A stretch of 64,000 nucleotides of DNA. It comes from Burkholderiales bacterium Ga0077543 (GTDB taxonomy: Bacteria; Pseudomonadota; Gammaproteobacteria; Burkholderiales; Burkholderiaceae_C). Within the stretch, counting starts at the first letter, position 1. Each line of letters starts with the position of its first letter. Made by a program: the position numbers and the translations under genes. Location: contig LNET01000027.1 of assembly GCA_001464055.1 (NCBI GenBank), forward strand, positions 1 to 64,000, read 5' to 3'. The notes below the pieces were generated by a model, which searched no databases, was not told where the DNA came from, and was given only the letters and a program-made list of their open reading frames with translations. This document shows positions 1-64,000 of this stretch, in pieces.

Positions 1-33
1 GGCCGGTCAGGTGCCCCAGGCACCTGACCGGCC
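1..33 (-). terminator. Perfect hairpin downstream of the nucleoside transporter operon
   Basis: A perfect inverted repeat with 15-base arms (1-15 and 19-33) and a 3-base loop. It lies about 95 bases past the stop codon of the last transporter gene, which is read on the minus strand. No T-run can be judged because the window starts here. It could end the transporter operon or a convergent neighbour outside the window. Confidence 0.55.
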
Positions 34-128
34 GCGGGCGGGGGACATGAACGGAGGGGGCCACCCGGCTCTCCCAGCCCACGGGACCCAGTCAGAGTGC
101 AACGTCCGCTACGAGCCGCCAGCAGCCA

Positions 129-1106
129 CTACCGTTCCTTGATGTACGGCCGCCCCAGCGCCTTCGGTGCCACCGCCTTGCCGATGAAGCCGGCCAGCAG
201 CACGACGGTCAGCACGTAAGGCAGGGCCTGGATGGCCTGCACCGGGACCTCGGCGCCGCCCAGGAAGGCCGGCAGCGTCGCGCCTTGCAGGCGGATCGAC
301 ACGGCGTCGAGAAAACCGAACAGCAGGCAGGCCCACAGCGCGCCGACCGGGTGCCACTTGCCGAAGATCAATGCAGCCAGCGCCATGTAGCCGCGGCCCG
401 CGGTCATGTTCGGGATGAAGCTGGGGTTCTGGGCCAGCACCAAGTAGGCGCCGGCCAGCGAGCAGACCACGCCGTTCAGGGCCAGCGCCTGATAACGCAG
501 TGCCTTCACCGACACACCCGCGGCATCGACCATGTTCGGGTTCTCGCCCGCCGCACGCAGGCGCAGGCCGAAGCGCGTGCGGTACAGCAGCCACCACACG
601 CCCACCACCAGCAGCAGCGTGGCATAGACCATCCAGTTGTGGCCGAAGAAGGCCAGCTGCAGCGCTTTGCCCACCACGGGAACCTGCGCCACCCATTCGC
701 CTGCGCCCACGAACCACCGGTCCAGCCGCACGCTGTCGGGCAAGGGCGGGGTCTGCCCGCCCTGGTTGAACCAGGCGATGCCCAGCACCACCGTCAGGCC
801 GGCGGCCGTCATCGTGATGGCCATGCCCAGCACGACCTGGTCGCCACGGTGGCTGACGCAGGCATAGCCGTGCAACATGGACAGCGACACGCCCACCGCC
901 ACCGCCGCCGCCAGCGCCAGCACCACCGAACCCGAGACCACGCCCACGCTGGCCGCGGCGAAGGCCGTCATCAGCATCTTGCCTTCCAGGCCCAGGTCGA
1001 TGACACCGGCGCGTTCACACAGCACCCCGGCCAGCGCGCACAGGATCAGCGGCACGCTGACGCGCAACGTGCTGGCCACCAGCGTGCCGATGAAGACCTC
1101 ATCCAC
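129..1106 (-). CDS. Nucleoside ABC transporter, second permease subunit
   Basis: This is the second inner-membrane permease of a BMP-type nucleoside importer, about 325 residues with several hydrophobic helices. The family stretch CERAGVIDLGLEGKMLM lies near residues 20-40, and conserved AAGENP and LAGAYL segments follow. I chose the GTG at 1106 because it starts the typical VDEVFIGTL N-terminus and overlaps the upstream permease stop by eight bases (GTGGATGA), indicating translational coupling. It is the last gene of a four-gene operon (binding protein, ATPase, permease, permease). Related permeases carry simple sugars, but the binding protein upstream points to nucleosides. Confidence 0.9.
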   Translation of the reverse strand: MDEVFIGTLVASTLRVSVPLILCALAGVLCERAGVIDLGLEGKMLMTAFAAASVGVVSGSVVLALAAAVAVGVSLSMLHGYACVSHRGDQVVLGMAITMTAAGLTVVLGIAWFNQGGQTPPLPDSVRLDRWFVGAGEWVAQVPVVGKALQLAFFGHNWMVYATLLLVVGVWWLLYRTRFGLRLRAAGENPNMVDAAGVSVKALRYQALALNGVVCSLAGAYLVLAQNPSFIPNMTAGRGYMALAALIFGKWHPVGALWACLLFGFLDAVSIRLQGATLPAFLGGAEVPVQAIQALPYVLTVVLLAGFIGKAVAPKALGRPYIKER

Positions 1107-2223
1107 CCGCGGCACCCGCTTTCGAGGCCGGCGACACGGCGCGCCAGATGCGCGCCAAGCCCGGGGCGGCCACCTGCGCCATGGCACCGGCAAACAGCAC
1201 GATCAGACCCTGCAGCATGAACACCATGTCACGCGAAAAGCCGTTGATCTCGAAGGCCAGCTCGGCCCCGCCCTGGTACAGCGCACCGAACAGCAGCGCC
1301 GCCAGCACGATGCCCACCGGGTGGTTGCGCCCGATCAGGCTGACGGCAATGCCGGCGAAGCCCGCCCCGGCCACGAAGTCGGGCAGCAGCCGGCCGTGCA
1401 CGCCGGCGATCTCGTTCACCCCGACCAGGCCGGCCAGGGCTCCCGAAGCCGCCATCGACACGACGATCAGCCGCTTGGGCTGCAGGCCGGCATACAACGC
1501 CGCATCGGGCGCAAAACCGACCGCCCGCAATGCATAACCCGGCCTCGTCTTCCACAGCGCCAGCCAGACCAGCACCGCCGCGGCCACGGCCAGCAGCACG
1601 CTGAGGTTCAGCGGCGTGCTGGGCCATTCAATGCCCAGCCAGGCCAGTGCTTCGTGCATGCCCGGCAGCTTCGCGCTGTCGCCGAAGGAACGGCTTTCCG
1701 GCGTCATGTTGCCGGGTTCCTTCAGGGTGTTGACGAGCAGGTAGCTCAGCAGCGCGGCGGCAATGAAATTGAACATGATCGTCGTGATGACGATGTGGCT
1801 GCCGCGCCAGGCCTGCAGGGCGCCTGGCACCGCCGCCCAGACCATGCCGAACAGGGCCGCTGCCAGCACCATGAGCGGCAGCATCAGCCAGGCCGGCAGC
1901 ACATGGGCGAAGGCCAGCGCCACCACGCCCGCACCCAGCCCGCCCATGATGGCCTGGCCTTCGCCGCCGATGTTGAACAAGCCGCCATGGAAAGCCACGG
2001 CCACGGCCAGGCCGGTGAAGACGAAGGTGGTGGCGTAATACAGCGTGTAGCTGATGCCGGCCTGCGAACCGAAGGCGCCCTTGATCAGCAGTGTCAACAC
2101 CTGGCCGGGCTCGAAACCCACCAGCAGCACCACGCCAGCGGCCACCAGCAACGCAAAGGCCAGGTTGACGGCGGGCAGCACCGCCACGTCCAGCCAGCGC
2201 GGCAATTCCACCGGCTGGCTCAT
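1099..2223 (-). CDS. Nucleoside ABC transporter, first permease subunit
   Basis: An inner-membrane permease of 374 residues and the heterodimer partner of the permease encoded just downstream. The first hydrophobic helix is near residues 15-37. The family stretch GGLFNIGGEGQAIMGGLGAG follows near residue 90, and VGFAPDAALYAG lies in the second half. The ATG at 2223 overlaps the ATPase stop in an ATGA arrangement, which fixes the start. Substrate specificity comes from the BMP-type binding protein at the head of the operon, so guanosine, adenosine or similar nucleosides are the likely cargo. Confidence 0.9.
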   Translation of the reverse strand: MSQPVELPRWLDVAVLPAVNLAFALLVAAGVVLLVGFEPGQVLTLLIKGAFGSQAGISYTLYYATTFVFTGLAVAVAFHGGLFNIGGEGQAIMGGLGAGVVALAFAHVLPAWLMLPLMVLAAALFGMVWAAVPGALQAWRGSHIVITTIMFNFIAAALLSYLLVNTLKEPGNMTPESRSFGDSAKLPGMHEALAWLGIEWPSTPLNLSVLLAVAAAVLVWLALWKTRPGYALRAVGFAPDAALYAGLQPKRLIVVSMAASGALAGLVGVNEIAGVHGRLLPDFVAGAGFAGIAVSLIGRNHPVGIVLAALLFGALYQGGAELAFEINGFSRDMVFMLQGLIVLFAGAMAQVAAPGLARIWRAVSPASKAGAAGG

Positions 2224-3821
2224 GCGGCCGCCTGCTCGGGTTCGGCGGCGCCGGCGCCGCCCATCAGCCGGCCGATCGCGCTTTCGCTGCATTGCTCGAT
2301 CGGCAGCTCGCCCGCCACCCGGCCGGCGTTCATCACGATGACGCGGTCGGCCAGGGCCAGGATCTCGTCGAGTTCTGAACTGACCACCAGCACCGCGCCA
2401 CCGGCGTCGCGCATCGCGCGCAGCCGGCCGTGGATGAATTCGATGGCGCCGATGTCCACCCCGCGGGTGGGCTGGCCCACCAGCAGCACCTGCGGTTCGG
2501 TGCCGGTGGCGAAGGCCTCGCGCGCCAGCACCAGCTTCTGCTGATTGCCGCCGCTGAACTTCGACGAGCGCAGCGCCGGGTTGCGCGGGCGCACGTCGTA
2601 GCGATCCATCATCTGCGCGCAGTCTTCGCGCATCACGCGCTGGCGCATCCAGCCCAGGATCCCGCCGCCGGCATAGCGGGCGCGGTCCTGGTAGCCCAGT
2701 GCTGCCGACTCCCAGGCGTCGAATGGCAGCACCAGGCCGCGGCGGTGGCGGTCTTCGGGCACATGGGCGATGCGCAAGTCGCGTGCCTGGCGCGTGCTGA
2801 TCCACCGCGGCGCGCTGAAGCTCTGGCCGCCCACCTGCAGTTCGCCCTGGTGCGGCACGCGCAGGCCGCTGAGCACGTCGAGCAGCTCGCTCTGGCCGTT
2901 GCCGGACACGCCAGCGATGCCAACGATCTCGCCGGCACGCAGCTGCAACCCCACGTCGGCCAGCCGGGCCACGCCGAGCTCGTCGGTGACCCCCAGGCCG
3001 CTGGCCTGCAGCAGCACGACGCCAGGCTCGTGCCTGGCCGCACCCGGCTTTGCGCTGCGGCCCAGGTTCACGCGCCGGCCCACCATGGCCTCGGCCAGGC
3101 CGTCGATGCTGGTGTCGGCAATCGCGGTGTCCAGCACCACCTTGCCGCCGCGCATTACGGTGACGGCATCGCACAGCGCCATGATCTCCTTGAGCTTGTG
3201 CGTGATCAGCAGGATGGTGGTGCCGCGGGCACGCAGCTGGCGCAGGGTGACGAACAGCGCTTCGGTTTCCTGGGGCGTCAGCACCGCAGTGGGTTCGTCC
3301 AGGATCAGGATGCGCGCACCGCGGAACAGCGCCTTCAGGATCTCCAGCCGCTGGCGTTCGCCCACCGGCAGGTCTTGCACCAGCGCGTCCAGGTCCACGC
3401 GCAGGCCGGTGTCGTGCATCAGCGCGTCCAGCCCGCTGCGCACTTCGGCGCGCGCGGCTGACAGGCGCCAGCCGGGTTCGGCACCCAGCATCACGTTGTC
3501 CAGCGCGCTCAGCGTGTCGACCAGCATGAAGTGCTGGTGCACCATGCCGATGCCCAGCGCGATGGCCTCGCGCGAGCCGGGAATCTGCGCCGGCCGGCCT
3601 TCGATCTCGATGCTGCCGCTGTCGGCCTGGTAGAAGCCGTACAGGATGGACATCAGCGTGCTCTTGCCCGCGCCGTTCTCGCCCACGATGCCGTGCACGG
3701 TGCCAGGGTGCACCGTCAGGTTCACCTGGTTGTTGGCGTGCACAGCGCCGAAGCGCTTGTCGATGCCGCGCATGCAGACCGCGGCCTGCTCGGCCGGGGC
3801 CGGCGACGTGCCAGGCGGCAT
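2220..3821 (-). CDS. Nucleoside ABC transporter, fused two-domain ATPase
   Basis: A 533-residue cytoplasmic ATPase with two tandem nucleotide-binding domains, as is usual for sugar and nucleoside importers. The first domain has Walker A GENGAGKS at about 47-54, a loose signature LPVGERQRLEI and Walker B ILILDEPTAVLTP. The second has the family's degenerate Walker A (GVSGNGQSEL), a signature FSGGNQQKLVLA and LLVGQPTRGVDIG. The unequal domains match the YufO/NupA type. The ATG shares its A with the TGA of the binding-protein gene (TGATG), and the 3' end overlaps the permease start by four bases, so translation is coupled along the operon. Confidence 0.93.
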   Translation of the reverse strand: MPPGTSPAPAEQAAVCMRGIDKRFGAVHANNQVNLTVHPGTVHGIVGENGAGKSTLMSILYGFYQADSGSIEIEGRPAQIPGSREAIALGIGMVHQHFMLVDTLSALDNVMLGAEPGWRLSAARAEVRSGLDALMHDTGLRVDLDALVQDLPVGERQRLEILKALFRGARILILDEPTAVLTPQETEALFVTLRQLRARGTTILLITHKLKEIMALCDAVTVMRGGKVVLDTAIADTSIDGLAEAMVGRRVNLGRSAKPGAARHEPGVVLLQASGLGVTDELGVARLADVGLQLRAGEIVGIAGVSGNGQSELLDVLSGLRVPHQGELQVGGQSFSAPRWISTRQARDLRIAHVPEDRHRRGLVLPFDAWESAALGYQDRARYAGGGILGWMRQRVMREDCAQMMDRYDVRPRNPALRSSKFSGGNQQKLVLAREAFATGTEPQVLLVGQPTRGVDIGAIEFIHGRLRAMRDAGGAVLVVSSELDEILALADRVIVMNAGRVAGELPIEQCSESAIGRLMGGAGAAEPEQAAA

Positions 3822-4804
3822 CACTTGCAGGCGCTGGCGACCATGTAGTCGATGACCTTGATCTTGCCGCTGACGATGTCGGCGCGCGCGGCGTCCACGG
3901 CCTTCTTCATCTCGGGCGTCACCAGCTTGGCATTGTTGGCGTCGATGGCCACGTCCACGCCGCCTTCCTTGAGCCCCAGCGAAGTGACGCCGGGCGTCAC
4001 GCCCTTGAAGGCGTTGTAGACAGCCACGTCCACGCGCTTGACCATGCTGGTGAGCATGGTGCCGGGCTGCAGGTGGTTCTGGTTGCTGTCGACCCCGACG
4101 GCGAGCTTGCCGTTGTCCTTGGCCGCCTGGTACACGCCCATGCCGGTGCCGCCAGCGGCGGCGAAGATGACGTCCACGCCGGCCGCGAACTGCGCCTTGG
4201 CCAGTTCGGCGCCGCGCGCCGGGTCGTTCCAGGCGGTGGGCTGGGTGCCGGTCATGTTGCCGGTGACGGTGATCTTGGGGTTGGCGTACTTCGCGCCCTG
4301 CTCGAATCCGCACTGGAAGCGGCGGATCAGCGGGATGTCCATGCCGCCGATGAAGCCGACCTTGCCGCTCTTGCTGGCCATCGCGGCCATCACGCCCACC
4401 AGGAAGCTGCCTTCGTGTTCCTTGAAGGTGATGCTCTGCACGTTGGGCAGGTTCACCACCGCGTCGATGATGGCGAACTGCAGCTTGGGGAAGTCCTTGG
4501 CCACGCGTTCCATCGTGCTGCCCATGGAAAAGCCGATGGCGACGATGGGCGTGGCACCGCGCTGGGCCATCCGGCGCTTGGCCTGTTCACGCTGGGTGGG
4601 GTTGTTGATCTCGAATTCGAGATAGGACTTGCCAGTTTCCTTCTTCCAGCGCTCGGCACCATCGAAGCCGGCCTGGTTGAAGCTCTTGTCGAACTTGCCG
4701 CCCATGTCGTAGATGACGGCGGGCTGGGCATGCGCCGCGCTCGCGGCCAGCAGGGCCAGGGACGCGACGGACAAGGTCAGGCTGGAGCGGGCGGCAGTAC
4801 GCAT
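3821..4804 (-). CDS. BMP family nucleoside-binding periplasmic protein
   Basis: A 327-residue BMP/PnrA-type solute-binding protein with a signal peptide at 1-26 (cleavage near AHA-QPA) and no lipobox. Family landmarks are DMGGKFDKSFNQAGFDG, FKEHEGSFLVG, GFIGGMDIPLIRRFQCGF and IFAAAGGTGMGV. Members bind purine nucleosides and deliver them to the permeases encoded downstream. It heads the operon, and a divergent adenosine deaminase gene starts 91 bases away, so imported adenosine could be deaminated at once. Known relatives include PnrA of Treponema. The exact nucleoside cannot be read from sequence. Confidence 0.92.
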   Translation of the reverse strand: MRTAARSSLTLSVASLALLAASAAHAQPAVIYDMGGKFDKSFNQAGFDGAERWKKETGKSYLEFEINNPTQREQAKRRMAQRGATPIVAIGFSMGSTMERVAKDFPKLQFAIIDAVVNLPNVQSITFKEHEGSFLVGVMAAMASKSGKVGFIGGMDIPLIRRFQCGFEQGAKYANPKITVTGNMTGTQPTAWNDPARGAELAKAQFAAGVDVIFAAAGGTGMGVYQAAKDNGKLAVGVDSNQNHLQPGTMLTSMVKRVDVAVYNAFKGVTPGVTSLGLKEGGVDVAIDANNAKLVTPEMKKAVDAARADIVSGKIKVIDYMVASACK

Positions 4805-4895
4805 GGGGCTGGGTCTCGTTCTTGCTGGGTGTTTGCGATGACGTCCTGGCTTTCGTCACCAAAGCGTCGCAGGATAGCAAGACTACGATCTGACC

Positions 4896-5966
4896 ATGAA
4901 CGCGCACGTCACCACCCCAACCCCCCATTCACGCGCCCTGGCCCTGCCCAAGGTGCTGCTGCACGAACATCTGGACGGTGGCCTGCGCGTGGCCACGCTG
5001 CTGCAACTGCTGCAGGAAAGGCAGCTGCCCACGCCCGCGCCCGACGTGGCCGGCCTGGCGGCCTGGTTCGACGCCAATGCCCACGCCGGCAGTCTGGTGA
5101 AGTACCTGCAAGGCTTCGGCCTGACGGTGGCCGCCATGGCCAGCCCCGCCGCGCTCGAACGCGTGGCCTTCGAAGCCGCCGAGGACGCTGCCGCCCAGGG
5201 TGCGGTGCTGGCCGAGTTCCGCATCGCGCCGCTGCTGTTCGAAGCCCATGGCCTGTCGGGCGAGGTCGCGGTCGAAGCCATGCTGCGCGGGCTGGCCCGC
5301 AGCCCGTTGCCACTGGGCCAGGCCAGTGGCCTGATCGTCTGCGCCATGCGGCAGCTGCCACCCGAAGAGACCGAGCGCGCCGCGACACTGGCGCTGCGCT
5401 ACGCCGGCCAGGGCGTCGTCGGTTTCGACCTGGCCGGGCCGGAATTCGGCTTCCCGCCGGCGCTGCACGCCCGCGCGCTGCAGCGCCTGCGCGAAGAAGG
5501 CCTGGCGCTGACCCTGCATGCCGGCGAAGCCGACGCCGCGCCACGTGTGCTGGAGGCCGCGCGCCTGGGCGCCAGGCGCATCGGCCATGGCGTGCGCCTG
5601 GCCGACGCCATCGGAACGGCCAGCCAGCCCCTGGTCGACGAGGCCATTGCGCTGGGCCTGCACCTGGAGGTGTGCCCCACGAGCAACGTGCACACCGGTG
5701 CCGCGGCCTCGGTCGCCAGCCACCCCATCACCGCGCTGTGGCGGGCCGGGGTGTCGCTCAGCTATCACACCGACAACCGGCTCATGAGCTGCGTCAGCCT
5801 GGCCGACGAGGCGCTGGCGCTGCTGGAGCACACCCCGCTGACCGAGACCGACCTGGTGCAGATGGCGCTGCAGGCCGCGGCCCACTCTTTCATGCCGCCC
5901 GCGGCGCGCGATGCCGCGGCGCTGGCCATCCGCCAGCGCGCCGCAGTGGTGGGCGTGCCGGTCTGA
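4896..5966 (+). CDS. add: Adenosine deaminase
   Basis: A 356-residue zinc amidohydrolase converting adenosine to inosine. The visible active-site motifs are H23-E-H25 in LHEHLDGG, HAGEAD (H208, E211), RIGHGV, CPTSN and SYHTDNRLMS with the metal aspartate at 293. The second acidic residue of the usual TDDP is Asn here; I recall this form from other bacterial, for example actinobacterial, enzymes. The gene is divergent from the nucleoside transporter, a 91-base region separating them, which makes a salvage role likely. Adenine deaminase-like activity remains possible, but the motif set favours adenosine. Confidence 0.88.
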   Translation: MNAHVTTPTPHSRALALPKVLLHEHLDGGLRVATLLQLLQERQLPTPAPDVAGLAAWFDANAHAGSLVKYLQGFGLTVAAMASPAALERVAFEAAEDAAAQGAVLAEFRIAPLLFEAHGLSGEVAVEAMLRGLARSPLPLGQASGLIVCAMRQLPPEETERAATLALRYAGQGVVGFDLAGPEFGFPPALHARALQRLREEGLALTLHAGEADAAPRVLEAARLGARRIGHGVRLADAIGTASQPLVDEAIALGLHLEVCPTSNVHTGAAASVASHPITALWRAGVSLSYHTDNRLMSCVSLADEALALLEHTPLTETDLVQMALQAAAHSFMPPAARDAAALAIRQRAAVVGVPV

Positions 5967-5972
5967 CGCGGT

Positions 5973-8399
5973 TCAGCCGGCCTCTGCCGCCGCGGCCTGC
6001 TTCTCGGCCCAGCGCGCCGCGAACAGGGGCAATTCGGCCGCCGGCAAGGGCCTGCTCATGAAGTAGCCCTGGGCCTCGTCGCAGTCCAGGCTGCGCAGCT
6101 GGTCCATGATGGCCTGGGTCTCGACGCCCTCGGCCACCACGCTCAGGCCCAGGTTGTGCGCCAGGTCGATGGTGCTGCGCACGATCTTGGCGTCTTCGGC
6201 GTCGCTGGCCATGGCCATGACGAAGCTCTTGTCGATCTTCAGCTCGTCCACTGGCAGCTTCTTCAGGTAGGCCAGGCTGGAATACCCGGTGCCGAAGTCG
6301 TCGATCGACAGCTTGAAGCCGGCGGCGCTCAGCGCATTCAGCGTGGCCAGCGCGCGCTGCGGTTCGTCCATGATCGCGCTTTCGGTGATCTCCAGGCAGA
6401 AGGCTTGGGGCCACACGCCGTGGCGCTGCAGGCGCGCCTGCAGCTTGGCCAGCAGGTCCTGGTCGAGCAGGTCGCGGGTGGACAGGTTCACGCTCACGCG
6501 CTGCAGGCCCAGCGCGCGCAGCAGCGGCCACTGGCGCGCGGTTTCCTCGAAGATCCACAGCGTGAGCTGGCGCACGAAGCCGGTCTGCTCGGCAAACGGG
6601 ATGAACTGCATGGGCGGCACCAGCCCGCGCTGCGGATGCTGCCAGCGCACCAGCGCCTCGGCCCCCAGCAGGCGGCCGGTCGCCAGTTCGATCTTGGGTT
6701 GCAGATAAAGCCGCAGTTCGTCGCGTTCCACCGCCTGGCGCAGTTCGCTCAGCAGCGAGAGGGTCTGCGCGCTGCCGGCGTCGATGCCGGGGTGGTAGAC
6801 CAGGGCCGAGGCGGTTTTCTGCTTGGCCGTGTACATCGCGATCTCGGCCCGGCTCATCAGCGTGTCGGCAGCCTGGGCGGCATCGGGCACGTGCTCGGGC
6901 CAGCAGGCCACACCGAAGCCGGCCGCCAGGTCCACGGTGTGGTCGTCCAGCACGATGGGCTGCTCGAAAGCCGCAGCGATGCGTTCGGCCACGGCCAGGG
7001 CCTGGCTGGCGTCGCTGCCGGGCAGCAGCAGCGCGAACTCGTCGCCCGAAAACCGCGCCACCAGGTCGCCGGCCCGCTTCGCATGCTGCGCCAGCCGTTC
7101 AGCGACGGCCTTGAGCAGCCGGTCGCCGAAGGCATAGCCGAGCACGTCGTTCACGTGCTTGAAGCGGTCCAGGTCGAGCATCACCACCGAGACGGGTGCC
7201 GCAGGACCCCCGTGCTCCGCGGCGGCCTGGCTGGCGCGGATGGCGGCGCCGACGGCGTCGCGGAACTGGGCCCGGTTGGGCAGGCCGGTGAGCCGGTCCC
7301 AGTAGGCCAGCTGGCGAATCTCCTGCTGGTGTTCGGCCAGATTGCCACGCATCTGGTCGAAGGCACGTGCCAGGTCGCCCACTTCATCGGCGCGGTCGGT
7401 GTCGTCGACGACGCGGCTGTAGTCGCCCCGGCCCAGGCGTTCGCTGGCCCGCACCAGACCGCGCAGCGGCGTGGTGATGCGGCGAGCCATCAGCAGGCTG
7501 CCGAAGCCGAAGAACAGCAGGCCCAGCAGGGTGATGCCGCCCAGCACCAGGCGCAGCTGGGCGTAGCTGGCCACGGCTTCGTCGATCGAGCGCAGCAGCA
7601 CCACCTGGGCGCCGTCCTGGCCGCCGGCCAGTGCCACGCGGCGCAGCAGCAGGCTGGCGTTGCCCACCTGCACGGTGTCGGTGGCCGCGGCCAGCTGGCG
7701 GGCGTCGCTGCCGGCGCCGGCGGTGGCGGCCACCAGGGCCGGCCTGCCGTCCCCGGCCTGCGTCAGCAGCGCCACCTGCAGCCCCGACAGGGCATGCATG
7801 TCGTCAACGATGGCCTGGTCGACCGGAAAACCCATCAGCACCCAGCCCAGCAGCACCGGGGCGCGCACCGGCACGGCGACGAACTGCACCGGCCGGCCCT
7901 GCACCAGGCTGACCATGCGGTCGCGTGGCAGCGCGCTTGCGCTGCCCGGCCCGCCGGCGGCGGCCAGGCTCACGGCGATCCGGCCGAGCTTGGCGGTGTC
8001 GCCCAGCTCGCCATCGCGGTCGTGCAGCGCGCGCACGGTACCGTCCAGCTCCACCCAGGCGGTCACGCCCGCGCCGATGCGCTCGCCCACGTTCTCCAGC
8101 GCCGAGGCCAGGGTGGCGGTGTCGCCGGCAACCCCCAGGGCCGAGCGGAAGCCGTAGTCGGCCGCGAGCACGCGCGCGGCCTGCACCAGCGACTCGCTCT
8201 TTTGCTCCAGCAGCCGGCGCCAGACGCGTTCGCCCACCTGCAGTTCACCCGCCAGCGACTGCCGGGCGTTGCGGTCGACGCTGGCCTGGGTGGCCAGGAA
8301 GCCGGCGGCCTGGACCAGCAGCAGCAGCCCCAGCGACAGCCCGACGATGCGGCTGGACAAGCGCCTGGGCGCGATGACGGCAAGCCAGCCCTTGGGCAC
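5973..8399 (-). CDS. Membrane GGDEF-EAL c-di-GMP signalling protein
   Basis: An 808-residue sensor. A transmembrane helix at about 17-38 is followed by a periplasmic sensing region (about 40-285), a second helix near 285-305 and HAMP (about 305-360). A GGDEF domain follows (about 365-540) with the slightly altered motif SGDEF near 453. Last is an EAL domain (about 555-795) with GAEALVRW near 581, DDFGTGYSS near 700 and an intact KIDKSF. The EAL half looks catalytically complete, so phosphodiesterase activity is likely. The Ser-for-Gly change in GGDEF may reduce but need not abolish cyclase activity. The gene starts four bases after a cupredoxin gene, suggesting a shared redox or copper signal. 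Confidence 0.9.
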   Translation of the reverse strand: MPKGWLAVIAPRRLSSRIVGLSLGLLLLVQAAGFLATQASVDRNARQSLAGELQVGERVWRRLLEQKSESLVQAARVLAADYGFRSALGVAGDTATLASALENVGERIGAGVTAWVELDGTVRALHDRDGELGDTAKLGRIAVSLAAAGGPGSASALPRDRMVSLVQGRPVQFVAVPVRAPVLLGWVLMGFPVDQAIVDDMHALSGLQVALLTQAGDGRPALVAATAGAGSDARQLAAATDTVQVGNASLLLRRVALAGGQDGAQVVLLRSIDEAVASYAQLRLVLGGITLLGLLFFGFGSLLMARRITTPLRGLVRASERLGRGDYSRVVDDTDRADEVGDLARAFDQMRGNLAEHQQEIRQLAYWDRLTGLPNRAQFRDAVGAAIRASQAAAEHGGPAAPVSVVMLDLDRFKHVNDVLGYAFGDRLLKAVAERLAQHAKRAGDLVARFSGDEFALLLPGSDASQALAVAERIAAAFEQPIVLDDHTVDLAAGFGVACWPEHVPDAAQAADTLMSRAEIAMYTAKQKTASALVYHPGIDAGSAQTLSLLSELRQAVERDELRLYLQPKIELATGRLLGAEALVRWQHPQRGLVPPMQFIPFAEQTGFVRQLTLWIFEETARQWPLLRALGLQRVSVNLSTRDLLDQDLLAKLQARLQRHGVWPQAFCLEITESAIMDEPQRALATLNALSAAGFKLSIDDFGTGYSSLAYLKKLPVDELKIDKSFVMAMASDAEDAKIVRSTIDLAHNLGLSVVAEGVETQAIMDQLRSLDCDEAQGYFMSRPLPAAELPLFAARWAEKQAAAAEAG

Positions 8400-8402
8400 G
8401 GC

Positions 8403-9059
8403 CTACAACCCGCCGCCGGTCACGGGCAGCACCACCGTGGCCGTGGCCGGCTCGCCCGACACCACCAGTGCCCGCTCCAGCGCCGCCGCACCGGGCGGCA
8501 TGGCCGGGTGCCAGGCCTTCAGTCGGTAGTTGCCCGGGGGCACGTCGGCCAGGCGCACGCGGCCGTCGGCGCCTGAAAGGCCGTGGTACGGGGTGTCGAC
8601 CACCACCACCCAGGCGACCATCTGGTCGTGGATGTTGCAGCCCAGCACCGCCACGCCAGGCCGGTCGAACACCACCGCGTTGGCCGGCACGCCGGTGTAC
8701 AGCTTCAGTTCGAAAGGCTTGGCCGGCGACAGCGAATACACATGGTGACGCACCTTGTCGCGGTTCGGGAAGCTCACGGCGCTGCCGGTGGGCAGCACGG
8801 TCACGCGCGGGGTGAAGCGCTTGTCGGCCTGCTCGATTTCCAGGCCGGCAAGTGGCCGGCTGGCAGCCCGGGCGCTGGCCGATTCGAGATAGACCACGGC
8901 CTCCAGCAGGGGCTTGCCGTCCTGCCCGTTCAGCTGCAGGTCCACCGTGGTGGCGCCAACGGGCAAAGCCGCGCCGGCGGTGACGGCAGCCAGCAGCAGC
9001 ATCAGGGCGAACGAGGGGCGCGTGGCCAGTCGCGAGAGTGGGCGCAGGAGGGGGCGCAT
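8403..9059 (-). CDS. Exported cupredoxin-like protein (methylamine utilisation protein-like)
   Basis: A 218-residue exported protein with a signal peptide to about residue 37 (ending GATTVD after a long hydrophobic core). A plastocyanin-type fold is suggested by the candidate copper ligands in RHHVYSLSP (about 103) and GCNIHDQM (about 140), giving the His-Cys-His-Met set of type 1 copper sites. A carboxypeptidase-regulatory-like segment (GADGRVRLADVPPGNYRL) follows. Such proteins are often named methylamine utilisation proteins, but no mau genes are present here. The GGDEF-EAL gene begins only three bases after this stop, so the pair is almost certainly co-transcribed. Confidence 0.75.
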   Translation of the reverse strand: MRPLLRPLSRLATRPSFALMLLLAAVTAGAALPVGATTVDLQLNGQDGKPLLEAVVYLESASARAASRPLAGLEIEQADKRFTPRVTVLPTGSAVSFPNRDKVRHHVYSLSPAKPFELKLYTGVPANAVVFDRPGVAVLGCNIHDQMVAWVVVVDTPYHGLSGADGRVRLADVPPGNYRLKAWHPAMPPGAAALERALVVSGEPATATVVLPVTGGGL

Positions 9060-9081
9060 GGCGGAGACGAAGTGGTGCGAA

Positions 9082-9125
9082 AGCGGGCGGGCGGGCAGGC
9101 AGGCGGGCAGGCAGGCAGGCAGGCG
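9082..9125. repeat. GGCA/GGCG tetranucleotide microsatellite
   Basis: About eleven consecutive four-base units of the form GGCG or GGCA lie 23 bases upstream of the cupredoxin start codon. A short echo follows at 9132-9142. Simple repeats this close to a start can slip during replication and alter spacing of promoter or leader elements. Confidence 0.7.
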
Positions 9126-9298
9126 GATGAACGGGCGGGCGGGACACGAATCCCGCGCTCACCCGCCTTTTCGGCAGCCCGACGGGTTCGCTTGAGGCCC
9201 ACGCGGTTTGCGTCGCGCTGCATCGGCAGGTTCAGGGCAGGGCCACGGGGGTTCGCCGCCGTCGCCGCAAGCCCGGGCGCCGCTGCGGCCTGGACTGG

Positions 9299-9334
9299 GG
9301 CAGCCTGCGGCCCCGGACGGTGCCGCAGGCTGCC
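9299..9334 (-). terminator. Hairpin after the amidase gene
   Basis: An inverted repeat with perfect 13-base arms (9299-9311 and 9322-9334) and a 10-base loop begins directly beyond the stop of the amidase gene, which is read on the minus strand. No T-run follows in that direction, so it may be a GC-rich terminator or an RNA-stabilising hairpin. Confidence 0.55.
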
Positions 9335-9337
9335 GTC

Positions 9338-10267
9338 TCAGGGCTTAGGCGCCGTTGCCGAGGGCAGGGGCGTCACCAGCACGTGCAGCAAGGCGGCGGT
9401 CTCGGCGTCGGGCTGGCCGCTGTAGTCGGTGGGGCGGTAGCGCATCTGGAACGAGGCCGTGACGTTCTTCAGCTCTTCGTCGAACACGCCGCTGGCCTTC
9501 AGTTCATACCCGTGTTTCGTGAAATTCTGCTGCCACCACGTGGCGTCGGGCGGCGCGGCCTCGAACACGGCGCGCTGCGCGGCCACCCGCGCGGCGTCGG
9601 GCCAGGGCGGGGTGATGCCGAGCTCGGAGAACAGCTTCCACGGGAAGGTGGGGCCGGGGTCCTGCTTGGTCTGTGGCTGGATCTCGGCATGGCCCAGGAT
9701 GCGCTCGGGCTTGATCTGGTAGCGGCGCACGATGTCCTGCACCAAGGGCACGAGCGCGTCGATCTGCCCCTGCGGGAACGGCAGGTACTCGCGCCTGCCG
9801 TCGGGCAGGATGCGCGCACCCGGGTGCACGATCTCGATGCCGATGCTGCTGGCATTCAGCATGCGGTTGCCCTGCCAGCTGCTGCGTCCGGCATGCCAGG
9901 CGCGCTGGAACTCGTCGACCAGCCGCATGATGCGCGGCGAGGCCTCGTCGGTGATGAGGTAGTGCGAGGACACCTGCTGCTCGGTCAGCACGCGGATCGA
10001 ATTCGGCAGGTCGAGCACGGTGTAGTGGATGATGAGGAACATCACCCGGCTGTCCTGGCCGCGGGCGGTGCGGCTGATGTCGATGGGGATGCCGCCCGGG
10101 GTGGTGAAAGGCACGTTGACGGGCACGGGCGGCGCCACCGCCGGGGCGGCTGGCGTCACCGGCGCAGGAACGGGCGTCGCAGCGCAGCCGGCCAGCACCG
10201 CCGCAACGGCGATGGGCAGCAGCCGCATCAGTGCGCCGTGCCGGCCGGGAAAGAGTTTGGAAATCAT
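9338..10267 (-). CDS. amiD: AmiD-like N-acetylmuramoyl-L-alanine amidase lipoprotein
   Basis: A 309-residue probable lipoprotein with lipobox LAGC (Cys28) and a proline-rich linker to about residue 60. An amidase-2 (PGRP-like) zinc domain follows, with IIHYT near 81, AWHAG, IGIEIVHPG and the late HAEIQPQTKQDPGP stretch that supplies a zinc His and catalytic Lys. A C-terminal segment resembles a peptidoglycan-binding helix bundle. It would cleave the sugar-peptide amide in anhydro-muropeptides at the outer membrane. The ATG overlaps the stop of the upstream kinase gene (ATGA), so the two are coupled and probably work in wall turnover. Confidence 0.85.
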   Translation of the reverse strand: MISKLFPGRHGALMRLLPIAVAAVLAGCAATPVPAPVTPAAPAVAPPVPVNVPFTTPGGIPIDISRTARGQDSRVMFLIIHYTVLDLPNSIRVLTEQQVSSHYLITDEASPRIMRLVDEFQRAWHAGRSSWQGNRMLNASSIGIEIVHPGARILPDGRREYLPFPQGQIDALVPLVQDIVRRYQIKPERILGHAEIQPQTKQDPGPTFPWKLFSELGITPPWPDAARVAAQRAVFEAAPPDATWWQQNFTKHGYELKASGVFDEELKNVTASFQMRYRPTDYSGQPDAETAALLHVLVTPLPSATAPKP

Positions 10268-11256
10268 GGGGATCCTTCGGTCACAGGCGGTACGGCGGCC
10301 AGCACCGCGGCCAGGCGATGGGCAGCTTGCTGCAGGCGATGGGCGTTCGTGCCTTCGGGCAGGGCGGCCCGCAGGCTGGCTTCGATGACCGGATGCAGGT
10401 CGAACACCCGGCCGGCCAGCGCCAGCGGCAACGCGCCGAAGCGCTGTTGCATGCAGTGCGCCAGCCGGGCGAGTTCCTGCCCGGCCTGCCGCAGCAGCGC
10501 CAACGCCCCTTTATCGCCTTCCTGGGCGGCGGCGGCCACGGCCAGCGCCAATGTACCGACTTCGCCGCGGCTGGCGCCGTACACCCTGGCCCGGGTGTGG
10601 GACCAGTCGCTGCCGCCCACCGCGGCAAACAGCTGCCGGCCCAGCGCCATGCGCTGGCCGGCGCCGGGTTCGGCGTCCTCGGCGCGCCAGACCCGGCACA
10701 GCGCCTGGCGCGCGATCCAGTGGCCGCCGCCGGCGTCGTCGATGACGGCGCCGCGGCCACCCGCGCGGTGCAGCTGGCCGTGGCCGTCGACGTGGGCGGC
10801 GATCGACCCGGTGCCGGCATAGACCACCGCGCCCGCGCCCGGGGCGAACGCGGCATGGCAGGCGAGTTCGATGTCGCTCATCAGCCGCACTGCCGCCGCT
10901 GGCAGGCCGAAGGGTGCGGCCAGCAGCTGATGCAGGGCGGCGGCGTCGGCCGTGGCAAAGCCGGTGAGACCGGCGACGATGCGCACGGGTTCGCCGGCAT
11001 GCCCTTCGAGCCGACACCGAAGCGCAACGTCGGCAACCAGCGCGGACACGGTCCGGGCCAGCGTGGCGCGGCCGGCGGCATCGGCCAGCAGCAGGCCGGA
11101 GACCCCGTCGACCTGGCCTTCGGCGCGCACCTGGCCAGCCTCGTCGGCCAGGGCCCAGCGGGTCTGCGTGCCGCCGCCGTCCAGGCCCAGGCCCCAGCCC
11201 GGAGGCGGCGCCGGCCTGTCGGCGGCAGGGTGCAATTCGGTGGTCACGGCGGACAT
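10264..11256 (-). CDS. BadF/BadG-type sugar kinase, probable N-acetylglucosamine kinase
   Basis: A 330-residue ASKHA-fold kinase with phosphate-binding loop GLGLDGGGTQTRWALAD near 22-38, adenosine-side motif AGTGSIAAHVD and GGRGAVIDDAGGGHWIARQA. This is the pattern of eukaryote-like GlcNAc kinases in the BadF/BadG/BcrA/BcrD family. I chose the ATG at 11256 because the ASKHA domain begins shortly after it. A longer upstream extension has no homology. The gene overlaps a peptidoglycan amidase gene by four bases and is divergent from a DacB-like gene, so phosphorylating amino sugar released from the wall is likely. Glucosamine kinase is an alternative. Confidence 0.78.
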   Translation of the reverse strand: MSAVTTELHPAADRPAPPPGWGLGLDGGGTQTRWALADEAGQVRAEGQVDGVSGLLLADAAGRATLARTVSALVADVALRCRLEGHAGEPVRIVAGLTGFATADAAALHQLLAAPFGLPAAAVRLMSDIELACHAAFAPGAGAVVYAGTGSIAAHVDGHGQLHRAGGRGAVIDDAGGGHWIARQALCRVWRAEDAEPGAGQRMALGRQLFAAVGGSDWSHTRARVYGASRGEVGTLALAVAAAAQEGDKGALALLRQAGQELARLAHCMQQRFGALPLALAGRVFDLHPVIEASLRAALPEGTNAHRLQQAAHRLAAVLAAVPPVTEGSP

Positions 11257-11289
11257 TGTGGCCGGGCCGTCGGGCCGACAATCCCGGGC

Positions 11290-12801
11290 ATGAGCCGACG
11301 CCTGCCAAGCACCCCCTTCGCCCTGCTGGCGGCCCTGTGGCTGGCCGGCTGCGCCACGCCCATGGCACCGCCGCCGCTGGCCGACGGCACCCTGCCCGCC
11401 CCGGTGGTGCAAGCCATGGCCCAGGCCGGGCTGGCCGCCGACAGTCTGGGCGCCGTGGCCCTGCCGCTGGACCATGCGGCCAAAGCCTGGCACTACCGCA
11501 GCGGCGTGCCGATGCAGCCGGGCTCGGCGATGAAGCTGGTGACCACGGTGGTGCTGCTGGACCGCCTGGGCGGCACCCACACCGGCCACACGCGGCTGCT
11601 GGCCGCCGGCCCGGTGGTGGGCGGCGTGCTGCAGGGCGACCTGGTGCTGCAGGGCGGCGCCGACCCCGACTTCGGCATCGCCCCCTGGTGGCTGCTGCTG
11701 CGCGAACTGCGCGACCAGGGCATCACCCGCATCAGCGGCGATCTCGTGCTCGACCGCCACCGCTACCGCCCGGCGCGGCTGGACATCGGCGTGCCGCCTT
11801 TCGACGAGCGACCCGAGAGCTGGTGGAACGTGATCCCCGACGCGCTGCCCATCGACCTGGGACTGCAGACCCTGGAACTGGTGGCCGACCACAGCACGCT
11901 GCGCGCGCGCGTCAAGCCGGCACTGGCCGGGCTGCGCGTGGACACCAGCCGCATGGCCTTGAACGACAAGCCTTGCACGAACTGGTCAGACGACTGGGTG
12001 ACGCCGCTGCGCCTGGACGAACCGGGCGCCGCACCCGCTGCAGCCCCTGGCGCGGTGCTGGTGCTGCAGGGCGCCTTCCCGCGCGGCTGCACACGCAACG
12101 AAAATCTGCAGGCCGTCGACCGCACGCGCCACGCCGGCCTGGTGTTCGCGCAGACATGGCGCGAACTGGGCGGCCAGTGGGACGGCCGCGTGCGCGAGGC
12201 CGATGCCGCTGCGCCCGAGACCCTGGTGGTGCTGGCCCAACACCGCTCGCGCCCCTGGGGCGAGATGCTGCGGACGATGGTGAAGACCTCGGACAACACG
12301 CTGGCGCGGCTGGCCTTCCTGGAGCTCGGCGTGCCGGCCATGGCCGCGCAGCCGCAGGCCACGACCCTGGACCTGGCACGCCAGGCGGTACAGGGCTGGT
12401 ACGCGCAGCAGGGCATCGAGGCACCGGGCCTGGTCGTGGACAACGGCTCGGGCCTGTCGCGCAGCGAACGCATCAGCGCCCAGACGCTGGCGCAGACCGT
12501 GGCCTGGGCCTGGCGCAGCCGCCACGCGCCCGACGTGCTGATGACGCTGCCCGTGGCCGGGGTGGACGGCACCATGCGCAACCGGCTGAAGGACAGCCCG
12601 GCCGCCGGCGTGGCACGGCTGAAGACCGGCACGCTGCGCAATGTGCGCGCGCTGGTGGGCGTGGCGGTGGACCCGCAAGGCCGGAGCTGGGCGCTGGCAG
12701 CGATGATCAACAGCGACGAGCACATCGCTGCCGGCCGCGCGGTGCTGGACCTGCTGGTCGACCGTGTCGCGCGCGGCGACCTGGCGCGGCCCGGCCGTTG
12801 A
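11290..12801 (+). CDS. dacB: D-Ala-D-Ala carboxypeptidase/endopeptidase (PBP4 type)
   Basis: A 503-residue low-molecular-weight penicillin-binding protein of the S13 family. A lipoprotein-like leader ends WLAGC (Cys21). The catalytic motifs are SAMK (Ser79, Lys82), SDN (334-336) and KTGT (445-448). The long insert between SxxK and SxN, with GGADPDF and SGDLVLDRHR, is typical of PBP4. It trims or cuts peptide cross-links in the periplasm. The gene is divergent from the kinase-amidase pair with 33 bases between starts, so the promoters must overlap and joint control of wall turnover is plausible. Confidence 0.9.
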   Translation: MSRRLPSTPFALLAALWLAGCATPMAPPPLADGTLPAPVVQAMAQAGLAADSLGAVALPLDHAAKAWHYRSGVPMQPGSAMKLVTTVVLLDRLGGTHTGHTRLLAAGPVVGGVLQGDLVLQGGADPDFGIAPWWLLLRELRDQGITRISGDLVLDRHRYRPARLDIGVPPFDERPESWWNVIPDALPIDLGLQTLELVADHSTLRARVKPALAGLRVDTSRMALNDKPCTNWSDDWVTPLRLDEPGAAPAAAPGAVLVLQGAFPRGCTRNENLQAVDRTRHAGLVFAQTWRELGGQWDGRVREADAAAPETLVVLAQHRSRPWGEMLRTMVKTSDNTLARLAFLELGVPAMAAQPQATTLDLARQAVQGWYAQQGIEAPGLVVDNGSGLSRSERISAQTLAQTVAWAWRSRHAPDVLMTLPVAGVDGTMRNRLKDSPAAGVARLKTGTLRNVRALVGVAVDPQGRSWALAAMINSDEHIAAGRAVLDLLVDRVARGDLARPGR

Positions 12802-12804
12802 TGC

Positions 12805-12822
12805 GCGGCCCGGGCGGGCCGC
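12805..12822 (+). terminator. GC hairpin after dacB
   Basis: Seven-base perfect arms (12805-12811 and 12816-12822) around GGGC start four bases after the dacB stop. No T-run follows. A probable terminator or 3' stabiliser between dacB and the convergent gshA. Confidence 0.45.
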
Positions 12823-12869
12823 ATCCTCCAGCCGCAGCCGGCTCAGGCCGGCACGGCCATCGACCCGAC

Positions 12870-14411
12870 TCAGGCCGTCAACCGCTCCGGCGACAGGTAG
12901 GCCAGCCGGTAGGTCTCGAAGTCCACCGTCCCGGCGGCTTCGAGCGCCAGGCGCTCGGCCACCGACTCACGCGTCATGGCTTCGAAGGCGGCCTGCTGCT
13001 CGGCCGGCCAGGGCAAGGCCAGAAGATGCTGGTGGGTCTGCTCGGACTGCGCGCGCAGGAAGGCGGTGTAGCTGCCGCCGAAGTCGCCGGCCATGGTGGC
13101 CAGCGCGCGCGCCGAGGGCAGGCTGTCGGGCGTGGCGATGCCGGCGCGCGCCGCGGCCAGGGCTTCGCCGTAGGCCGTGGTCGCATGGGCCTCGTCCAGG
13201 GCCAGGGCGATCGGGTCGCAATCGGCCAGCAACTCGGCCGCCCAGTCCATCAGCAGCACGGGGCGCCCATGGCGTTCCAGAGCCAGCCCGGGCTCGCGGC
13301 CATGGCTGGCGGCGCGGTGCTGGTTGCGGCCGAGTTCGGCAATCTCGGCCGGTGTGTCGCGCGGGCTGTCGGCCAGCAGGCAGTGCAGCAGGAAGATGTC
13401 GAGGAAGCGGATGGTCTGGGCCTGGATGCCTACCGGCACGAACGGGTCCAGGTCCATGCAGCGCACTTCGACATATTCCACGCCGCGCTCGCGCAGCGCG
13501 TGCAGGGGGCGTTCGCCGCTGCGGATGACGCGCTTGGGGCGGATGGTGCCGTAGAACTCGTTCTCGATCTGCAGCAGCGTGGTGCCGAGCTGGTTGTATT
13601 CGCCGCCCAGGTTGCGCACGCCGATCTTTTCGTAGGGCGGGTAAGGCTGGGTCAGCGCAGCGTGCAGGCTGGCGGCGTAGCTGTCCAGGCTGTTGTAGCT
13701 GACGGCCAGCGCCGCCTGGGCGTCGCTCTGGTAGCCCAGCCGGCCCATGCGCAGGCTGGTGGCGTAGGGCATGCCCAGGGCACCGGCTTCGGCCCCTTCG
13801 CGATCGGCCAGCTGCTGCAGCGGATGGTCGCGCCCGGCCACGAAGCTGGGACAAACCGCCGGGCTGGCCCCGAACAGCACCAGCAGCAAGAAGGCGTGGC
13901 GGCGGAAGTTGCGGATCAGCGCGAAGTGTTCTTCGTTCGTCAGCCCGGGCAGCGACCAGTTGTAATGGATGCCGCTGATGGTCTGCATGCGCCGGCCGTA
14001 GCGGTGGCCCAGGCCCATGCGGTAGACGCTCTTGGCCCGCGCGACGTTGCTGCTGCCATAACGGCCCAGCGGGATGGTCTCGTCGGTGGGCAGGCCGCAG
14101 GGCATGCTGCCGACCCACAGGCGTTCATCACCCACGCCGGCCAGGCTGCGCACCACGAACTGGTGAATGCGGGTCAGTTCCTCCAGGCAGCCCTCGACAT
14201 CGGCGTGCACACCGGTGATCAGTTCGAGCTGACTTTCGCTGAAGTCGGTGGTGATGCGCGGGTGGGTCAGTGCTGCACCCAGGGCCGCCGGGTGCGGCGT
14301 CAAGGCCAGCTGACCGTTGGGAAGTGAGCGCAGGCTTTCTTTTTCGATGCCGCGGCGCATGGCGCGCAGGCGCTCGGCCGGCAGGGCCTGCAGTCGTCGT
14401 TGAAGCGTCAT
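12870..14411 (-). CDS. gshA: Glutamate-cysteine ligase
   Basis: A 513-residue enzyme of the proteobacterial GshA class (E. coli enzyme is 518), joining glutamate and cysteine with ATP in the first step of glutathione synthesis. Landmarks are GIEKESLR near residue 21, TTDFSESQLELIT near 54, MQTISGIHYNWSLP near 145, YKT-region equivalent PPYEKIGVRNLGGEYNQL and EYVEVRCMDLDPF. The gene stands alone: gshB is not in the window. It is convergent with dacB and divergent from an oxidoreductase gene. Glutathione would also feed the glutathione transferase homologue at 50.4-51.1 kb. Confidence 0.95.
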   Translation of the reverse strand: MTLQRRLQALPAERLRAMRRGIEKESLRSLPNGQLALTPHPAALGAALTHPRITTDFSESQLELITGVHADVEGCLEELTRIHQFVVRSLAGVGDERLWVGSMPCGLPTDETIPLGRYGSSNVARAKSVYRMGLGHRYGRRMQTISGIHYNWSLPGLTNEEHFALIRNFRRHAFLLLVLFGASPAVCPSFVAGRDHPLQQLADREGAEAGALGMPYATSLRMGRLGYQSDAQAALAVSYNSLDSYAASLHAALTQPYPPYEKIGVRNLGGEYNQLGTTLLQIENEFYGTIRPKRVIRSGERPLHALRERGVEYVEVRCMDLDPFVPVGIQAQTIRFLDIFLLHCLLADSPRDTPAEIAELGRNQHRAASHGREPGLALERHGRPVLLMDWAAELLADCDPIALALDEAHATTAYGEALAAARAGIATPDSLPSARALATMAGDFGGSYTAFLRAQSEQTHQHLLALPWPAEQQAAFEAMTRESVAERLALEAAGTVDFETYRLAYLSPERLTA

Positions 14412-14563
14412 ACGAGGGTGGGCGACAGGTGAGCGGGCCGCAAGGTTAAGCGCAAGCCGGTTTTTCCGCTGGCGAGGCCACGCTTGACCCGGAACTGAAG
14501 CGCGCCGCCACCTGGACGGCCCTGCCTAGCAGCGGGCCAGGCGCGGCAACCAGAATCAGCAGG

Positions 14564-16885
14564 ATGAATCCCCGTCGACGTTTCATCCTGGGCACCCTGG
14601 CCGCTGGCGGCGCGCTGGCCGTGGGCTGGACACTGCTGCCGCCGCGCCAGCGCCTGACCACCGCCGAGCCACTGGCCACCGCCGCTGGCGAACACGCGCT
14701 GGGCGGCTGGCTGAAGATCGGCAACGACGACCGCATCTGGGTGGTGATGCCCAAGTCGGAGATGGGTCAGGGCGTGCACACCGGCCTGGCCATGGTGCTG
14801 GCCGACGAACTGGACGCCGACTGGGCGCGGGTGGAGGTCACCGAAGCGCCGATCGACCGCATCTTCAACAACCAGGCCACGGTGCTGGAGAACCTGCCCT
14901 TCCATCCCGAAGACGACAGCGCGATCAAGCGCGGCGCGCAGTGGCTGACGGCCAAGACCATGCGCGAGATCGGCGAGATGGTCACCGGCGGCAGCAGCAG
15001 CATCAAGGACCTGTGGGAACCGATGCGCCAGGCCGGCGCCAGTGCCCGCGCCATGCTGCTGGCCGCCGCGGCCCAGGCCTGGGGCGTGCCCGTGACCGAG
15101 CTGCAGGCCGCCCGCGGCAGCGTCAGCCACCCGGCCAGTGGCCGCAGCGCCCGTTATGGCGAGCTGGCCGCCGCCGCCGCCCGGCTGCCCCTGGACAGCA
15201 GCACACCGCTGAAGACGCCAGCGCAGTTCACCCTGATCGGCCAGCCGCTGGCGCGGCTGGAAACCCAGGCCAAGAGCGACGGCAGCGCGGTCTTCGGCCT
15301 CGACGTCCGCTTGCCCGGCATGCTGTACGCCAGCGTGGTGATGTGCCCCACCCTGGGTGGCCGGGTGGCCGGCTTCGACGCCGCCGCCGTGCAGGGCCTG
15401 CCGGGCGTGAAGCAGGTGGTGGCGGTCGACGGCCACCAGGGCGGCACCGCTGGCGTGGCGGTGGTGGCCGACAGTCCCTGGCGCGCCCTGAAGGCGGTGC
15501 GGGCGCTGCCCGTGCAATGGCAGGACGACCCGGCCAGCACCCCCGCCGCCGGCTACGACAGCCAGGAAGGGCTGGAAGCGCTGGCGCGACAGCTGGACGG
15601 CGACACCGGCACCGCCTTGTTCAGCCGCGGCGACGCGGCTGCAGCCATGAAAAGCGCAGCCAAGACCGTGCAGGCCGAGTACCGCGCGCCCTACCTGGCC
15701 CACGCCACGCTCGAGCCGCAGAACTGCACCGTGCAACTGCAGGCCGACGGCCGCGCCACGGTGTGGGCGCCGACGCAGATTCCCGGCATCGCCCGCGACG
15801 CCGTGGCCCGCGTGCTGGACATCGCGCCCGAGCGCGTGACGCTGCACGTCACCCTGCTCGGCGGCGGTTTCGGGCGCCGGCTGGAGGCCGACTTCATCGC
15901 CCAGGCCGCGGCCATCACGCGTGCCGCCAGCGCCGCCAACCCGGCGCTGGCGGGCCTGCCGCTGCATGTGTTCTGGAGCCGCGAGGAAGACACCCGCCAC
16001 GACTTTTTCCGCCCCGCCGCCGTGGCGCGGCTGCAGGCCGGGCTGGACGCGCAAGGCCGGCTGCTGGCCTGGCAGCAGGTGTCGGCCGGCCCCACCATCC
16101 TGCCCAAGCTGATGCAGCGCCACTTCGGCCTGCCCGCAGGGCTGGTGGCGCTGTCGCCCGACAAGACCGCGCTCGAAGGCGCCTTCGACCAGCCCTACGA
16201 ATGGCCGGCCGCGCGCATTGCGCACGCCGCCGCCGCCAGCCCCATCCCGGTGGGCTTCTGGCGCGCCGTGGGCCATTCGCACCAGGCCTTCTTCAAGGAA
16301 GCCTTCCTCGACGAAGCCGCCCACGCCGCCGGGCAGGACCCGCTGGCCTTCCGTGCCGCGCTGCTGCAGCAGCACCCGCGCCACCTGGCCGTGCTGCAGG
16401 CCGCCGCGAAGCTGGCCGGCTGGGGCACGCCATTGCCCGCTGCGGCCGACGGCGCACCGCAGGCCCGCGGCATCGCGCTGCACCACAGCTTCGGCAGCGT
16501 GGTGGCGCAGGTGGCGCAGGTGTCGGTGGGGCCGGACAACACCCTGCGCGTGCACCACGTGGACTGCGCCATCGACTGCGGCACGCCGGTGAACCCGAAC
16601 CTGATCCGCCAGCAGATGGAAGGCGGCGTGCAGTTCGGCCTGTCGGCCGCGCTGCATGGCGGCGTGGACATCGTGCGCGGGCAGGTGCAGCAGAGCAACT
16701 TCCACGACATGCCGCAACTGCGCATGGCCCAGGCACCCAGCGTCGCCACCGTCATCCTGCCGAGCACGGCCCACCCCGAAGGCGTGGGCGAGCCGGTGAT
16801 GACCTGCATTGCCCCGGCGGTGGCCAATGCGGTGTTCGTGCTGACGGGGCAGCGGCTGCGTTCGCTGCCGCTGCGCCTGGCTTGA
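14564..16885 (+). CDS. Tat-exported molybdopterin oxidoreductase large subunit (IorB type)
   Basis: A 773-residue molybdenum-cofactor subunit of the xanthine oxidase superfamily, closest in layout to the beta subunit of isoquinoline 1-oxidoreductase and related aldehyde oxidases. A twin-arginine leader (PRRRFILGTLAAGG) predicts folded export. Motifs include MGQGVHTGLAMVLADEL, LGGGFGRRLEADF, GFWRAVGHSHQ and PEGVGEPV, whose Glu is the likely catalytic base. The usual small 2Fe-2S subunit (IorA) is absent on both sides, so electrons must leave through a partner encoded elsewhere. AGG sits directly before the ATG. The substrate is unknown. Confidence 0.85.
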   Translation: MNPRRRFILGTLAAGGALAVGWTLLPPRQRLTTAEPLATAAGEHALGGWLKIGNDDRIWVVMPKSEMGQGVHTGLAMVLADELDADWARVEVTEAPIDRIFNNQATVLENLPFHPEDDSAIKRGAQWLTAKTMREIGEMVTGGSSSIKDLWEPMRQAGASARAMLLAAAAQAWGVPVTELQAARGSVSHPASGRSARYGELAAAAARLPLDSSTPLKTPAQFTLIGQPLARLETQAKSDGSAVFGLDVRLPGMLYASVVMCPTLGGRVAGFDAAAVQGLPGVKQVVAVDGHQGGTAGVAVVADSPWRALKAVRALPVQWQDDPASTPAAGYDSQEGLEALARQLDGDTGTALFSRGDAAAAMKSAAKTVQAEYRAPYLAHATLEPQNCTVQLQADGRATVWAPTQIPGIARDAVARVLDIAPERVTLHVTLLGGGFGRRLEADFIAQAAAITRAASAANPALAGLPLHVFWSREEDTRHDFFRPAAVARLQAGLDAQGRLLAWQQVSAGPTILPKLMQRHFGLPAGLVALSPDKTALEGAFDQPYEWPAARIAHAAAASPIPVGFWRAVGHSHQAFFKEAFLDEAAHAAGQDPLAFRAALLQQHPRHLAVLQAAAKLAGWGTPLPAAADGAPQARGIALHHSFGSVVAQVAQVSVGPDNTLRVHHVDCAIDCGTPVNPNLIRQQMEGGVQFGLSAALHGGVDIVRGQVQQSNFHDMPQLRMAQAPSVATVILPSTAHPEGVGEPVMTCIAPAVANAVFVLTGQRLRSLPLRLA

Positions 16886-16894
16886 AGCCGGCCG

Positions 16895-17254
16895 TCAGGC
16901 CACCTTCACCGCCGTGCCGCTGACGGCCACCATCATCATCCCGTTGGCTTCGCCCATCACTTCGTAGTCGAAGTCGATGCCGACCACGCCGTTGGCGCCG
17001 AGTTCGCGGGCGGCGGCCTTGAGGTCGTCGAGAGCGGCTTCGCGCGCACCGGCCAGCGCACGTTCGTAGCCACCGGCACGGCCGCCCACCACGTCGCGCA
17101 CGGAAGAGAACATGTCGCGGAAGATGTTGGCACCGATGATGGCTTCGCCATTGACCAGACCCAGGAAGCGTTCGATGCGCACCCCGCCCACATCGGGCCC
17201 GGGCACGATCGTGGCCAGGAAAAACTCGTCGTCGGATTTCGAGAACCAGCCCAT
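16895..17254 (-). CDS. YbjQ/UPF0145 family protein
   Basis: A 119-residue cytoplasmic protein of the YbjQ family, near the usual 105-120 length. The conserved core reads [14 protein letters not shown], a charged helix with [29 protein letters not shown], and a final beta strand [11 protein letters not shown]. Family structures form ring-like oligomers and no biochemical role is established. It is convergent with the oxidoreductase gene (nine bases between stops), so the two share a terminator region and are not co-transcribed. Confidence 0.88.
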
Positions 17255-17316
17255 GTCGGTCTGCCTTCGGCGGTTGAACAGGCCCTGACGATAGCCGCGC
17301 GCCTAGACTCGGGCGC

Positions 17317-19152
17317 ATGCACGCCTTCCCACGCCACCATCCGAACACGACCGCCCGCGCCCGGCCACACGCCACCGGCCGCGGCCTCGCCCGCCTCGCC
17401 GCGGTCTTCGTCCTGGCCTTGGCCACCGGCTGCGCCGTCACGCCGCCACCGCAGGCCTTCGACCCCTGGAGCGAAGCCTTTGCCGCCAACTGGGTGCGCC
17501 TGTCGCCCGAACGCGCCACCTTCAGCCAGTACTTCCGCGGCGCCGAACAAGACGCGCTGGACAGCCAGCTGAGCCCGCAGACCACCGAACGGCGCGAACG
17601 CGAACAGGCCCTGGCCCGGGAAGGCCTGGCCATGCTGGACCGCTACCTGGCCAGCAGCCTGTCGCCAGACCAGCGCACCGCTGCGCTGACCATGCAGTGG
17701 AGCCTGCAGCGCAGCCTGGCCGGCGCCGAATTCGAAGACCTCGCCTTCCCGTTCAACCAGCTCGGCGGCCTGCAGGTGCGCAGCGTCAACCTGCTGACGC
17801 AAAGCCACCCGCTGCGCCGTCCCGGCGACGTGCAGAGCTATCTGTCGCGGCTGTCGCAGCTGCCGGCACGCGTGGACGAGGCCATCGCCCGCAGCCGCGC
17901 AAGCGCCGCGCGGGGCGTGCTGCCGCCGCGCTTCATCCTGGAACGCGCTCGCGGCCAGCTCGAAGCCTTCCTGCAGGCCGAACCGTCGGACAACCTGTTC
18001 GTCACGGCGCTGGCCAGTCGCACCGAAAAGATGGCCGACCTGTCGGTGCAGGACCGCAGCCTGGCGCTGCAGCGGGCGCAAACCCTGGTCACCGACGGCG
18101 TGCGCCCGGCTTTCGAACGTGCGCTGGCGCTGCTGAACGAACTGCACCCGCGCACCACCGACGACGCCGGCCTGTGGCGCCTGCCCGGCGGCGACCGCGC
18201 CTACGCCCAGGCGCTGGCCGCGAACACCACGACGAGGATGACGGCCGAGGAGATCCACAGCGTGGGCCTGCGCGAAGTGGCGCGCATCGAAAGCGAGATG
18301 GACCGCCTGCTGAAGACCCTGGGTCGCAGCCAGGGCAGCGTGCGCGAACGAATGGCCGCACTGCGCACCGAACTGCAGCCGGCGGCCAGCCCCGACCCGC
18401 GGCCCATGCTGCTGGCGCGGTATGCCGACTACGTGCGCGAAACCCAGGAACGCGCCGCACCGCTGTTCAACATCAAACCGCGCGCGCCGGTGATCGTGCA
18501 GCGCGTGCCGGCGCTGACCGAACGCACCGCCAGCGCCTACTACACCACGCCCACGCCCGACGGCAGCCGCCCGGGCATCTTCTGGGCACCGCTGCCCGGG
18601 CCCACGTTCAACGTCATGGGCATGAAGAGCCTGGCGGTGCACGAGGCCGTGCCGGGCCACCACTTCCAGCTGGCGCTGCAGCAGGAACAGGCCGGGCTGC
18701 CGCGCTGGCGCCAGCAGCGCATCTTCGGCGGCGGCAGCGCGCATGCCGAAGGCTGGGCGCTGTACGCAGAACGCCTGGCCATCGAACAAGGCTGGTACGA
18801 AGGCGACCCGCATTCCCTGCTGGGCGCGCTGGACGCGCAGCTCTTCCGTGCCCGCCGCCTGGTCGTCGACACCGGGCTGCACGCCAAGCGCTGGACCCGC
18901 CAGCAGGCCATCGACTACGGCATCCCGGTGTCTGAAGTGGAACGCTATGTCGTCAACCCGGGCCAGGCCTGTGCCTACATGATCGGCATGCTGCACATCC
19001 TGGCGCTGCGCGACGAGGCAAAGACCGCGCTGGGCCCGAAGTTCACGCTGCCGGCTTTCCACGACGTGGTGCTGAAGACCGGCTCGGTGCCGCTGGACGT
19101 GTTGAGTGATGTGGTGCGGCAGTGGGTCAAGGCGGGTGGCCCGGCGGCGTAG
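17317..19152 (+). CDS. DUF885 family lipoprotein, putative zinc peptidase
   Basis: A 611-residue exported DUF885 protein with a lipoprotein-like leader ending ALATGC near residue 43. The body is almost all helical. Near residue 440 is the zinc-peptidase-like signature HEAVPGHHFQ, followed by GGSAHAEGWALYAE, together resembling the HExxH-plus-Glu arrangement of gluzincins. VNPGQACAYMIG lies near the end. A protease role is inferred from the motif. The few studied relatives do not settle the substrate. It stands alone between a YbjQ gene and the toxin-antitoxin region. Confidence 0.83.
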   Translation: MHAFPRHHPNTTARARPHATGRGLARLAAVFVLALATGCAVTPPPQAFDPWSEAFAANWVRLSPERATFSQYFRGAEQDALDSQLSPQTTERREREQALAREGLAMLDRYLASSLSPDQRTAALTMQWSLQRSLAGAEFEDLAFPFNQLGGLQVRSVNLLTQSHPLRRPGDVQSYLSRLSQLPARVDEAIARSRASAARGVLPPRFILERARGQLEAFLQAEPSDNLFVTALASRTEKMADLSVQDRSLALQRAQTLVTDGVRPAFERALALLNELHPRTTDDAGLWRLPGGDRAYAQALAANTTTRMTAEEIHSVGLREVARIESEMDRLLKTLGRSQGSVRERMAALRTELQPAASPDPRPMLLARYADYVRETQERAAPLFNIKPRAPVIVQRVPALTERTASAYYTTPTPDGSRPGIFWAPLPGPTFNVMGMKSLAVHEAVPGHHFQLALQQEQAGLPRWRQQRIFGGGSAHAEGWALYAERLAIEQGWYEGDPHSLLGALDAQLFRARRLVVDTGLHAKRWTRQQAIDYGIPVSEVERYVVNPGQACAYMIGMLHILALRDEAKTALGPKFTLPAFHDVVLKTGSVPLDVLSDVVRQWVKAGGPAA

Positions 19153-19294
19153 CGCAAGGACGGGCAGTCTTGGCGGTTGGGCACGGATTGCGCAGTGGCT
19201 GGGATGGCTGCTGACGACCCCGAGCAGGCCTACGTCCCCTCTTCCTTGCCGCCGTGGAGCCGCCACTGGGCGATCGCGGCGGAGGCTCGCCAGT

Positions 19295-19315
19295 CATTGG
19301 CATAATCTGCCAATG
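19295..19315 (+). promoter_or_regulatory. Palindromic operator in the parDE promoter
   Basis: A perfect palindrome CATTGGCA-TAATC-TGCCAATG whose left arm and spacer form a CATAAT box (19301-19306), a good -10 match. It lies 44 bases before the ParD start. ParD-type antitoxins repress their own operon through such sites, so this is the likely autorepression operator. Confidence 0.65.
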
Positions 19316-19322
19316 CTGTTCA

Positions 19323-19340
19323 GGCGAGCTTGTACTCGCC
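19323..19340 (+). promoter_or_regulatory. Second small palindrome in the parDE leader
   Basis: Perfect six-base arms GGCGAG and CTCGCC around CTTGTA, just before the ribosome binding site GGGAG (19346-19350). It could be a second operator half or an mRNA hairpin near the start codon. Confidence 0.35.
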
Positions 19341-19358
19341 CTTCCGGGAGTCGATGAC

Positions 19359-19649
19359 ATGCCAACCCGCAATGTGGTTCTGAGCGAGCACCAGCAGCAA
19401 CTCATAGAAACCTTGGTTCGGTCTGGCCGCTACCAAAACGCCAGCGAGGTTCTGCGCGAAGGGCTGCGCCTGCTCGAGGACCGAGATCGACTTGAGGACA
19501 CAAAGCTGAGGGCTCTGAAGCAGGCAGCTCGCCAGGGCTGGGCGGATGTTTCGGCGGGCCGATACTCGGACGTTGCCGACGATCAGCTCGAAGACTTCGT
19601 CGGACAACTCGGTCGTCGCGCTGCGCAGCGTGCAAAGCCTGCGGATTGA
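19359..19649 (+). CDS. parD: ParD-like ribbon-helix-helix antitoxin
   Basis: A 96-residue type II antitoxin. The N-terminal ribbon-helix-helix reads RNVVLSEHQQQLIETLV then SGRYQNASEVLREGLRLLE, the classic ParD/CC2985 pattern, which binds DNA as a dimer. The acidic C-terminus (about 45-96) should wrap the toxin. The ATG at 19359 follows GGGAG by eight bases. The gene ends in TGATG, sharing a base with the toxin start, so the pair is translationally coupled. A perfect palindrome upstream probably mediates autorepression. Confidence 0.9.
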   Translation: MPTRNVVLSEHQQQLIETLVRSGRYQNASEVLREGLRLLEDRDRLEDTKLRALKQAARQGWADVSAGRYSDVADDQLEDFVGQLGRRAAQRAKPAD

Positions 19650-20014
19650 TGTTTCGCTATCGGCTGTCGGAAGCCGCGCAGGGCGATATCGTCGACGTCC
19701 TTGCCTGGACGCATGAGCGGTTCGGTGAGTCTGCCCGACTGCGCTATGAGAGTTTGATCGTCGCCGCACTCCGCGATGTGGCAACCACGCCCGAGAGACC
19801 GGGCAGTCTCGCCCGGCCTGAACTTGGCGCAGGTGTTCGATCCTGGCACCTGCGACTGAGTCGGGCTCATGTTGAGCCCGGCGTGAACGTCGTTCGCCGA
19901 CCGCGGCATTTCCTTGTCTACCGCTGTGAACCCGGCATCGTCGAGGTGGGTCGGGTGCTGCACGACGCCATGGAATTGGCACAGCACCTGGACCCCGATT
20001 CATCCTGGCAGTAG
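19649..20014 (+). CDS. parE: ParE/RelE-fold toxin
   Basis: A 121-residue toxin of the RelE/ParE fold. It begins FRYRLSEAAQGDIVDVLAWT, continues with a helix FGESARLRYESLIVAAL and has late strands HFLVYRCEPGIVEVGRVLH, the family's C-terminal layout. ParE members poison DNA gyrase; RelE members cut ribosomal mRNA. Presence of a ParD partner favours the gyrase type, but this is inference. The ATG overlaps the antitoxin stop (TGATG). A TTG three bases upstream would also read in frame. The coding sequence is visibly less GC-rich than its neighbours. Confidence 0.87.
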   Translation: MFRYRLSEAAQGDIVDVLAWTHERFGESARLRYESLIVAALRDVATTPERPGSLARPELGAGVRSWHLRLSRAHVEPGVNVVRRPRHFLVYRCEPGIVEVGRVLHDAMELAQHLDPDSSWQ

Positions 20015-20090
20015 CCACCGCAGCGCGTCGATCAATAGCTTCATCTTGCTGAGACTCGGTGGATATGCGGCCATGCAGGCTCCCTGTGAA

Positions 20091-20107
20091 TCGCCAGTGG
20101 CTGGCGA
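20091..20107. terminator. Hairpin between two toxin genes
   Basis: Perfect seven-base arms TCGCCAG and CTGGCGA with a TGG loop, in the 153-base gap between the convergent parE and the second toxin. There is no T-run. Possibly a bidirectional terminator. Confidence 0.35.
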
Positions 20108-20167
20108 CTCTTCATGGCCGACAGCAGGACCAGGAAGGTTCCCGCGCCCAGCAGCTCCCTGTATGGG

Positions 20168-20482
20168 TCAGTGGACGTCTTCCTCGCACTGATGGCGTGC
20201 GCCGATCAGCAGCACCAAGCCGGGCGAGCGGATGTCGAAGCGCAGGATGTGGCCGGTGGTGCCGAACGGGATGATGAGTTCGCGCAGAGTCGGCCGGGCT
20301 CCGACCTTGCGATAGCTGTACGGCGTCGTCGACAGGTGGCTCGATGCGGCTTGCCGGATCACCCCGATCGCCTCGTCAGCCAGGTCGAGATCTTCGAGCG
20401 TTTCGGCACGATCGAGCAGGAAGTCGTAGAGCCGCATCAGGTCTTCTTCAGCGCCCTGCGTGAACTCGACGGCGTAGCTCAC
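20168..20482 (-). CDS. Second RelE/ParE-fold toxin
   Basis: A 104-residue toxin homologue. It opens SYAVEFTQGAEEDLMRLYDFLLDRAE, has a central RKVGARPTLRELIIPFG and ends GHILRFDIRSPGLVLLIGARH, the RelE/ParE strand order. The start is a GTG at 20482 overlapping the upstream antitoxin stop (GTGA), the usual coupled arrangement. That antitoxin frame is broken (20479-20652), so the toxin may be orphaned, silent or neutralised by another antitoxin. The C-terminal catalytic region appears whole. Confidence 0.78.
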   Translation of the reverse strand: MSYAVEFTQGAEEDLMRLYDFLLDRAETLEDLDLADEAIGVIRQAASSHLSTTPYSYRKVGARPTLRELIIPFGTTGHILRFDIRSPGLVLLIGARHQCEEDVH

Positions 20483-20652
20483 CCGCCCAGTTGCTTGCGA
20501 CGCTTGGCCAATCCGGATTCAAGCTTGGCGATGACCTGGGCGGCGGGGATGGCGACGCCTGTGCGCTCGTACTCGGCCAGGGATGCGTCGCATCGCGAAG
20601 CGAAGCCAGTCTGGACGCGCCGGCACTCGACAGCGTTCGAGCGGCTCGCAAC
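20479..20652 (-). pseudogene. Decayed antitoxin, C-terminal remnant
   Basis: Upstream of the second toxin, one frame encodes a plausible antitoxin tail: SLAEYERTGVAIPAAQVIAK followed by LESGLAKRRKQLGG and a stop overlapping the toxin GTG. The tail covers 20479-20583. Reading back, the frame runs to an in-frame TGA at 20653-20655 without any ATG, GTG or TTG, so no complete antitoxin can be made. A 5' deletion or frameshift has probably removed the DNA-binding half. The family assignment rests on position and the TG-x-x-IP-x-x-x-V pattern only. Confidence 0.55.
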
Positions 20653-20706
20653 TCACTGAAGCTGCGATTTGTCACCGAAAGCTCCTGGCCACGAAGGGCC
20701 GGCCAA

Positions 20707-21078
20707 CTAGATTTCTTCGGCCTCGACCTGCAAGCCGCGCCGCCGCCCGCCCTGGCAGGCCACGCTGACGACCAGGCGCAGCGCCTGCCCCACCGGCACG
20801 GTGCGGGTGAAGCGGTAGTCCAAGCCATCCCAGGCGCCCGGGTTCTGGGTGGGCACGCGGCGTTGCCACTGCTGGGCGCCGCCGGCCAGCACGGTCATCT
20901 GGTGCCAGGCGCCGGGCTGGGGCTCGCGCAGGCCCACCGTCATGGCGCAGCTGATCTCGAAGCGGCGCTCGCGCCGGGCGTCGGCGGGAATCGTCAGTAC
21001 CGCTTGCGCTGCGTCGCCAGCGTCGATGGCCCAGCGTTCGGGCTTGGGGGTTTCAGCGGGAGCGGGGGGCTTGGCCAT
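20707..21078 (-). CDS. Hypothetical protein after the NERD helicase
   Basis: A 123-residue protein I do not recognise. After a proline-rich start (MAKPPAPAETPKPERW) it has alternating strands such as ERRFEISCAMTVGL, AWHQMTVLAG, RFTRTVPVGQALRLVVSVAC and GLQVEAEEI, suggesting a small beta-sandwich. No signal peptide or membrane helix. The ATG lies 26 bases inside the 3' end of the NERD helicase gene, so the two are very probably co-expressed. It could be an accessory factor of that nuclease-helicase. Confidence 0.6.
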   Translation of the reverse strand: MAKPPAPAETPKPERWAIDAGDAAQAVLTIPADARRERRFEISCAMTVGLREPQPGAWHQMTVLAGGAQQWQRRVPTQNPGAWDGLDYRFTRTVPVGQALRLVVSVACQGGRRRGLQVEAEEI

Positions 21079-22993
21079 GGGGGGCGGATTCTGCCTCGGC
21101 GCCGAATTGCCTGCCGACGCTGGCCAACGCCTGGCGCAACTGCACCAGCAGCGGGCCGTCGCCGCCGGGGGTGGCCTGGGCCGACAGCACCAGCTGCAGC
21201 GTGGCCCGTGTCATCGCCACGTACAGCAGGCGCATCGCCTCGGCCAGGCTTTCGTCGCGCAGCGGCAGGGCATGCAGGCCGGCCACGCAGACCAGCGCAA
21301 ATTCCAGGCCCTTGGCGCTGTGCATCGTCACCAGCTTCACGCTGGGCTTCTGCCAGTCGAAGCGGCGGAAGGCCTGGCTTTCCATCGACTGCACGGCCAG
21401 GCCGCGGCGGCGCAATGCGGCTTCGATGGGGCGCATCTGCGTGCGTGTGCGGCACAGCACCGCCATCTCGTTCAGGCCCAGGCCGTCGGCATGGGCCTGG
21501 GCCAGGCGCTCGGCCAGCAGCTCGGCTTCTTCGAGCGCGTGGCGGGCTTCCACCAGCACCGGCAGCGGGCCGCGGCGGCCGGCGGTGGCCGGGGCCACGC
21601 GGGTGAGCTGGTCTTCGTCGATCTCGGCCTGGGCGCGCTCGCCTTCAGCGCCCAGCAGTCCTTGGGTGCACTGCATCGCCAGCGCCAGCACCTCGGCGGT
21701 GTTGCGGTAGTTCAGGCGCAGCACGCTGGTGCGGCCACGCGCTTCGATGCCCACGCTGCTGAAGTTGAACTTGCGCTGGCGCGCCTGCTGCAGCCGGTAG
21801 ATGGACTGCGCGTCGTCGTACAGCACCAGCAGGCTGCGCGTGGCCGGGTCGACCATGCGCGCGGCAATGCGCAGCCAGGCATCCTCGAAGTCGTGGGCTT
21901 CGTCGATGAGCAGCGCGTGGTACTGGCCGCCCGGCACACGGCCAGTGTCCACCGCCTGTTCGACCGACTGCGCCAGCGCCTGGAAGTAGGCCTCGCCGCT
22001 GAGCGCCTGGCGCGGCGGTGAACCCAGTTGATAGCTGCGCACCAGGTCCTGGCACCAGCTGTGGAAGGTGCGCACCTGCACCCGTTCGTCGACCCCGCGC
22101 TGGCGCAGCAGCGCGTCGATGCGGTCGGCCAGTGTGCGGTTGAAGCACAGCACCAGGATCGGCCGGTCGGGCCGCGCCGTGCCGGCGAGGAACTGCGCGC
22201 GGTAGATCAGGATCATGGTCTTGCCCGAACCCGCGGCGCCGTGGATCACGCGGTGGCCTTCGCCCAGCGTGCGCGCCACCTGTTCCTGCTGCAGGTCCAT
22301 CACCTGCATCAGGTCGGGCAGGCGTGGCGGCTCCCGTTCGCCGAAGTCCAGCGTGGCCTGCTGCGTCAGGCGCACTTCGGGAAACAGGTGCCAGCGCACG
22401 CGGTCGCGCTGCGGCAGGCTCAGGGTGTGCGGGTAGCTGATGCTGAACATGCCCCACAGCCGGTGCTGGAAGGCTTCTGCGACGACGCTGTCGTCCAGGT
22501 CGTCGCGCAGCAGGGTGCGCTCGGGCGGGAACAGGGTGTCGAAGTCCTCGGCCCGGGTCAGGTCGGCACGCTTCAGGCCCGACATCACCACGCCCCAGCC
22601 ATAGGGAAACAGCAGGCGGCCGGCAAACGGTCCTTCGCCATGCACCAGGGCCGGGTCCTGCTGCATCAGGGCCACCAGCTCCATCGCGTAGTCGCGAGCC
22701 TGGCGCAGCGGGTGGGCCTGGGTGACGGGGCCGCGCGTGGTGTGCAGTTCCACTGCGTCGCGCGTGGCCCGGCCCAGCGTGGCGCGGCGCCAGTCCTTCA
22801 CTTCCAGCAGCAGCACGCCCCAGCGCGGGCTGAGGATGACGAAGTCGGGCTGGCGCGCCTTCGGGCCCAGCGGCACGTCGTGCCAGACGATGTAGTCGTC
22901 TTCCAGGCAACGTTTCAGCTGGTGCAGCACGCGGCGCTCGCCGGCGTTGCAACGCGCGTCGATCTGGCTCAGGCCCTGGGGAAACACCGCCAT
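21053..22993 (-). CDS. NERD nuclease-domain UvrD-like DNA helicase
   Basis: A 646-residue protein fusing an N-terminal NERD domain (about 15-120) to a superfamily 1 helicase. NERD carries the restriction-like PDFVILSPRWGVLLLEVKDW stretch, with the D and E-x-K nuclease residues intact. The helicase has Walker A GAAGSGKTM near 260, LLIDEAHDFED near 362, LNYRNTAEV, a late KLVTMHSAKGLEF and YVAMTRA. I chose the ATG at 22993 (MAVFPQGLSQID), which abuts the NERD domain; earlier starts add unconserved sequence. Such proteins act in DNA repair or defence. Neighbouring toxin-antitoxin genes make a defence role worth testing. Confidence 0.85.
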   Translation of the reverse strand: MAVFPQGLSQIDARCNAGERRVLHQLKRCLEDDYIVWHDVPLGPKARQPDFVILSPRWGVLLLEVKDWRRATLGRATRDAVELHTTRGPVTQAHPLRQARDYAMELVALMQQDPALVHGEGPFAGRLLFPYGWGVVMSGLKRADLTRAEDFDTLFPPERTLLRDDLDDSVVAEAFQHRLWGMFSISYPHTLSLPQRDRVRWHLFPEVRLTQQATLDFGEREPPRLPDLMQVMDLQQEQVARTLGEGHRVIHGAAGSGKTMILIYRAQFLAGTARPDRPILVLCFNRTLADRIDALLRQRGVDERVQVRTFHSWCQDLVRSYQLGSPPRQALSGEAYFQALAQSVEQAVDTGRVPGGQYHALLIDEAHDFEDAWLRIAARMVDPATRSLLVLYDDAQSIYRLQQARQRKFNFSSVGIEARGRTSVLRLNYRNTAEVLALAMQCTQGLLGAEGERAQAEIDEDQLTRVAPATAGRRGPLPVLVEARHALEEAELLAERLAQAHADGLGLNEMAVLCRTRTQMRPIEAALRRRGLAVQSMESQAFRRFDWQKPSVKLVTMHSAKGLEFALVCVAGLHALPLRDESLAEAMRLLYVAMTRATLQLVLSAQATPGGDGPLLVQLRQALASVGRQFGAEAESAPHGQAPRSR

Positions 22994-23085
22994 CGGCGTG
23001 ATGCAAGTCAAGACAAGGGAAGACTGGGACTCTACGTGGCTCGGCACCGGCGACAATCCAGCCCCCGCGGTGCCAATGCCCATCC

Positions 23086-24210
23086 ATGCAGCCAGCAGAC
23101 AAAGATTCGATTCCGGCCCCGCCGAACCCCGAGGGCCAGGACACGCCGGCCGCCTTGCCGCATGCCATTCCGGCCAGTGCCGAAGTGGCAGCCGAAGTGA
23201 CAGCCGATAGGGCAGCCGATACAGAAGCTGGCATGGCGACTGACGCGGCGGCCGGCGAAACCGAGCTCAACGCAGCCGAGATTGCCAACGCCATCGCCAC
23301 CGACAGCGCCACCGACAGCGGGGCGGCAGACCATGCCGACTCGTCTGCCGCCGCCGCCACCGCCGACACGCCCGTGGCCACACCGGCCCCCGCCGACCTG
23401 TCGCCGGCGCAATGCTCGGCCCGCCTGGCGGCGCTGTTTCCGGCGCTGTTCAACCTGCAGCAGCCCAAGCCGCTGAAGTTGCGCGTCCAGGCCGACATCC
23501 AGGCGCGGGCGCCTGGCGTGTTCACGCGCAAGACGCTGTCGGCCTTCCTTCACCGCTACACCACCGGCACGCCCTATGTGCTGGCACTCACCCGCGAAGC
23601 GCAACGCTACGACCTGGACGGCCAGCCCGCCGGCGAACTGGCCGCCGAACACCGTGAAGCCGCGGTGACGGAGCTGGCGCGGCGCCGGGCCATCGTCGAC
23701 ACCCGGCGTGCCGCCGAACAGGCCGCCCGGCGCGAAGCCGAAGCTGCCGCCCGCCAGCAGCACGAGGCCGACCAGCAGGGCCGGCGCGAACGTGCCTTGC
23801 TGCTGCGCGCCTTCGAGACCAGCACGCTGACCCGCGCCAACTTCTGCGCCCTGAAGGGTCTGGTCGACGCCGATCTGGACGGCCTGCTCGCGCAAGCCCG
23901 CCAGGAAGCCGCTGAACGCCCGACCTGGACCGCCGAGCCCGAGCCCGGGCCCGGCCAGGCCAGGCCGGGCCGTCACGGGCCGGGCGGCCCCGATGCCCGG
24001 AACACCGCGAACGCCCCCAACACCGGCCGTCACCCCCCAGGGCACCGCCGAGACGAAGGCGGGCGCGGCCCGCGTCAGGCCGATGGCGGACGGGGCGGGG
24101 CCGAACGTCCGGGTGGACCGGGAGGTTCGGGCAGACCGGGTGGTTCGGGTCGGCCTGGTCGGCCTGGTCGGCCCGGTGGGCGCAAGGGGCCGCCCCGGCC
24201 CGGCGGCTGA
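23086..24210 (+). CDS. ProQ/FinO RNA chaperone with Gly/Arg/Pro-rich tail
   Basis: A 374-residue protein. Residues 1-105 are an Ala/Thr/Asp-rich, probably disordered arm. A ProQ/FinO domain spans about 107-215, with LFPALFNLQQPKPLKLRV and LSAFLHRYTTGTPYVLAL. Then come a charged Arg/Glu/Ala coiled coil (about 205-250) and a final region (about 290-374) dominated by Gly, Arg and Pro with repeated GRPG units. ProQ-domain proteins bind small RNAs and mRNA 3' ends. The RGG-like tail adds a nonspecific RNA-binding or phase-separating element. E. coli ProQ is 232 residues, so both extensions are unusual. It is divergent from the helicase (92 bases between starts). Confidence 0.85.
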   Translation: MQPADKDSIPAPPNPEGQDTPAALPHAIPASAEVAAEVTADRAADTEAGMATDAAAGETELNAAEIANAIATDSATDSGAADHADSSAAAATADTPVATPAPADLSPAQCSARLAALFPALFNLQQPKPLKLRVQADIQARAPGVFTRKTLSAFLHRYTTGTPYVLALTREAQRYDLDGQPAGELAAEHREAAVTELARRRAIVDTRRAAEQAARREAEAAARQQHEADQQGRRERALLLRAFETSTLTRANFCALKGLVDADLDGLLAQARQEAAERPTWTAEPEPGPGQARPGRHGPGGPDARNTANAPNTGRHPPGHRRDEGGRGPRQADGGRGGAERPGGPGGSGRPGGSGRPGRPGRPGGRKGPPRPGG

Positions 24211-24233
24211 TATCGCTGCGGCGCCTGGCGCCT

Positions 24234-24914
24234 TCAGCCGTCGAGCCAGCTTTCTGGCGCGGCGAACGCCGCTTCCAGCCCCTGCAGAAAACGGCCGGCG
24301 TGCACCCCGTCCATCAGGGCGTGATGCACGTCCAGTGCCACCGGCAGCCATTGGCGGGTGCCATCGGCGTCGATGCGGCCGAAAGCCACGCGCGGCACCG
24401 AATCCAGGCCCTTCAGCGGGCGGGCGTGGGCAAAGCTGGTGAAGTGCACCCAGGGCAGGGTGGTGAAGTACATCAGCGCGGCGTCGGCGTCTTCCGGTCC
24501 GGGTGGGGGTTCGTGAAACCCCGGCGGGCCGTCGCGCACCGCCTGCATCGCCTGCCCAGCTTGCGCGCGGAAGTCTGAAAACCCCGCCTGCCAGCGAAGG
24601 TGAGCGAAGCCGAAGCTGTCGTCGCCGCGCAGCACCGTGGTGCTGGCGTCGACACGCCCATGCACGCGCACCCTGGTCAGCTCACCCTGGCCTTCCAGGC
24701 GCAGGCGAAAGGGCAGCTGTTCGTTGGCCAGGCGCAAGGCGGCGTGGTGGCAGGCCAGGCTCAGGCCCCCGGGCCGGGCCTGTCGCGCCAAGGCCGCCTT
24801 CAACGGCGCCACGTCGAGCCGGGTGCACAGGCTGAAGAAGGCCTGCTCGAAGCCGAGGAAAAGTGCATAGGCATCGCGCCTGGGCCAGCTGGCAGTGTCC
24901 AGATAGTTCGCCAT
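24234..24914 (-). CDS. CatA-like chloramphenicol acetyltransferase homologue
   Basis: A 226-residue protein aligning in outline with the trimeric CatA family (usually 213-220). It has ASWPRRDAYALFLGF at the N-terminus, LPWVHFTSFAH in the middle and the catalytic signature VALDVHHALMDGVHAGRF near residue 196, including His-His-x-x-x-Asp-Gly. The family moves an acetyl group from acetyl-CoA to chloramphenicol; many environmental members have other or unknown acceptors. No mobile element or resistance cassette surrounds it. It lies divergently next to ahpC. True resistance activity cannot be read from sequence. Confidence 0.8.
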   Translation of the reverse strand: MANYLDTASWPRRDAYALFLGFEQAFFSLCTRLDVAPLKAALARQARPGGLSLACHHAALRLANEQLPFRLRLEGQGELTRVRVHGRVDASTTVLRGDDSFGFAHLRWQAGFSDFRAQAGQAMQAVRDGPPGFHEPPPGPEDADAALMYFTTLPWVHFTSFAHARPLKGLDSVPRVAFGRIDADGTRQWLPVALDVHHALMDGVHAGRFLQGLEAAFAAPESWLDG

Positions 24915-24961
24915 TGCGGCATCGTAACGACGCGGGAACCCGCGACGCCCGTTCGGGTCCC

Positions 24962-24998
24962 ATAGGGTGAGCTAATCGCCTTTATGACGCCAATCAAT
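24962..24998 (+). promoter_or_regulatory. Possible OxyR site upstream of ahpC
   Basis: The stretch reads ATAG-N7-TAAT-N7-ATGA-N7-CAAT, matching 11 of 16 defined bases of the OxyR consensus (ATAG-N7-CTAT, twice) with correct spacing throughout. It lies 87-123 bases before the ahpC start, between the divergent acetyltransferase gene and ahpC. Peroxide control by OxyR is established for ahpC in many proteobacteria. The site itself is an inference. Confidence 0.4.
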
Positions 24999-25084
24999 CA
25001 TTCAAATGCTGCAGTGCGCACAGAATTCCGGTTGCTGTCAGATTTAACCTCCTGTTCCCCTGCAACCCCACCGAAAGGATCCTC

Positions 25085-25648
25085 ATGTCCCTGATCAACA
25101 CCCAAGTCATCCCGTTCAAGGCCCAGGCCTTCCACAACGGCAAGTTCGTCGAAGTCACCGATGCCAGCCTGAAGGGCAAGTGGTCGGTCCTGATCTTCAT
25201 GCCCGCCGCCTTCACCTTCAACTGCCCCACCGAAGTGGAAGACGCGGCCGAGAACTACGCCGAATTCCAGAAGCTGGGCACCGAGGTCTACATCGTCACC
25301 ACCGACACGCACTTCTCGCACAAGGTCTGGCACGAAACCAGCCCGGCCGTGGGCAAGGCCAAGTTCCCGCTGGTGGGCGACCCCACCCACACCCTGACCC
25401 GCGCCTTCGACGTGCACATCGACGCCGACGGCCTGGCCTACCGCGGCACCTTCGTCATCAACCCCGATGGCGTCATCAAGACCGCCGAAGTGCACAGCAA
25501 CGAAATCGCCCGTGACGTGAAGGAAACGCTGCGCAAGCTGAAGGCTGCCCAGTACACCGCCAAGAACCCCGGCCAGGTCTGCCCGGCCAAGTGGAACGAA
25601 GGCGCCGCCACGCTGACCCCGTCGCTCGACCTCGTGGGCAAGATCTAA
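25085..25648 (+). CDS. ahpC: Alkyl hydroperoxide reductase subunit C (peroxiredoxin)
   Basis: A 187-residue typical 2-Cys peroxiredoxin of the AhpC class that reduces H2O2, organic peroxides and peroxynitrite. The peroxidatic Cys47 is in [13 protein letters not shown], with the conserved Thr and later Arg. The resolving Cys166 is in [12 protein letters not shown]. Length equals E. coli AhpC. AAAGGA (25074-25079) gives a good ribosome binding site. ahpF follows after 32 bases, forming the standard operon in which AhpF re-reduces AhpC with NADH. A candidate OxyR site lies upstream. Confidence 0.97.
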
Positions 25649-25680
25649 GCACTTTCTTCAGCTACCTAGGACATCCCGCC

Positions 25681-27261
25681 ATGTTGGACAGCAACCTGAA
25701 AGCCCAGCTCAAGGCCTACCTTGAACGTGTCACCATGCCCATCGAGCTGGTGGCTTCGCTGGACGATCGCCCGGCTTCGGCCGAGATGCATGAACTGCTG
25801 GAAGACGTGGCGGGCTTGTCCGACAAGATCACGCTGCGGCTGGACGGCAGCGATGCGCGCCGCCCGTCGTTCAACATCTCCCGCGCCGGCGCCCAGATGG
25901 GCGTGCGCTTTGCCGCCATCCCGATGGGGCATGAATTCACCTCGCTGGTGCTGGCCCTGCTGCAGGCCGGCGGGCACCCGCCGAAGGTCGACGCCGACAC
26001 CATCGAGCAGGTGCGTGCACTCGACCAGGACATGGTCTTCGAGACCTACATGTCCCTGACCTGCCACAACTGCCCCGACGTCGTGCAGGCCCTGAACCTG
26101 ATGGCGGTGCTGAACCCGCGCATCAAGGCCGTGGCCATCGACGGCGGGCTGTTCAAGGACGAAGTCGACGCCCGCCAGATCATGGCCGTGCCCACCGTCT
26201 TCCTGAACGGCCAGCCCTTCGGTTCCGGCCGCATGGAGCTGGGCGAGATCCTGGCCAAGGTCGACACCGGCGCGGCCGCGCGCGACGCTGCCAAGCTGGC
26301 GTCCAAGGAAGCCTTTGATGTGCTCATCGTCGGTGGCGGCCCTGCCGGCGCTGCCGCGGCCGTGTATGCCGCGCGCAAGGGCATCCGCACCGGCATCGTG
26401 GCCGAGCGTTTCGGTGGCCAGACGCTGGACACCCTGGGCATCGAGAACTACATCTCGGTGCTGGAAACCGAAGGACCGAAATTCGCCGCCGCGATGGAGG
26501 CGCAGGTGCGCCACTACGGTGTCGACATCATGAACGGCCAGCGCGTGGCCAAGCTGCAAGCCGCCGGCGACCACGGCGGCATGGCCACCGTGAAGCTGGA
26601 AAACGGCGCCGAACTCCAGGCCCGCACCGTCATCCTGGCCACTGGCGCGCGCTGGAAGAACGTCAACGTGCCCGGCGAAGCCGAATACCGCACCAAGGGC
26701 GTGGCCTACTGCCCGCACTGCGACGGCCCGCTGTTCAAGGGGAAGAAGGTTGCCGTCATCGGCGGTGGCAACTCCGGCGTCGAAGCCGCCATCGACCTGG
26801 CCGGCGTGGTGGGCCATGTCACCCTGCTCGAATTTGCCGATGGCCTGAAGGCCGACGCGGTGCTGGTGAACAAGCTCAAGAGCCTGCCCAACGTCACCAT
26901 CCACACCAGCGCGCAGACGACCGAGATCACCGGCGACGGGCAGAAGGTCAACGGCCTGAAATTCAAGGACCGCCCGAGCGGCACCGAACACACGGTGGAA
27001 CTGGCCGGCGTGTTCGTGCAGATCGGCCTGGTGCCCAACACCGACTTCCTGAAGGGTACGGTCGAGCTGTCGAAGTACGGCGAAATCGTCATCGACGTGA
27101 AGTGCGAGACCAGCCTGCCCGGCATCTTCGCCGCGGGCGACGTCACCACTGTGCCCTACAAGCAGATCGTGATCGCCGCCGGCGAAGGCTCGAAAGCAGC
27201 GCTGTCGGCTTTCGACCATTTGATCCGCACCCCGGCACCGGCCGAAGCCGTCGCAGCCTGA
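25681..27261 (+). CDS. ahpF: Alkyl hydroperoxide reductase subunit F
   Basis: A 526-residue flavoprotein disulfide reductase that passes electrons from NADH through FAD to AhpC. The N-terminal tandem thioredoxin-fold region (about 1-200) has the active pair C128-H-N-C131. The thioredoxin-reductase-like part has FAD motif [21 protein letters not shown] near 218, the redox pair C344-P-H-C347 and NAD motif [19 protein letters not shown], ending [24 protein letters not shown] precedes the ATG at 25681 by eight bases. Size and motif order match E. coli AhpF (521). Confidence 0.97.
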
Positions 27262-27334
27262 TCGCCCCAAGCTCGACGCCAGCGGCGGCTACCATGGGCG
27301 CAGGAATTCTCCCTGCCGCCCGGGTCGCGCGACG

Positions 27335-27799
27335 ATGCCCTTGCTGAACACCGACCCGGCGAACCTGCCGGTCATCGCCCACGCCATCCAGCTCGCGGTG
27401 GCGCCGGTGTTCCTGCTGACCGGCGTGGCCGCCCTGCTGGGCGTGATGGCCACAAGGCTGGCACGCATCATCGACCGCGCCCGCCATTTTGAAAGCGCCT
27501 GGCACGGGCTCAGCGACGACAGCCGCGTGGTCGCCAGCCTGGAACTGGTGACGCTGGAACAGCGGCGCGTGGTCGCCAGTTGGGCCATCAACTTCTGCAC
27601 GGTGTCGGCCCTGCTGGTGTGCCTGGTCGTGACGCTGCTCTTCGTCGACGCCTTCTTCGCCACCGACCTGAAGACGCTGGTGGGCCTGCTTTTCATCGGC
27701 GCGATGCTGTGTCTGATCGCCGGACTGGGCTGTTTCCTGCGGGAAGTGACGGTGGCAACGCGAACCGTGCGCGTATTGACGATGCGGCCGCGGGACTGA
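27335..27799 (+). CDS. DUF2721 family membrane protein
   Basis: A 154-residue inner-membrane protein of the DUF2721 family. Three hydrophobic segments lie at about 17-42, 83-106 and 110-133. Between the first two is the conserved helix ATRLARIIDRARHFESAW, followed by LVTLEQRRVVASWAIN. No function is established. It lies 73 bases after ahpF and 86 bases before the DHH phosphoesterase gene on the same strand, so it may be read through from either, but no coupling is visible. Confidence 0.83.
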   Translation: MPLLNTDPANLPVIAHAIQLAVAPVFLLTGVAALLGVMATRLARIIDRARHFESAWHGLSDDSRVVASLELVTLEQRRVVASWAINFCTVSALLVCLVVTLLFVDAFFATDLKTLVGLLFIGAMLCLIAGLGCFLREVTVATRTVRVLTMRPRD

Positions 27800-27885
27800 A
27801 CGGCCGCGGGTGCGGCGGGCTCAAGCTGGCCCGGCCGTTGCCGAAAGCATGGCACCACCGCAACGACCGTCGTGAGACAGCCAGC

Positions 27886-28839
27886 ATGAACGCACCCGTC
27901 GAACTGAGATACCGCCTCATCACCCGCAGCGACATGGACGGCCTCGTCTGCGCCGTGCTGCTGAAGGAACTGGGCCTCCTGGGCGAGATCGTCTTCCAGC
28001 ACCCCAAGGACATGCAGGACGGCAAGGTCGCCGTCACCGACCGCGACATCATCACCAACCTGCCGTACGTTCCGGGCTGCGGCTTGTGCTTCGACCACCA
28101 CGCGTCTGAACTGCTGCGCAATGGCGAGGCCCACCCGGAAAACTACATCCTGCAGCCGCAGGCCAAGAGCGCCGCCCGCGTGGTCTACGACCACTACGGC
28201 GGCAAGGCCCGCTTCACGCGCATCAGCGACGAGATGATGGACGCCGTCGACAAGGCCGACAGCGCCGGCTTCAGCCGCGAAGACGTGCTCGACCCGAAAG
28301 GCTGGGAACTGCTCAGCTTCCTGATGGACGCGCGCACCGGGCTGGGCCGCTTCCGCGACTTCCGGGTGTCGAACTACCAGCTGATGATGATGCTCATCGA
28401 CTGCTGCCGCGACATGCACATCGACGACATCCTGGCCCTGCCGGACGTGAAGGAACGCGTCGAACTGTTCTTCGCGCAGCACGCGCTGTTCCGCGAGCAG
28501 CTCGCGCGCGTGGCCGAAGTCCACGGCAAGCTGATCGTGCTGGACTTGCGCGAAGAAGCCGTCATCTACGCCGGCAACCGCTTCGTCGTCTACGCCATGT
28601 ACCCGCAGTGCAACATCAGCATGCACGTGATGTGGGGACGCGAGAAGCAGAACACGGTCTACACCGTGGGCAAGAGCATCTTCGACCGCAGCAACCCCCT
28701 GAACGTGGGCGAACTGATGCTGCAGCATGGCGGTGGCGGCCACGAAGCCGCGGGCACCTGCCAGGGCGCCAACGCCACGGCCGAAGCGCTCAAGCGCGAA
28801 CTGGTCGGCTCGATTCTGAAGCTGAGCGACGCCCGCTGA
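27886..28839 (+). CDS. DHH-family phosphoesterase (exopolyphosphatase-related)
   Basis: A 317-residue cytoplasmic protein of the DHH/DHHA1 superfamily. The N-terminal half has RSDMDGLVCAVLLKELG (variant of the D-x-D metal loop), a second metal motif near residue 50 (VTDRD) and the name-giving CFDHHAS near 69-74. The C-terminal DHHA1 domain ends with LQHGGGGHEAAGTCQ. Relatives are nanoRNases, c-di-AMP or pAp phosphatases and exopolyphosphatases, and the substrate here is unresolved. The start at 27886 (MNAPVELRYRLI) was chosen because the upstream in-frame extension is unlike the family. Confidence 0.85.
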   Translation: MNAPVELRYRLITRSDMDGLVCAVLLKELGLLGEIVFQHPKDMQDGKVAVTDRDIITNLPYVPGCGLCFDHHASELLRNGEAHPENYILQPQAKSAARVVYDHYGGKARFTRISDEMMDAVDKADSAGFSREDVLDPKGWELLSFLMDARTGLGRFRDFRVSNYQLMMMLIDCCRDMHIDDILALPDVKERVELFFAQHALFREQLARVAEVHGKLIVLDLREEAVIYAGNRFVVYAMYPQCNISMHVMWGREKQNTVYTVGKSIFDRSNPLNVGELMLQHGGGGHEAAGTCQGANATAEALKRELVGSILKLSDAR

Positions 28840-28862
28840 CCCGCCAGGCAGGCTCGGCCGAA

Positions 28863-28882
28863 GCGCCCCCTGAGCGGGGCGC
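28863..28882 (+). terminator. GC hairpin after the DHH gene
   Basis: Perfect seven-base arms GCGCCCC and GGGGCGC with a six-base loop start 24 bases after the DHH gene stop. No T-run. The rest of the 245-base gap to the next gene shows nothing definite. Confidence 0.45.
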
Positions 28883-29084
28883 CTGCCTCGCTGGGAACCC
28901 GCGCGCGCCCTGGCACGCCCAGCCTGGACGCAAGGTCCAAGGCAAGAAGACCCTGCAATTCCTCACATCTTCGTTGCCGGCTCTGGAATACAACTCGGGA
29001 GTGACGATGACGACCCCTTCCTTGCGGCAGGCGCCAGCCCGCAGCGCGGCCATTGGCCAACGTTGCTGCCCGTGCGCCTGAGGC

Positions 29085-30734
29085 ATGGCCGTGCCGACCG
29101 TCGAGCCCCGGCCCGTGCAGCGGCGTGACGAAGCCGCTGCGCCCGGTGCACCCAGTGCCGACGACGCCGAGTTCGCGGCCATCCTGCAACTGGCCGAGCA
29201 CCCGCACCCCGACTCCGAGACGCAGATGCGCAGCAGGCTGGCCCGCGCCGAGGCCGCGGGCCAGCCCTGGCATCTGCACTACCTGCAGGTGGCGCTGGGC
29301 CGGGTGCTGTCCATCAAGAGCCCGGAGGCGGCCCTGCCGCTGGGCCAGGCGGCGCTGGCCGGCATGCGGGCGCTGGGCTCGCGCGACGGCGAGGCCAAGG
29401 CGCTGAATGTCATCGCCCTGGCCACGCGCGAGTCCGGCGACCTGGCCGAATGCCTGCTGGCGCTGGAAAAGGCGCTGGAAATCCAACGTGAACTGGGCGA
29501 CCTGCCCGAGATGGCGCGCACGCTGGCCAACCTCAGCGTACCGCTGGAACGCGTGGGCCGCCGCGACGCCGCTCTGCAGTGCCTGGAAGACGCGGTGGAG
29601 CTGCTGCGCGACACGCCCCACCGGCTGCGCCTGGTCACGCAGAACAACGCCGCGGGTGCCCTGGCAGCGCGCGCCCGCAGCGAACGCGACGAAGGCCTGC
29701 CCCGGGCCCTGTGGCGCCCGCATGCCGAACGCGCCATCGTGCTGGCGCAGGCGCTGCTGCAGAACCCGCTCGAGGAGCTGTCCGCCGCATTGAACCACCC
29801 CAGGTACCCGCAAGGCTGCATGGCCCGCGCCCTGGTCGTGCTGGACCGGCTCGACGAAGCCCTGCCCCTGCTGCTGGAACTTCAGGCCATCTACCGCGCC
29901 GACGACAACACCTATGCCCTGCTCTACGTGCAGCTCGACCTGGCCCGCGCCTGGCTGCAGTCGGGCCGACCGGGCGAGGCCCGGGCCACGGCCAGCGAAG
30001 CCCTGGCCCGCGCCGAGGCCCAGAACTTCGACAACACCATCGAAGACCTGAACCTGGTGCTGTCGCAGGCCTGCGAAGCCGAACAGGACTTCCGGGCCGC
30101 GCTGGCGGCCTTCCACGCCTACCACCGCATGAAGATGCGCGGCGCCACCGAACGGGCCGAAGAACGTGCCCGGTCGCTGGCCGTGCGCCTGGACACCGCG
30201 CGCGCGCAGCGGGAGTCGCGCCGCGACGCGCTGACCGGCCTGCTGAACCGGCGCGGCTTCGACGAGGCCCTGGCCCGCGCCCTGAACGGCGACCCCCACC
30301 CTGCAGCCGAGTACGACGACCCCGACGGCGCCAGCCAGCGGCCGCCGCTGACCCTGCTGGTCATCGACCTGGACCACTTCAAGGCCGTGAACGACCGCGA
30401 CGGCCATGCCCGCGGCGACCAGGCCCTGGTGCTGCTGGCGCAGCTGCTGCAGCGCCACTGCCGGCCTCAGGACCAGGCCGCGCGGCTGGGCGGGGACGAA
30501 TTTGCGCTGCTGGCACAGATGAGCCCTGAGCACGCCCACGGCGTCGCCGAGCGGGTGCGCCAGGCCCTGCGCAACGACAGCCTGGCGCGCTGGCCGGCCC
30601 GGCCGCCCCTGACCTTGTCCGTCGGCATGAGCCCCCTGGCCAGCCCCGACACCGCCGAGGCCCTGCTGTCGCGGGCCGACGCTGCGCTCTACGCCGCCAA
30701 GGCGGCCGGCCGCGACACCGTGCGCAGCGCCTGA
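29085..30734 (+). CDS. TPR-containing diguanylate cyclase
   Basis: A 549-residue soluble protein. Residues about 60-345 form tetratricopeptide-like helix pairs (for example AKALNVIALATRESGDLAEC, then ALEKALEIQRELGDLPEMAR). A coiled linker (about 350-380) leads to a GGDEF domain at about 383-547. The active site reads RLGGDEFALLAQ near residue 468, with metal site VIDLDHFKAVND, so synthesis of c-di-GMP is expected. No transmembrane helix, so it is cytoplasmic and probably controlled through protein binding at the TPRs. An RxxD inhibitory site five residues before GGDEF is not evident. The gene is convergent with the cytochrome pair. Confidence 0.9.
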   Translation: MAVPTVEPRPVQRRDEAAAPGAPSADDAEFAAILQLAEHPHPDSETQMRSRLARAEAAGQPWHLHYLQVALGRVLSIKSPEAALPLGQAALAGMRALGSRDGEAKALNVIALATRESGDLAECLLALEKALEIQRELGDLPEMARTLANLSVPLERVGRRDAALQCLEDAVELLRDTPHRLRLVTQNNAAGALAARARSERDEGLPRALWRPHAERAIVLAQALLQNPLEELSAALNHPRYPQGCMARALVVLDRLDEALPLLLELQAIYRADDNTYALLYVQLDLARAWLQSGRPGEARATASEALARAEAQNFDNTIEDLNLVLSQACEAEQDFRAALAAFHAYHRMKMRGATERAEERARSLAVRLDTARAQRESRRDALTGLLNRRGFDEALARALNGDPHPAAEYDDPDGASQRPPLTLLVIDLDHFKAVNDRDGHARGDQALVLLAQLLQRHCRPQDQAARLGGDEFALLAQMSPEHAHGVAERVRQALRNDSLARWPARPPLTLSVGMSPLASPDTAEALLSRADAALYAAKAAGRDTVRSA

Positions 30735-30760
30735 GCGCTGACCACCCCCCGGCGCTGGCT

Positions 30761-32044
30761 TCAGCGCAGGCGCAACACCTCTTGCGGCAGTACCGCTGGC
30801 GCCTGGTGGCCCCAGCTCTGACGCAAGTAAGTGGCCACTGCGGCCACCTCGCCCGGGTTCAGCCGACCCTGGAACGGCGGCATGCCGTGCGGCTGCGGGT
30901 GCCCGGCGGTGGTGGGCGGAAAACCCCCGGCCAGGATGGCGCGCAGCAGGTTCGTCGGCGGGTCCATCGTCACGGTGCGGTTGCCGGCCAGCGCCGGGTA
31001 GGCGCCGGGCAGGCCTTGGCCCTGGGCGCCGTGGCAGTCGCTGCAATCGCGTTCGTACAGGCGTGCGCCTTCCGTCAGCACGGCGGGGTCGGGGGCCTCG
31101 CGCGCGGCCGGCGGCGGCACCGGCCGCTGCGGCAGGGCCTGCAGGTAGACGGCGATGGCCTCCAGGTCGGCCGCGTGCAGGTGCTGCGTGCTGCGGAACA
31201 CCACCTCAGCCATCGGCCCCAGCACCGAGCCCTGGGGCGCGACGCCGGTCTGCAGCAGCGCCACCACGTCGGCCCGCGGCCAGTGCGCCACGCCCGCCTG
31301 GGCCGGGTCGGCCAGCGACGGGGCGTACCAGTTCTGCTGCGGGATGGCGCCGCCGGCCAGGGCCGCGTCGTCGCGCGTGGCGCCCAGCAGGTTGCGGCCG
31401 GCATGGCAGGCGGCGCAATGGCCCAGGCCCTGAGCCAGGTAGGCGCCGCGATTCCACTCGGCCGACTGGTCAGGCCGGGCTTCGAATTCACCGGGGCGAA
31501 AGAACAGCGCTCGCCACACCGCCAGCACCAGCGTGCTGTCGTAGGGAAAACGCAGCGTGTGCGCCGGGTTGGGCTGGCGCACGGCCGGCAGGGTGCGCAG
31601 CCAGGCGAACATCGCGTCGGCGTCGGCGCGCGTCACCTGCGTGTAATGCGGGTAGGGGAAGGCCGGCACCAGCAGCCGGCCGCTGCGCGAGCGGCCGTTG
31701 TGCAGCGCGCGCCAGAAGTCGCCGGCCGACCAGGCGCCCAGGCCGGTTTCGGCGTCGGGCGTGAGGTTGCCGGCGTACACCGTGCCGAAAGGCGTGGCGA
31801 TGCCGCGCCCGCCCGCATACGGCGTGCCGCCGCGGGCGGTGTGGCAGCCGGCGCAGTTGCCGGCCAGGGCCAGGTAGGCGCCGCGGGCGACGAGCTCGGG
31901 CGTCACCGGCACGCTGCTGGCCGCGCCCGCGGCGTGGTGGTCGCCCCGCAGGTTCTGCCAGGCCACCCAGGCCGACAGCGCCAGCAGCGCGGCCAGGGTG
32001 GCGGCAGCGGCGCGCCAACGGCGGCGCGGCGGGTGCGGCGACAT
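30761..32044 (-). CDS. Membrane-anchored triheme cytochrome c
   Basis: A 427-residue periplasmic cytochrome with an N-terminal anchor or uncleaved leader (about 11-32) and three c-type heme sites: CAGCH at 64-68, CAACH near 210 and CSDCH near 333. The three-domain layout resembles the cytochrome subunit of membrane alcohol or gluconate dehydrogenases. Those need a partner flavo- or quinoprotein, which is not present here. The ATG at 32044 shares a base with the stop of the preceding cytochrome gene (TGATG), so the two are made together and probably form an electron relay to a terminal oxidase. Confidence 0.87.
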   Translation of the reverse strand: MSPHPPRRRWRAAAATLAALLALSAWVAWQNLRGDHHAAGAASSVPVTPELVARGAYLALAGNCAGCHTARGGTPYAGGRGIATPFGTVYAGNLTPDAETGLGAWSAGDFWRALHNGRSRSGRLLVPAFPYPHYTQVTRADADAMFAWLRTLPAVRQPNPAHTLRFPYDSTLVLAVWRALFFRPGEFEARPDQSAEWNRGAYLAQGLGHCAACHAGRNLLGATRDDAALAGGAIPQQNWYAPSLADPAQAGVAHWPRADVVALLQTGVAPQGSVLGPMAEVVFRSTQHLHAADLEAIAVYLQALPQRPVPPPAAREAPDPAVLTEGARLYERDCSDCHGAQGQGLPGAYPALAGNRTVTMDPPTNLLRAILAGGFPPTTAGHPQPHGMPPFQGRLNPGEVAAVATYLRQSWGHQAPAVLPQEVLRLR

Positions 32045-32742
32045 CACGGCCCCGCGCTGCCGCAGGCCTGCGGCAGCGGTGCCGGCAGCGCAGCCGCGGG
32101 GCGGCTGTCGGCCGGCAGCGGCTGCAGCGCCAGCCAGGCGGCCACGGCGGCCAGGTCGGTGTCGGAAAGGCGCCGGGCGATGTCGTGCATGCAGTCGGGC
32201 GCGCTGGCGCGGCGCAGGCCCGAGCGCCAGGCCCCCACCTGGCCCAGCACGTAGGCTGGCGGCAGGCCCAGCAGGCCCGGCAGGGCCGGCAACACGCCCG
32301 TCAGCGCCGTGCCGTGGCAGGCGGCGCAGGCGGGCAGGCCGCGGGCGGGGTCGCCCTGCCGGGCCAGCTGCTCGCCGCGGCCCAGGTCGGCGCCGGGCAC
32401 CGCCTGGCGCACGGCGGCGGCCGACAGCGGAGGCGGGTAGGGCAGCGCCAGCCCCGCGAAATGCGCGGCGATGTCGCGCAGGTAGGCGTCGTCCATGTGC
32501 TCGACCAGGTGGGCCATGGTCGCGTTCTGGCGCCGCCCGTCGCGGAAATGCTGCAGCTGCGCCAGCAGGTAGCCGGCCGGCTTGCCGGCGATGCGCGGGT
32601 GGTAGCCGTCGGGCCCGGCCACGCCCGTGGCGCCGTGGCAGGGCGTGCAGGCCTGCATGCGGCGGGCCATGGCGGGGTCGGCGGCGGCGGGCGGCACGGC
32701 GGCAGCCAGGGCCAGGGCCAGCATCAGGCGCAGCCTGCGCAC
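32044..32742 (-). CDS. Diheme cytochrome c4-like protein
   Basis: About 232 residues. A signal peptide with an Arg-rich start (RRLRLMLALALAAAVPPAAA) is followed by two cytochrome domains with hemes CTPCH (32-36) and CAACH near 138. The segment AGKPAGYLLAQLQHFRDGRR is typical of cytochrome c4 or c553 families. I chose the GTG at 32742 as it gives a compact signal peptide. A GTG at 32784 or the ATG at 32724 are alternatives, and none has a clear ribosome binding site. It is translationally coupled to the triheme gene downstream and divergent from a PEP-CTERM gene. Confidence 0.82.
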   Translation of the reverse strand: MRRLRLMLALALAAAVPPAAADPAMARRMQACTPCHGATGVAGPDGYHPRIAGKPAGYLLAQLQHFRDGRRQNATMAHLVEHMDDAYLRDIAAHFAGLALPYPPPLSAAAVRQAVPGADLGRGEQLARQGDPARGLPACAACHGTALTGVLPALPGLLGLPPAYVLGQVGAWRSGLRRASAPDCMHDIARRLSDTDLAAVAAWLALQPLPADSRPAAALPAPLPQACGSAGP

Positions 32743-32959
32743 CGGCCCGGGACGGGCCGCAGGGCGAGTTTCACGAAAAAGCACGGGGACGGCGGAACAC
32801 GAGGAGATCGCCCGAACTATCGCCGATGGCGGGCCGGCGCCGGCCCGCGGCACCCAAAACCGGGGGACGGCGGCGCGAAAAACGGGTAGCCGTACCCACG
32901 ACGCCGCGCGAGCCGCTCGCGACATTGGAGTCCCCGAAACCCGAATCAGGAGAATCCCC

Positions 32960-33553
32960 ATGCGCCCTCTGACCCTTGCCGCCACCCTGGCCAGCGCCTT
33001 CATCTTTGCCACCCCCGCCGCCCTGGCCGCCAACCCGACGGCCGTGCTCGACAAGGGCTTCGTCGAATACACCGGGGTCGGCCCCGTCGGCAACAACGGC
33101 CTGCAGGACAGCGCCAACTTCTACTGGTTCTTCGAAGGCAGCGGCACCTGGGAAGGCCAGGCCGTGAACAGCTGGTTCCTGATCTGGGACGCCGCCAGCG
33201 CCGCCACGGTCAGCGGCAGCGTCAGCTTCGACGCGCCGATCCTGTTCCGCCACGACACGCGGGCCGAGCTGATCGCCACCGCCGCCTTCAACAAGCCCGG
33301 CGTCACCTACGACTACAGCAACCCCCAGGTCGGCCTGGAAGGCGAAGACCGGCCCGGCACCAGCGTGGTGGGCAACGTGCTGAACCTGGTGTGGACGTCC
33401 ACCAACCCCGGCGACCACGTGCGCGTGATGACGGCCGTGCCCGAACCGGGCACCTACGCGCTGATGGCGCTGGGCCTGCTGGCCCTCGGCCTGCACCTGA
33501 ACCGGGCGCGGCGCGGCCGGGCGCTGGAAACCCCCCACGCCGCCTTGCGTTGA
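32960..33553 (+). CDS. PEP-CTERM exported protein
   Basis: A 197-residue secreted protein with a signal peptide to about residue 24 (ATPAALA-ANP). The body is beta-rich, and the C-terminal tripartite sorting tail is VPEPGTYALMALGLLALG followed by a basic end. Tails of this kind are cut by an exosortase, and the proteins are thought to reach the cell surface or extracellular matrix. AGGAGA (32948-32953) gives a good ribosome binding site. The next PEP-CTERM gene starts 13 bases after the stop, so they probably form an operon. No function can be assigned to the body. Confidence 0.88.
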   Translation: MRPLTLAATLASAFIFATPAALAANPTAVLDKGFVEYTGVGPVGNNGLQDSANFYWFFEGSGTWEGQAVNSWFLIWDAASAATVSGSVSFDAPILFRHDTRAELIATAAFNKPGVTYDYSNPQVGLEGEDRPGTSVVGNVLNLVWTSTNPGDHVRVMTAVPEPGTYALMALGLLALGLHLNRARRGRALETPHAALR

Positions 33554-33566
33554 TCAGGAGAGCCTC

Positions 33567-36263
33567 GTGACGCACGCAGCCACCCCCACTGGCCCTGCCC
33601 GTTCCACGTCCCCCGGCCGCAGGCGGGCTGCCGCCCACCAGCCCACACCCACCCGCCTGGCCATGGCAGCCGCACTGCTGGTGCTGGCCGGCCTGCCCAG
33701 CACCGCCTCGGCGCAAGGCCGCCACCAGACCGTGGTGCAGAGCGGCCAGGCCGCCCCGGGCACCACGGCCAACGTCTTCATGTCGTTCGGCAACGATCTT
33801 CAGTTCAACGACGCCGGTCAGGTGGCTTTCCTGGGCAACTTCGGCGCCTTCGGGACGGCCAACAACCTGTACCGCGGCAGCGGCGGCGGCCTCGAGCCCA
33901 TCGCCCTGGTCGGTGCGGCGGCGCCTGGCACCGGGGGCGGCACGCTGTCGCGGCTGCATATGAGCAGAGACCGAGGGATGAACAGCACCGGCCAAATCAC
34001 GTTCTCTGCCGACATCGCTGGCGGCAGCAGCGGCCGGGCCATCTTCGGCAGTGGTGGCAGTTTCGGCGCGCTGTCGGCGATCGCGGTCCCGGGTCAAGTT
34101 GCGCCCGGAACCCATGGGGGTCGTTTCTCGTCCCTCCAAACCGCGCCCGGTCTCAACGACGCTGGTGAGCTCGCATTCCAAGCCGACGTCACAGGGGGCA
34201 GCAGCACCAGCGGACTGTTCCGCTGGGGCAGCAATGGCCTCGCGGCCGGCGTGCTCGCCGGCCAGGCCGCACCTGGGGGCTCAGCGGGCACCTTCTCTGT
34301 CATGAATGACGCGGCGCCCATCAACAACAGCGGCCAGGTCGCCTTCTGGGCAGCGGTCGAACGCCCCGGCAACCCCATCCAAAGCGGCATCTTTCGCAGC
34401 CAGGCCGACGGCAGCGTCATCGGCATCCTCCGACAGGGCCAGCCCGCCCCGGGTGCCGGGCTGGGCACCTACGGAACCGTCCTCTTCTCAGCCGCCAACG
34501 ATGCCGGTCAGTCGGTCTTCTACGCTGGGTTGAACGGGGGCAGCAGCGCTGGGGGCGTGTTCATCAGCAATGCCAGCGGTGACGCGGTCGCGCCGGTGGC
34601 CACGCTGGGCCAGGAGGCCCCGGGAACCGGCGGGGCCACCTTCACGTTTCTGGATGTCTCCCAGCCCGTGCTGAACAACGCAGGGCAGGTGCTGTTCCAT
34701 GCCCGCTTGAGCGGCGGCAACGACGTCCAAGGCCTTTTCAGCAGCGCCGGCGGCAGCGGTGCGCTCACGGCGCTGGCCCTGCCGGGCCAGGCAGCACCCG
34801 GGGCCGGGGCAGGCACGTTCGAGACGTTCAGCAGTGCGTCGCTGAACGAGCGCGGCGTGGTCTCGTTCATCGCCATCCTTTCCGGCGTCGCCCTGCCCCC
34901 CAGCACGCCATTCTGGTTCCCCATGGGCCTGTTTCTGACGGACGGCCGCGAGACCCTGGCCGTCCAGCGCGGTGGTTGGACGATGAACGGCAAGACGGTA
35001 CAAAACCTCAGCAACGGTGTGTCCCGGGCCAACATCCACGGGCAAGTGGCCTACCGCGCCGAGTTCACCGACGGCAGCAGCGCCATCCGCATCTTCACCC
35101 CTGAATTGCGCTGGCGCGAGACCTTCGGCGCCAGCTGGGACACGGCCGAGCACTGGACCCTGGGTACCGCCCCGGCCTCGGTGCACGACGTGCGCATCGA
35201 CCCCGCCACGGCGCTCACCGTCACCGGCCCGGCGGGGCGGGTGGACGTGCGCTCGCTCACCGTGGGCGGCGGCGTTGGCAGCGCCACACTGCGCCTGGCC
35301 GACGGCACGCTGGCCAGCGACCAGGCCGTGCAGGTGGCCGGCAACGGCGCGCTGACCGGTCGCGGAACCCTGCAGGCCAACCTGATGAATGCCGGCAGGG
35401 TGCGCACCGAGGCCGGCCAGACACTGGAACTGGCCGGTACGGCCCACACCAACGCCGGCAGCATGGACGTGCAGGGTGTGATGCGCGTGCGCGGCACGCT
35501 GTTCAATCAGGATGGGGCCCAGATCGGGCTGGATGGCGGCCGCCTGGAGTTGAACGACGGCCTGCGCAACCGCGGGCTGCTGCAGGTGGAAGCCGGCGGC
35601 GGCCAGGTCTTCGGCGCCATCGACAACCTGGCCGGCGGCCGCATCAGCTTCACCGGCGACAGCCAGGCCATCGTGCACGGCGCGCTGCAGGTGCGCAGCG
35701 GCGCCGAGCTGCGCGTGGCCCCGGGGTCGACCGTGCAGTTCCAGGGGCCGGTGGACCAGGCCACGGGCTCGGTGTTCAGCGGCGGCGGCAACAAGCTCTA
35801 CAACGGCGGGCTCAGCGTGGGCAGCTCGCCCGGCTTCGGGCTCGACGCCGGCAACGTACGCTTCGGCGCCGGCAACGTCTACCTGGCCGAGATCGGCGGC
35901 ACGCGCGCCTGCACCCTGGCCTGCGACGGCAACCCGGCGCTGGCCGACCTGGGCTTCGACAAGTACGTGGTCGAAGGCACGCTCATCCTGGGCGGCACGC
36001 TGCGCCTGGTGTCGTGGAACCAGATGGTGGCCCAGGAAGGTGACTCCTTCGACCTGTTCGACTGGGGCACGCTGCAGGGCCGCTTCGACAGCATCGACGC
36101 CAGCGGCCTGAGCCTGGCCGCGGGCACGCTGCTCGACTTCTCGCGCCTGTACACCACCGGCGAGGTCGGCGTGACCGCCGTGCCCGAGCCCGGCACCTGG
36201 GGGCTGATGGCCGCCGGGCTGCTGGGGCTGGGCCTGCGGCTGCGCCGGCGGCCGGCGCGCTGA
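33567..36263 (+). CDS. Large PEP-CTERM protein with seven tandem repeats
   Basis: An 898-residue surface protein. It starts at GTG with AGGAG six bases upstream. A signal segment around residues 31-50 ends STASA-QGR. The first half (about 55-470) carries seven copies of a 55-65 residue unit opening GQxAPGTxxGTF and continuing with NDAGQVAF and GGSSxxGLF, the pattern I associate with DUF7453-type PEP-CTERM proteins. The second half has beta-helix-like strands with many GxL/GxV steps (about 540-860). The tail is VPEPGTWGLMAAGLLGLGL plus basic residues. It probably lies in an operon with the preceding PEP-CTERM gene. An adhesive or matrix role is inference. Confidence 0.86.
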   Translation: MTHAATPTGPARSTSPGRRRAAAHQPTPTRLAMAAALLVLAGLPSTASAQGRHQTVVQSGQAAPGTTANVFMSFGNDLQFNDAGQVAFLGNFGAFGTANNLYRGSGGGLEPIALVGAAAPGTGGGTLSRLHMSRDRGMNSTGQITFSADIAGGSSGRAIFGSGGSFGALSAIAVPGQVAPGTHGGRFSSLQTAPGLNDAGELAFQADVTGGSSTSGLFRWGSNGLAAGVLAGQAAPGGSAGTFSVMNDAAPINNSGQVAFWAAVERPGNPIQSGIFRSQADGSVIGILRQGQPAPGAGLGTYGTVLFSAANDAGQSVFYAGLNGGSSAGGVFISNASGDAVAPVATLGQEAPGTGGATFTFLDVSQPVLNNAGQVLFHARLSGGNDVQGLFSSAGGSGALTALALPGQAAPGAGAGTFETFSSASLNERGVVSFIAILSGVALPPSTPFWFPMGLFLTDGRETLAVQRGGWTMNGKTVQNLSNGVSRANIHGQVAYRAEFTDGSSAIRIFTPELRWRETFGASWDTAEHWTLGTAPASVHDVRIDPATALTVTGPAGRVDVRSLTVGGGVGSATLRLADGTLASDQAVQVAGNGALTGRGTLQANLMNAGRVRTEAGQTLELAGTAHTNAGSMDVQGVMRVRGTLFNQDGAQIGLDGGRLELNDGLRNRGLLQVEAGGGQVFGAIDNLAGGRISFTGDSQAIVHGALQVRSGAELRVAPGSTVQFQGPVDQATGSVFSGGGNKLYNGGLSVGSSPGFGLDAGNVRFGAGNVYLAEIGGTRACTLACDGNPALADLGFDKYVVEGTLILGGTLRLVSWNQMVAQEGDSFDLFDWGTLQGRFDSIDASGLSLAAGTLLDFSRLYTTGEVGVTAVPEPGTWGLMAAGLLGLGLRLRRRPAR

Positions 36264-36289
36264 ACACCGGGCGCCCGCAGCCCGCCAGG

Positions 36290-36310
36290 CCGGGCCCCGG
36301 CGCGGCCCGG
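36290..36310. terminator. Hairpin between convergent genes
   Basis: Perfect seven-base arms CCGGGCC and GGCCCGG with a seven-base loop, 27 bases after the large PEP-CTERM gene and before the convergent LuxR gene end. No T-run; it may serve both directions. Confidence 0.45.
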
Positions 36311-36346
36311 CCGGCCAGGCGCGCGGCAGGGGCCGCGCGGCGGTGG

Positions 36347-38986
36347 TCAGGGCGCCAGGTCGTGGCGCGACCGCGCGCCCAGCTTGGCCAGGATGGCGGC
36401 CACGTGCTTTTCCACCGTGCGCTCGGAGCGGCCCAGGCGGGCCGCGATCTCGGCATTGCCCAGGCGCTGGCGCAGCAGCGCCAGCACCTCGCGTTCGCGC
36501 GCGGTCAGCCCGTCGGGGTCGTGGCGGGCAAGACCCGGGGCGCCGCGCACACCGGGCCGGGTCGCAGCAGGTGCGGTGGCGCCGCGGCTGCGGGCCTGCG
36601 CCCCCGCAGCGCCCAGGCCCTGCAGCAGGCCCTGGGCCTGGCGCTGCTCGGCCGCGCCGCCCTGCAGCAGCGCCAGCGCCTGTTCATACGGGCAGCCCAG
36701 CGCCTGCCAGGCCGCCCCGGCGCCGGCCGCGTCGCCCGCCAGCTCCAGGCCGAAGGGCTCGGGCAAGCCCGCCGGCAGTCCAGGCGGCACCCGGCCCGTA
36801 CCGCGCCGCGCCCAGCAGGCGATGTGGCCAATGCGCCAGAGCTCGCCCACGCCCAGCGCCGCCGGCAGCGCCGCCAGCGCCAGTTGCCCGGCCTGTGCCG
36901 TGTCGCCCTGCAGCCAGGCGGCTTCGGCGCGCACCACGCCCGCGGGCAGGAACCAGGGCGCCACCGTCAGGCGGCGCGTGCCGGCCACGATGGCGGGCCA
37001 GGGGTCGGGCGCAGCGCCGGGCGCCGGCAGCCGGGCCTCGCGCAGGTCCAGGAGCGCCAGCAACAGGGCCGAGACCTCGTCCTCGCGCGGCGAGGGCAGC
37101 GGCTGGGCGCGCAGGCGCTGCAGCTGGGCGCGGGCCTCGGCCCAGCGCCCTTGCTGCATCAGGCCCAGCGCCAGGCGCACGCGCAGGGCGGCGGCAAACA
37201 TGTCCTGGTCGCGCGTGGCGCACCAGTCCAGGCCCTGGGCCACCCAGTCGTGCAGGCGCTGGTGCTGGTGGGTGATGAGCGCCAGCCCGGCCAGGTTGGT
37301 GTAGGCCCGCGCCACCTCGCCGTCGTCACGCTGCGCCAGGCCCAGGGAGAGGCCGCGTTGCAGCCGCTGCCAGCCGATGTCCGCCTGGCCGCCCAGCACC
37401 TGGGCGGCGCCCAGGGTGTTCAGGGTGTAGAGCCGCTGGGCCGAGTCGCCCCGGGCCTCGAACACCGCCAGCGCAGGTTCGCCCCAGGCGGCGACGCGCT
37501 GGGGCTGTTCGTCCATCAGGTGCAGTTGCGCCATCGTGGCCTGGGCAACGGCCCGCTCGTGGGCCAGGGCATCGTGGTGGGCCGCGGCGGCGGTGTCGGC
37601 CTGCTGCAGGGTCTGCAGGGCCTCGTGCACCCAGGCCATGCCCTCGGTGATGGCCCCGCGGTGCCAGGCCATGCGCCCCAGTTCGCGCTGCGCACGCGCC
37701 ACGCCCAGCGGCTGCCCGGCCTGGCGCTGCGCCTGCAGGGCAGCGCGCCAGGCGGCGTCGGCTTCGTCCAGCGCATAGATGGCGCTGCAGGCCTGGGCAT
37801 GGGCTTCGTGCCAGGCGGCCAGCTCGGCCACCGGCACCGGCAGGCCCTGCGCGCCCTGCAGGGCCATTTCGTACAGGGTCTTGGCCTGGCGGTGGGCACC
37901 CAGGGCGGTGGCTTCGCGGGCGGCCATTGGCGCCAGGGTCTGCACCGCCGTGCGCAGGCCGGCCAGCCGGGCATGGTGCACGCGCCGCAACAGTGCCGCC
38001 GGCTGCTCGCCCAGCCCTTCGAACAAGGCCTGGTGCCAGGCCGCGGCCTGCAGCGGCGGCACCGCCTCGGCCACGGCCTGGCGCGCGATGTCGTGGCCGA
38101 AGCGCAGCCAGGGGCCGTCCTGTTCCAGCCAGCCCGTGTGCAGGGCCGCGTCCAGGTCGGCCGGCGTCGCCGCCGGCAGGCAGCTGGGCAGCAGGGCGTC
38201 CAGCAGCGACCTTTCCAGGCCGCGCGGCGACAGGCTGATCAGCCCCACCAGCTCGCGCGCGGCCGGCGGCAGGGCGGCCACGCGGGCCAGCACCACGTCA
38301 CGCACGGCCAGCGGCAGGTGGCCGGGCGGGGCGGCCAGCAGCTGCGTCACGAAGAAGGGGTGGCCCTGGGTGGCGCGGTGCAGGCCGCCGGGGTCGCGAC
38401 CGGCGGCCAGCGCCAGCTGCGCCACGGCCGCGGCCGACAAGGCGGGCAGCGACAGCCGCGTGCTGGACTGAGCAGGCAGCCCGGCCAGCAGGCTGCGCAC
38501 CGGGTCGTCCAGGGCGGTGTCGTCGCGCAGGGCCAGCAGCAGCAGGCTGCGCGTGCCTTCGATGCGGCGCGCCAGGAAGCCCAGCAGGTACTGGGTGGCG
38601 CTGTCGGCCCATTGCAGGTCGTCGATCACCAGCACCAGTGGCCGCTGGCGCTGGCGCAGCAGCGCCAGCAGGCCCTGCGCCAGCGCCGGCCCGCCGCGGC
38701 CTTCGCGAATGGCCTGGGCCAGTTCGGGGGGCAGGGCGTCGATGAAGTCGACCAGCGCGCCCAGCGGCGGGGCCGAGACCAGGGCTTCGCAGCTGCCCCA
38801 CAGCCAGTCGGCGCCGCCAGCGCTGGCAGCACGGGCGGCGCGCAGCAGGCTGGTCTTGCCGAAGCCGGCTGGGGCCTGGACCACCACGGATTGGCCGCGC
38901 GGCCGGGGGCCTTCCAGGGCCCGGATGGCCTGGTCCAGCTGCGTGAGTTCGGCAGCGCGTTCCAGCAGGCCGGGTGGAGCAGTCAT
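36347..38986 (-). CDS. LAL-type LuxR transcriptional regulator (first of a divergent pair)
   Basis: An 879-residue regulator of the large ATP-binding LuxR (LAL/MalT-like) group. The N-terminal STAND-type ATPase has Walker A APAGFGKTS near 39-47 and LVLVIDDLQWADSAT (Walker B) near 130. Long helical repeats of TPR type cover about 330-790. The C-terminal LuxR helix-turn-helix (about 815-875) reads GLTAREREVLALLRQRLGNA then EIAARLGRSERTVEKHV. I chose the ATG at 38986 because domain similarity begins there. Such proteins bind a small inducer and oligomerise with ATP. A sister regulator is transcribed divergently, and PEP-CTERM genes flank both, making them candidate targets. Confidence 0.88.
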   Translation of the reverse strand: MTAPPGLLERAAELTQLDQAIRALEGPRPRGQSVVVQAPAGFGKTSLLRAARAASAGGADWLWGSCEALVSAPPLGALVDFIDALPPELAQAIREGRGGPALAQGLLALLRQRQRPLVLVIDDLQWADSATQYLLGFLARRIEGTRSLLLLALRDDTALDDPVRSLLAGLPAQSSTRLSLPALSAAAVAQLALAAGRDPGGLHRATQGHPFFVTQLLAAPPGHLPLAVRDVVLARVAALPPAARELVGLISLSPRGLERSLLDALLPSCLPAATPADLDAALHTGWLEQDGPWLRFGHDIARQAVAEAVPPLQAAAWHQALFEGLGEQPAALLRRVHHARLAGLRTAVQTLAPMAAREATALGAHRQAKTLYEMALQGAQGLPVPVAELAAWHEAHAQACSAIYALDEADAAWRAALQAQRQAGQPLGVARAQRELGRMAWHRGAITEGMAWVHEALQTLQQADTAAAAHHDALAHERAVAQATMAQLHLMDEQPQRVAAWGEPALAVFEARGDSAQRLYTLNTLGAAQVLGGQADIGWQRLQRGLSLGLAQRDDGEVARAYTNLAGLALITHQHQRLHDWVAQGLDWCATRDQDMFAAALRVRLALGLMQQGRWAEARAQLQRLRAQPLPSPREDEVSALLLALLDLREARLPAPGAAPDPWPAIVAGTRRLTVAPWFLPAGVVRAEAAWLQGDTAQAGQLALAALPAALGVGELWRIGHIACWARRGTGRVPPGLPAGLPEPFGLELAGDAAGAGAAWQALGCPYEQALALLQGGAAEQRQAQGLLQGLGAAGAQARSRGATAPAATRPGVRGAPGLARHDPDGLTAREREVLALLRQRLGNAEIAARLGRSERTVEKHVAAILAKLGARSRHDLAP

Positions 38987-39031
38987 CGGCGGCCAAGTAT
39001 GCCCGGCGCCCTGCAAGCCGCACGAAGGCAC

Positions 39032-39045
39032 CCCCCGGACGGGGG
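39032..39045. promoter_or_regulatory. GC palindrome between two divergent LuxR genes
   Basis: CCCCC-GGAC-GGGGG lies near the middle of the 116-base region separating the two regulator starts. Perfect arms and central position make it a candidate shared operator. GC-rich palindromes also occur by chance at this composition. Confidence 0.3.
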
Positions 39046-39102
39046 CGTGTTCCAGTGCCCAGCAGGGCTGGCGCGGTCAGTAAGCTACGGCTTGGCCTGG
39101 CC

Positions 39103-41763
39103 ATGAATTCAACCCCCGACCTGCTCGAACGCGACGCTGCCCTGTCCGCCTGGCAATCCGCCTGGCAAGCCTTGCAGCGTGGCAGCGGCCATTGCGTCGT
39201 CGTCAGTGGCGAAGCCGGTGTCGGCAAGACCAGCCTGATCGCGGCGGCCGAAGCACCACAGCGCGCGCACATGCGCTGGCTGAAGAGCCGCTGCGACGCG
39301 CTGCACACGCCGCGGCCGCTGGGCCCGCTGGTCGACCTGGTGAACCTGGACGGCGCCTTCCCGCCGGCCGTGGTGCAGGCCCTGCAGGCCGGCCACACCT
39401 ACAACGGACTGTTTCCGGCGCTGCTGCAATGGCTGCGCCAGCAGCGGCCGGGCGTGGTGCTGGTGATCGAAGACCTGCACTGGGCCGACGAGGCCACGCT
39501 GGACAGCATCCGCTACCTGGCACGGCGGCTGGCCGACGCGCCCTTCGTGCTGGTGCTGTCGCTGCGCGCCGAACAGCTGGACGCCAACCCGCCGCTGCGC
39601 CAGACGCTGGCCGCGCTGGACACCAGCGCCACCACGCGCATCGAACTCGCGCCGCTGTCGGCCGCGGCCACGGCCGAGATGGCACGGCGCAGCGGCCGCA
39701 GCGCCCAGGGCCTGCACGCCCTGACCGGCGGCAACCCCTTCTACCTGCAGCAGTGGCTGGCGGCACCGGCCGACACCCTGCCCGGTTCGCTGCGCGACGC
39801 CGTGCTGGCGCAGCTGACGCTGCTGTCCGACGCCGCCCGGCAGGCGCTGGAAGTCATCGCCTGTTCGCCCGGCGGGCTGGAACTCGAGCACCTGCAGGCC
39901 CTGGACCCGGCCGGCCTGAAGGCCCTGCAGCAGCCCAGCGCGGCCAGCCTGCTGCAGACCCGCCTGCCCTGGACCGGCCTGCGCCACGAACTGGCGCGGC
40001 GGGTGGTGGAAGAAGCCTTGCCGCCGATGCGGCGCTGGGACATCCACCGCCAGCTGCTGCAGCGCCTGCAGGACCAGGGCGACAAGCCTGAACTGCTGGC
40101 GCGCAAGGTGCACCACGCGGCCGCCGCGGGCCTGTCCGGCGAGGTCTTCCGCATGGCCCCGCAGGCCGCGCGCGCGGCCGAGACGGTGGGCGCCAACCGC
40201 GCAGCGGCGCGCCTGCTGCAGCTGGCGCTGGACCACGCCGACGGCGCCAGCCCGGCCGATCGGGCCGGCCTGCTCGACCGGCTGGCGCTGCGGCTGCATG
40301 CGGTGCAGGCCTCTGCCGATTCCCAGGCCGCCCGGCGCCAGGCCATCGAGCTGCTGCGTGCCAGCGGCGACAGCGCCGGCGCCGCCTACCACCAGGCCCT
40401 GCTGGCGCTGCAGCTGGCCCAAGGGCCGCAGGCCATGGACCACGCCCGCGAAGCCGTGGCCACGCTGTCGCAGCAGGGCACGGCGGCGCAGCGGGCCATG
40501 GCCCACGGCGCACTGGCCATCCTGCTGGCCAACACCGGCCGTGGCAGCGAAGCCCTGGAACATGCCCGGCACGCCGCCCTGCAGGCCGACGGCTCGGGCG
40601 ACGCCGACTGCCGCATCCACGCCGGCAGCATTGCCGCCAGCGTCGAGCTGAGCGTGGCGCCCACGCCCGAGGCCTACGACCGGCTGGCCCAGCGCATTGC
40701 CGACGCCATCGCGCTGAACCAGCCCAACCGCGCGGGGGTGCCCATGGTCAACCTGACCAGCATCGCGCTGGCCCATGGCGAACATGCGCGGGTGCTGGCC
40801 GTCACCGAAACCGGCCTGGCCTATTGCGCCGAACGCGACATGGACATGGTGCGCGCCAACCTGGTGGTGCGCCGCGCGCTGGCCCTGGGCGAGTGCGCGC
40901 GCTGGGACGAACTGCTGGCCACGCTGGAGGCCCTGGACACCATGCCCGCCCCGCCGCTGCGCCAGCTGCGTTCGGCCGCGGTGCTGCGCGACCGCGTGGC
41001 CGGGCTGCGCGGCACGCCGGCCGACGCCGACACCTGGCGCGGGCATGTGCACGCGGTGCTGCAGGGCCAGTCCGACCTGATTCCGGCCTTTGCCTACGTG
41101 GCCGCCGCCGAAGCCGCCTGGCTGCGGCAGGACCTGGAAGAAGCGGGCCGCCTGGCCCAGGAAGGCCTGGCCGACGCCGAAAGCGCCTGGCTGCGCGGCC
41201 AGCTGCGCAAGTGGCTGCGGCTGGCCGGCGGCACCTTGCCGGCCGAGACCCTGCCACTGCCGGCCCCGGCCGCCGCGGCCGAGGCCGGCGACTGGCAGCG
41301 GGCGCACGACTTGTGGCTGGCTCATGCTTGCCCTTTCGAAGCGGCCCTGGCGCTGGCCGGCGGCGACGCGGCCGCACAGCAGCGGGCCGTGGCAGCCTTG
41401 CTGGTGTTGAATGCCGACGGTGCCGCGCGGGTGCTGCGCCGCCAGTTGCAGGCCAGCGGCCAGCGCAGCGTGGCCCGGGGCCCCTATGGCCACGCCCGGC
41501 GCGACCCCCATGGCCTGAGCCAGCGCGAACGCCAGATCGCCGAGCTGCTGGCCGAAGGCCTGAGCAACCCGCAGATCGCCGAACGCGTGCACCGCTCCGA
41601 ACGCACGGTGGAGCACCATGTCTCGGCCGTGCTGTCCAAGCTGGGCGTGGCTTCGCGTGCTGAAGTGGCTGCGCGGCTGCCGGCGGCAACGGCTGCCGAG
41701 ACAGCCGCGGCCCCGAAACCGGCGCGCCCGCCGGTCAGCCGCGGTCCTGCAGCCGGCGCCTGA
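39103..41763 (+). CDS. LAL-type LuxR transcriptional regulator (second of a divergent pair)
   Basis: An 886-residue paralogue of the divergent neighbour with the same layout: Walker A GEAGVGKTS near 36-44, Walker B VVLVIEDLHWADEATLDS near 120, helical repeats to about 790 and a LuxR helix-turn-helix near 805-865 (GLSQRERQIAELLAEGLSNP, then QIAERVHRSERTVEHHV). The ATG at 39103 matches the domain border (MNSTPDLLERDAALSAW). An extra Ala/Pro-rich tail follows the DNA-binding domain. The last 29 bases overlap the end of a convergent PEP-CTERM gene. The inducer is unknown. Confidence 0.88.
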   Translation: MNSTPDLLERDAALSAWQSAWQALQRGSGHCVVVSGEAGVGKTSLIAAAEAPQRAHMRWLKSRCDALHTPRPLGPLVDLVNLDGAFPPAVVQALQAGHTYNGLFPALLQWLRQQRPGVVLVIEDLHWADEATLDSIRYLARRLADAPFVLVLSLRAEQLDANPPLRQTLAALDTSATTRIELAPLSAAATAEMARRSGRSAQGLHALTGGNPFYLQQWLAAPADTLPGSLRDAVLAQLTLLSDAARQALEVIACSPGGLELEHLQALDPAGLKALQQPSAASLLQTRLPWTGLRHELARRVVEEALPPMRRWDIHRQLLQRLQDQGDKPELLARKVHHAAAAGLSGEVFRMAPQAARAAETVGANRAAARLLQLALDHADGASPADRAGLLDRLALRLHAVQASADSQAARRQAIELLRASGDSAGAAYHQALLALQLAQGPQAMDHAREAVATLSQQGTAAQRAMAHGALAILLANTGRGSEALEHARHAALQADGSGDADCRIHAGSIAASVELSVAPTPEAYDRLAQRIADAIALNQPNRAGVPMVNLTSIALAHGEHARVLAVTETGLAYCAERDMDMVRANLVVRRALALGECARWDELLATLEALDTMPAPPLRQLRSAAVLRDRVAGLRGTPADADTWRGHVHAVLQGQSDLIPAFAYVAAAEAAWLRQDLEEAGRLAQEGLADAESAWLRGQLRKWLRLAGGTLPAETLPLPAPAAAAEAGDWQRAHDLWLAHACPFEAALALAGGDAAAQQRAVAALLVLNADGAARVLRRQLQASGQRSVARGPYGHARRDPHGLSQRERQIAELLAEGLSNPQIAERVHRSERTVEHHVSAVLSKLGVASRAEVAARLPAATAAETAAAPKPARPPVSRGPAAGA

Positions 41764-42631
41764 GGCCGGGCGCGCCCAGCAGCGCCAGCAAGCCCAGCCC
41801 GGCCAGCGTGGCCGCGCCGGGTTCGGGCACGGCCGTCACCAGTTCCGCCCCGGCGATGCGCAGGTTCACCGACCACTCGTAGTTCGAATAGGTCACGTTG
41901 CCATAACCGTCGGGCGAATTGGCCATGCGGTACAGGCCGGCCGCCAACGTGCCGGACTGATTCCAGACCCGGGTTTCCTGCGGGCCGATGAGAGGCGTGC
42001 CGCCGAAGGTGAGGAAGCTGTTCCAGCCCGAGTAGTTGGCCCAGGTGGTGCCGCCGTCCGGCGAGAACTGCAGCGTCGTGATCTGGCCCTTGGCCGAGCG
42101 GCCGTCGGCGCTGAAGGGCGCGGCTTCCGACAGCGAGAAGCTCAGCACCAGGGTGTTCAGGCTTTCGTAGGGGTGGTCGACGGTGGTGAAGCAGTCGCAG
42201 TTGTCGATGTTGTCGCCCAGGCCGGCACGGCCGAACGTGTCCAGCTCGAACCGCGACGCGGCCTGCAGCAGGACGCCGCCATCGGCCTGCGTGGTCTCGA
42301 AGGTCTGGCCGATGTCCCAGCGGGCACGCAGGTCGGCATAGAAGAGGAACTGCGCGTCCGAGGCGAACTGACCGGTTTCCTCCCTGAGCTCCAGCGCGGC
42401 CGGCGTCAGGCTGCTGGACGTGAGCGTGCCGGCGTTGATGCGGGCCGTGGCGATGCCGAAGCCGTTGCTGATGTTGTTCAGGCTGACCTGCGACTGCCGC
42501 GCCGTCAGCTCGAACTGCGGCGCGGCCCAGGTGCTGCCGGTGGCGGCGGCCAGGGACAGGACCAGGGCACAGGCGGCCGCGCGGGCGGGCCCGTGGCGGC
42601 GCAAGCTGGTGGTGTCGGATGAGTGGCGCAT
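41735..42631 (-). CDS. PEP-CTERM exported protein
   Basis: A 298-residue exported protein with a signal peptide ending near TGSTWA-APQ (about residue 36) and a beta-rich body. A CDC dipeptide-type cysteine pair occurs in NIDNCDCFTTVDHPYES. The tail is VPEPGAATLAGLGLLALLG followed by a basic RRRLQDRG. AGGAG lies five bases before the ATG. Its 3' end overlaps the convergent LuxR gene by 29 bases. Two direct repeats with 22-base spacing lie upstream (42705-42739). The body resembles choice-of-anchor type PEP-CTERM proteins; no function assigned. Confidence 0.87.
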   Translation of the reverse strand: MRHSSDTTSLRRHGPARAAACALVLSLAAATGSTWAAPQFELTARQSQVSLNNISNGFGIATARINAGTLTSSSLTPAALELREETGQFASDAQFLFYADLRARWDIGQTFETTQADGGVLLQAASRFELDTFGRAGLGDNIDNCDCFTTVDHPYESLNTLVLSFSLSEAAPFSADGRSAKGQITTLQFSPDGGTTWANYSGWNSFLTFGGTPLIGPQETRVWNQSGTLAAGLYRMANSPDGYGNVTYSNYEWSVNLRIAGAELVTAVPEPGAATLAGLGLLALLGAPGLRRRLQDRG

Positions 42632-42704
42632 GGGAACTCCTGAAGATGGGTTTTGGAGAAGTCCATGCTAGGAATCGACCCCCGGCCCCGCATGGGCGGC
42701 GCCA

Positions 42705-42739
42705 CCCAGTTTTCGCCAACCGGGGGCCCAGATTTCGCC
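42705..42739. repeat. Two CCCAGwTTTCGCC direct repeats, 22-base period
   Basis: CCCAGTTTTCGCC (42705-42717) and CCCAGATTTCGCC (42727-42739) differ at one base and start 22 bases apart, close to two helical turns. They lie in the divergent region between the PEP-CTERM gene (start 42631) and the methyltransferase gene (start 42793), as expected for two copies of an activator site. A looser relative, GGGTTTCGCCC (43580-43590), lies upstream of the next PEP-CTERM gene. Confidence 0.5.
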
Positions 42740-42792
42740 GGCACCTGCAGCCCCGGCCCGCGCGTGGCATCCTCCGCGGCCTTCGCCTGCCC

Positions 42793-43467
42793 ATGTCACC
42801 TGCCCTGAACCCCACTCCCGACGAAGTCACCCGCCAACGTTCACTGGCCAAGTACCGGCAGCGCGCCGCCGCCTACGACAGCACCTGCGGCCCCACCTGG
42901 GGCATCCGTGAACGCTGCATTGCCGCGCTGCGGCTGCAGCCCGGCCAGAGCGTGCTGGACGTCGCCTGCGGCACTGGCCTGAGCCTGCCGCTGCTGCGCA
43001 GCGCCGTGGGTGGCGCCGACGGCTGCCAGGGCCAGGTCTTCGGCTTCGACCACAGCTCCGAGATGCTGGTGCAGGCGCGGGCGCGCGTGGCCACCGCCGG
43101 CTGGGACAACGTGACGCTGTTCGAGACCGCAGCCCAGGCCCTGGCCTTGCCGCAACAGATGGACGCGCTGCTCTTCCACTACACCCACGACATCCTGCGG
43201 TCGCCCAGCGCCTTGCGCCAGGTGCTGGCCTGTGCCCGCCCCGGCGCACGCGTGGCCATCGCCGGCATCAAGTACTTCCCGGTCTGGCTGGCGCCGCTGA
43301 ACGCCTGGGTGTACTGGAAGAACCATGGCTACAACGGCGCCCCGGGCGAACTGCGCAGCCCCTGGGACCGCGTCGCCCCGCACCTGGCCGACTGGCACTT
43401 CGAAACCACCCAGTGGGGCATGGGCTACATCGCCAGCGGGACACTGCGCGCGCAGCCCGCGTCCTGA
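42793..43467 (+). CDS. Class I SAM-dependent methyltransferase
   Basis: A 224-residue cytoplasmic methyltransferase. The SAM-binding motif I reads VLDVACGTGLSLPLL near 54-68, preceded by KYRQRAAAYDSTCG, and motif II-like FGFDHSSEMLVQARARVA follows near residue 97. The region FHYTHDILRSPSALRQVL suits the UbiE/Coq5-like or small-molecule group. The acceptor substrate is unknown. The gene sits among PEP-CTERM genes and reads in the same direction as the next one, but 229 bases separate them, so no operon is evident. Confidence 0.82.
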   Translation: MSPALNPTPDEVTRQRSLAKYRQRAAAYDSTCGPTWGIRERCIAALRLQPGQSVLDVACGTGLSLPLLRSAVGGADGCQGQVFGFDHSSEMLVQARARVATAGWDNVTLFETAAQALALPQQMDALLFHYTHDILRSPSALRQVLACARPGARVAIAGIKYFPVWLAPLNAWVYWKNHGYNGAPGELRSPWDRVAPHLADWHFETTQWGMGYIASGTLRAQPAS

Positions 43468-43696
43468 GCCGGCCCGGCCGGTGGCTGCGGCCGGTGCCGG
43501 GCGGCGTGCACGGCCTGAAGGCACGGCCGCTGCAGGCGTTTTCCGAGGCTCCCCAGCGCAAAGGACCCCCTATCCGCGTGGGTTTCGCCCGCAAGCCGGC
43601 GGGCATTGCGATTTGTCAATGCCAGGGCCAGGAAGGGCTGCAAATTCGGCCCGGAGCGGGCTCGACCCGCTTCCATCAATCCCTGGGAGTTCTCAG

Positions 43697-44899
43697 ATGA
43701 CCATCCTGCATCGCCAAGCCGCGGCCTTCGTCGGCATCCTCTGCCTGGCCGGGCCCGCCTGCGCCGGCTCCATCACCGGCTGGGACGGCCGCAATGTGCT
43801 GACGACGACCGACGACCCCAAAGGCGGTGGCTTCAGCACCGTCTACGACCGCGCACCCACCGATGCCGGCGCCATCAGCCATGGCCGGATGGTCTTCGAC
43901 GGCGTCGAGGCCGTGGCACCGGGCATGCGCATCGAGAACAACGCGCCGCCGTCGGTGCCGCCGACGCCGGGCAACGTCGACAACTGCCTCATGGCCTCGT
44001 CGTCGGCTTCGTGCAACAGCGAACGGCAGAGCGGCAAGCGCTACAAGCTCGACCAGACCGGTGCAGGCTCGATCGACCTGGTCCTGGGCCACGACCCCGC
44101 CGGCTCGGGCTTCGTCGCGCCCAACAACGGTCTCGTCAAGGTCTACCAGAAGTACGGCAACGACACCGGCGGCAACCTGTCGGGCTTCAGCGTGCGCCTG
44201 GGCAGCGGCGTGGGCGCAGGATTTGCGCCTTCCGGCATCGACGACGGGCTGCGCATCATCGACTACGGCGCCAGCCCGAACAACAGCCAGTTCAGCGCGC
44301 TCTTTGCCAACGGCCTGTTCGGTCCGGTGGACGAAGAACACCCGCTGACCGGCTACTTCAGCCCCGACCGCGCCGGCTTCAGCCTGGTGCTGACCGGCCA
44401 GGACAGCTTCCAGTCGGCCGCGGCGTTCGGCGCCTACGCGCCACTGTTCGGCGACTGGCTCAGCTACACCCAGGCCCCCACCGGCTACTTCTTCGACAAC
44501 GACGGCGACGCCAGCACCGACGCCCTGCTCGTGGCGCACCGGCTGGCCAACGGCAGCTGGGTGCAGAACCGCAGCCTGGCTGCCGACGGCAGCGTGGTCA
44601 CGCTGGCCTACGGCAACGACGGCACGGCCTTCGCCAGCCTGGACCAGCTGCTGGCCGCGCTGCCGGCTGGCCTGGTCGGCTGCGCCGGCGCACAGCCCGG
44701 GCAGGCCTGCCTGGCGGGCGAGGGCGCGATCGAAGACCTGGCGAAGTTCAACCTGACTTTCGGCATCGACCCCAGCGGCTATGCCGGCGACGAGTTCAGC
44801 CTGCGCGTGACGGCCGTGCCGGAGACGTCGACGAAGCTGATGCTGGCCCTGGGCCTGCTGGCCATCGGCGCGGCGCGGCTGCGGCGCAGCCGCGACTGA
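43697..44899 (+). CDS. PEP-CTERM-like exported protein with variant VPETST tail
   Basis: A 400-residue exported protein with a clean signal peptide (MTILHRQAAAFVGILCLAGP, cleavage near CAG-SIT). The body begins GWDGRNVLTTTDDP and has GFSTVYDR, the pattern of choice-of-anchor F family proteins. The C-terminus has a hydrophobic helix (LMLALGLLAIGAA) and basic end but the motif reads VPETST instead of VPEP. It may still be processed by an exosortase or only be anchored by the helix. Aspartate-rich stretches such as DNDGDASTDA suggest calcium binding. Confidence 0.8.
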   Translation: MTILHRQAAAFVGILCLAGPACAGSITGWDGRNVLTTTDDPKGGGFSTVYDRAPTDAGAISHGRMVFDGVEAVAPGMRIENNAPPSVPPTPGNVDNCLMASSSASCNSERQSGKRYKLDQTGAGSIDLVLGHDPAGSGFVAPNNGLVKVYQKYGNDTGGNLSGFSVRLGSGVGAGFAPSGIDDGLRIIDYGASPNNSQFSALFANGLFGPVDEEHPLTGYFSPDRAGFSLVLTGQDSFQSAAAFGAYAPLFGDWLSYTQAPTGYFFDNDGDASTDALLVAHRLANGSWVQNRSLAADGSVVTLAYGNDGTAFASLDQLLAALPAGLVGCAGAQPGQACLAGEGAIEDLAKFNLTFGIDPSGYAGDEFSLRVTAVPETSTKLMLALGLLAIGAARLRRSRD

Positions 44900-44982
44900 A
44901 CCCGGGCGCCGACCCGACGCCCTACAAGCCCTTGGCCTGAAGCCCTGCAAGACTTGTCAAGGATGCGGCGCATCATGCGCAC

Positions 44983-47661
44983 ATGAGCATCCGCCACCTC
45001 GACTCCTTGTTCGACCCGGCCTCGGTCGCCGTCTTCGGCGCCTCGCTGCGCCCTGGCAGCGTGGGCAGCACGGTCTGGCACAACCTGCGCACGGGCACGT
45101 ATGCCGGCAAGAACGCCGGGGCGCTGTGGCCGGTGAACCCGCGCCACGACCGCCTGGCCGACGCCGCCTGCTACGCCGACGTCGCTGCGCTGCCGGCCAC
45201 GCCCGAGCTGGCGGTGATCTGCACGCCGCCGGCCACGGTGCCGGCGCTGATCGACGCGCTGGGCCGGCGCGGCACGCGCGCCGCCGTGGTGCTGACGGCC
45301 GGATTCAGCGCCGCCGACAAGCAGGCCATGCTGGACGCCGCCCGCCGCCACCTGCTGCGCATCCTGGGGCCGAACTGCCTGGGCCTGCTGTCGCCGCACA
45401 TCGGCCTGAACGCCAGCTTCGCCCATGTGGGCGCGGCCCCGGGGCAGCTGGCTTTCGTGTCGCAGTCGGGCGCGCTCGTCACCGCGATGCTGGACTGGGC
45501 GCGCGGGCGCGGCGTGGGCTTCTCGCACTTCGTGTCGCTGGGCGAAAGCGCCGACGTCGACTTCGGCGACATGCTCGACTGGCTGGCCAGCGACGCCAAG
45601 ACACGCGCGATCCTGCTCTACATCGAATCGGTCAGCGCCACGCGCAAGTTCATGTCGGCGGCACGCGCAGCGGCGCGCAACAAGCCCGTCATCCTGGTGA
45701 AGGCCGGGCGTTCGGCCCAGGGCCAGGCCGCGGCCGCTTCGCACACCGGTGCGCTGGCCGGCTCCGACGCGGTGTTTGACGCCGCCGTGCGCCGCGCCGG
45801 CATGCTGCGCGTGGACACGCTGCAGGAGCTGTTCGACGCCGCGCTGACGCTGGACCGGCTGGCCGGCGGCCCGCCGGGCATCGCCCAGGCCCTGGAAGTC
45901 ACCCAGGTCACCATCGTCACGAACGGCGGCGGCGCGGGCGTGATGGCCGCCGACGCCGTGGCCACGGCCGGCCTGGGGCTGGCGCCGCTGTCGCCGGCCA
46001 CGCGCAGCGCGCTCGACGCAGCGCTGCCCGCCAACTGGTCGCGCGGCAACCCGGTGGACCTGATCGGCGACGCGCCAGAAGCGCGCTACCTGGCCGCCTT
46101 GCAGGCGCTGCTGGCCGACCGCGACGCCGGCATGCTGCTGTTCACGCACGCGCCCACGGCCATCGTGCCCAGCGCGCGCATCGCCCAGGCCCTGGTGCCG
46201 CTGCTGCAGCCGCAGGCCACCCGCGTGGTCAGCGCCTGGCTGGGCGGCGAAGCGGTGGCCGAGGCGCGCCAGGTGTTCCAGCGCGCCGGCCTGGCCTGCT
46301 ACGACACGCCCGAGCAGGCCGTGGCCGCCATCGCGATGCTGGCGACCTGGCGCCACAATCAGGCGCAGCTGCTGCAAGCCCCGCCGGCCGACGCCGGCCT
46401 GGCCGCGCCCGACCTGGCGCCGGCGCGCGCCGTGATCGCCCAGGCCCTGGCCGAAGGGCGCGAGATGCTCAGCGAACCCGAAGCCAAGGCCGTTCTGGCC
46501 GCCGCCGGCGTGCCGGTGGCGGCCACGCGCCGCACCGGCCTGTCGGCCGACGAGGCCGTGGCCGCGGCGCTGGCCATCGGCTGGCCGGTGGCGCTGAAGA
46601 TCCTGTCGAACGACATCTCGCACAAGAGCGACTCGGGCGGCGTCATGCTCGACATCGACGACGAAGCCATGCTGCGCGCGGCGGTGGCCACCATGCTGCA
46701 GCGCGTGCGTGCGCACCAGCCCGCGGCCGTGCTGCAGGGCTTCACGGTGCAGTCGATGGTGAAACGGTCGCAGGCGCTGGAACTCATCGTCGGCGCGAAC
46801 CTCGACCCCTTGTTCGGCCCCGTCATCCTGTTCGGCCAGGGCGGCACGGCGGTGGAAGTGGTGGCCGACACCGCCCTGGCGCTGCCGCCGCTGAACCTGC
46901 CGCTGGCCCAGGCCCTGGTGAACCGCACTCGCATCGCCCGGCTGCTGCGCGGCTGGCGCGACGTGCCGCCGGCGAACATGCCCGCGGTGCTGGACACGCT
47001 GATCGCCGTGTCACGCCTGCTGGCCGAACTGCCCGAGGTGGTGGAACTGGACATCAACCCGCTGCTGGCCGACGCGCGCGGCGTCATCGCGCTCGACGCC
47101 CGGGTGCGGGTGCGGGCCGACGCGCCGGGCGGTGCCGCGCGCTTTGCCATCCGCCCCTACCCGGCGGAACTGGAAGAACACTGGGACTGGCAAGGCCAGC
47201 CGGTGCTGGTGCGGCCGATCCGCCCCGACGACGAGCAACGCCACCGCCGCTTCCTGGAACGGCTGGACCCGGAAGACATCCGCATGCGCATCTTCTACAG
47301 CCGGCGCAGCATCGAACGCAGCGAACTGGCGCGGCTGACGCAGATCGACTACGAACGCGAGATGGCCTTCATCGCGCTGGACGAAGCGGGCGAGACGCTG
47401 GCCGTGGCGCGCGCCGTGGCCGACCCCGACAACGTCGACGCCGAATTCGGCATCGTCGTGCGTTCAGACCTGAAAGGCGGCGGCCTGGGTGCGCGGCTGA
47501 TGCACAAGCTGGCCAGCTACCAGCACGGCCGCGGCACGCAGGCGCTCACGGCCCTGGTGCTGGACGAGAACAGCCGCATGCTGCAGCTGGCCCAGGAGAT
47601 GGGCTTCAGCATCGGCGAACGCAGCGCCGACGGCACGCGGCCGCTGCGGCTGCAGCTGTAG
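44983..47661 (+). CDS. Pat-like protein: ADP-forming acyl-CoA ligase fused to GNAT acetyltransferase
   Basis: An 892-residue fusion. A CoA-binding Rossmann domain ([18 protein letters not shown] near 10-28) is followed by succinyl-CoA-ligase-like domains with [11 protein letters not shown] and [14 protein letters not shown]. An ATP-grasp part covers about 485-700 ([35 protein letters not shown]). A GNAT domain at about 740-892 has [14 protein letters not shown] and [16 protein letters not shown]. This order matches PatZ/YfiQ protein lysine acetyltransferases, which control acetyl-CoA synthetase and other enzymes. In PatZ the ligase half is inactive and acts as a sensor; here the catalytic state needs testing. 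It stands alone between a PEP-CTERM gene and a chemoreceptor. Confidence 0.88.
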
Positions 47662-47818
47662 CCCGCCCGCGCAGAAAGTCGCCTCGAGGCCCAAAACCAC
47701 AGATCTAGTAAGCCCAAAAAAGGGCCGTGGCTTGGCTTCTGTTCAGGCCGACGCTTCGGGGTCGTCTCCCCTACATTGGTATTGCCCAGCCACTGCGGGC
47801 AGTTCAATTGAGGGAAAA

Positions 47819-49390
47819 ATGTCCGACGCTTTCAACCGAATGAAGCTCGCCACGCGGTTTTCCACCGTGTTCGGCGCGATCCTGGCCATCTTCGTCGTCG
47901 TGGTGGCCGTGGCGGGCTACAGCTCGCGGCAACTCGCCGAAGCCGAACGCTGGAACACCCACACCCACAAGGTGATGAATCTGGCCCAGGACAACCTGGC
48001 CGCGATGATCAACATGGAAACCGGAGCCCGTGGTTTCCTGCTGGCCGGACAGGACGCCTTTCTCGAGCCCTGGAACGGCGGCCAGGCGGGCTTCCGGGCC
48101 TCCTGGGAAACGCTGAAGACGCTGACCGCCGACAACCCGGCGCAGCAGAAGCGGCTGGACGAGATGCTGCAGCGCCGCAATGAATTCGTGGCGGTGGGCG
48201 AGTCGCTGATCCAGGCCCGCCGCGGCGCGAAGTTCGCCGACGGCAGCATGGAGGCCTTCTTCGGCGAATTCGCCAAGGGCCGCGACAAGGCGGCCATGGA
48301 CGGCTACCGCGCCCTGAACCAGGCCTTCTACGACGCTGAAAGCGCGCTGCTCGCCGTGCGCGCCAGGCAGGCCGAGCAAAGCCACACCGCCATGAGCACC
48401 GCGCTGCTGGGCGGCCTGGCCCTGGCCGTGGTGGCGGCCAGCGGGCTGGGGCTGATGCTCACCAGGGCGCTGTTGCGCCAGCTGGGCGGCGAGCCGACCG
48501 ACGCCGTGGCCCTGGCCGAAGCGATCGCCAGCGGCGACCTGAGCCACCGCGTGTTCGTGAAGCCGGGCGATACCGCCAGCATGATGGCCCGCCTGGACGC
48601 CATGCAGCGCAGCCTGGGCCAGGTCGTGGGCCAGGTGCGCCAGAACTCCGAAAGCGTGGCCACCGCCAGCGCCCAGATCGCCCAGGGCAACCAGGACCTG
48701 TCGGGCCGCACCGAAGAGCAGGCCAGCGCGCTGCAGCAGACCGCCGCGACGATGGAACAACTGGGCACGACGGTGCGCAACAACGCCGACAGCGCACGCC
48801 AGGCGAACCAGCTGGCACAGAGCGCCTCGGCCGTGGCCGGCGAAGGCGGTGATGTGGTGGGCCAGGTCGTCACGACGATGCGCGGCATCAGCGAGAGCAG
48901 CCGCAAGATCGGCGACATCATCGGCACCATCGACGGCATTGCCTTCCAGACCAACATCCTGGCGTTGAACGCGGCGGTCGAGGCCGCTCGCGCCGGCGAA
49001 CAGGGTCGCGGCTTCGCCGTGGTGGCCGCTGAAGTGCGCACCCTGGCGCAGCGCAGCGCCGAGGCCGCCAAGGAGATCAAGACCCTGATCGGCCACAGCG
49101 TCGAACAGGTCGAGCAGGGCACCGCGCTGGTGGACGCGGCAGGCCTGAAGATGGGCGAGATCGTCTCGTCGATCCAGCGGGTCAGCGACATGGTGGCCGA
49201 GATCAGCAGCGCCAGTGTCGAGCAGAGCTCGGGCGTGCAGCAGGTGGGCCACGCGGTGACGCAGATGGACCAGGCCACGCAACAGAACGCGGCCCTGGTG
49301 GAAGAAAGCGCTGCGGCGGCCGAGAGCCTGAAGTCACAGGCCCAGGCCCTGGTTCAGGCGGTGTCGGTGTTCAAGCTGGCCCCGGCCTGA
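47819..49390 (+). CDS. Methyl-accepting chemotaxis protein with CHASE3 sensor
   Basis: A 523-residue transmembrane chemoreceptor. The first helix is about 10-33. A periplasmic CHASE3 domain covers about 38-190, with [17 protein letters not shown] as its hallmark. The second helix is about 192-212, HAMP about 213-267, and the cytoplasmic signalling domain about 285-515. The CheA/CheW-binding hairpin reads [20 protein letters not shown] and [25 protein letters not shown] (47810-47814) is the ribosome binding site for the ATG at 47819. No CheB/CheR-tethering pentapeptide is seen at the C-terminus. The ligand is unknown. Confidence 0.93.
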
Positions 49391-49392
49391 GC

Positions 49393-49413
49393 CGGCACGG
49401 CCGGCCGGTGCCG
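49393..49413 (+). terminator. Hairpin after the chemoreceptor gene
   Basis: CGGCAC and GTGCCG arms around a GC-rich loop start three bases after the chemoreceptor stop and before the convergent small gene. No T-run. Confidence 0.4.
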
Positions 49414-49427
49414 CGCCGGCCTGCGCT

Positions 49428-49808
49428 TCAGGTGGGCGTGGGCACGCCAGCGTTGCGGTCGTACTTCAGGAAGTACTTGCGCGCCAGGGCCACCAGCTGC
49501 GCCTCGGTGGGGTGGTCGGTGGTTTCGTAGGCCACCACCTGCCTGGCGGTTTCGGGGCGGTGCTTCTTCGCGTAGTGCTCGAAGTCCTTGAGGCCCGTGC
49601 TGGGGCCGGTGACCAGCACTTCGGCGATGCCGGCCAGGGCGTCGCACACCTCGCCGAAGAATTCGTGTTCGGTGCGCACCGCGCTGCCGCGCTGCTTGGT
49701 GTGGTGGCTGTGCGCCTTCACCTTCTGCGACTGCACATGGGCTTCGTCGAACTGCAGGATCTGGGCGCTGTGGTGGTCGATGGCGACGACGGCATGGAAC
49801 AGGGTCAT
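49428..49808 (-). CDS. Small protein of the 'translational machinery protein' type
   Basis: A 126-residue soluble protein starting FHAVVAIDHHSAQILQFDEA, with the centre AEVLVTGPSTGLKDFEHY and the end PTEAQLVALARKYFLKYDRN. This matches a family widespread in Burkholderiales annotated as translational machinery protein, distantly like the third domain of eRF1/Pelota. The function is not established. The His-rich KAHSHHTKQRG stretch could bind metal or nucleic acid. It follows the DksA-like gene by 86 bases on the same strand, suggesting a stress-response pairing. Confidence 0.72.
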   Translation of the reverse strand: MTLFHAVVAIDHHSAQILQFDEAHVQSQKVKAHSHHTKQRGSAVRTEHEFFGEVCDALAGIAEVLVTGPSTGLKDFEHYAKKHRPETARQVVAYETTDHPTEAQLVALARKYFLKYDRNAGVPTPT

Positions 49809-49894
49809 GGGATGGGTCCTGGTGAAGAAAGGGGAACGGGAGGAGGGAACAGGAGAAAGCGGCAAAAAAGGGCGGACCCGGCGATGAACCGGCC

Positions 49895-50287
49895 CTACCC
49901 GGGCAGGCGCCGTCCACCGGGCTTCGCTTCGCGCGCGGTTTCGCAGCCCACGCAACGCAGCGCCCAGGGTTCGACCTTGAGCCGGTCGAAGGCAATGTCC
50001 TGCCCGCAGTCTTCGCAGACGCCGAAGTCGGCTTCTTGCACCCGCTGCAGGGCCCGGCTGACAGCCCCGAGTTCCTGGGTCTCCATGTCGGTGATGGCCA
50101 GGTCGGTGGCCCGCGCGTTGTCGCGCTGCGGCGCGTCGTCGCCGTCTTGCAGCAGCACTTCGCGGGCGTGGGCCACGCGCGACAGGCCTTCGTGGTGTTC
50201 GGCCAGGCGGCGGTCCAGTTGATGCTGGCGCTGCACCAGCGCGGCTTCGAGCAGCGCACGCTGCCCGGCGGTGAGTTGGGATGTCAT
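49895..50287 (-). CDS. TraR/DksA-family zinc-finger protein
   Basis: A 130-residue protein with an N-terminal helical hairpin (about 8-80) and a C4 zinc finger near residues 91-115 (GVCEDCGQDIAFDRL then ALRCVGCETARE), the layout of DksA/TraR proteins that bind the RNA polymerase secondary channel. It is shorter than DksA (151) and may be one of the DksA paralogues. Whether the coiled-coil tip acidic residues needed for activity are kept is uncertain: the tip region reads LLQDGDDAPQRDNARATD. It probably shares a transcript with the small gene downstream. Confidence 0.85.
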   Translation of the reverse strand: MTSQLTAGQRALLEAALVQRQHQLDRRLAEHHEGLSRVAHAREVLLQDGDDAPQRDNARATDLAITDMETQELGAVSRALQRVQEADFGVCEDCGQDIAFDRLKVEPWALRCVGCETAREAKPGGRRLPG

Positions 50288-50409
50288 GGTGGTCTCCGTC
50301 TGCGGGGGTGTCGCCTCGTGCGACCCTGGACACCATGCTGCGCCCTGTGCCGGCCTCAGGCCTTGCGCTCGGTCAAGGCGGGCTCATTGCAGCTCGGCCG
50401 GGCCAGGGC

Positions 50410-51141
50410 CTAGACCAGGTCCAGTTCCGGGTAGCGGCGGAAGATGCCGGTCTCGTTGAAAGGCAGGCGGCGGTCGCTGGCCAGGTAGGCGGCCACGCGC
50501 GGCAATGCGGCCACGCGTTCATGCACCTCTCGCAGCGCCGGCTTGCCGCGCAAAGCGCGCTGCGTGGCGTTGGGGAAGGCGTAATTCAGGCCTTCGATCA
50601 GCTGGAACAGTGACAGGTCGGCATAGCTGAGCTTGCCGCCCACCAGCCAGCGTGGCCCGGCCGGGTTGTGCTTGGCGATGTGGTCGAACCAGGCCAGGTA
50701 CTTCGGGATGCGCGTGCTGCAGAAGGCCAGCGCACGGCGCCGGGCCTCGGGCCGCTGGTCTTCGTAATGCAGGTTGACGTCGACCGGGTGGTGGGTGTCG
50801 TGGGCTTCGACCACGATGTCGGCGATGGTCAGCTGGATCTGCTGGGTCCACACCCGCGCCTGTTCGCTGCGCGCCACCAGCTTCAGCTCCGGCCCCAGGT
50901 ACTGCAGGATGGCGGCGGTCTGGCCGACGACGAACTTGCCGTCGCGCAGGTAGGGCGGCGCAAACGGACGGTGCGGGTCCTGCGTGTCCGCCAGGCCGCG
51001 CAGCAGGGCTGGCAGGCCCTGGCCGGCGGTTTCGCTGCCGCGGGCCATGTCGGCGTAGGGCGCACCGGCAGCTTCCAGCGCCAGCCGCACGAATTCGCCG
51101 CGGCCTTGCAGCGTGGGCCAGTAGTACAGCTCGTAGGCCAT
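50410..51141 (-). CDS. Glutathione S-transferase family protein
   Basis: A 243-residue cytosolic transferase fold. The N-terminal thioredoxin-like domain opens AYELYYWPTLQGRGEFVRLA, with the tyrosines of the alpha/mu/pi/sigma classes, and has VGQTAAILQYLG as the glutathione-gamma-Glu site. The helical C-terminal domain (about 90-243) includes WLVGGKLSYADLSLFQLIEG with the N-capping box. The gene starts 17 bases after the BLUF gene stop, so the two are probably co-transcribed and this enzyme may be light-responsive. gshA is also in the window. Confidence 0.85.
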   Translation of the reverse strand: MAYELYYWPTLQGRGEFVRLALEAAGAPYADMARGSETAGQGLPALLRGLADTQDPHRPFAPPYLRDGKFVVGQTAAILQYLGPELKLVARSEQARVWTQQIQLTIADIVVEAHDTHHPVDVNLHYEDQRPEARRRALAFCSTRIPKYLAWFDHIAKHNPAGPRWLVGGKLSYADLSLFQLIEGLNYAFPNATQRALRGKPALREVHERVAALPRVAAYLASDRRLPFNETGIFRRYPELDLV

Positions 51142-51158
51142 GGCGTGGTGGCCGCCGT

Positions 51159-51581
51159 TCAGGCCACGACGTTCTTGATGGGATGGCCGGTGGCGATGAG
51201 TTCGTCCAGCCGCTCCAGCAGCACCCGCCCCGGCTGGGCATAGGGGTCGAACGACGGGTGCTGCATCGGCACCACCGGGCTGCGGTCGGACAGCACCACG
51301 TGCGCCATCGTCCAATTTCCGAAGCGACGCTGTTGAATGTCGTCGACCAGCAGCACTTCCAGGTCCTTGTGGCGCGTGTCCTGCGCAATCCGGCCGTACA
51401 GCCGGTTGACGGCACTGCGCTCGCCTTCGAGCACTTGCAGGAAGAAGCCCTGGCCCTGGCAGAGCACGCCGGTGATGCCGTTCCTGGCGTTGAAGTCCAG
51501 CGCCGTGGCCAGGATGGAGCTGGTCATCATGGTGGTCTGCGGGCCGACGGATCGGCTCAGGTAGAGCATTCGGATCAGCAT
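51159..51581 (-). CDS. BLUF-domain blue-light receptor
   Basis: A 140-residue short BLUF protein that should bind FAD non-covalently and sense blue light. The key residues fall at exactly the spacing of AppA: Tyr7 (LIRMLYLSR), Asn31 (LDFNARNGITGVL), Gln49 (GFFLQVLEG), Trp90 and Met92 (FGNWTM). I chose the ATG at 51581 (MLIRMLYLS), since the BLUF fold begins there. About 45 residues follow the core, forming the usual capping helices. With no output domain it must signal by protein contact. A glutathione transferase gene follows after 17 bases. Confidence 0.92.
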   Translation of the reverse strand: MLIRMLYLSRSVGPQTTMMTSSILATALDFNARNGITGVLCQGQGFFLQVLEGERSAVNRLYGRIAQDTRHKDLEVLLVDDIQQRRFGNWTMAHVVLSDRSPVVPMQHPSFDPYAQPGRVLLERLDELIATGHPIKNVVA

Positions 51582-51705
51582 GGGCAGGGTCGGGTTCCGG
51601 AAAACAGGCGGGTGGTCGGAAAGATGCCGGGACAAGCAGGCAGTTTAGCCAGACCCGCCTGCCCTGCCGGCGCAAAAGCATCGCGTCGAACCCCTACCAT
51701 GCACC

Positions 51706-51969
51706 ATGTCCCCACCCGACCAGCGCCCCGACCCCGCCACCGTTTCGCGCATCGTCGAGATGGCCTGGGACGACCGGACCCCGTTCGAAGCCATCCACAC
51801 GCAGTTTGCGCTGGACGAGGCGGCCGTCATCACGCTGATGCGCCAGCAGCTCAAGCCAGGCTCATTCCGCCTGTGGCGCCAGCGCGTGCGCGGCCGCAGG
51901 GCCAAGCATGCTGCCCTGGCCCAGCGAGACACCGATGCCGTGCGCGACCTGAAGCAGCGGGTGGCCTGA
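51706..51969 (+). CDS. TIGR03643/DUF2805 small protein
   Basis: An 87-residue protein with the family core VSRIVEMAWDDRTPFEAIHT, then a predicted helix-turn-helix-like FALDEAAVITLMRQQLKP and SFRLWRQRVRGRRAKHAA. The high Arg content suggests nucleic-acid binding, but no function is known. Its last 108 bases overlap the 3' end of the oppositely transcribed pfkA, a long overlap for two apparently real genes. Confidence 0.82.
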   Translation: MSPPDQRPDPATVSRIVEMAWDDRTPFEAIHTQFALDEAAVITLMRQQLKPGSFRLWRQRVRGRRAKHAALAQRDTDAVRDLKQRVA

Positions 51970-52974
51970 AGGCACCGTGCGGTTGTGGCCAGCCACGCTG
52001 GCCAGCGGCACGCTGACGCAGACGTCGCCCTGCAGCGCCACCATGGTTCCGGTCTGCCCGGCGCGCAGCAGCTGCGCGGCGTGCCAGCCGAAACGCGTGG
52101 CCAGCACGCGGTCGTAGGCGGTGGGCGAACCGCCGCGCTGCACATGGCCCAGCAGGGTGGTGCGCACCTCGCTTTCCAGCCGCGGCTGCAACTGCTGCTG
52201 CAGCCATTGGCCCACCCCGCCCAGGCGCATCGGGTCGGGGCTGTCGGCCAGGATGGCCTGCACCGTCATCGCGCCGCCCTGGGCATGCGCGCCTTCGGCA
52301 ATGGCCACCAGCGTGGCCAGGCCGCGCTGTTCGCGAACGCGGCAATGCGCGGCCACGGCCTCGACGCTGAAGGGCAGTTCGGGCAGCAGGATGACGTCGG
52401 CACCGCCAGCCATGCCGCCTTCCAGCGCAATCCAGCCGGCATAGCGGCCCATGGTCTCGGCAATCATCACCCGGCCATGGCTGCGGGCGGTGGTGCCCAG
52501 GCGGTCCAGTGCTTCGCTGACCACGGCCACGGCGCTGTCGAAGCCGAAAGTGCGGTCGGTGAGGGGCAGGTCGTTGTCGATGGTCTTGGGCACGCCCACT
52601 ACCGGCAGGCCCAGGCCGGAAAAGCGGTGGGCGATGGCCATGGTGCCGTCGCCTCCGATGGCCACCAGCGCGTCCACCCCCAGCTCCGCGAGATAGCCCA
52701 TGGCCTGGGCCGAAACGTCGGCGCCACCGGCGGCGACATGGTGGAAAGGATCGCAGCGGTTGTGCGTGCCCAGGATGGTGCCGCCTTCGGCCAGGATGCC
52801 GGCAACCCGGTCCCGGTCCAGAGGCAGCGCCTCACGAGTGAGCAGCCCGAGGAAGCCGCGCCGGATACCGGTGACGCGGGTGCCGGGGTCGCTGGTCAGG
52901 GCCAGCGTGACGGCGCGGATGACGGCGTTCAGGCCGGGGCAGTCGCCGCCGCCGGTGAGGATGGCGATGTGCAT
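51862..52974 (-). CDS. pfkA: 6-phosphofructokinase, probably ATP-dependent (group III-like)
   Basis: A 370-residue phosphofructokinase acting in glycolysis. It has TGGGDCPGLNAVIR at 7-20, VAIGGDGTMAIAHRFS near 104, GVPKTIDNDLPLTDRTFGFD near 127, and AETMGRYAGWIALEGGMAGGAD. The Gly in GGDG marks ATP use (PPi enzymes have Asp), while the Lys of PKTIDND is typical of PPi enzymes. This Gly/Lys combination occurs in actinobacterial group III ATP enzymes. The final 35 residues are encoded antisense to the DUF2805 gene and extend past the usual family end. It is divergent from the repeat-protein gene at 53.1 kb. Confidence 0.9.
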   Translation of the reverse strand: MHIAILTGGGDCPGLNAVIRAVTLALTSDPGTRVTGIRRGFLGLLTREALPLDRDRVAGILAEGGTILGTHNRCDPFHHVAAGGADVSAQAMGYLAELGVDALVAIGGDGTMAIAHRFSGLGLPVVGVPKTIDNDLPLTDRTFGFDSAVAVVSEALDRLGTTARSHGRVMIAETMGRYAGWIALEGGMAGGADVILLPELPFSVEAVAAHCRVREQRGLATLVAIAEGAHAQGGAMTVQAILADSPDPMRLGGVGQWLQQQLQPRLESEVRTTLLGHVQRGGSPTAYDRVLATRFGWHAAQLLRAGQTGTMVALQGDVCVSVPLASVAGHNRTVPSGHPLLQVAHGIGVSLGQGSMLGPAAAHALAPQAE

Positions 52975-53096
52975 GGCCGAATCATCGCCTGCGCACCCGG
53001 CTTTTCGTGTTTACCCTGAGTACGAAAACCACCCTGATGGCGCTCTGTGAACCCGGGCCGCGCGATTGCGGCTTGACTGCAACCACTGGAGCTTTC

Positions 53097-53834
53097 ATGC
53101 GCAAACTTCTCATCGGCACCCTGCTGGCCCTCGGCGCGGCAGCCTCGGCCACGGCCGCCGTCAACTGCGGCAGCTTTGCCAACAACACCATCAACAGCTT
53201 CGTCAACGACGACGTCGAGGCCATCGGCATCACATGCACCATCGGCCCCAGCGGCTCGGTCAACGGCAACCTGACGCAAACTGGCGAGGGCAGCATCGTC
53301 ATCCGCGGCCGCATCAACGGCGGCGTCACCGAAGCCGGCAATGGCGACATCGTGGTCAATCGCGGTGCCAGCATCGGTGGCGACGTGTCGGAGTCCGACG
53401 GCGGCAACGTCGCGGTGCGCGGCGGCGCGGCCATCGAAGGCGTGATCGAGGAAGCCGGTGACGGCTCGGTCAACATCACCGTCGACGTGCCCGGCCTGGT
53501 GAAGGGCGACGTCTACGAGAACGGCAACGGCGGCGTCACCGTGAACGCCCTGGCCGGCAACTTCGAAGGCTCGCTGGTCGAGACCGGCCCGGGCAACGTG
53601 ACGGTGACCGTGGGTTTCGGCCTGTCGTTCAAGGGCGACGTCGAGGAACACGACGGCGGCAGCGTGACGGCCACGGTGAGTGGCTTCTTCGAAGGCAACC
53701 TGCGCGAGCACCTGGCCGGCAATGTCGTCACCACCGGCCCGGGCGTGTTCAAGGGCAATTCCGAGCACCAGCTGCCGGGCAGCTGCAGCAACGGCATCCT
53801 GAACTTCCAGGGTGCAGCCTGCAACCTGCTGTAG
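53097..53834 (+). CDS. Secreted short-repeat protein, probable beta-solenoid
   Basis: A 245-residue exported protein with a signal peptide (MRKLLIGTLLALGAAASATA). After a short cysteine-bearing cap (about 21-53) come eight to nine repeats of 19-22 residues with consensus [IVF]-x-G-[DN]-[VL]-x-E-x-G-x-G-x-[VI]-x-V. Examples are IGGDVSESDGGNVAVRGGAA and VKGDVYENGNGGVTVNALAG. Regular alternation of hydrophobic strand positions and Gly/Asn/Asp turns predicts a right-handed beta-solenoid, similar in spirit to bactofilins but exported. The last unit has two cysteines (GSCSNG, AACNLL) that may close the fold. No family is recognised. It is divergent from pfkA. Confidence 0.75.
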   Translation: MRKLLIGTLLALGAAASATAAVNCGSFANNTINSFVNDDVEAIGITCTIGPSGSVNGNLTQTGEGSIVIRGRINGGVTEAGNGDIVVNRGASIGGDVSESDGGNVAVRGGAAIEGVIEEAGDGSVNITVDVPGLVKGDVYENGNGGVTVNALAGNFEGSLVETGPGNVTVTVGFGLSFKGDVEEHDGGSVTATVSGFFEGNLREHLAGNVVTTGPGVFKGNSEHQLPGSCSNGILNFQGAACNLL

Positions 53835-53845
53835 TCACGCAGGCG

Positions 53846-53873
53846 GGGCGGCCATAGGGACGCCCGGCCGCCC
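53846..53873. terminator. Hairpin between convergent genes
   Basis: GGGCGGCC and GGCCGCCC (53846-53853, 53866-53873), a perfect eight-base stem with 12-base loop, lies in the 61-base gap after the repeat-protein gene and before the end of the convergent unknown gene. Confidence 0.5.
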
Positions 53874-53895
53874 GATGGGGGATGCCGCTGCTGAC

Positions 53896-54489
53896 TCAGG
53901 TGGTGGTTCTGCGCAGGCTGGCCTTGGTCAGTTGGAGTTCGACGAGGTTCGGCGTGAAGTGCAGGCCGATGTCGCTGGTGCCCGGCACGATCCCGAGACT
54001 GGTCTGGGCCACCCCTGCGGCCGTGGTCTTCAAGCCCATCGGCACCACGTCCGCGCCTTCCAGGTGCCAGACCTCGTGCCCGCCCGTGCAAGGCCGCACC
54101 TTCAGGTCCAGGGTGGCCACGATGCCGACGTCGTAACCGTTGTCGGTCATGTTGAAGATCACGCCGTTCTTGACGGTGTACTCGCCGGACTGGTGGCCGC
54201 TGTCGACGATGCTCGCCGTCAGACTCTGCAGGCCACCGTTCGACAGCACGACCAGTGTGTTCTGCGAGACGGGCTGCTTGCCCACGCCATAGGTGTTCTT
54301 CAGGTTGGCGGCCTGCGGCGTGTGCTTCGTGTATCTGCTCTTGTTCATGCGGTAGGCCCTCACGCGGGCATCGAACACCGCGTAGCCTTCATCCACCATC
54401 GCCTGCAAGGTCGGTGAACCGCCCATCACGAACAGGTGCTTGTTGGCGAAGCGGTTCTGCGTCGCGTTGTTGACCCAGTAGAGCGTCAT
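53896..54489 (-). CDS. Hypothetical protein, unknown family
   Basis: A 197-residue protein starting at ATG 54489 (MTLYWVNNATQNRFANKHLF). A longer frame exists but its upstream part is compositionally different. The body is beta-rich and polar: AYRMNKSRYTKHTPQAANLK, TLVVLSNGGLQSLTASIVDS, YTVKNGVIFNMTDNGYDVGI and GLHFTPNLVELQLTKASLRR. No signal peptide, membrane helix or known motif. Its Asn/Thr/Lys-rich codons stand out from the GC-rich surroundings, hinting at transfer. The 218 bases upstream hold no gene I can support. Confidence 0.6.
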   Translation of the reverse strand: MTLYWVNNATQNRFANKHLFVMGGSPTLQAMVDEGYAVFDARVRAYRMNKSRYTKHTPQAANLKNTYGVGKQPVSQNTLVVLSNGGLQSLTASIVDSGHQSGEYTVKNGVIFNMTDNGYDVGIVATLDLKVRPCTGGHEVWHLEGADVVPMGLKTTAAGVAQTSLGIVPGTSDIGLHFTPNLVELQLTKASLRRTTT

Positions 54490-54707
54490 TGGAAGTGCTT
54501 TCGTTGGTGGAACACGTGCGTCAGGCACGCGCTGAAGCCTGTTCCAGAGTTCGGTCGTGAAGCGGGGCTCACCATGATTCTGCGAGCGCAGCGCGCAGCC
54601 GGCGGCGACATCTGGCACCAGGGCCGGGCGGCATAGGTCCTTGACGACCTCGGTGGCAGTGTGCTGCGCGGCGGCAGCGCGTCACGGCACCCCTCGCGCC
54701 CGCGCGC

Positions 54708-55856
54708 TCAACCCGAGTTCATCGACGCGAACAGCGCCAGCACGACGAGCGCCAGCACCACCGCCAGCGCAATCTTCAGCGCGGAGAACGGCCGGTCGCC
54801 CTCGACCTCGCCGCTCTGGCCGTTCACCACCACGCGGTAAGGCTTGCCGCCGAAGCGGTAGCTGCCGATCCACACCGGCAGCAGCAGGTGCTTGAAGCGG
54901 ATGTCGTCGACCACCGTCTGGCGGCCGTGGATGCGCTGCTGGTCGCCGCCGATGTCGCGGCGGATGGCGTTGTCGATGGCACCCTGCATGCGGCCACGGG
55001 CTTCGGCGAAGCCCTGTTCCAGCCCGTGGCGGTAGACCTCGACGCTGAAGCCGGCCAACAGGTCGGGGGCGGGCGGGCGCAGCGCCGCCAGGTTCCAGCG
55101 GTCGAGCACCCGCGCCAGGTGCGCCGGGATCGACGGCGAACCCACCACCAGGATGTCGTCGAAGCCCACCGGCACCGCGCCGGCCGCGGGCGTCCAGTCG
55201 ACCACCGTGCGCCGGGCGTTGGCGCCGCCGCGCTGGTCGGCCACCTGGCGCTGCACGCCGCGTTCACCGCGGTAGGTGGTCAGGGTGCTGGCGTCGTAGG
55301 TCCACCAGGGCAGGTAGACGCCGCGGATGCCGTCGGCCTGGCTGACGCTGCGCTTGAGCGCATTCGGCGCGAACCAGCGGCTGGCCACCCAGCGTGCGAA
55401 CACCTGCTGCGCGGCGTTGCGGTCCAGCGCGAAGGGCAGCAGCGCCTGCGGCTGGATCAGCCGTTCCACATGCACCTGGTCGAGCAGCAAGGGCGTGGCG
55501 CAGAAGGCGCAATGGTCGCCCACCACATGGCCGTCGAAGCGGGTCTGCGCGCCGCAGGCCGGGCAGTCGACGACCTGCGCTTCCAGGCTGGGTTCACGCG
55601 CGGCCAGACGGCGCAGGGCGTCTTCGTAGTCCTGTTCGTGCAGGGCCAGGGCCTGGGCGTCGGCGGTGGGTGGCGGCAGCAGCCTGGCGTGACCGCAGGC
55701 GGCGCAGGCCAGGGCGCAGCGGCCGGGGTCGAAGGCCATGCTGGCGCCGCACTGGGGGCAGGGGAAGGCCTGGGGTGCGGCAGGGCGCGGCTCAGCCGAA
55801 TGGGCTGGTTGGGCCGACGGGGCGGCAGCGACAGGGTTTGCGGGGCTTGCGGGCAT
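54708..55856 (-). CDS. Zinc-ribbon membrane protein
   Basis: A 382-residue protein. A Pro/Ala-rich lead (1-30) is followed by two zinc-ribbon-like pairs: FPCPQCGASM with LACAACGHARLL, then VVDCPACGAQTRF with DHCAFCATPL. The central region (about 110-345) has VYLPWWTYDASTLTTYRGER and HLLLPVWIGSYRFGGKPYRV. A single C-terminal helix (about 358-380) anchors it. Similar proteins are often labelled TFIIB-type zinc-ribbon or superfamily II helicase-like, but no helicase motifs occur here. I prefer the ATG at 55856 because a longer start would overlap the upstream gene. Function unknown. Confidence 0.72.
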   Translation of the reverse strand: MPASPANPVAAAPSAQPAHSAEPRPAAPQAFPCPQCGASMAFDPGRCALACAACGHARLLPPPTADAQALALHEQDYEDALRRLAAREPSLEAQVVDCPACGAQTRFDGHVVGDHCAFCATPLLLDQVHVERLIQPQALLPFALDRNAAQQVFARWVASRWFAPNALKRSVSQADGIRGVYLPWWTYDASTLTTYRGERGVQRQVADQRGGANARRTVVDWTPAAGAVPVGFDDILVVGSPSIPAHLARVLDRWNLAALRPPAPDLLAGFSVEVYRHGLEQGFAEARGRMQGAIDNAIRRDIGGDQQRIHGRQTVVDDIRFKHLLLPVWIGSYRFGGKPYRVVVNGQSGEVEGDRPFSALKIALAVVLALVVLALFASMNSG

Positions 55857-55911
55857 CGGTGGCAAGTGTGCACCCGGTGCCGGGGCCTGCCCCAGCCGGC
55901 TTGGCAGGCTT

Positions 55912-56271
55912 TCAGCCCGCTTCGGCAACGCCCAGGCGTGGCGCGAAGTCGGTGTCGCGGATCTGCAGGTAGTCGTCGGTGGTGAAGCCGTCGTGGTCGT
56001 GTGCCAGCATCATCATTTCCTCGAAGATCTCGGGGAAGGCGCTGGTGGGGTAGATCTCGACATGCTCGGTGCGCGCCGTGGCCGTCCAGGGCCGGCCGGC
56101 CTTGGACGGCAGCATCACGCCGGCTTCGACGAACACGCAGTATTCGCCGGCGTGGAACAGGTCGCGCGGGGAGTGGTATTCGCCGACCTCGACGCCGTCG
56201 ATGACGAGCACTTCGTAGTCGTCGACCTTCTTCACGCCGTCAACCTTGCGGACGGTGACCAGCTTGCGCAT
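55912..56271 (-). CDS. Small protein resembling the N-terminal OB domain of RNA ligases
   Basis: A 119-residue soluble protein. Its first half, MRKLVTVRKVDGVKKVDDYE then a VLVIDGVEVGEYHSPRDLFH stretch and GEYCVFVEAGVMLP, has the order and spacing I associate with the N-terminal OB-like domain of DRB0094-type RNA ligases. No nucleotidyltransferase domain (KxDG) follows. The second half (TATARTEHVEIYPTSAFPEI, then a Met/His/Asp-rich helix) is unfamiliar. It is either a stand-alone domain or a truncated ligase. The similarity is from memory and needs a profile search. Confidence 0.55.
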   Translation of the reverse strand: MRKLVTVRKVDGVKKVDDYEVLVIDGVEVGEYHSPRDLFHAGEYCVFVEAGVMLPSKAGRPWTATARTEHVEIYPTSAFPEIFEEMMMLAHDHDGFTTDDYLQIRDTDFAPRLGVAEAG

Positions 56272-56324
56272 GCAGCGACTCCCACGGATGGCCTGATTGC
56301 CGCAGATGCTAGCCGAAAGCCGTG

Positions 56325-56753
56325 CTACTTGATCGCCGTCTGGTCACCGCCCGTGGGGACCGTGGCTTCGGCCTTCAGGTTGCCATTGCGCACCAGCATG
56401 TAGGCAATGATCGCCGTCTTGGCAGCGTCGTCGATCTTCGCCGGGTCGTCGAAGGGCATCAGCAGCTGCACGTAGTCGAACAGGCCCTTGGCGTTGCCGA
56501 ACTTGGCCAGGTCGTGGCCGGGCCCCCAGATCGGGCGTGGAAAGACGCTGGCGTCGCGCCCCATGACGCCATGGCACTGCGCGCATTGCTGCTGGTACAG
56601 CTTTGCGCCCGCCAGCACCTGCGCGCCCGCGCCCGCCGGGGGTGCGGGCGGCGGCGGGCTGGCGGCGGTGGCGTTGGCGGCCATCGCCAGGCCCGCCAGC
56701 GCCCAGCCAAGCAGCGCCGCAGGGCGGGCGGCCTTCTGGGGCAGCCCTGTCAT
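56325..56753 (-). CDS. sorB: Sulfite dehydrogenase cytochrome c subunit
   Basis: A 142-residue monoheme cytochrome c with a signal peptide (to about residue 31), a Pro/Ala-rich spacer, heme site CAQCH at 57-61 and a late axial-Met region around LLMPFDDPAKIDD. Its ATG overlaps the stop of the molybdenum subunit gene (ATGA), the coupling expected of SorA-SorB type sulfite:cytochrome c oxidoreductases. It would accept electrons from the molybdenum centre in the periplasm and pass them to a soluble cytochrome or oxidase. The extended monoheme layout also fits SoxD-like partners. Confidence 0.85.
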   Translation of the reverse strand: MTGLPQKAARPAALLGWALAGLAMAANATAASPPPPAPPAGAGAQVLAGAKLYQQQCAQCHGVMGRDASVFPRPIWGPGHDLAKFGNAKGLFDYVQLLMPFDDPAKIDDAAKTAIIAYMLVRNGNLKAEATVPTGGDQTAIK

Positions 56754-58111
56754 GCGACGCGGATGCGGAACTTCGGGACGGCGCCGTTGGCCATGCCCAG
56801 CTGGTTGAAGGGCACGGTCTCGGGCTGGACGTTGCCGGCCATGTCGATGCCGCGGGTTTCGATGACGTGGTCGCCCGGACGCGCGTCCCAGTGGAAGTCG
56901 AATCGCACCCAGGTGTAGCGGCCCAGGTTCGGACCCTGGATGTGCGCACGCTGCCAAGGGCCGCGATCGACGCGATATTCCACTTCGCGAATGCCGTGCT
57001 GCGGCGCCCAGGCATAGCCCCGCACCAGCTGCCGCCCAGCACTCATGCGCGGCCATTCGCCGCGCTTGAGCGGGTAGTTCGCCGGCACCGAGGGGCTCTT
57101 CTCCAGCACCAGGGGCACGGTGATGATCGTCTTGATGGGCATCCAGGTGACCATCGGCCCCTTGACGTCGGCGGCCGTGATGCCGCCGATGAATTCGTCG
57201 GTGGCGCCCACCGCGGGCGCGGCATAGTCGGGGCCGATGTAGACCTCGCCCCGGGTGTTCAGGCGGCACCAGTGCTGGTGGGTGTCCACCCGCATCTCGG
57301 TCAGCCACTTGATCGACGCAGTGCCGCCCCAGCCCGGAACGACCAGGCGCACCGGCGCGCCATGGTCCGGCGTCAGCGGGTTGCCGTTCATCCTGAAGCA
57401 CAGGCCGATGTCGTCGGCGCGGGAAACGATGTCGGCCACGGGCATGGGCCGGCCCATGTCGGCCCCGTCCACGCCCGACCAGAACAGCGCAGACTTCGCG
57501 TCCTTCTTCAGGCCCACCAGCCCGAAGATGTGCGATAGCGGCACGATCTGCCATTCGGCCTGGCCGATGGCGCCCAGCACCCAGTTGCCGCCGGCCACCT
57601 GCATCTGGTCTTGCTGTTCCCAGAACAGGCTGCGGCCGTTGCCATGGCATTCCATGGTGGCGATGACGGTGCGCGAAGGCATCTTCACCAGGTCGCCGTA
57701 GCCGATGTCGATGCTGCGCTCCAGGCCGTTGCCGTGGATCTTCATGCGCCACTGCTTCGGATCCAGCACCGGCTTGGCCTCGACCAGCGGCGTGGGGTAG
57801 TGGTTGCGGACGTAGAACTCCTCGATCGGCGTGATGAAGGTGTTGAAGTCCCAGTAATTGCCGCTGCGAACGGTGGCGCCGATGTTGAGCAGGCGCGAGT
57901 CGTCCTTCAGCAGCGCTCGGCGCGGGGGCGCGGCCGGGGCAGCCGCAGGAGCGGGGGCAGGGGTCTGCGCCTGCGCCACCCCGGGTGCTGCCGCAGCAGC
58001 ACCGAAGGCGGCTGCGGACACGAAGAAGCGCCTGCGGTCGGACTGGGGCCCGATCTGGAGTGCTTCTTCAACCAGGGCGCGTTCCTGCGCCTGCTGCTGC
58101 TGTGATGCCAT
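56750..58111 (-). CDS. sorA: Sulfite dehydrogenase molybdenum subunit (SorA/SoxC type)
   Basis: A 453-residue periplasmic oxidoreductase of the sulfite oxidase family. A Tat leader has DRRRFFVSAAAFGAA near 25-39. The molybdenum-ligating Cys155 is in ATMECHGNGRSLF. HGAPVRLVVPGWGGTASIKW and the C-terminal dimerisation domain with YRVDRGPWQRAHIQG follow. It should oxidise sulfite to sulfate (or a related sulfur substrate) and pass electrons to the cytochrome encoded next. I chose the ATG at 58111, which has AGGAG seven bases upstream. A near-consensus sigma-54 promoter lies at 58174-58190, and the divergent neighbour operon encodes a sigma-54 activator. Confidence 0.9.
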   Translation of the reverse strand: MASQQQQAQERALVEEALQIGPQSDRRRFFVSAAAFGAAAAAPGVAQAQTPAPAPAAAPAAPPRRALLKDDSRLLNIGATVRSGNYWDFNTFITPIEEFYVRNHYPTPLVEAKPVLDPKQWRMKIHGNGLERSIDIGYGDLVKMPSRTVIATMECHGNGRSLFWEQQDQMQVAGGNWVLGAIGQAEWQIVPLSHIFGLVGLKKDAKSALFWSGVDGADMGRPMPVADIVSRADDIGLCFRMNGNPLTPDHGAPVRLVVPGWGGTASIKWLTEMRVDTHQHWCRLNTRGEVYIGPDYAAPAVGATDEFIGGITAADVKGPMVTWMPIKTIITVPLVLEKSPSVPANYPLKRGEWPRMSAGRQLVRGYAWAPQHGIREVEYRVDRGPWQRAHIQGPNLGRYTWVRFDFHWDARPGDHVIETRGIDMAGNVQPETVPFNQLGMANGAVPKFRIRVA

Positions 58112-58173
58112 GTCGTGTCTCCTGCTGGTGAGCCGGACTCGGGTAAATGCTTGTGGCCCGGCCCATGCCAAAC

Positions 58174-58190
58174 CGCAAGATGCAAGCCAA
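58174..58190 (-). promoter_or_regulatory. Sigma-54 (-24/-12) promoter of sorA
   Basis: On the minus strand the sequence TTGGCTTGCATCTTGCG matches the sigma-54 consensus TGGCacG-N4-TTGCa, with GG and GC exactly ten bases apart. Transcription would begin near 58163, leaving a leader of about 52 bases to the sorA ATG with its AGGAG site. Two copies of CCATGCCAAA (58163-58172 and 58210-58219, plus-strand reading) flank it and might be regulator contacts. The nearby NtrC-type gene supports use of this promoter. Confidence 0.72.
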
Positions 58191-58234
58191 AGCCGCAGCC
58201 TGGAGAACGCCATGCCAAATGGGAAGAAGACGTA

Positions 58235-59131
58235 ATGAATGGCCGTTCATGGCGCGCAGACGCGTTACGGAAAAGTAACCGGCGCACCTGTCTGCGTGGC
58301 TTGGCCGGGTTCGTCGGCAGCGCCATGCTGCTGGCGCCGGCGCGCCCGGCCACCGTGCTGCGCTTCGGCACGACACCGGTCTTCCTGAACGAACAGATCG
58401 GTCTGCTGGACCGCTGGCAGCGCCACCTGGAAAAGCGGCTGGAACGTCCGGTGCGCTTCGTGCAGCGTGGCAGCTACCGCGAGATCGTCGACCTGCTGCT
58501 GGGCGACGGTGTCGAGGCCGCGTGGCTTTGCGGCCACCCGCTGGTGCTGCACGAACAGCGCCTGGCCGTGGTGGCCACGCCGCGTTACCAGGGCGCGCCG
58601 CTGTACCGGTCGCACCTGATCGTGCCCGCCACCGACACCTCGACGCAACAGGTCACCGACCTGCGGGGCCGGGTCTTCGCCTACAGCGACCCGCTGTCGA
58701 ACAGCGGCTATCTGGTGCCCGGCGCCGAGATCGCGGCCAGCGGCGCCAACGCGTCCACGTTCTTTCGCCGGACGTTTTTCACCTTCAGCCACCGCAAGGT
58801 GGTGGACGCCGTGCGCGCCGGCCTGGCCGACGGTGGCGCTGTCGACGGCTATGTGTGGGACACGATGGCTGCGCAGCAGCCCGACAGCGTGGCTGGGCTG
58901 CGGGTGGCCTGGCGCTCGGCGCCGCACGGCTTTCCGCCGGTGGTGGCCAGGCGCAACTGGCCCGGTACCGAGATGCGGCAGCTGGCCGACACCCTGCTCG
59001 GCATGGGTCGCTGGCCAGAGGGCCAGGCCGTGCTGCAGCGGCTGAACATCGACGGTTTCGAGGAACCCCGGGCCGGGCAGTTCGACAGCATCCGCGAGCT
59101 GCTGCGCATGACCGGGCGCGGCGGCTCATGA
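58235..59131 (+). CDS. PhnD-like periplasmic binding protein, putative sensor component
   Basis: A 298-residue exported protein of the PhnD/type 2 periplasmic-binding fold. The leader has twin arginines (NRRTCLRGLAGFVGSAM), so Tat or Sec export is possible. The mature part starts VLRFGTTPVFLNEQIGLLDR and contains FVQRGSYREIVDLLLGDGVE and the PhnD-typical FAYSDPLSNSGYLVPG. No phosphonate transporter genes are present; instead the stop overlaps the histidine kinase start (ATGA). That context makes it a sensor accessory, comparable to the PhnD-like sensing domain fused in TtrS tetrathionate kinases. The ATG at 58235 has a weak GGAAGAAG site upstream. Confidence 0.82.
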   Translation: MNGRSWRADALRKSNRRTCLRGLAGFVGSAMLLAPARPATVLRFGTTPVFLNEQIGLLDRWQRHLEKRLERPVRFVQRGSYREIVDLLLGDGVEAAWLCGHPLVLHEQRLAVVATPRYQGAPLYRSHLIVPATDTSTQQVTDLRGRVFAYSDPLSNSGYLVPGAEIAASGANASTFFRRTFFTFSHRKVVDAVRAGLADGGAVDGYVWDTMAAQQPDSVAGLRVAWRSAPHGFPPVVARRNWPGTEMRQLADTLLGMGRWPEGQAVLQRLNIDGFEEPRAGQFDSIRELLRMTGRGGS

Positions 59132-60660
59132 CGATGCGGCTGCGCGACCTGAGCTGGCGGCTGCGTGTGCCGCTGGCCATCACCACGGTCATCCTGGTCA
59201 CGGAAGTGGTGGTCACCACCCTGCTCGTCACGCGCGCCTTGTCCGACGCCCGCAGCGACCTGGAAGCCAGCGCCCGCAGCCTGACGACGGTACTGGCGCG
59301 TTCGCTGCGCGACCCGCTGCTGCGCGACGATCTGTGGCTGGCTTTCGAGGTGGTGAGCACGCCGCTGGCCGCGCGCGACAGCGACAGCCCGCTGCAGGGG
59401 GTGGTGGTGCTGGACGCGGTGCAGCAGGTCTTCGTGGCCAGTGAACCGCGGCGTGTGCCGGTATTGACACCCGCGGCGGAACTGCCCGAGCCACTGGCCG
59501 GCATCGCTGGCCGCGCCGCCGCCGACGCCGGCTTCCACTTCGCGCTGGGCCAGGGTGCGGCAGGGCCGGAACTGGCCGCGGCCGGGCCCATCCTGGCCGA
59601 GGACGGCAGCCGCCTGGGCACGGTGGTGCTGGACTACGACGGCGCCGTGTACGCCCGGCGCCTGCGCTCGGCCGTCGTCGAGGTCGCCCTGGTCAGCGTG
59701 CCCGGCCTGCTGCTGCTGGTGCCGCTGGGCTGGTATGCCGGCAAGCGACTGGCCGAACCCCTGGTGCAGATGACCCAGGCCCTGTCGCGGGTGAGCCACG
59801 AGTCGCCAGAACAGGTGCAGCGGCTGCTGCCTCCGGAAGGCGGCGACGAGATCGGCCGCCTGTCGACTCAGGCGCGCCAGATGCTCGACGGCCTGGCGCG
59901 CAAGGCGGCACTGGAAGCCGAGGTCATGGCCTCGGAACGGCTGGCGGCGGTGGGGCGGGTGTCGGCGGCCATCGCCCACGAGATCAACAACCCGCTGGGC
60001 GGCATGCTCAACGCCATCGACACGGCCATGCGCCATGGCCACCCCGACCCCGTGTCGCTGAAGACCTTCGGCCTGCTCCAACGCGGCCTGCAACAGATAC
60101 GTGCCACGGTGGGCGCCTTGCTGGTGGAAGCGCGGTTCGACTCGCCCCGGCTGAACGGCCAGGACTGGGACGACCTACGGCTGCTGATCCAGCCCGACGC
60201 CGCCAGGCACGGGCTGCAGCTGGGCTGGCAGATCGAACCCGCGGCCAACCTGGAAGCAGCGCTGCCCGGTCACGAGGTGCGCCAGCTGGCGCTGAACCTG
60301 TTGCTGAACGCCATCGCGGCCGCCCAGGCACCGGCCCGGCCGGACGCGGCATCGAACAGCGGCGCTGCCGTCGAGTTCACGGTGGCACGATCGCCGGGCC
60401 TGCTGGCCGTCGTGGTGGGCAACACGGGGCCTGCCCTGCCACCCGACCGGTTGGCGCGCATGTTCGAGCCTTTCGTGGCGACAGGTACCGGCGCCCGTGC
60501 AGGCGCGGCCGGCGGTGGCCTGCACCGGCACGGCCTGGGCCTGTGGGTGTGCTGGCAGATCGTGCAGCGCCTGAAGGGCAGCATCGACGTGGCCAGCGAC
60601 GGAGAATGGACGCGCGTGTCGGTGGCACTGCCGGTGCCCGACGCCCTGCCTGAAGGATGA
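59128..60660 (+). CDS. Membrane sensor histidine kinase
   Basis: A 510-residue kinase. The first helix is about 15-37, the periplasmic region about 38-185, the second helix about 190-210 and HAMP about 211-265. The dimerisation/phosphoacceptor helix has AIAHEINNPLGGMLNAIDTA with the phospho-His. The ATP-binding domain has LALNLLLNAIAAA (N box), VVVGNTGPALPPDRL and GLHRHGLGLWVCWQIV. The G1 box reads NTG where DxG is usual, so the Asp contacting adenine is Asn. It starts inside the PhnD-like gene stop (ATGA) and ends four bases before the response regulator gene, so the three form one signalling operon. Confidence 0.9.
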   Translation: MTMRLRDLSWRLRVPLAITTVILVTEVVVTTLLVTRALSDARSDLEASARSLTTVLARSLRDPLLRDDLWLAFEVVSTPLAARDSDSPLQGVVVLDAVQQVFVASEPRRVPVLTPAAELPEPLAGIAGRAAADAGFHFALGQGAAGPELAAAGPILAEDGSRLGTVVLDYDGAVYARRLRSAVVEVALVSVPGLLLLVPLGWYAGKRLAEPLVQMTQALSRVSHESPEQVQRLLPPEGGDEIGRLSTQARQMLDGLARKAALEAEVMASERLAAVGRVSAAIAHEINNPLGGMLNAIDTAMRHGHPDPVSLKTFGLLQRGLQQIRATVGALLVEARFDSPRLNGQDWDDLRLLIQPDAARHGLQLGWQIEPAANLEAALPGHEVRQLALNLLLNAIAAAQAPARPDAASNSGAAVEFTVARSPGLLAVVVGNTGPALPPDRLARMFEPFVATGTGARAGAAGGGLHRHGLGLWVCWQIVQRLKGSIDVASDGEWTRVSVALPVPDALPEG

Positions 60661-60664
60661 ACCC

Positions 60665-62023
60665 GTGCCGCAGCTGCTGCTGATCGAAGACGACCCCATC
60701 ATGGGCGAGTCGCTGCTCGACCGTTTCGAGCTCGAAGGTTTCGAGGTGCGCTGGTCGCAGACCGTGGAACAGGCTGCCGTGCTGCTGGAGCAGTCGGCCT
60801 TCGACGCCGTGGTGAGCGACGTGCGCCTGCCCGATGGCTCGGGCGAGCGCCTGTTCGAAAGCCGGCTGCGCAGCACGGGCCCCTTGCCGCCCTGGCTGTT
60901 CATCACGGCCTTCGCCTCGGTCGATCGGGCCGTGGCCATGCTGCAGGCCGGTGCGCGCGACTACGTCACCAAGCCCTTCGACATTGCCGAGCTGGTGAGC
61001 AAGGTGCGCGCTGCCGTGGGCAGCCAGGGAGAAGCGACCCCGGCCCCGTCCGGCAGCGAATACGGCTGCACCGAAGATGGCCCTGGCGAGGCAGCGCTGG
61101 GCCCGTCGACCGCGATGCGCCTTCTGGCCGCGCAAGCGCGCAAGCTGGCCCTGCGCGCGCGCACTGTGCTCATCACCGGCGAAAGCGGTGTCGGCAAGGA
61201 AGTGCTGGCGCGCTACCTGCACGGCCTGGCGCATCCGCAGGGCGCTGCGCCTTTCGTGGCGGTGAATTGCGGGGCCATTCCCGAAACCCTGATCGAAGCC
61301 GCGCTGTTCGGCCACGAGCGTGGCGCCTTCACCGGCGCCGACCGCCAGCGCCGCGGCTACGTCGAACAGGCGCAGGGCGGCACCCTGTTCCTGGACGAGA
61401 TTGCCGAACTGACACCGGCCATGCAGGTGCGGCTGCTGCGGGTGCTGCAGGAACGCCAGGTCCAGCGGCTGGGTGCCGAGGCACCACTGGACGTCGACCT
61501 GCATGTCATCTGTGCCACCCACCGCGACCTGCAGCTGCAGGTGCAGCAGGGCCGCTTCCGCGAAGACCTGTACTACCGCATCCACGTGGTGCACCTGCGC
61601 GTGCCACCGCTGCGCGAAAGGCCGGGCGACGTGCTGTGGCTGGCCCAGCGCTTCCTGCTGGAGCAGGCCCAGGCCGGCTTCGAGGCGCCCCGGCACCTGA
61701 CAGCCAGTGCCCGCGCCGCGCTGATCGGCCACGCCTGGCCAGGCAATGTGCGCGAGCTACAAAACCGCGTCGAACGCGCCTGCGTGATGGGCGAAGGCCC
61801 GGAAGTTTCCGCGGCCGACCTGTTCGAGGAACACGAGCCCGCAGCCCCAGCCGCCGACCTGCCCACGCTGGAAGCTTTCATGGCCGAGGCAGAGAAGGCC
61901 TACCTGGTGGCCGTGCTGGCACGCTTCGATGGCCGCGTGGGACTGGCCGCCCAGGCGCTGGGTGTTTCGCGCAAGACGGTTTGGGAGAAGAGCCGGCGTT
62001 ACGGACTGCGGGCCGACGACTGA
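60665..62023 (+). CDS. NtrC-family sigma-54-dependent response regulator
   Basis: A 452-residue activator. The receiver domain (about 1-120) has the acidic pocket LIEDDPI, phospho-Asp in VVSDVRLPDGSGE and the conserved Lys in YVTKPF. The AAA+ sigma-54 domain (about 145-375) has Walker A GESGVGKE, the sigma-54-contacting GAFTGA loop, Walker B GGTLFLDEIAEL and the arginine-finger region. A Fis-type helix-turn-helix (about 415-450) reads VGLAAQALGVSRKTVWEKSR. The start is a GTG at 60665, four bases after the kinase stop. The sigma-54 promoter of sorA is the obvious local target. Confidence 0.93.
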   Translation: MPQLLLIEDDPIMGESLLDRFELEGFEVRWSQTVEQAAVLLEQSAFDAVVSDVRLPDGSGERLFESRLRSTGPLPPWLFITAFASVDRAVAMLQAGARDYVTKPFDIAELVSKVRAAVGSQGEATPAPSGSEYGCTEDGPGEAALGPSTAMRLLAAQARKLALRARTVLITGESGVGKEVLARYLHGLAHPQGAAPFVAVNCGAIPETLIEAALFGHERGAFTGADRQRRGYVEQAQGGTLFLDEIAELTPAMQVRLLRVLQERQVQRLGAEAPLDVDLHVICATHRDLQLQVQQGRFREDLYYRIHVVHLRVPPLRERPGDVLWLAQRFLLEQAQAGFEAPRHLTASARAALIGHAWPGNVRELQNRVERACVMGEGPEVSAADLFEEHEPAAPAADLPTLEAFMAEAEKAYLVAVLARFDGRVGLAAQALGVSRKTVWEKSRRYGLRADD

Positions 62024-62049
62024 GTCAGCCGGCAGGCGCGCTCACGGGC

Positions 62050-62667
62050 TCAGGTCGTGGTCGGCTTCAGCAGATGCGCAACCGCCGCGTAGCCTTGTCC
62101 CGAGCTGACTGCCTCGATGAAGGCGTCGGCAGACTTGATGCCGATGTCGGCGTAGGCCGTCGACATCCCGACCATGATCTCATCGATCTGGCGGCCCTTG
62201 GCGACATGCATCTGCGTCCAGGAGAACCACATGCGCTTGACCTGTTCTTCCTGCGACAGGCGCTTCATGCCCTCGGGGAAAGGGCAGGAATTGGCGACGA
62301 AGGGCTGGTGGTCGATGGCACCGAAGCAATGCGCCATCTTCGGAATGGTGTCGCTTTCGAAATTGACGTGCAGCTTCTTGTCGTCGTCGTAGTCCAGGCG
62401 CCAGCGGTTGCCCCGCCCGTTGCGCCCGGCGCCCAGGTTGATCTCTTCCTTGAATCCGATGACGAAGCCGGCCCCGATGAGGTTCTTCGACCGCGCCTTG
62501 CCGAAGTAGGGGTAGCGCATGGCATCGGTGTCGACCTTGGGCATGTCGATGGTGGCCCCCTTGTTGTTCGGGTCGGGCACCTTCAGCTGCGCCGTGGCCA
62601 TGCAGGTGATGACCTGGGTCAGGGTGGTGACGCCGGGACGGCAGCGGGGACAGATCAGTTCGGGCAT
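62050..62667 (-). CDS. Hypothetical protein with N-terminal CPRC motif
   Basis: A 205-residue soluble protein starting at ATG 62667 with GAGGAG upstream. It begins MPELICPRCRPGVTTLTQVI, possibly a half zinc site. It is otherwise unlike any family I know: VPDPNNKGATIDMPKVDTDA, IGAGFVIGFKEEINLGAG, then RWRLDYDDDKKLHVNFESDT and KGRQIDEIMVGMSTAYADIG. It is convergent with the response regulator gene (26 bases apart). Its Lys/Asp/Asn content is higher than in neighbouring proteins, hinting at a different origin. No signal peptide, though two extra cysteines (AHCFG, NSCPF) could form metal or disulfide contacts. Confidence 0.65.
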   Translation of the reverse strand: MPELICPRCRPGVTTLTQVITCMATAQLKVPDPNNKGATIDMPKVDTDAMRYPYFGKARSKNLIGAGFVIGFKEEINLGAGRNGRGNRWRLDYDDDKKLHVNFESDTIPKMAHCFGAIDHQPFVANSCPFPEGMKRLSQEEQVKRMWFSWTQMHVAKGRQIDEIMVGMSTAYADIGIKSADAFIEAVSSGQGYAAVAHLLKPTTT

Positions 62668-62730
62668 TTGCAACTCCTCGCTCGGGTGGCGAATTCTGAA
62701 TGTGGCACGGGTTCTCGGCCAGCCCCTGGC

Positions 62731-64000
62731 TCATGCAGAGGGTGTATCGGGAAGCTCAGGCAAAGCCGTTCGCGGCCGGCGCTGCAGACGCAGGCGTCGG
62801 CCCGCCCACAGCCCCATCGCGCCCATGGCGAACAGAAGCGCGCTGCCCGGCTCGGGCACCGGCGCGAACACCAGCTGCAGCTCGCTGCCGTCCAGCGCCA
62901 GGGCAAAGCTGCCGCCGCCGGTCGGGCTGGCAAAGCCGCTGGTGTCCAGCGCCAGCCGGCTCGGGTCGAAGCCCTGCACCCCGCCGGCTGCGCGCGCAAT
63001 CGTCCAGCTCCAGGGCTGCAGGGGGTCGAAACCGGCCAGCGGCCCGGGCGCCAGGCCATCGCCCAGGGTGAAGACGCTGATCGTGAAGCGGCTGTTGGCG
63101 GTGGTGCCGGCGGCGATGTCGAGCGCGCCGTCGACGGCCCACAGGTCCCAGTCCACCCCCGCGCTGCCCCCTGCCGCGGCCAGTTCGACGATGTACGCTC
63201 CGCCGGCCCCCCAGCGAACCGGCCCTGTCTGCGCCGTGCCCGGGCTGTTGCCGGGCGAGAAGCGCCCGCCGTCGTTGACCGTGACCGGCCCGAAGCCGCC
63301 CGCGCCCTTGGCCAGCCCGCCGAAGTTCACCACCAGGGCGCCGTCCAGCGTGCCGTTGTTGACCAGCAGCCCACCGTTGAGCTGCACGCTGGTGCCGGCC
63401 AGCGCGCGCAGCGTGCCCCCCGGGGCGGCGGCGCTGCCGATGGCCGTGCGGCTGCCGCCACCCAGCAGCAGGTTGGCGCCGCCATGCTGCAGCGTGCCGC
63501 CCGGCAGCACCTGCACTACCCCGCCCGAGCTGAGGCCGCTGGCAAAGGTGGACCCCTCCACCGTCAGCGTGCCCACGGTGTTGCCGCCCTGGTTCCAGTT
63601 CAGCACCCGGCCTGCCGCGTTGACCACCGTGCCGGCGTTGGCCACGCCCACGAAGGTGCTGCCCGAAGCCGGGGTCAGCGTTGCGCCATTGCCCACGCTG
63701 CTGCCCACCAGGCGCTGCACGGCGCTGATGTCGTGCTGGCCCGGCCCGGCCAGCAGGCCGCCCGAGACCGTCGGTGCGGTGTAGACGATGCGGCCGCCCT
63801 GCTGCGCCGTCAGCACCGCCTGGCCGAGCGTTGGCGTACCCAGCCGCAGCGTGCCGGTGCCGCTGGCGGTGTATTCGCTGGCCGCGCTGTTGGGCATGAC
63901 CAGCTCGCCGGCGTCGACGGTGACGGCGCCGGTGAAGGTGTTGCTGCCGGCCAGCACCTGAGTGCCCCCGCCGCTCTTCGACACGCTGCCGGGGCCCGAG
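62731..64000 (-). CDS. PEP-CTERM protein with autotransporter-like strand repeats (5' end outside window)
   Basis: At least 422 residues; the frame is open to the window edge, so the N-terminus and signal peptide are missing. The visible start SGPGSVSKSGGGTQVLAGSN and TFTGAVTVDAGEL is an autotransporter-associated beta-strand repeat, as in passenger domains. Glycine-rich strands continue to about 250 residues before the end (GTLRALAGTSVQLNGGLLV, GRFSPGNSPGTAQTGPVRW). The tail is VPEPGSALLFAMGAMGLWAG plus an Arg-rich end and an extra acidic/Pro stretch. A surface or matrix protein processed by an exosortase is likely. Confidence 0.83.
   Translation of the reverse strand, partial: SGPGSVSKSGGGTQVLAGSNTFTGAVTVDAGELVMPNSAASEYTASGTGTLRLGTPTLGQAVLTAQQGGRIVYTAPTVSGGLLAGPGQHDISAVQRLVGSSVGNGATLTPASGSTFVGVANAGTVVNAAGRVLNWNQGGNTVGTLTVEGSTFASGLSSGGVVQVLPGGTLQHGGANLLLGGGSRTAIGSAAAPGGTLRALAGTSVQLNGGLLVNNGTLDGALVVNFGGLAKGAGGFGPVTVNDGGRFSPGNSPGTAQTGPVRWGAGGAYIVELAAAGGSAGVDWDLWAVDGALDIAAGTTANSRFTISVFTLGDGLAPGPLAGFDPLQPWSWTIARAAGGVQGFDPSRLALDTSGFASPTGGGSFALALDGSELQLVFAPVPEPGSALLFAMGAMGLWAGRRLRLQRRPRTALPELPDTPSA

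Follow-up and report, generated by a model that had tools for sequence, protein, structure and literature searches.

Bactofilins are cytoplasmic proteins with unstructured tails, situated at the inner face of the membrane, which polymerise end to end into non-polar filaments. The calcium loops of RTX proteins and of the antifreeze protein MpAFP from Marinomonas primoryensis have the form GGxGxD or GxGxD, and RTX proteins lock outside the cell, where calcium is high. The corner of curli subunits reads Q-x-G-x-G. In an excerpt of PMC12448750, bactofilins are described as right-handed beta-helices with a triangular cross-section, and a small subset of them carries an N-terminal transmembrane domain. 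Curli solenoids are left-handed, according to a part of PMC10192328, and in the ice face of MpAFP, Thr and Asn form a flat array, as stated in an extract of PMC5014055. Among the papers listed by the literature searches, none names an exported bactofilin in its title or abstract; the nearest report is PMC9957290.

The gene considered here is located in the window, i.e., the whole analysed stretch of 64,000 nucleotides (positions 1 to 64,000 of contig LNET01000027.1 of Burkholderiales bacterium Ga0077543, forward strand), and the source bacterium belongs to the Rubrivivax group. In our opinion, with a probability of about one half, the gene encodes a small acidic Sec-exported protein, a capped right-handed beta-solenoid that is an offshoot of the bactofilin rung, contains an internal Glu ladder and plays a non-enzymatic, structural or adhesive role. 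The following features were recognised:

53088..53091, plus strand: GGAG, the likely ribosome-binding site, 5 nt 5' of the ATG
53097..53834, plus strand: the whole gene of the 245-residue solenoid protein, predicted to be exported; open frame, stop codon included
53097..53156, plus strand: probable Sec signal peptide, residues 1-20, recognised by inspection; pLDDT below 50 over residues 1-18; no lipobox
53157..53258, plus strand: N-terminal cap, residues 21-54, with C24 and C47 in 13 of 13 members
53259..53747, plus strand: eight full rungs, residues 55-217, with the motif hxGxhx[EQ]xxxGxhxh
53748..53831, plus strand: partial ninth rung (FKGNSEH) and C-terminal cap, residues 218-245, with C230 in 13 of 13 members and C242 in 12 of 13

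The window gene is the only match in its own 5.19-Mb genome. Twelve homologues, down to about 50% identity, were found elsewhere; they have 244-246 residues when counted from ATG and keep every rung. The rough Nei-Gojobori dN/dS ratio was below 1 in all 15 pairs computed out of 78 possible ones, being 0.17-0.64 in 14 of them and reaching its highest value, 0.99, between the window protein (P0001) and L021. Judged from sequence comparison, the window frame is a real gene, whose length and rungs are all kept by the homologues. The alignment used below (A2) consists of the window protein and these 12 loci, 13 rows in total, the row of L022 being without its first Met. GGA is present in 12 of 12 aligned leaders; the thirteenth, that of L022, lies outside the leader alignment.

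The start of the window protein shows a hydrophobic core followed by small residues before the mature end (ATA-AVNC, by eye), and a lipobox is absent in all 13 family members. Inspection of the sequence, rather than a signal-peptide program, suggests that the protein is exported by the Sec route. The mature protein is small (about 22 kDa) and acidic, with pI values of 4.05-4.19 across the 13 sequences; Trp is absent in 11 of 13 members and single in the other two, and Tyr occurs 0-3 times. C24 and C47 may form a disulfide in the N-terminal cap. A disulfide in the C-terminal cap is not universal, since C242 is replaced by Ser in L019. The signal peptide, N-terminal cap and cysteine-bearing last unit named in the original prediction were all recovered, the first by eye and the caps both in the alignment and in the AlphaFold2 model.

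Rungs of the window protein start at residues 55, 73, 93, 113, 135, 156, 178 and 198, with a partial one at 218, so that the spacings are 18, 20, 20, 22, 21, 22, 20 and 20. The repeat had been described as a 20-residue one; its great regularity stands, with eight full rungs and a partial ninth, and the unit length proved to be 18-22 residues and not exactly 20. The motif [IVFL]xGx[VLI]x[EQ]x[GDLQ]xG occurs in 8 copies in the mature protein, as compared with 0.0136 copies on average and never more than 2 in 5000 residue shuffles, a lenient control because the motif was derived from the window protein itself.

Two places of the coil are strictly conserved. Position 7 is Gln in rung 1 (13 of 13 sequences) and Glu in rungs 2-8 (91/91 cells), corresponding to Q61, E79, E99, E119, E141, E162, E184 and E204 of the window protein, and position 11 is Gly in all 104 cells of rungs 1-8. 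Thus, the predicted conserved Glu column was found in all 13 sequences and on all eight rungs, with Gln in the first. Hydrophobic positions 1, 5, 13 and 15 are less strictly conserved than this ladder (0.69-0.85), while positions 4, 6, 8, 10, 12, 14 and 16, which alternate with hydrophobic ones, have average conservation of 0.51-0.67; position 2 is exceptional (0.87), with a series E-K-E-K over rungs 6-9, each residue in 13 of 13 sequences. These rung averages were calculated without rung 9. The parity of the motif, and not coordinates, suggests that the Glu side chains face inward at a corner, and this speaks more for a structural ladder than for a mineral face on the outside. The suggestion that the column could form an ice-like face found no support in the sequences: TxT was observed in only 4 of 65 rung cells and [TSN]x[TSN] in 36 of 65, positions 14 and 16 of the window protein reading NxT, TxN, TxT, TxT and VxT in rungs 4-8. 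Loops of the RTX type (GGxGxD or GxGxD) were found in 0 of 13 sequences.

AlphaFold2 gave confident models of two different lead sequences, the window protein with a 9-row alignment (pLDDT 90.4, pTM 0.83) and its most distant homologue, from Lysobacterales (about 50% identity), with a 13-row alignment (pLDDT 91.3, pTM 0.83). In both models, DSSP shows 2-3 short strands per coil, and the anticipated beta-solenoid is the fold predicted. Foldseek searches gave a best E of 0.13 against the PDB and 0.054 against a viral library. A slower structural aligner was then applied to Foldseek's own candidates (141 and 103 chains), and among the matches listed, the Ca2+-dependent antifreeze domain of MpAFP (3p4g) ranked first for both models, with Z 17.0 at 2.5 Å over 200 residues for the window protein and Z 17.4 at 2.9 Å over 214 residues for the homologue. 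Secretion domains and autotransporters (EtpA, TibA, HMW1, UpaB) followed within 1 Z of 3p4g, and then lyases and tailspikes. Bactofilin was not among the best 50 of the 141 and of the 103 candidates, which is no evidence against a bactofilin.

The same lists bear on handedness. Many right-handed helices among the matches listed fit at 2.5-3.5 Å over about 190-225 residues and others at 4-8 Å, whereas left-handed ones, namely CsgA (8c50) as well as YdcK, GlmU, NeuO and OatWY, which we take to be left-handed, fit only at 8.9-12.9 Å. The model is therefore right-handed. Inversion of solenoid handedness by AlphaFold2 with thin alignments was reported for curli (in a part of PMC10192328), and as the present alignments are thin (9 and 13 rows), the right-handedness of the natural protein remains a prediction.

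The model resembles region IV of MpAFP, a right-handed solenoid with coils of about 19 residues, as compared with 18-22 here. Unlike MpAFP, the window family has neither GxGxD loops nor a conserved TxT/TxN face, and the window protein stands alone, whereas region IV is a domain of a giant adhesin. Like curli CsgA, the window protein is a solenoid, exported by prediction, with a polar ladder beside a Gly-rich corner; unlike CsgA, it has Glu in place of a Gln/Asn ladder (Gln in rung 1 only), a right-handed model and caps. Curlin was absent from the seven Pfam families to which the 13 members gave matches at E up to 10. Neither a TpsA domain nor a C-terminal barrel was found in this 245-residue protein, which is without a Pfam match.

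The profile libraries searched leave the family without a name, and the confident match to a known family that would have refuted the original prediction did not appear. For the window protein, Pfam gave nothing at E up to 10 and PHROGs no match; in NCBIfam none was significant, the best being FapB at the chance level (E 0.25, 10.9 bits of 190). Rfam gave nothing in the window, and a sequence search of solved structures gave nothing better than E 0.065. A phage or plasmid origin was considered and rejected: no relative was found in viral contigs, scanned with two peptide patterns, or in phages; among 72,556 plasmid records, there was one matching record, a distant one (E 3e-4).

A single-sequence search matched 10 of 148 genomes of relatives, or 9, own genome included, after dropping L010, a spurious relative with 29% identity over part of the query and no profile match in its genome. 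With the 13-row profile, matches were obtained in 8 of 81 genomes of the genus, in 6 of 399 of the bacterial family (four full-length and two distant), and in 1 of 399 of the order and 1 of 398 of the phylum, the last two being each time the own genome. These genome searches start from a loose first look and can miss genes, and the absence counts are not exhaustive, because a PF04519 search of the own genome missed a frame that scores 27.3 bits directly. A scan of 84,980 species, one genome each, gave the 12 loci; it relied on two peptide patterns and would overlook relatives that lack them. The loci belong to Rubrivivax (six, including R. albus), Methylibium, Aquabacterium, a beta-proteobacterium and a Burkholderiales bacterium (one each) and two metagenome-assembled genomes named Gammaproteobacteria, from Steroidobacteraceae (67%) and Lysobacterales (50%). 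The copies in the latter two may be explained by horizontal transfer or misbinning. From these comparisons, the gene appears rare and patchy, yet old enough to have diverged to half of its residues. It represents a narrow family, unnamed in the libraries searched, with a known fold and a function that we infer.

The connection with bactofilins was looked for at several levels. None of the 13 members reached the bactofilin cut-off (PF04519, 27.9 bits); two had sub-threshold matches (L011, 24.1 bits; L017, 21.6 bits), and one other matched best with the FapA solenoid family (E 0.014). The connecting protein is WP_223172723.1 (P0002), 180 residues, from a Microbacterium plasmid, annotated as a polymer-forming cytoskeletal protein. 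It belongs to PF04519 at 1.8e-18 and matches the window protein at 8e-15 in a single comparison and the family profile with 97.5% probability. With composition correction off, it scored 73.6 bits against P0001, while 1200 shuffled copies gave at most 46.2 and the reversed sequence 39.3; with the correction on, it scored 57.0 bits, and four bactofilin-like proteins, which came from the P0002 phylum search and were judged by eye, scored 16.5-25.4. Among 398 genomes of the phylum, the best match of P0002 was the window gene (6.9e-11), followed by one at 1.6e-6. P0002 shares with the family a signal-like start and rungs with Gln first and then Glu (QIGKG, ESGTG, ERNAG and so on); it differs in its annotated length of 180 residues and in having no Cys, rung spacing alternating between 18 and 20, a score above the bactofilin cut-off and a different phylum. 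Since P0002 matches both sides, the family is in our view an exported branch of the bactofilin rung. The link runs through this one intermediate, and repeat likeness within one fold can be convergent.

Like bactofilins (PF04519 / IPR007607), the family has the rung hxG[DN]hx...hxh and, in the model, a right-handed coil. Unlike them, it is predicted to be exported, has a longer corner E-x-[GDN]-x-G, an invariant Glu ladder and Cys-bearing caps at both ends, and the window protein carries a signal peptide (by inspection) and has no long disordered tail (by pLDDT). The family is not a bactofilin by the PF04519 cut-off or location nor, probably, by polymerisation. The original prediction of bactofilin-like rungs in an exported protein agrees with the P0002 link, the sub-threshold PF04519 matches in 2 of 13 members and the export signal seen by inspection.

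Larger proteins with signal-like starts, solenoid stretches and weak matches to the family profile, L071 and L072, occur in the same bacterial family. In L072, a sub-threshold PF04519 stretch (22.8 bits) is followed by AbfB repeats and DUF6701 (PF20419), a domain that we take to be tied to MSHA proteins. The solenoid stretch of L072 is similar to the window family in its signal-like start and weak match (70% probability); it differs in being a part of a large multidomain protein and in showing no Glu ladder by eye. That solenoid stretches occur in surface-type proteins like these speaks for a role outside the cell. Two other bactofilin-like proteins were observed. L060 (G000:C55:112263-112496), of the same genome, encodes a repeat protein with a signal-like start and VxGxVNQ-like units, having a sub-threshold bactofilin score of 22.5 bits. 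The exported-looking product of L028 794-2113 (minus strand) has hydrophobic C-terminal segments and scores 27.3 bits with PF04519, the cut-off being 27.9; the gene divergent from it presumably encodes a SYLF-domain protein.

The surroundings of the gene were compared using 133 called genes from the last 24 kb of the window and the 12 loci, three of which have short flanks; the gene caller missed the target gene itself in L012 and L020. No neighbour family occurs in more than 4 of 13 loci, so a conserved operon was rejected and the gene looks like its own unit. Response-regulator receiver domains are situated near the gene in 4 of 13 loci (27-32% identity, unspecific). A 6-phosphofructokinase gene lies upstream of the window gene in divergent orientation; L014 and L018 have it in the neighbourhood of the gene, too (3 of 13 loci, 76-89%). 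Other neighbours recur in two loci at most. L014 shares three further genes with the window, L011 and L017 share a release-factor-like gene, and L013 and L020 have in common a sigma-70-type factor, a small protein and a TPR protein; one weak neighbour pair connects L014 and L019. The regions concerned in the L013-L020 pair are 6849-12735 and 1-2454, respectively; the TPR protein of L013 has a CHAT domain, and a subtilase gene adjoins the gene there. The neighbourhood gives no clear functional hint.

Other genes of the window were noted. The stretch 53896-54618 (minus strand) encodes a 240-residue protein for which Pfam gave nothing at E up to 1; it is absent from the corresponding place of L014, the closest relative, in which a homologue of 54708-55928 is the next called gene. 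A BLUF blue-light sensor protein (PF04940, 9.8e-28) is encoded at 51159-51635 (minus strand), overlapping a longer called frame in another reading frame. The stretch 56750-62023 contains a molybdopterin oxidoreductase gene followed by that of a phosphonate-type periplasmic binding protein, as well as adjoining frames that, by inspection, resemble sensor-kinase and response-regulator genes.

In the leader, positions 53042-53075 of the window contain GCTCTGTG, followed by a possible GC hairpin just 5' of the ribosome-binding site, and a similar element with different letters is located upstream of several homologues. Leader folding gave z below -3 in 4 of 13 leaders, but this fell to 1 of 13 when the ends were set slightly differently and a partial shuffle was used. 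In the hairpin consensus, built on 7 of 13 leaders, both sides were changed in 3 of 11 pairs. Base pairing of the Shine-Dalgarno sequence was not above that of shuffles, and sequestration of the ribosome-binding site by the hairpin was rejected. The element CCCTGAGTACG is located upstream of two genes of the genome, the window gene and another exported bactofilin-like one (control 0). A shared regulon was rejected, too: CCCTGAGTACG occurs 30 times in 23 of 81 genus genomes, compared with 54 times for the reversed pattern, which points to chance, and four of its places (L029, L030, L031, L048) are the same coding stretch by eye.

Several other explanations deserve consideration. It is possible, although in our opinion doubtful, that the fold is the one proposed and the likeness to bactofilins is a result of convergence, the family having arisen by its own repeat duplication. 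The failure of all 13 members to reach the PF04519 cut-off would agree with this, as would the 16.5-25.4 bits of the four bactofilin-like proteins against P0001 and the preference of one member for FapA (E 0.014); the match of P0002 to both sides, far above shuffles for one and above the cut-off for PF04519, speaks for common origin. An unlikely explanation is a stacked calcium site, in which the carboxylates of E-x-G-x-G and Gly carbonyls would hold one ion per pair of turns and the protein would be locked only outside the cell. Seven consecutive invariant Glu residues and one Gln at one place of the coil, a pI of 4.05-4.19 and the first rank of a Ca2+-dependent domain for both models (Z 17.0 and 17.4, tied with others within 1 Z) are consistent with such a site. 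However, no GGxGxD or GxGxD is present in the 13 sequences, a common fold shows no function, and the residue of rung 1 is Gln, not Glu.

Rather improbable is an exported filament former, of bactofilin or functional amyloid type, stacking end to end in the periplasm or on the surface. Its rungs would be related to those of polymer-forming bactofilins, its E-x-G-x-G corner resembles the Q-x-G-x-G of curli, and CsgA is among the matches listed with Z 15.3 and 15.6, though at 9 Å; the FapB amyloid subunit of NCBIfam was matched at the chance level (E 0.25). On the other side, both ends bear caps with Cys, all 13 members have the same number of rungs, no curlin family was matched by the 13 members at E up to 10, and the model is right-handed while curli are left-handed (PMC10192328, in part). 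We give very little credence to a protein that binds ice or minerals by a flat Thr/Asn face, in spite of the first structural rank of an antifreeze domain, the NxT to VxT pairs in rungs 4-8 with 36 of 65 [TSN]x[TSN] cells, and an architecture joining a bactofilin-type domain (pfam04519) with an ice-binding one (pfam11999), given in a survey of ice-binding proteins (PMC9957290): TxT occupies 4 of 65 cells, the face differs among homologues (Leu, Ile, Val, Arg, Asp, Lys), and the two recorded habitats, a pond and groundwater, are not icy. Equally remote is a carbohydrate-active beta-helix of the lyase or epimerase type. Many matches with Z 12-14 are indeed lyases, epimerases and tailspikes, but the best carbohydrate-enzyme family, Glyco_hydro_79C, was matched by one member at E 1.1, Trp is absent in 11 of 13 members and single in two, with Tyr 0-3, and the strictest polar column is a regular Glu ladder and not one catalytic cluster.

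According to the preferred explanation, a stand-alone exported offshoot of the bactofilin-type rung would form a right-handed coil of eight full rungs and a partial one, closed at both ends by Cys-bearing caps, in which one corner was lengthened to E-x-[GDN]-x-G (L in one rung). The Glu column would most likely be situated at this corner, at the end of the second strand, with its side chains directed inward, and the ladder would keep neighbouring turns in register. A carboxylate pointing inward at every turn must be satisfied by NH groups of the corner backbone or by cations; the Glu carboxylates may form hydrogen bonds with backbone NH groups of the Gly-rich turn, possibly together with a bound cation. 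Capping at both ends and the unvarying number of rungs make it probable that the protein is a discrete unit and not a growing filament. It would act in the periplasm, at the cell surface or in the matrix, as a structural or adhesive, non-enzymatic component. The lack of RTX loops, the scarcity of TxT (4 of 65 cells) and the absence of Trp from 11 of 13 members leave calcium loops of known type, ice binding and ordinary sugar binding unsupported, and the most likely remaining role is that of a stable, acidic, non-enzymatic envelope or matrix protein. A bolder version, which we regard as quite improbable, is a capped extracellular branch of the bactofilin rung that holds one metal ion per step in the Glu column and constitutes a calcium-locked rod. 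No description of such a capped, cation-stacked rod was found in the literature on exported bactofilins, and nothing relevant was found on Glu ladders.

Known bactofilins form filaments in the cytoplasm. If a relative of theirs is indeed exported, closed at its ends and constant in its number of turns, their rung would have found a second use outside the cell; a perfectly conserved Glu column also offers a clean test of what keeps a beta-solenoid in register. The protein is small and has few cysteines, so that a single structure together with a melting curve could be enough for both the reuse and the register. A family left blank in the profile libraries searched would also receive a name.
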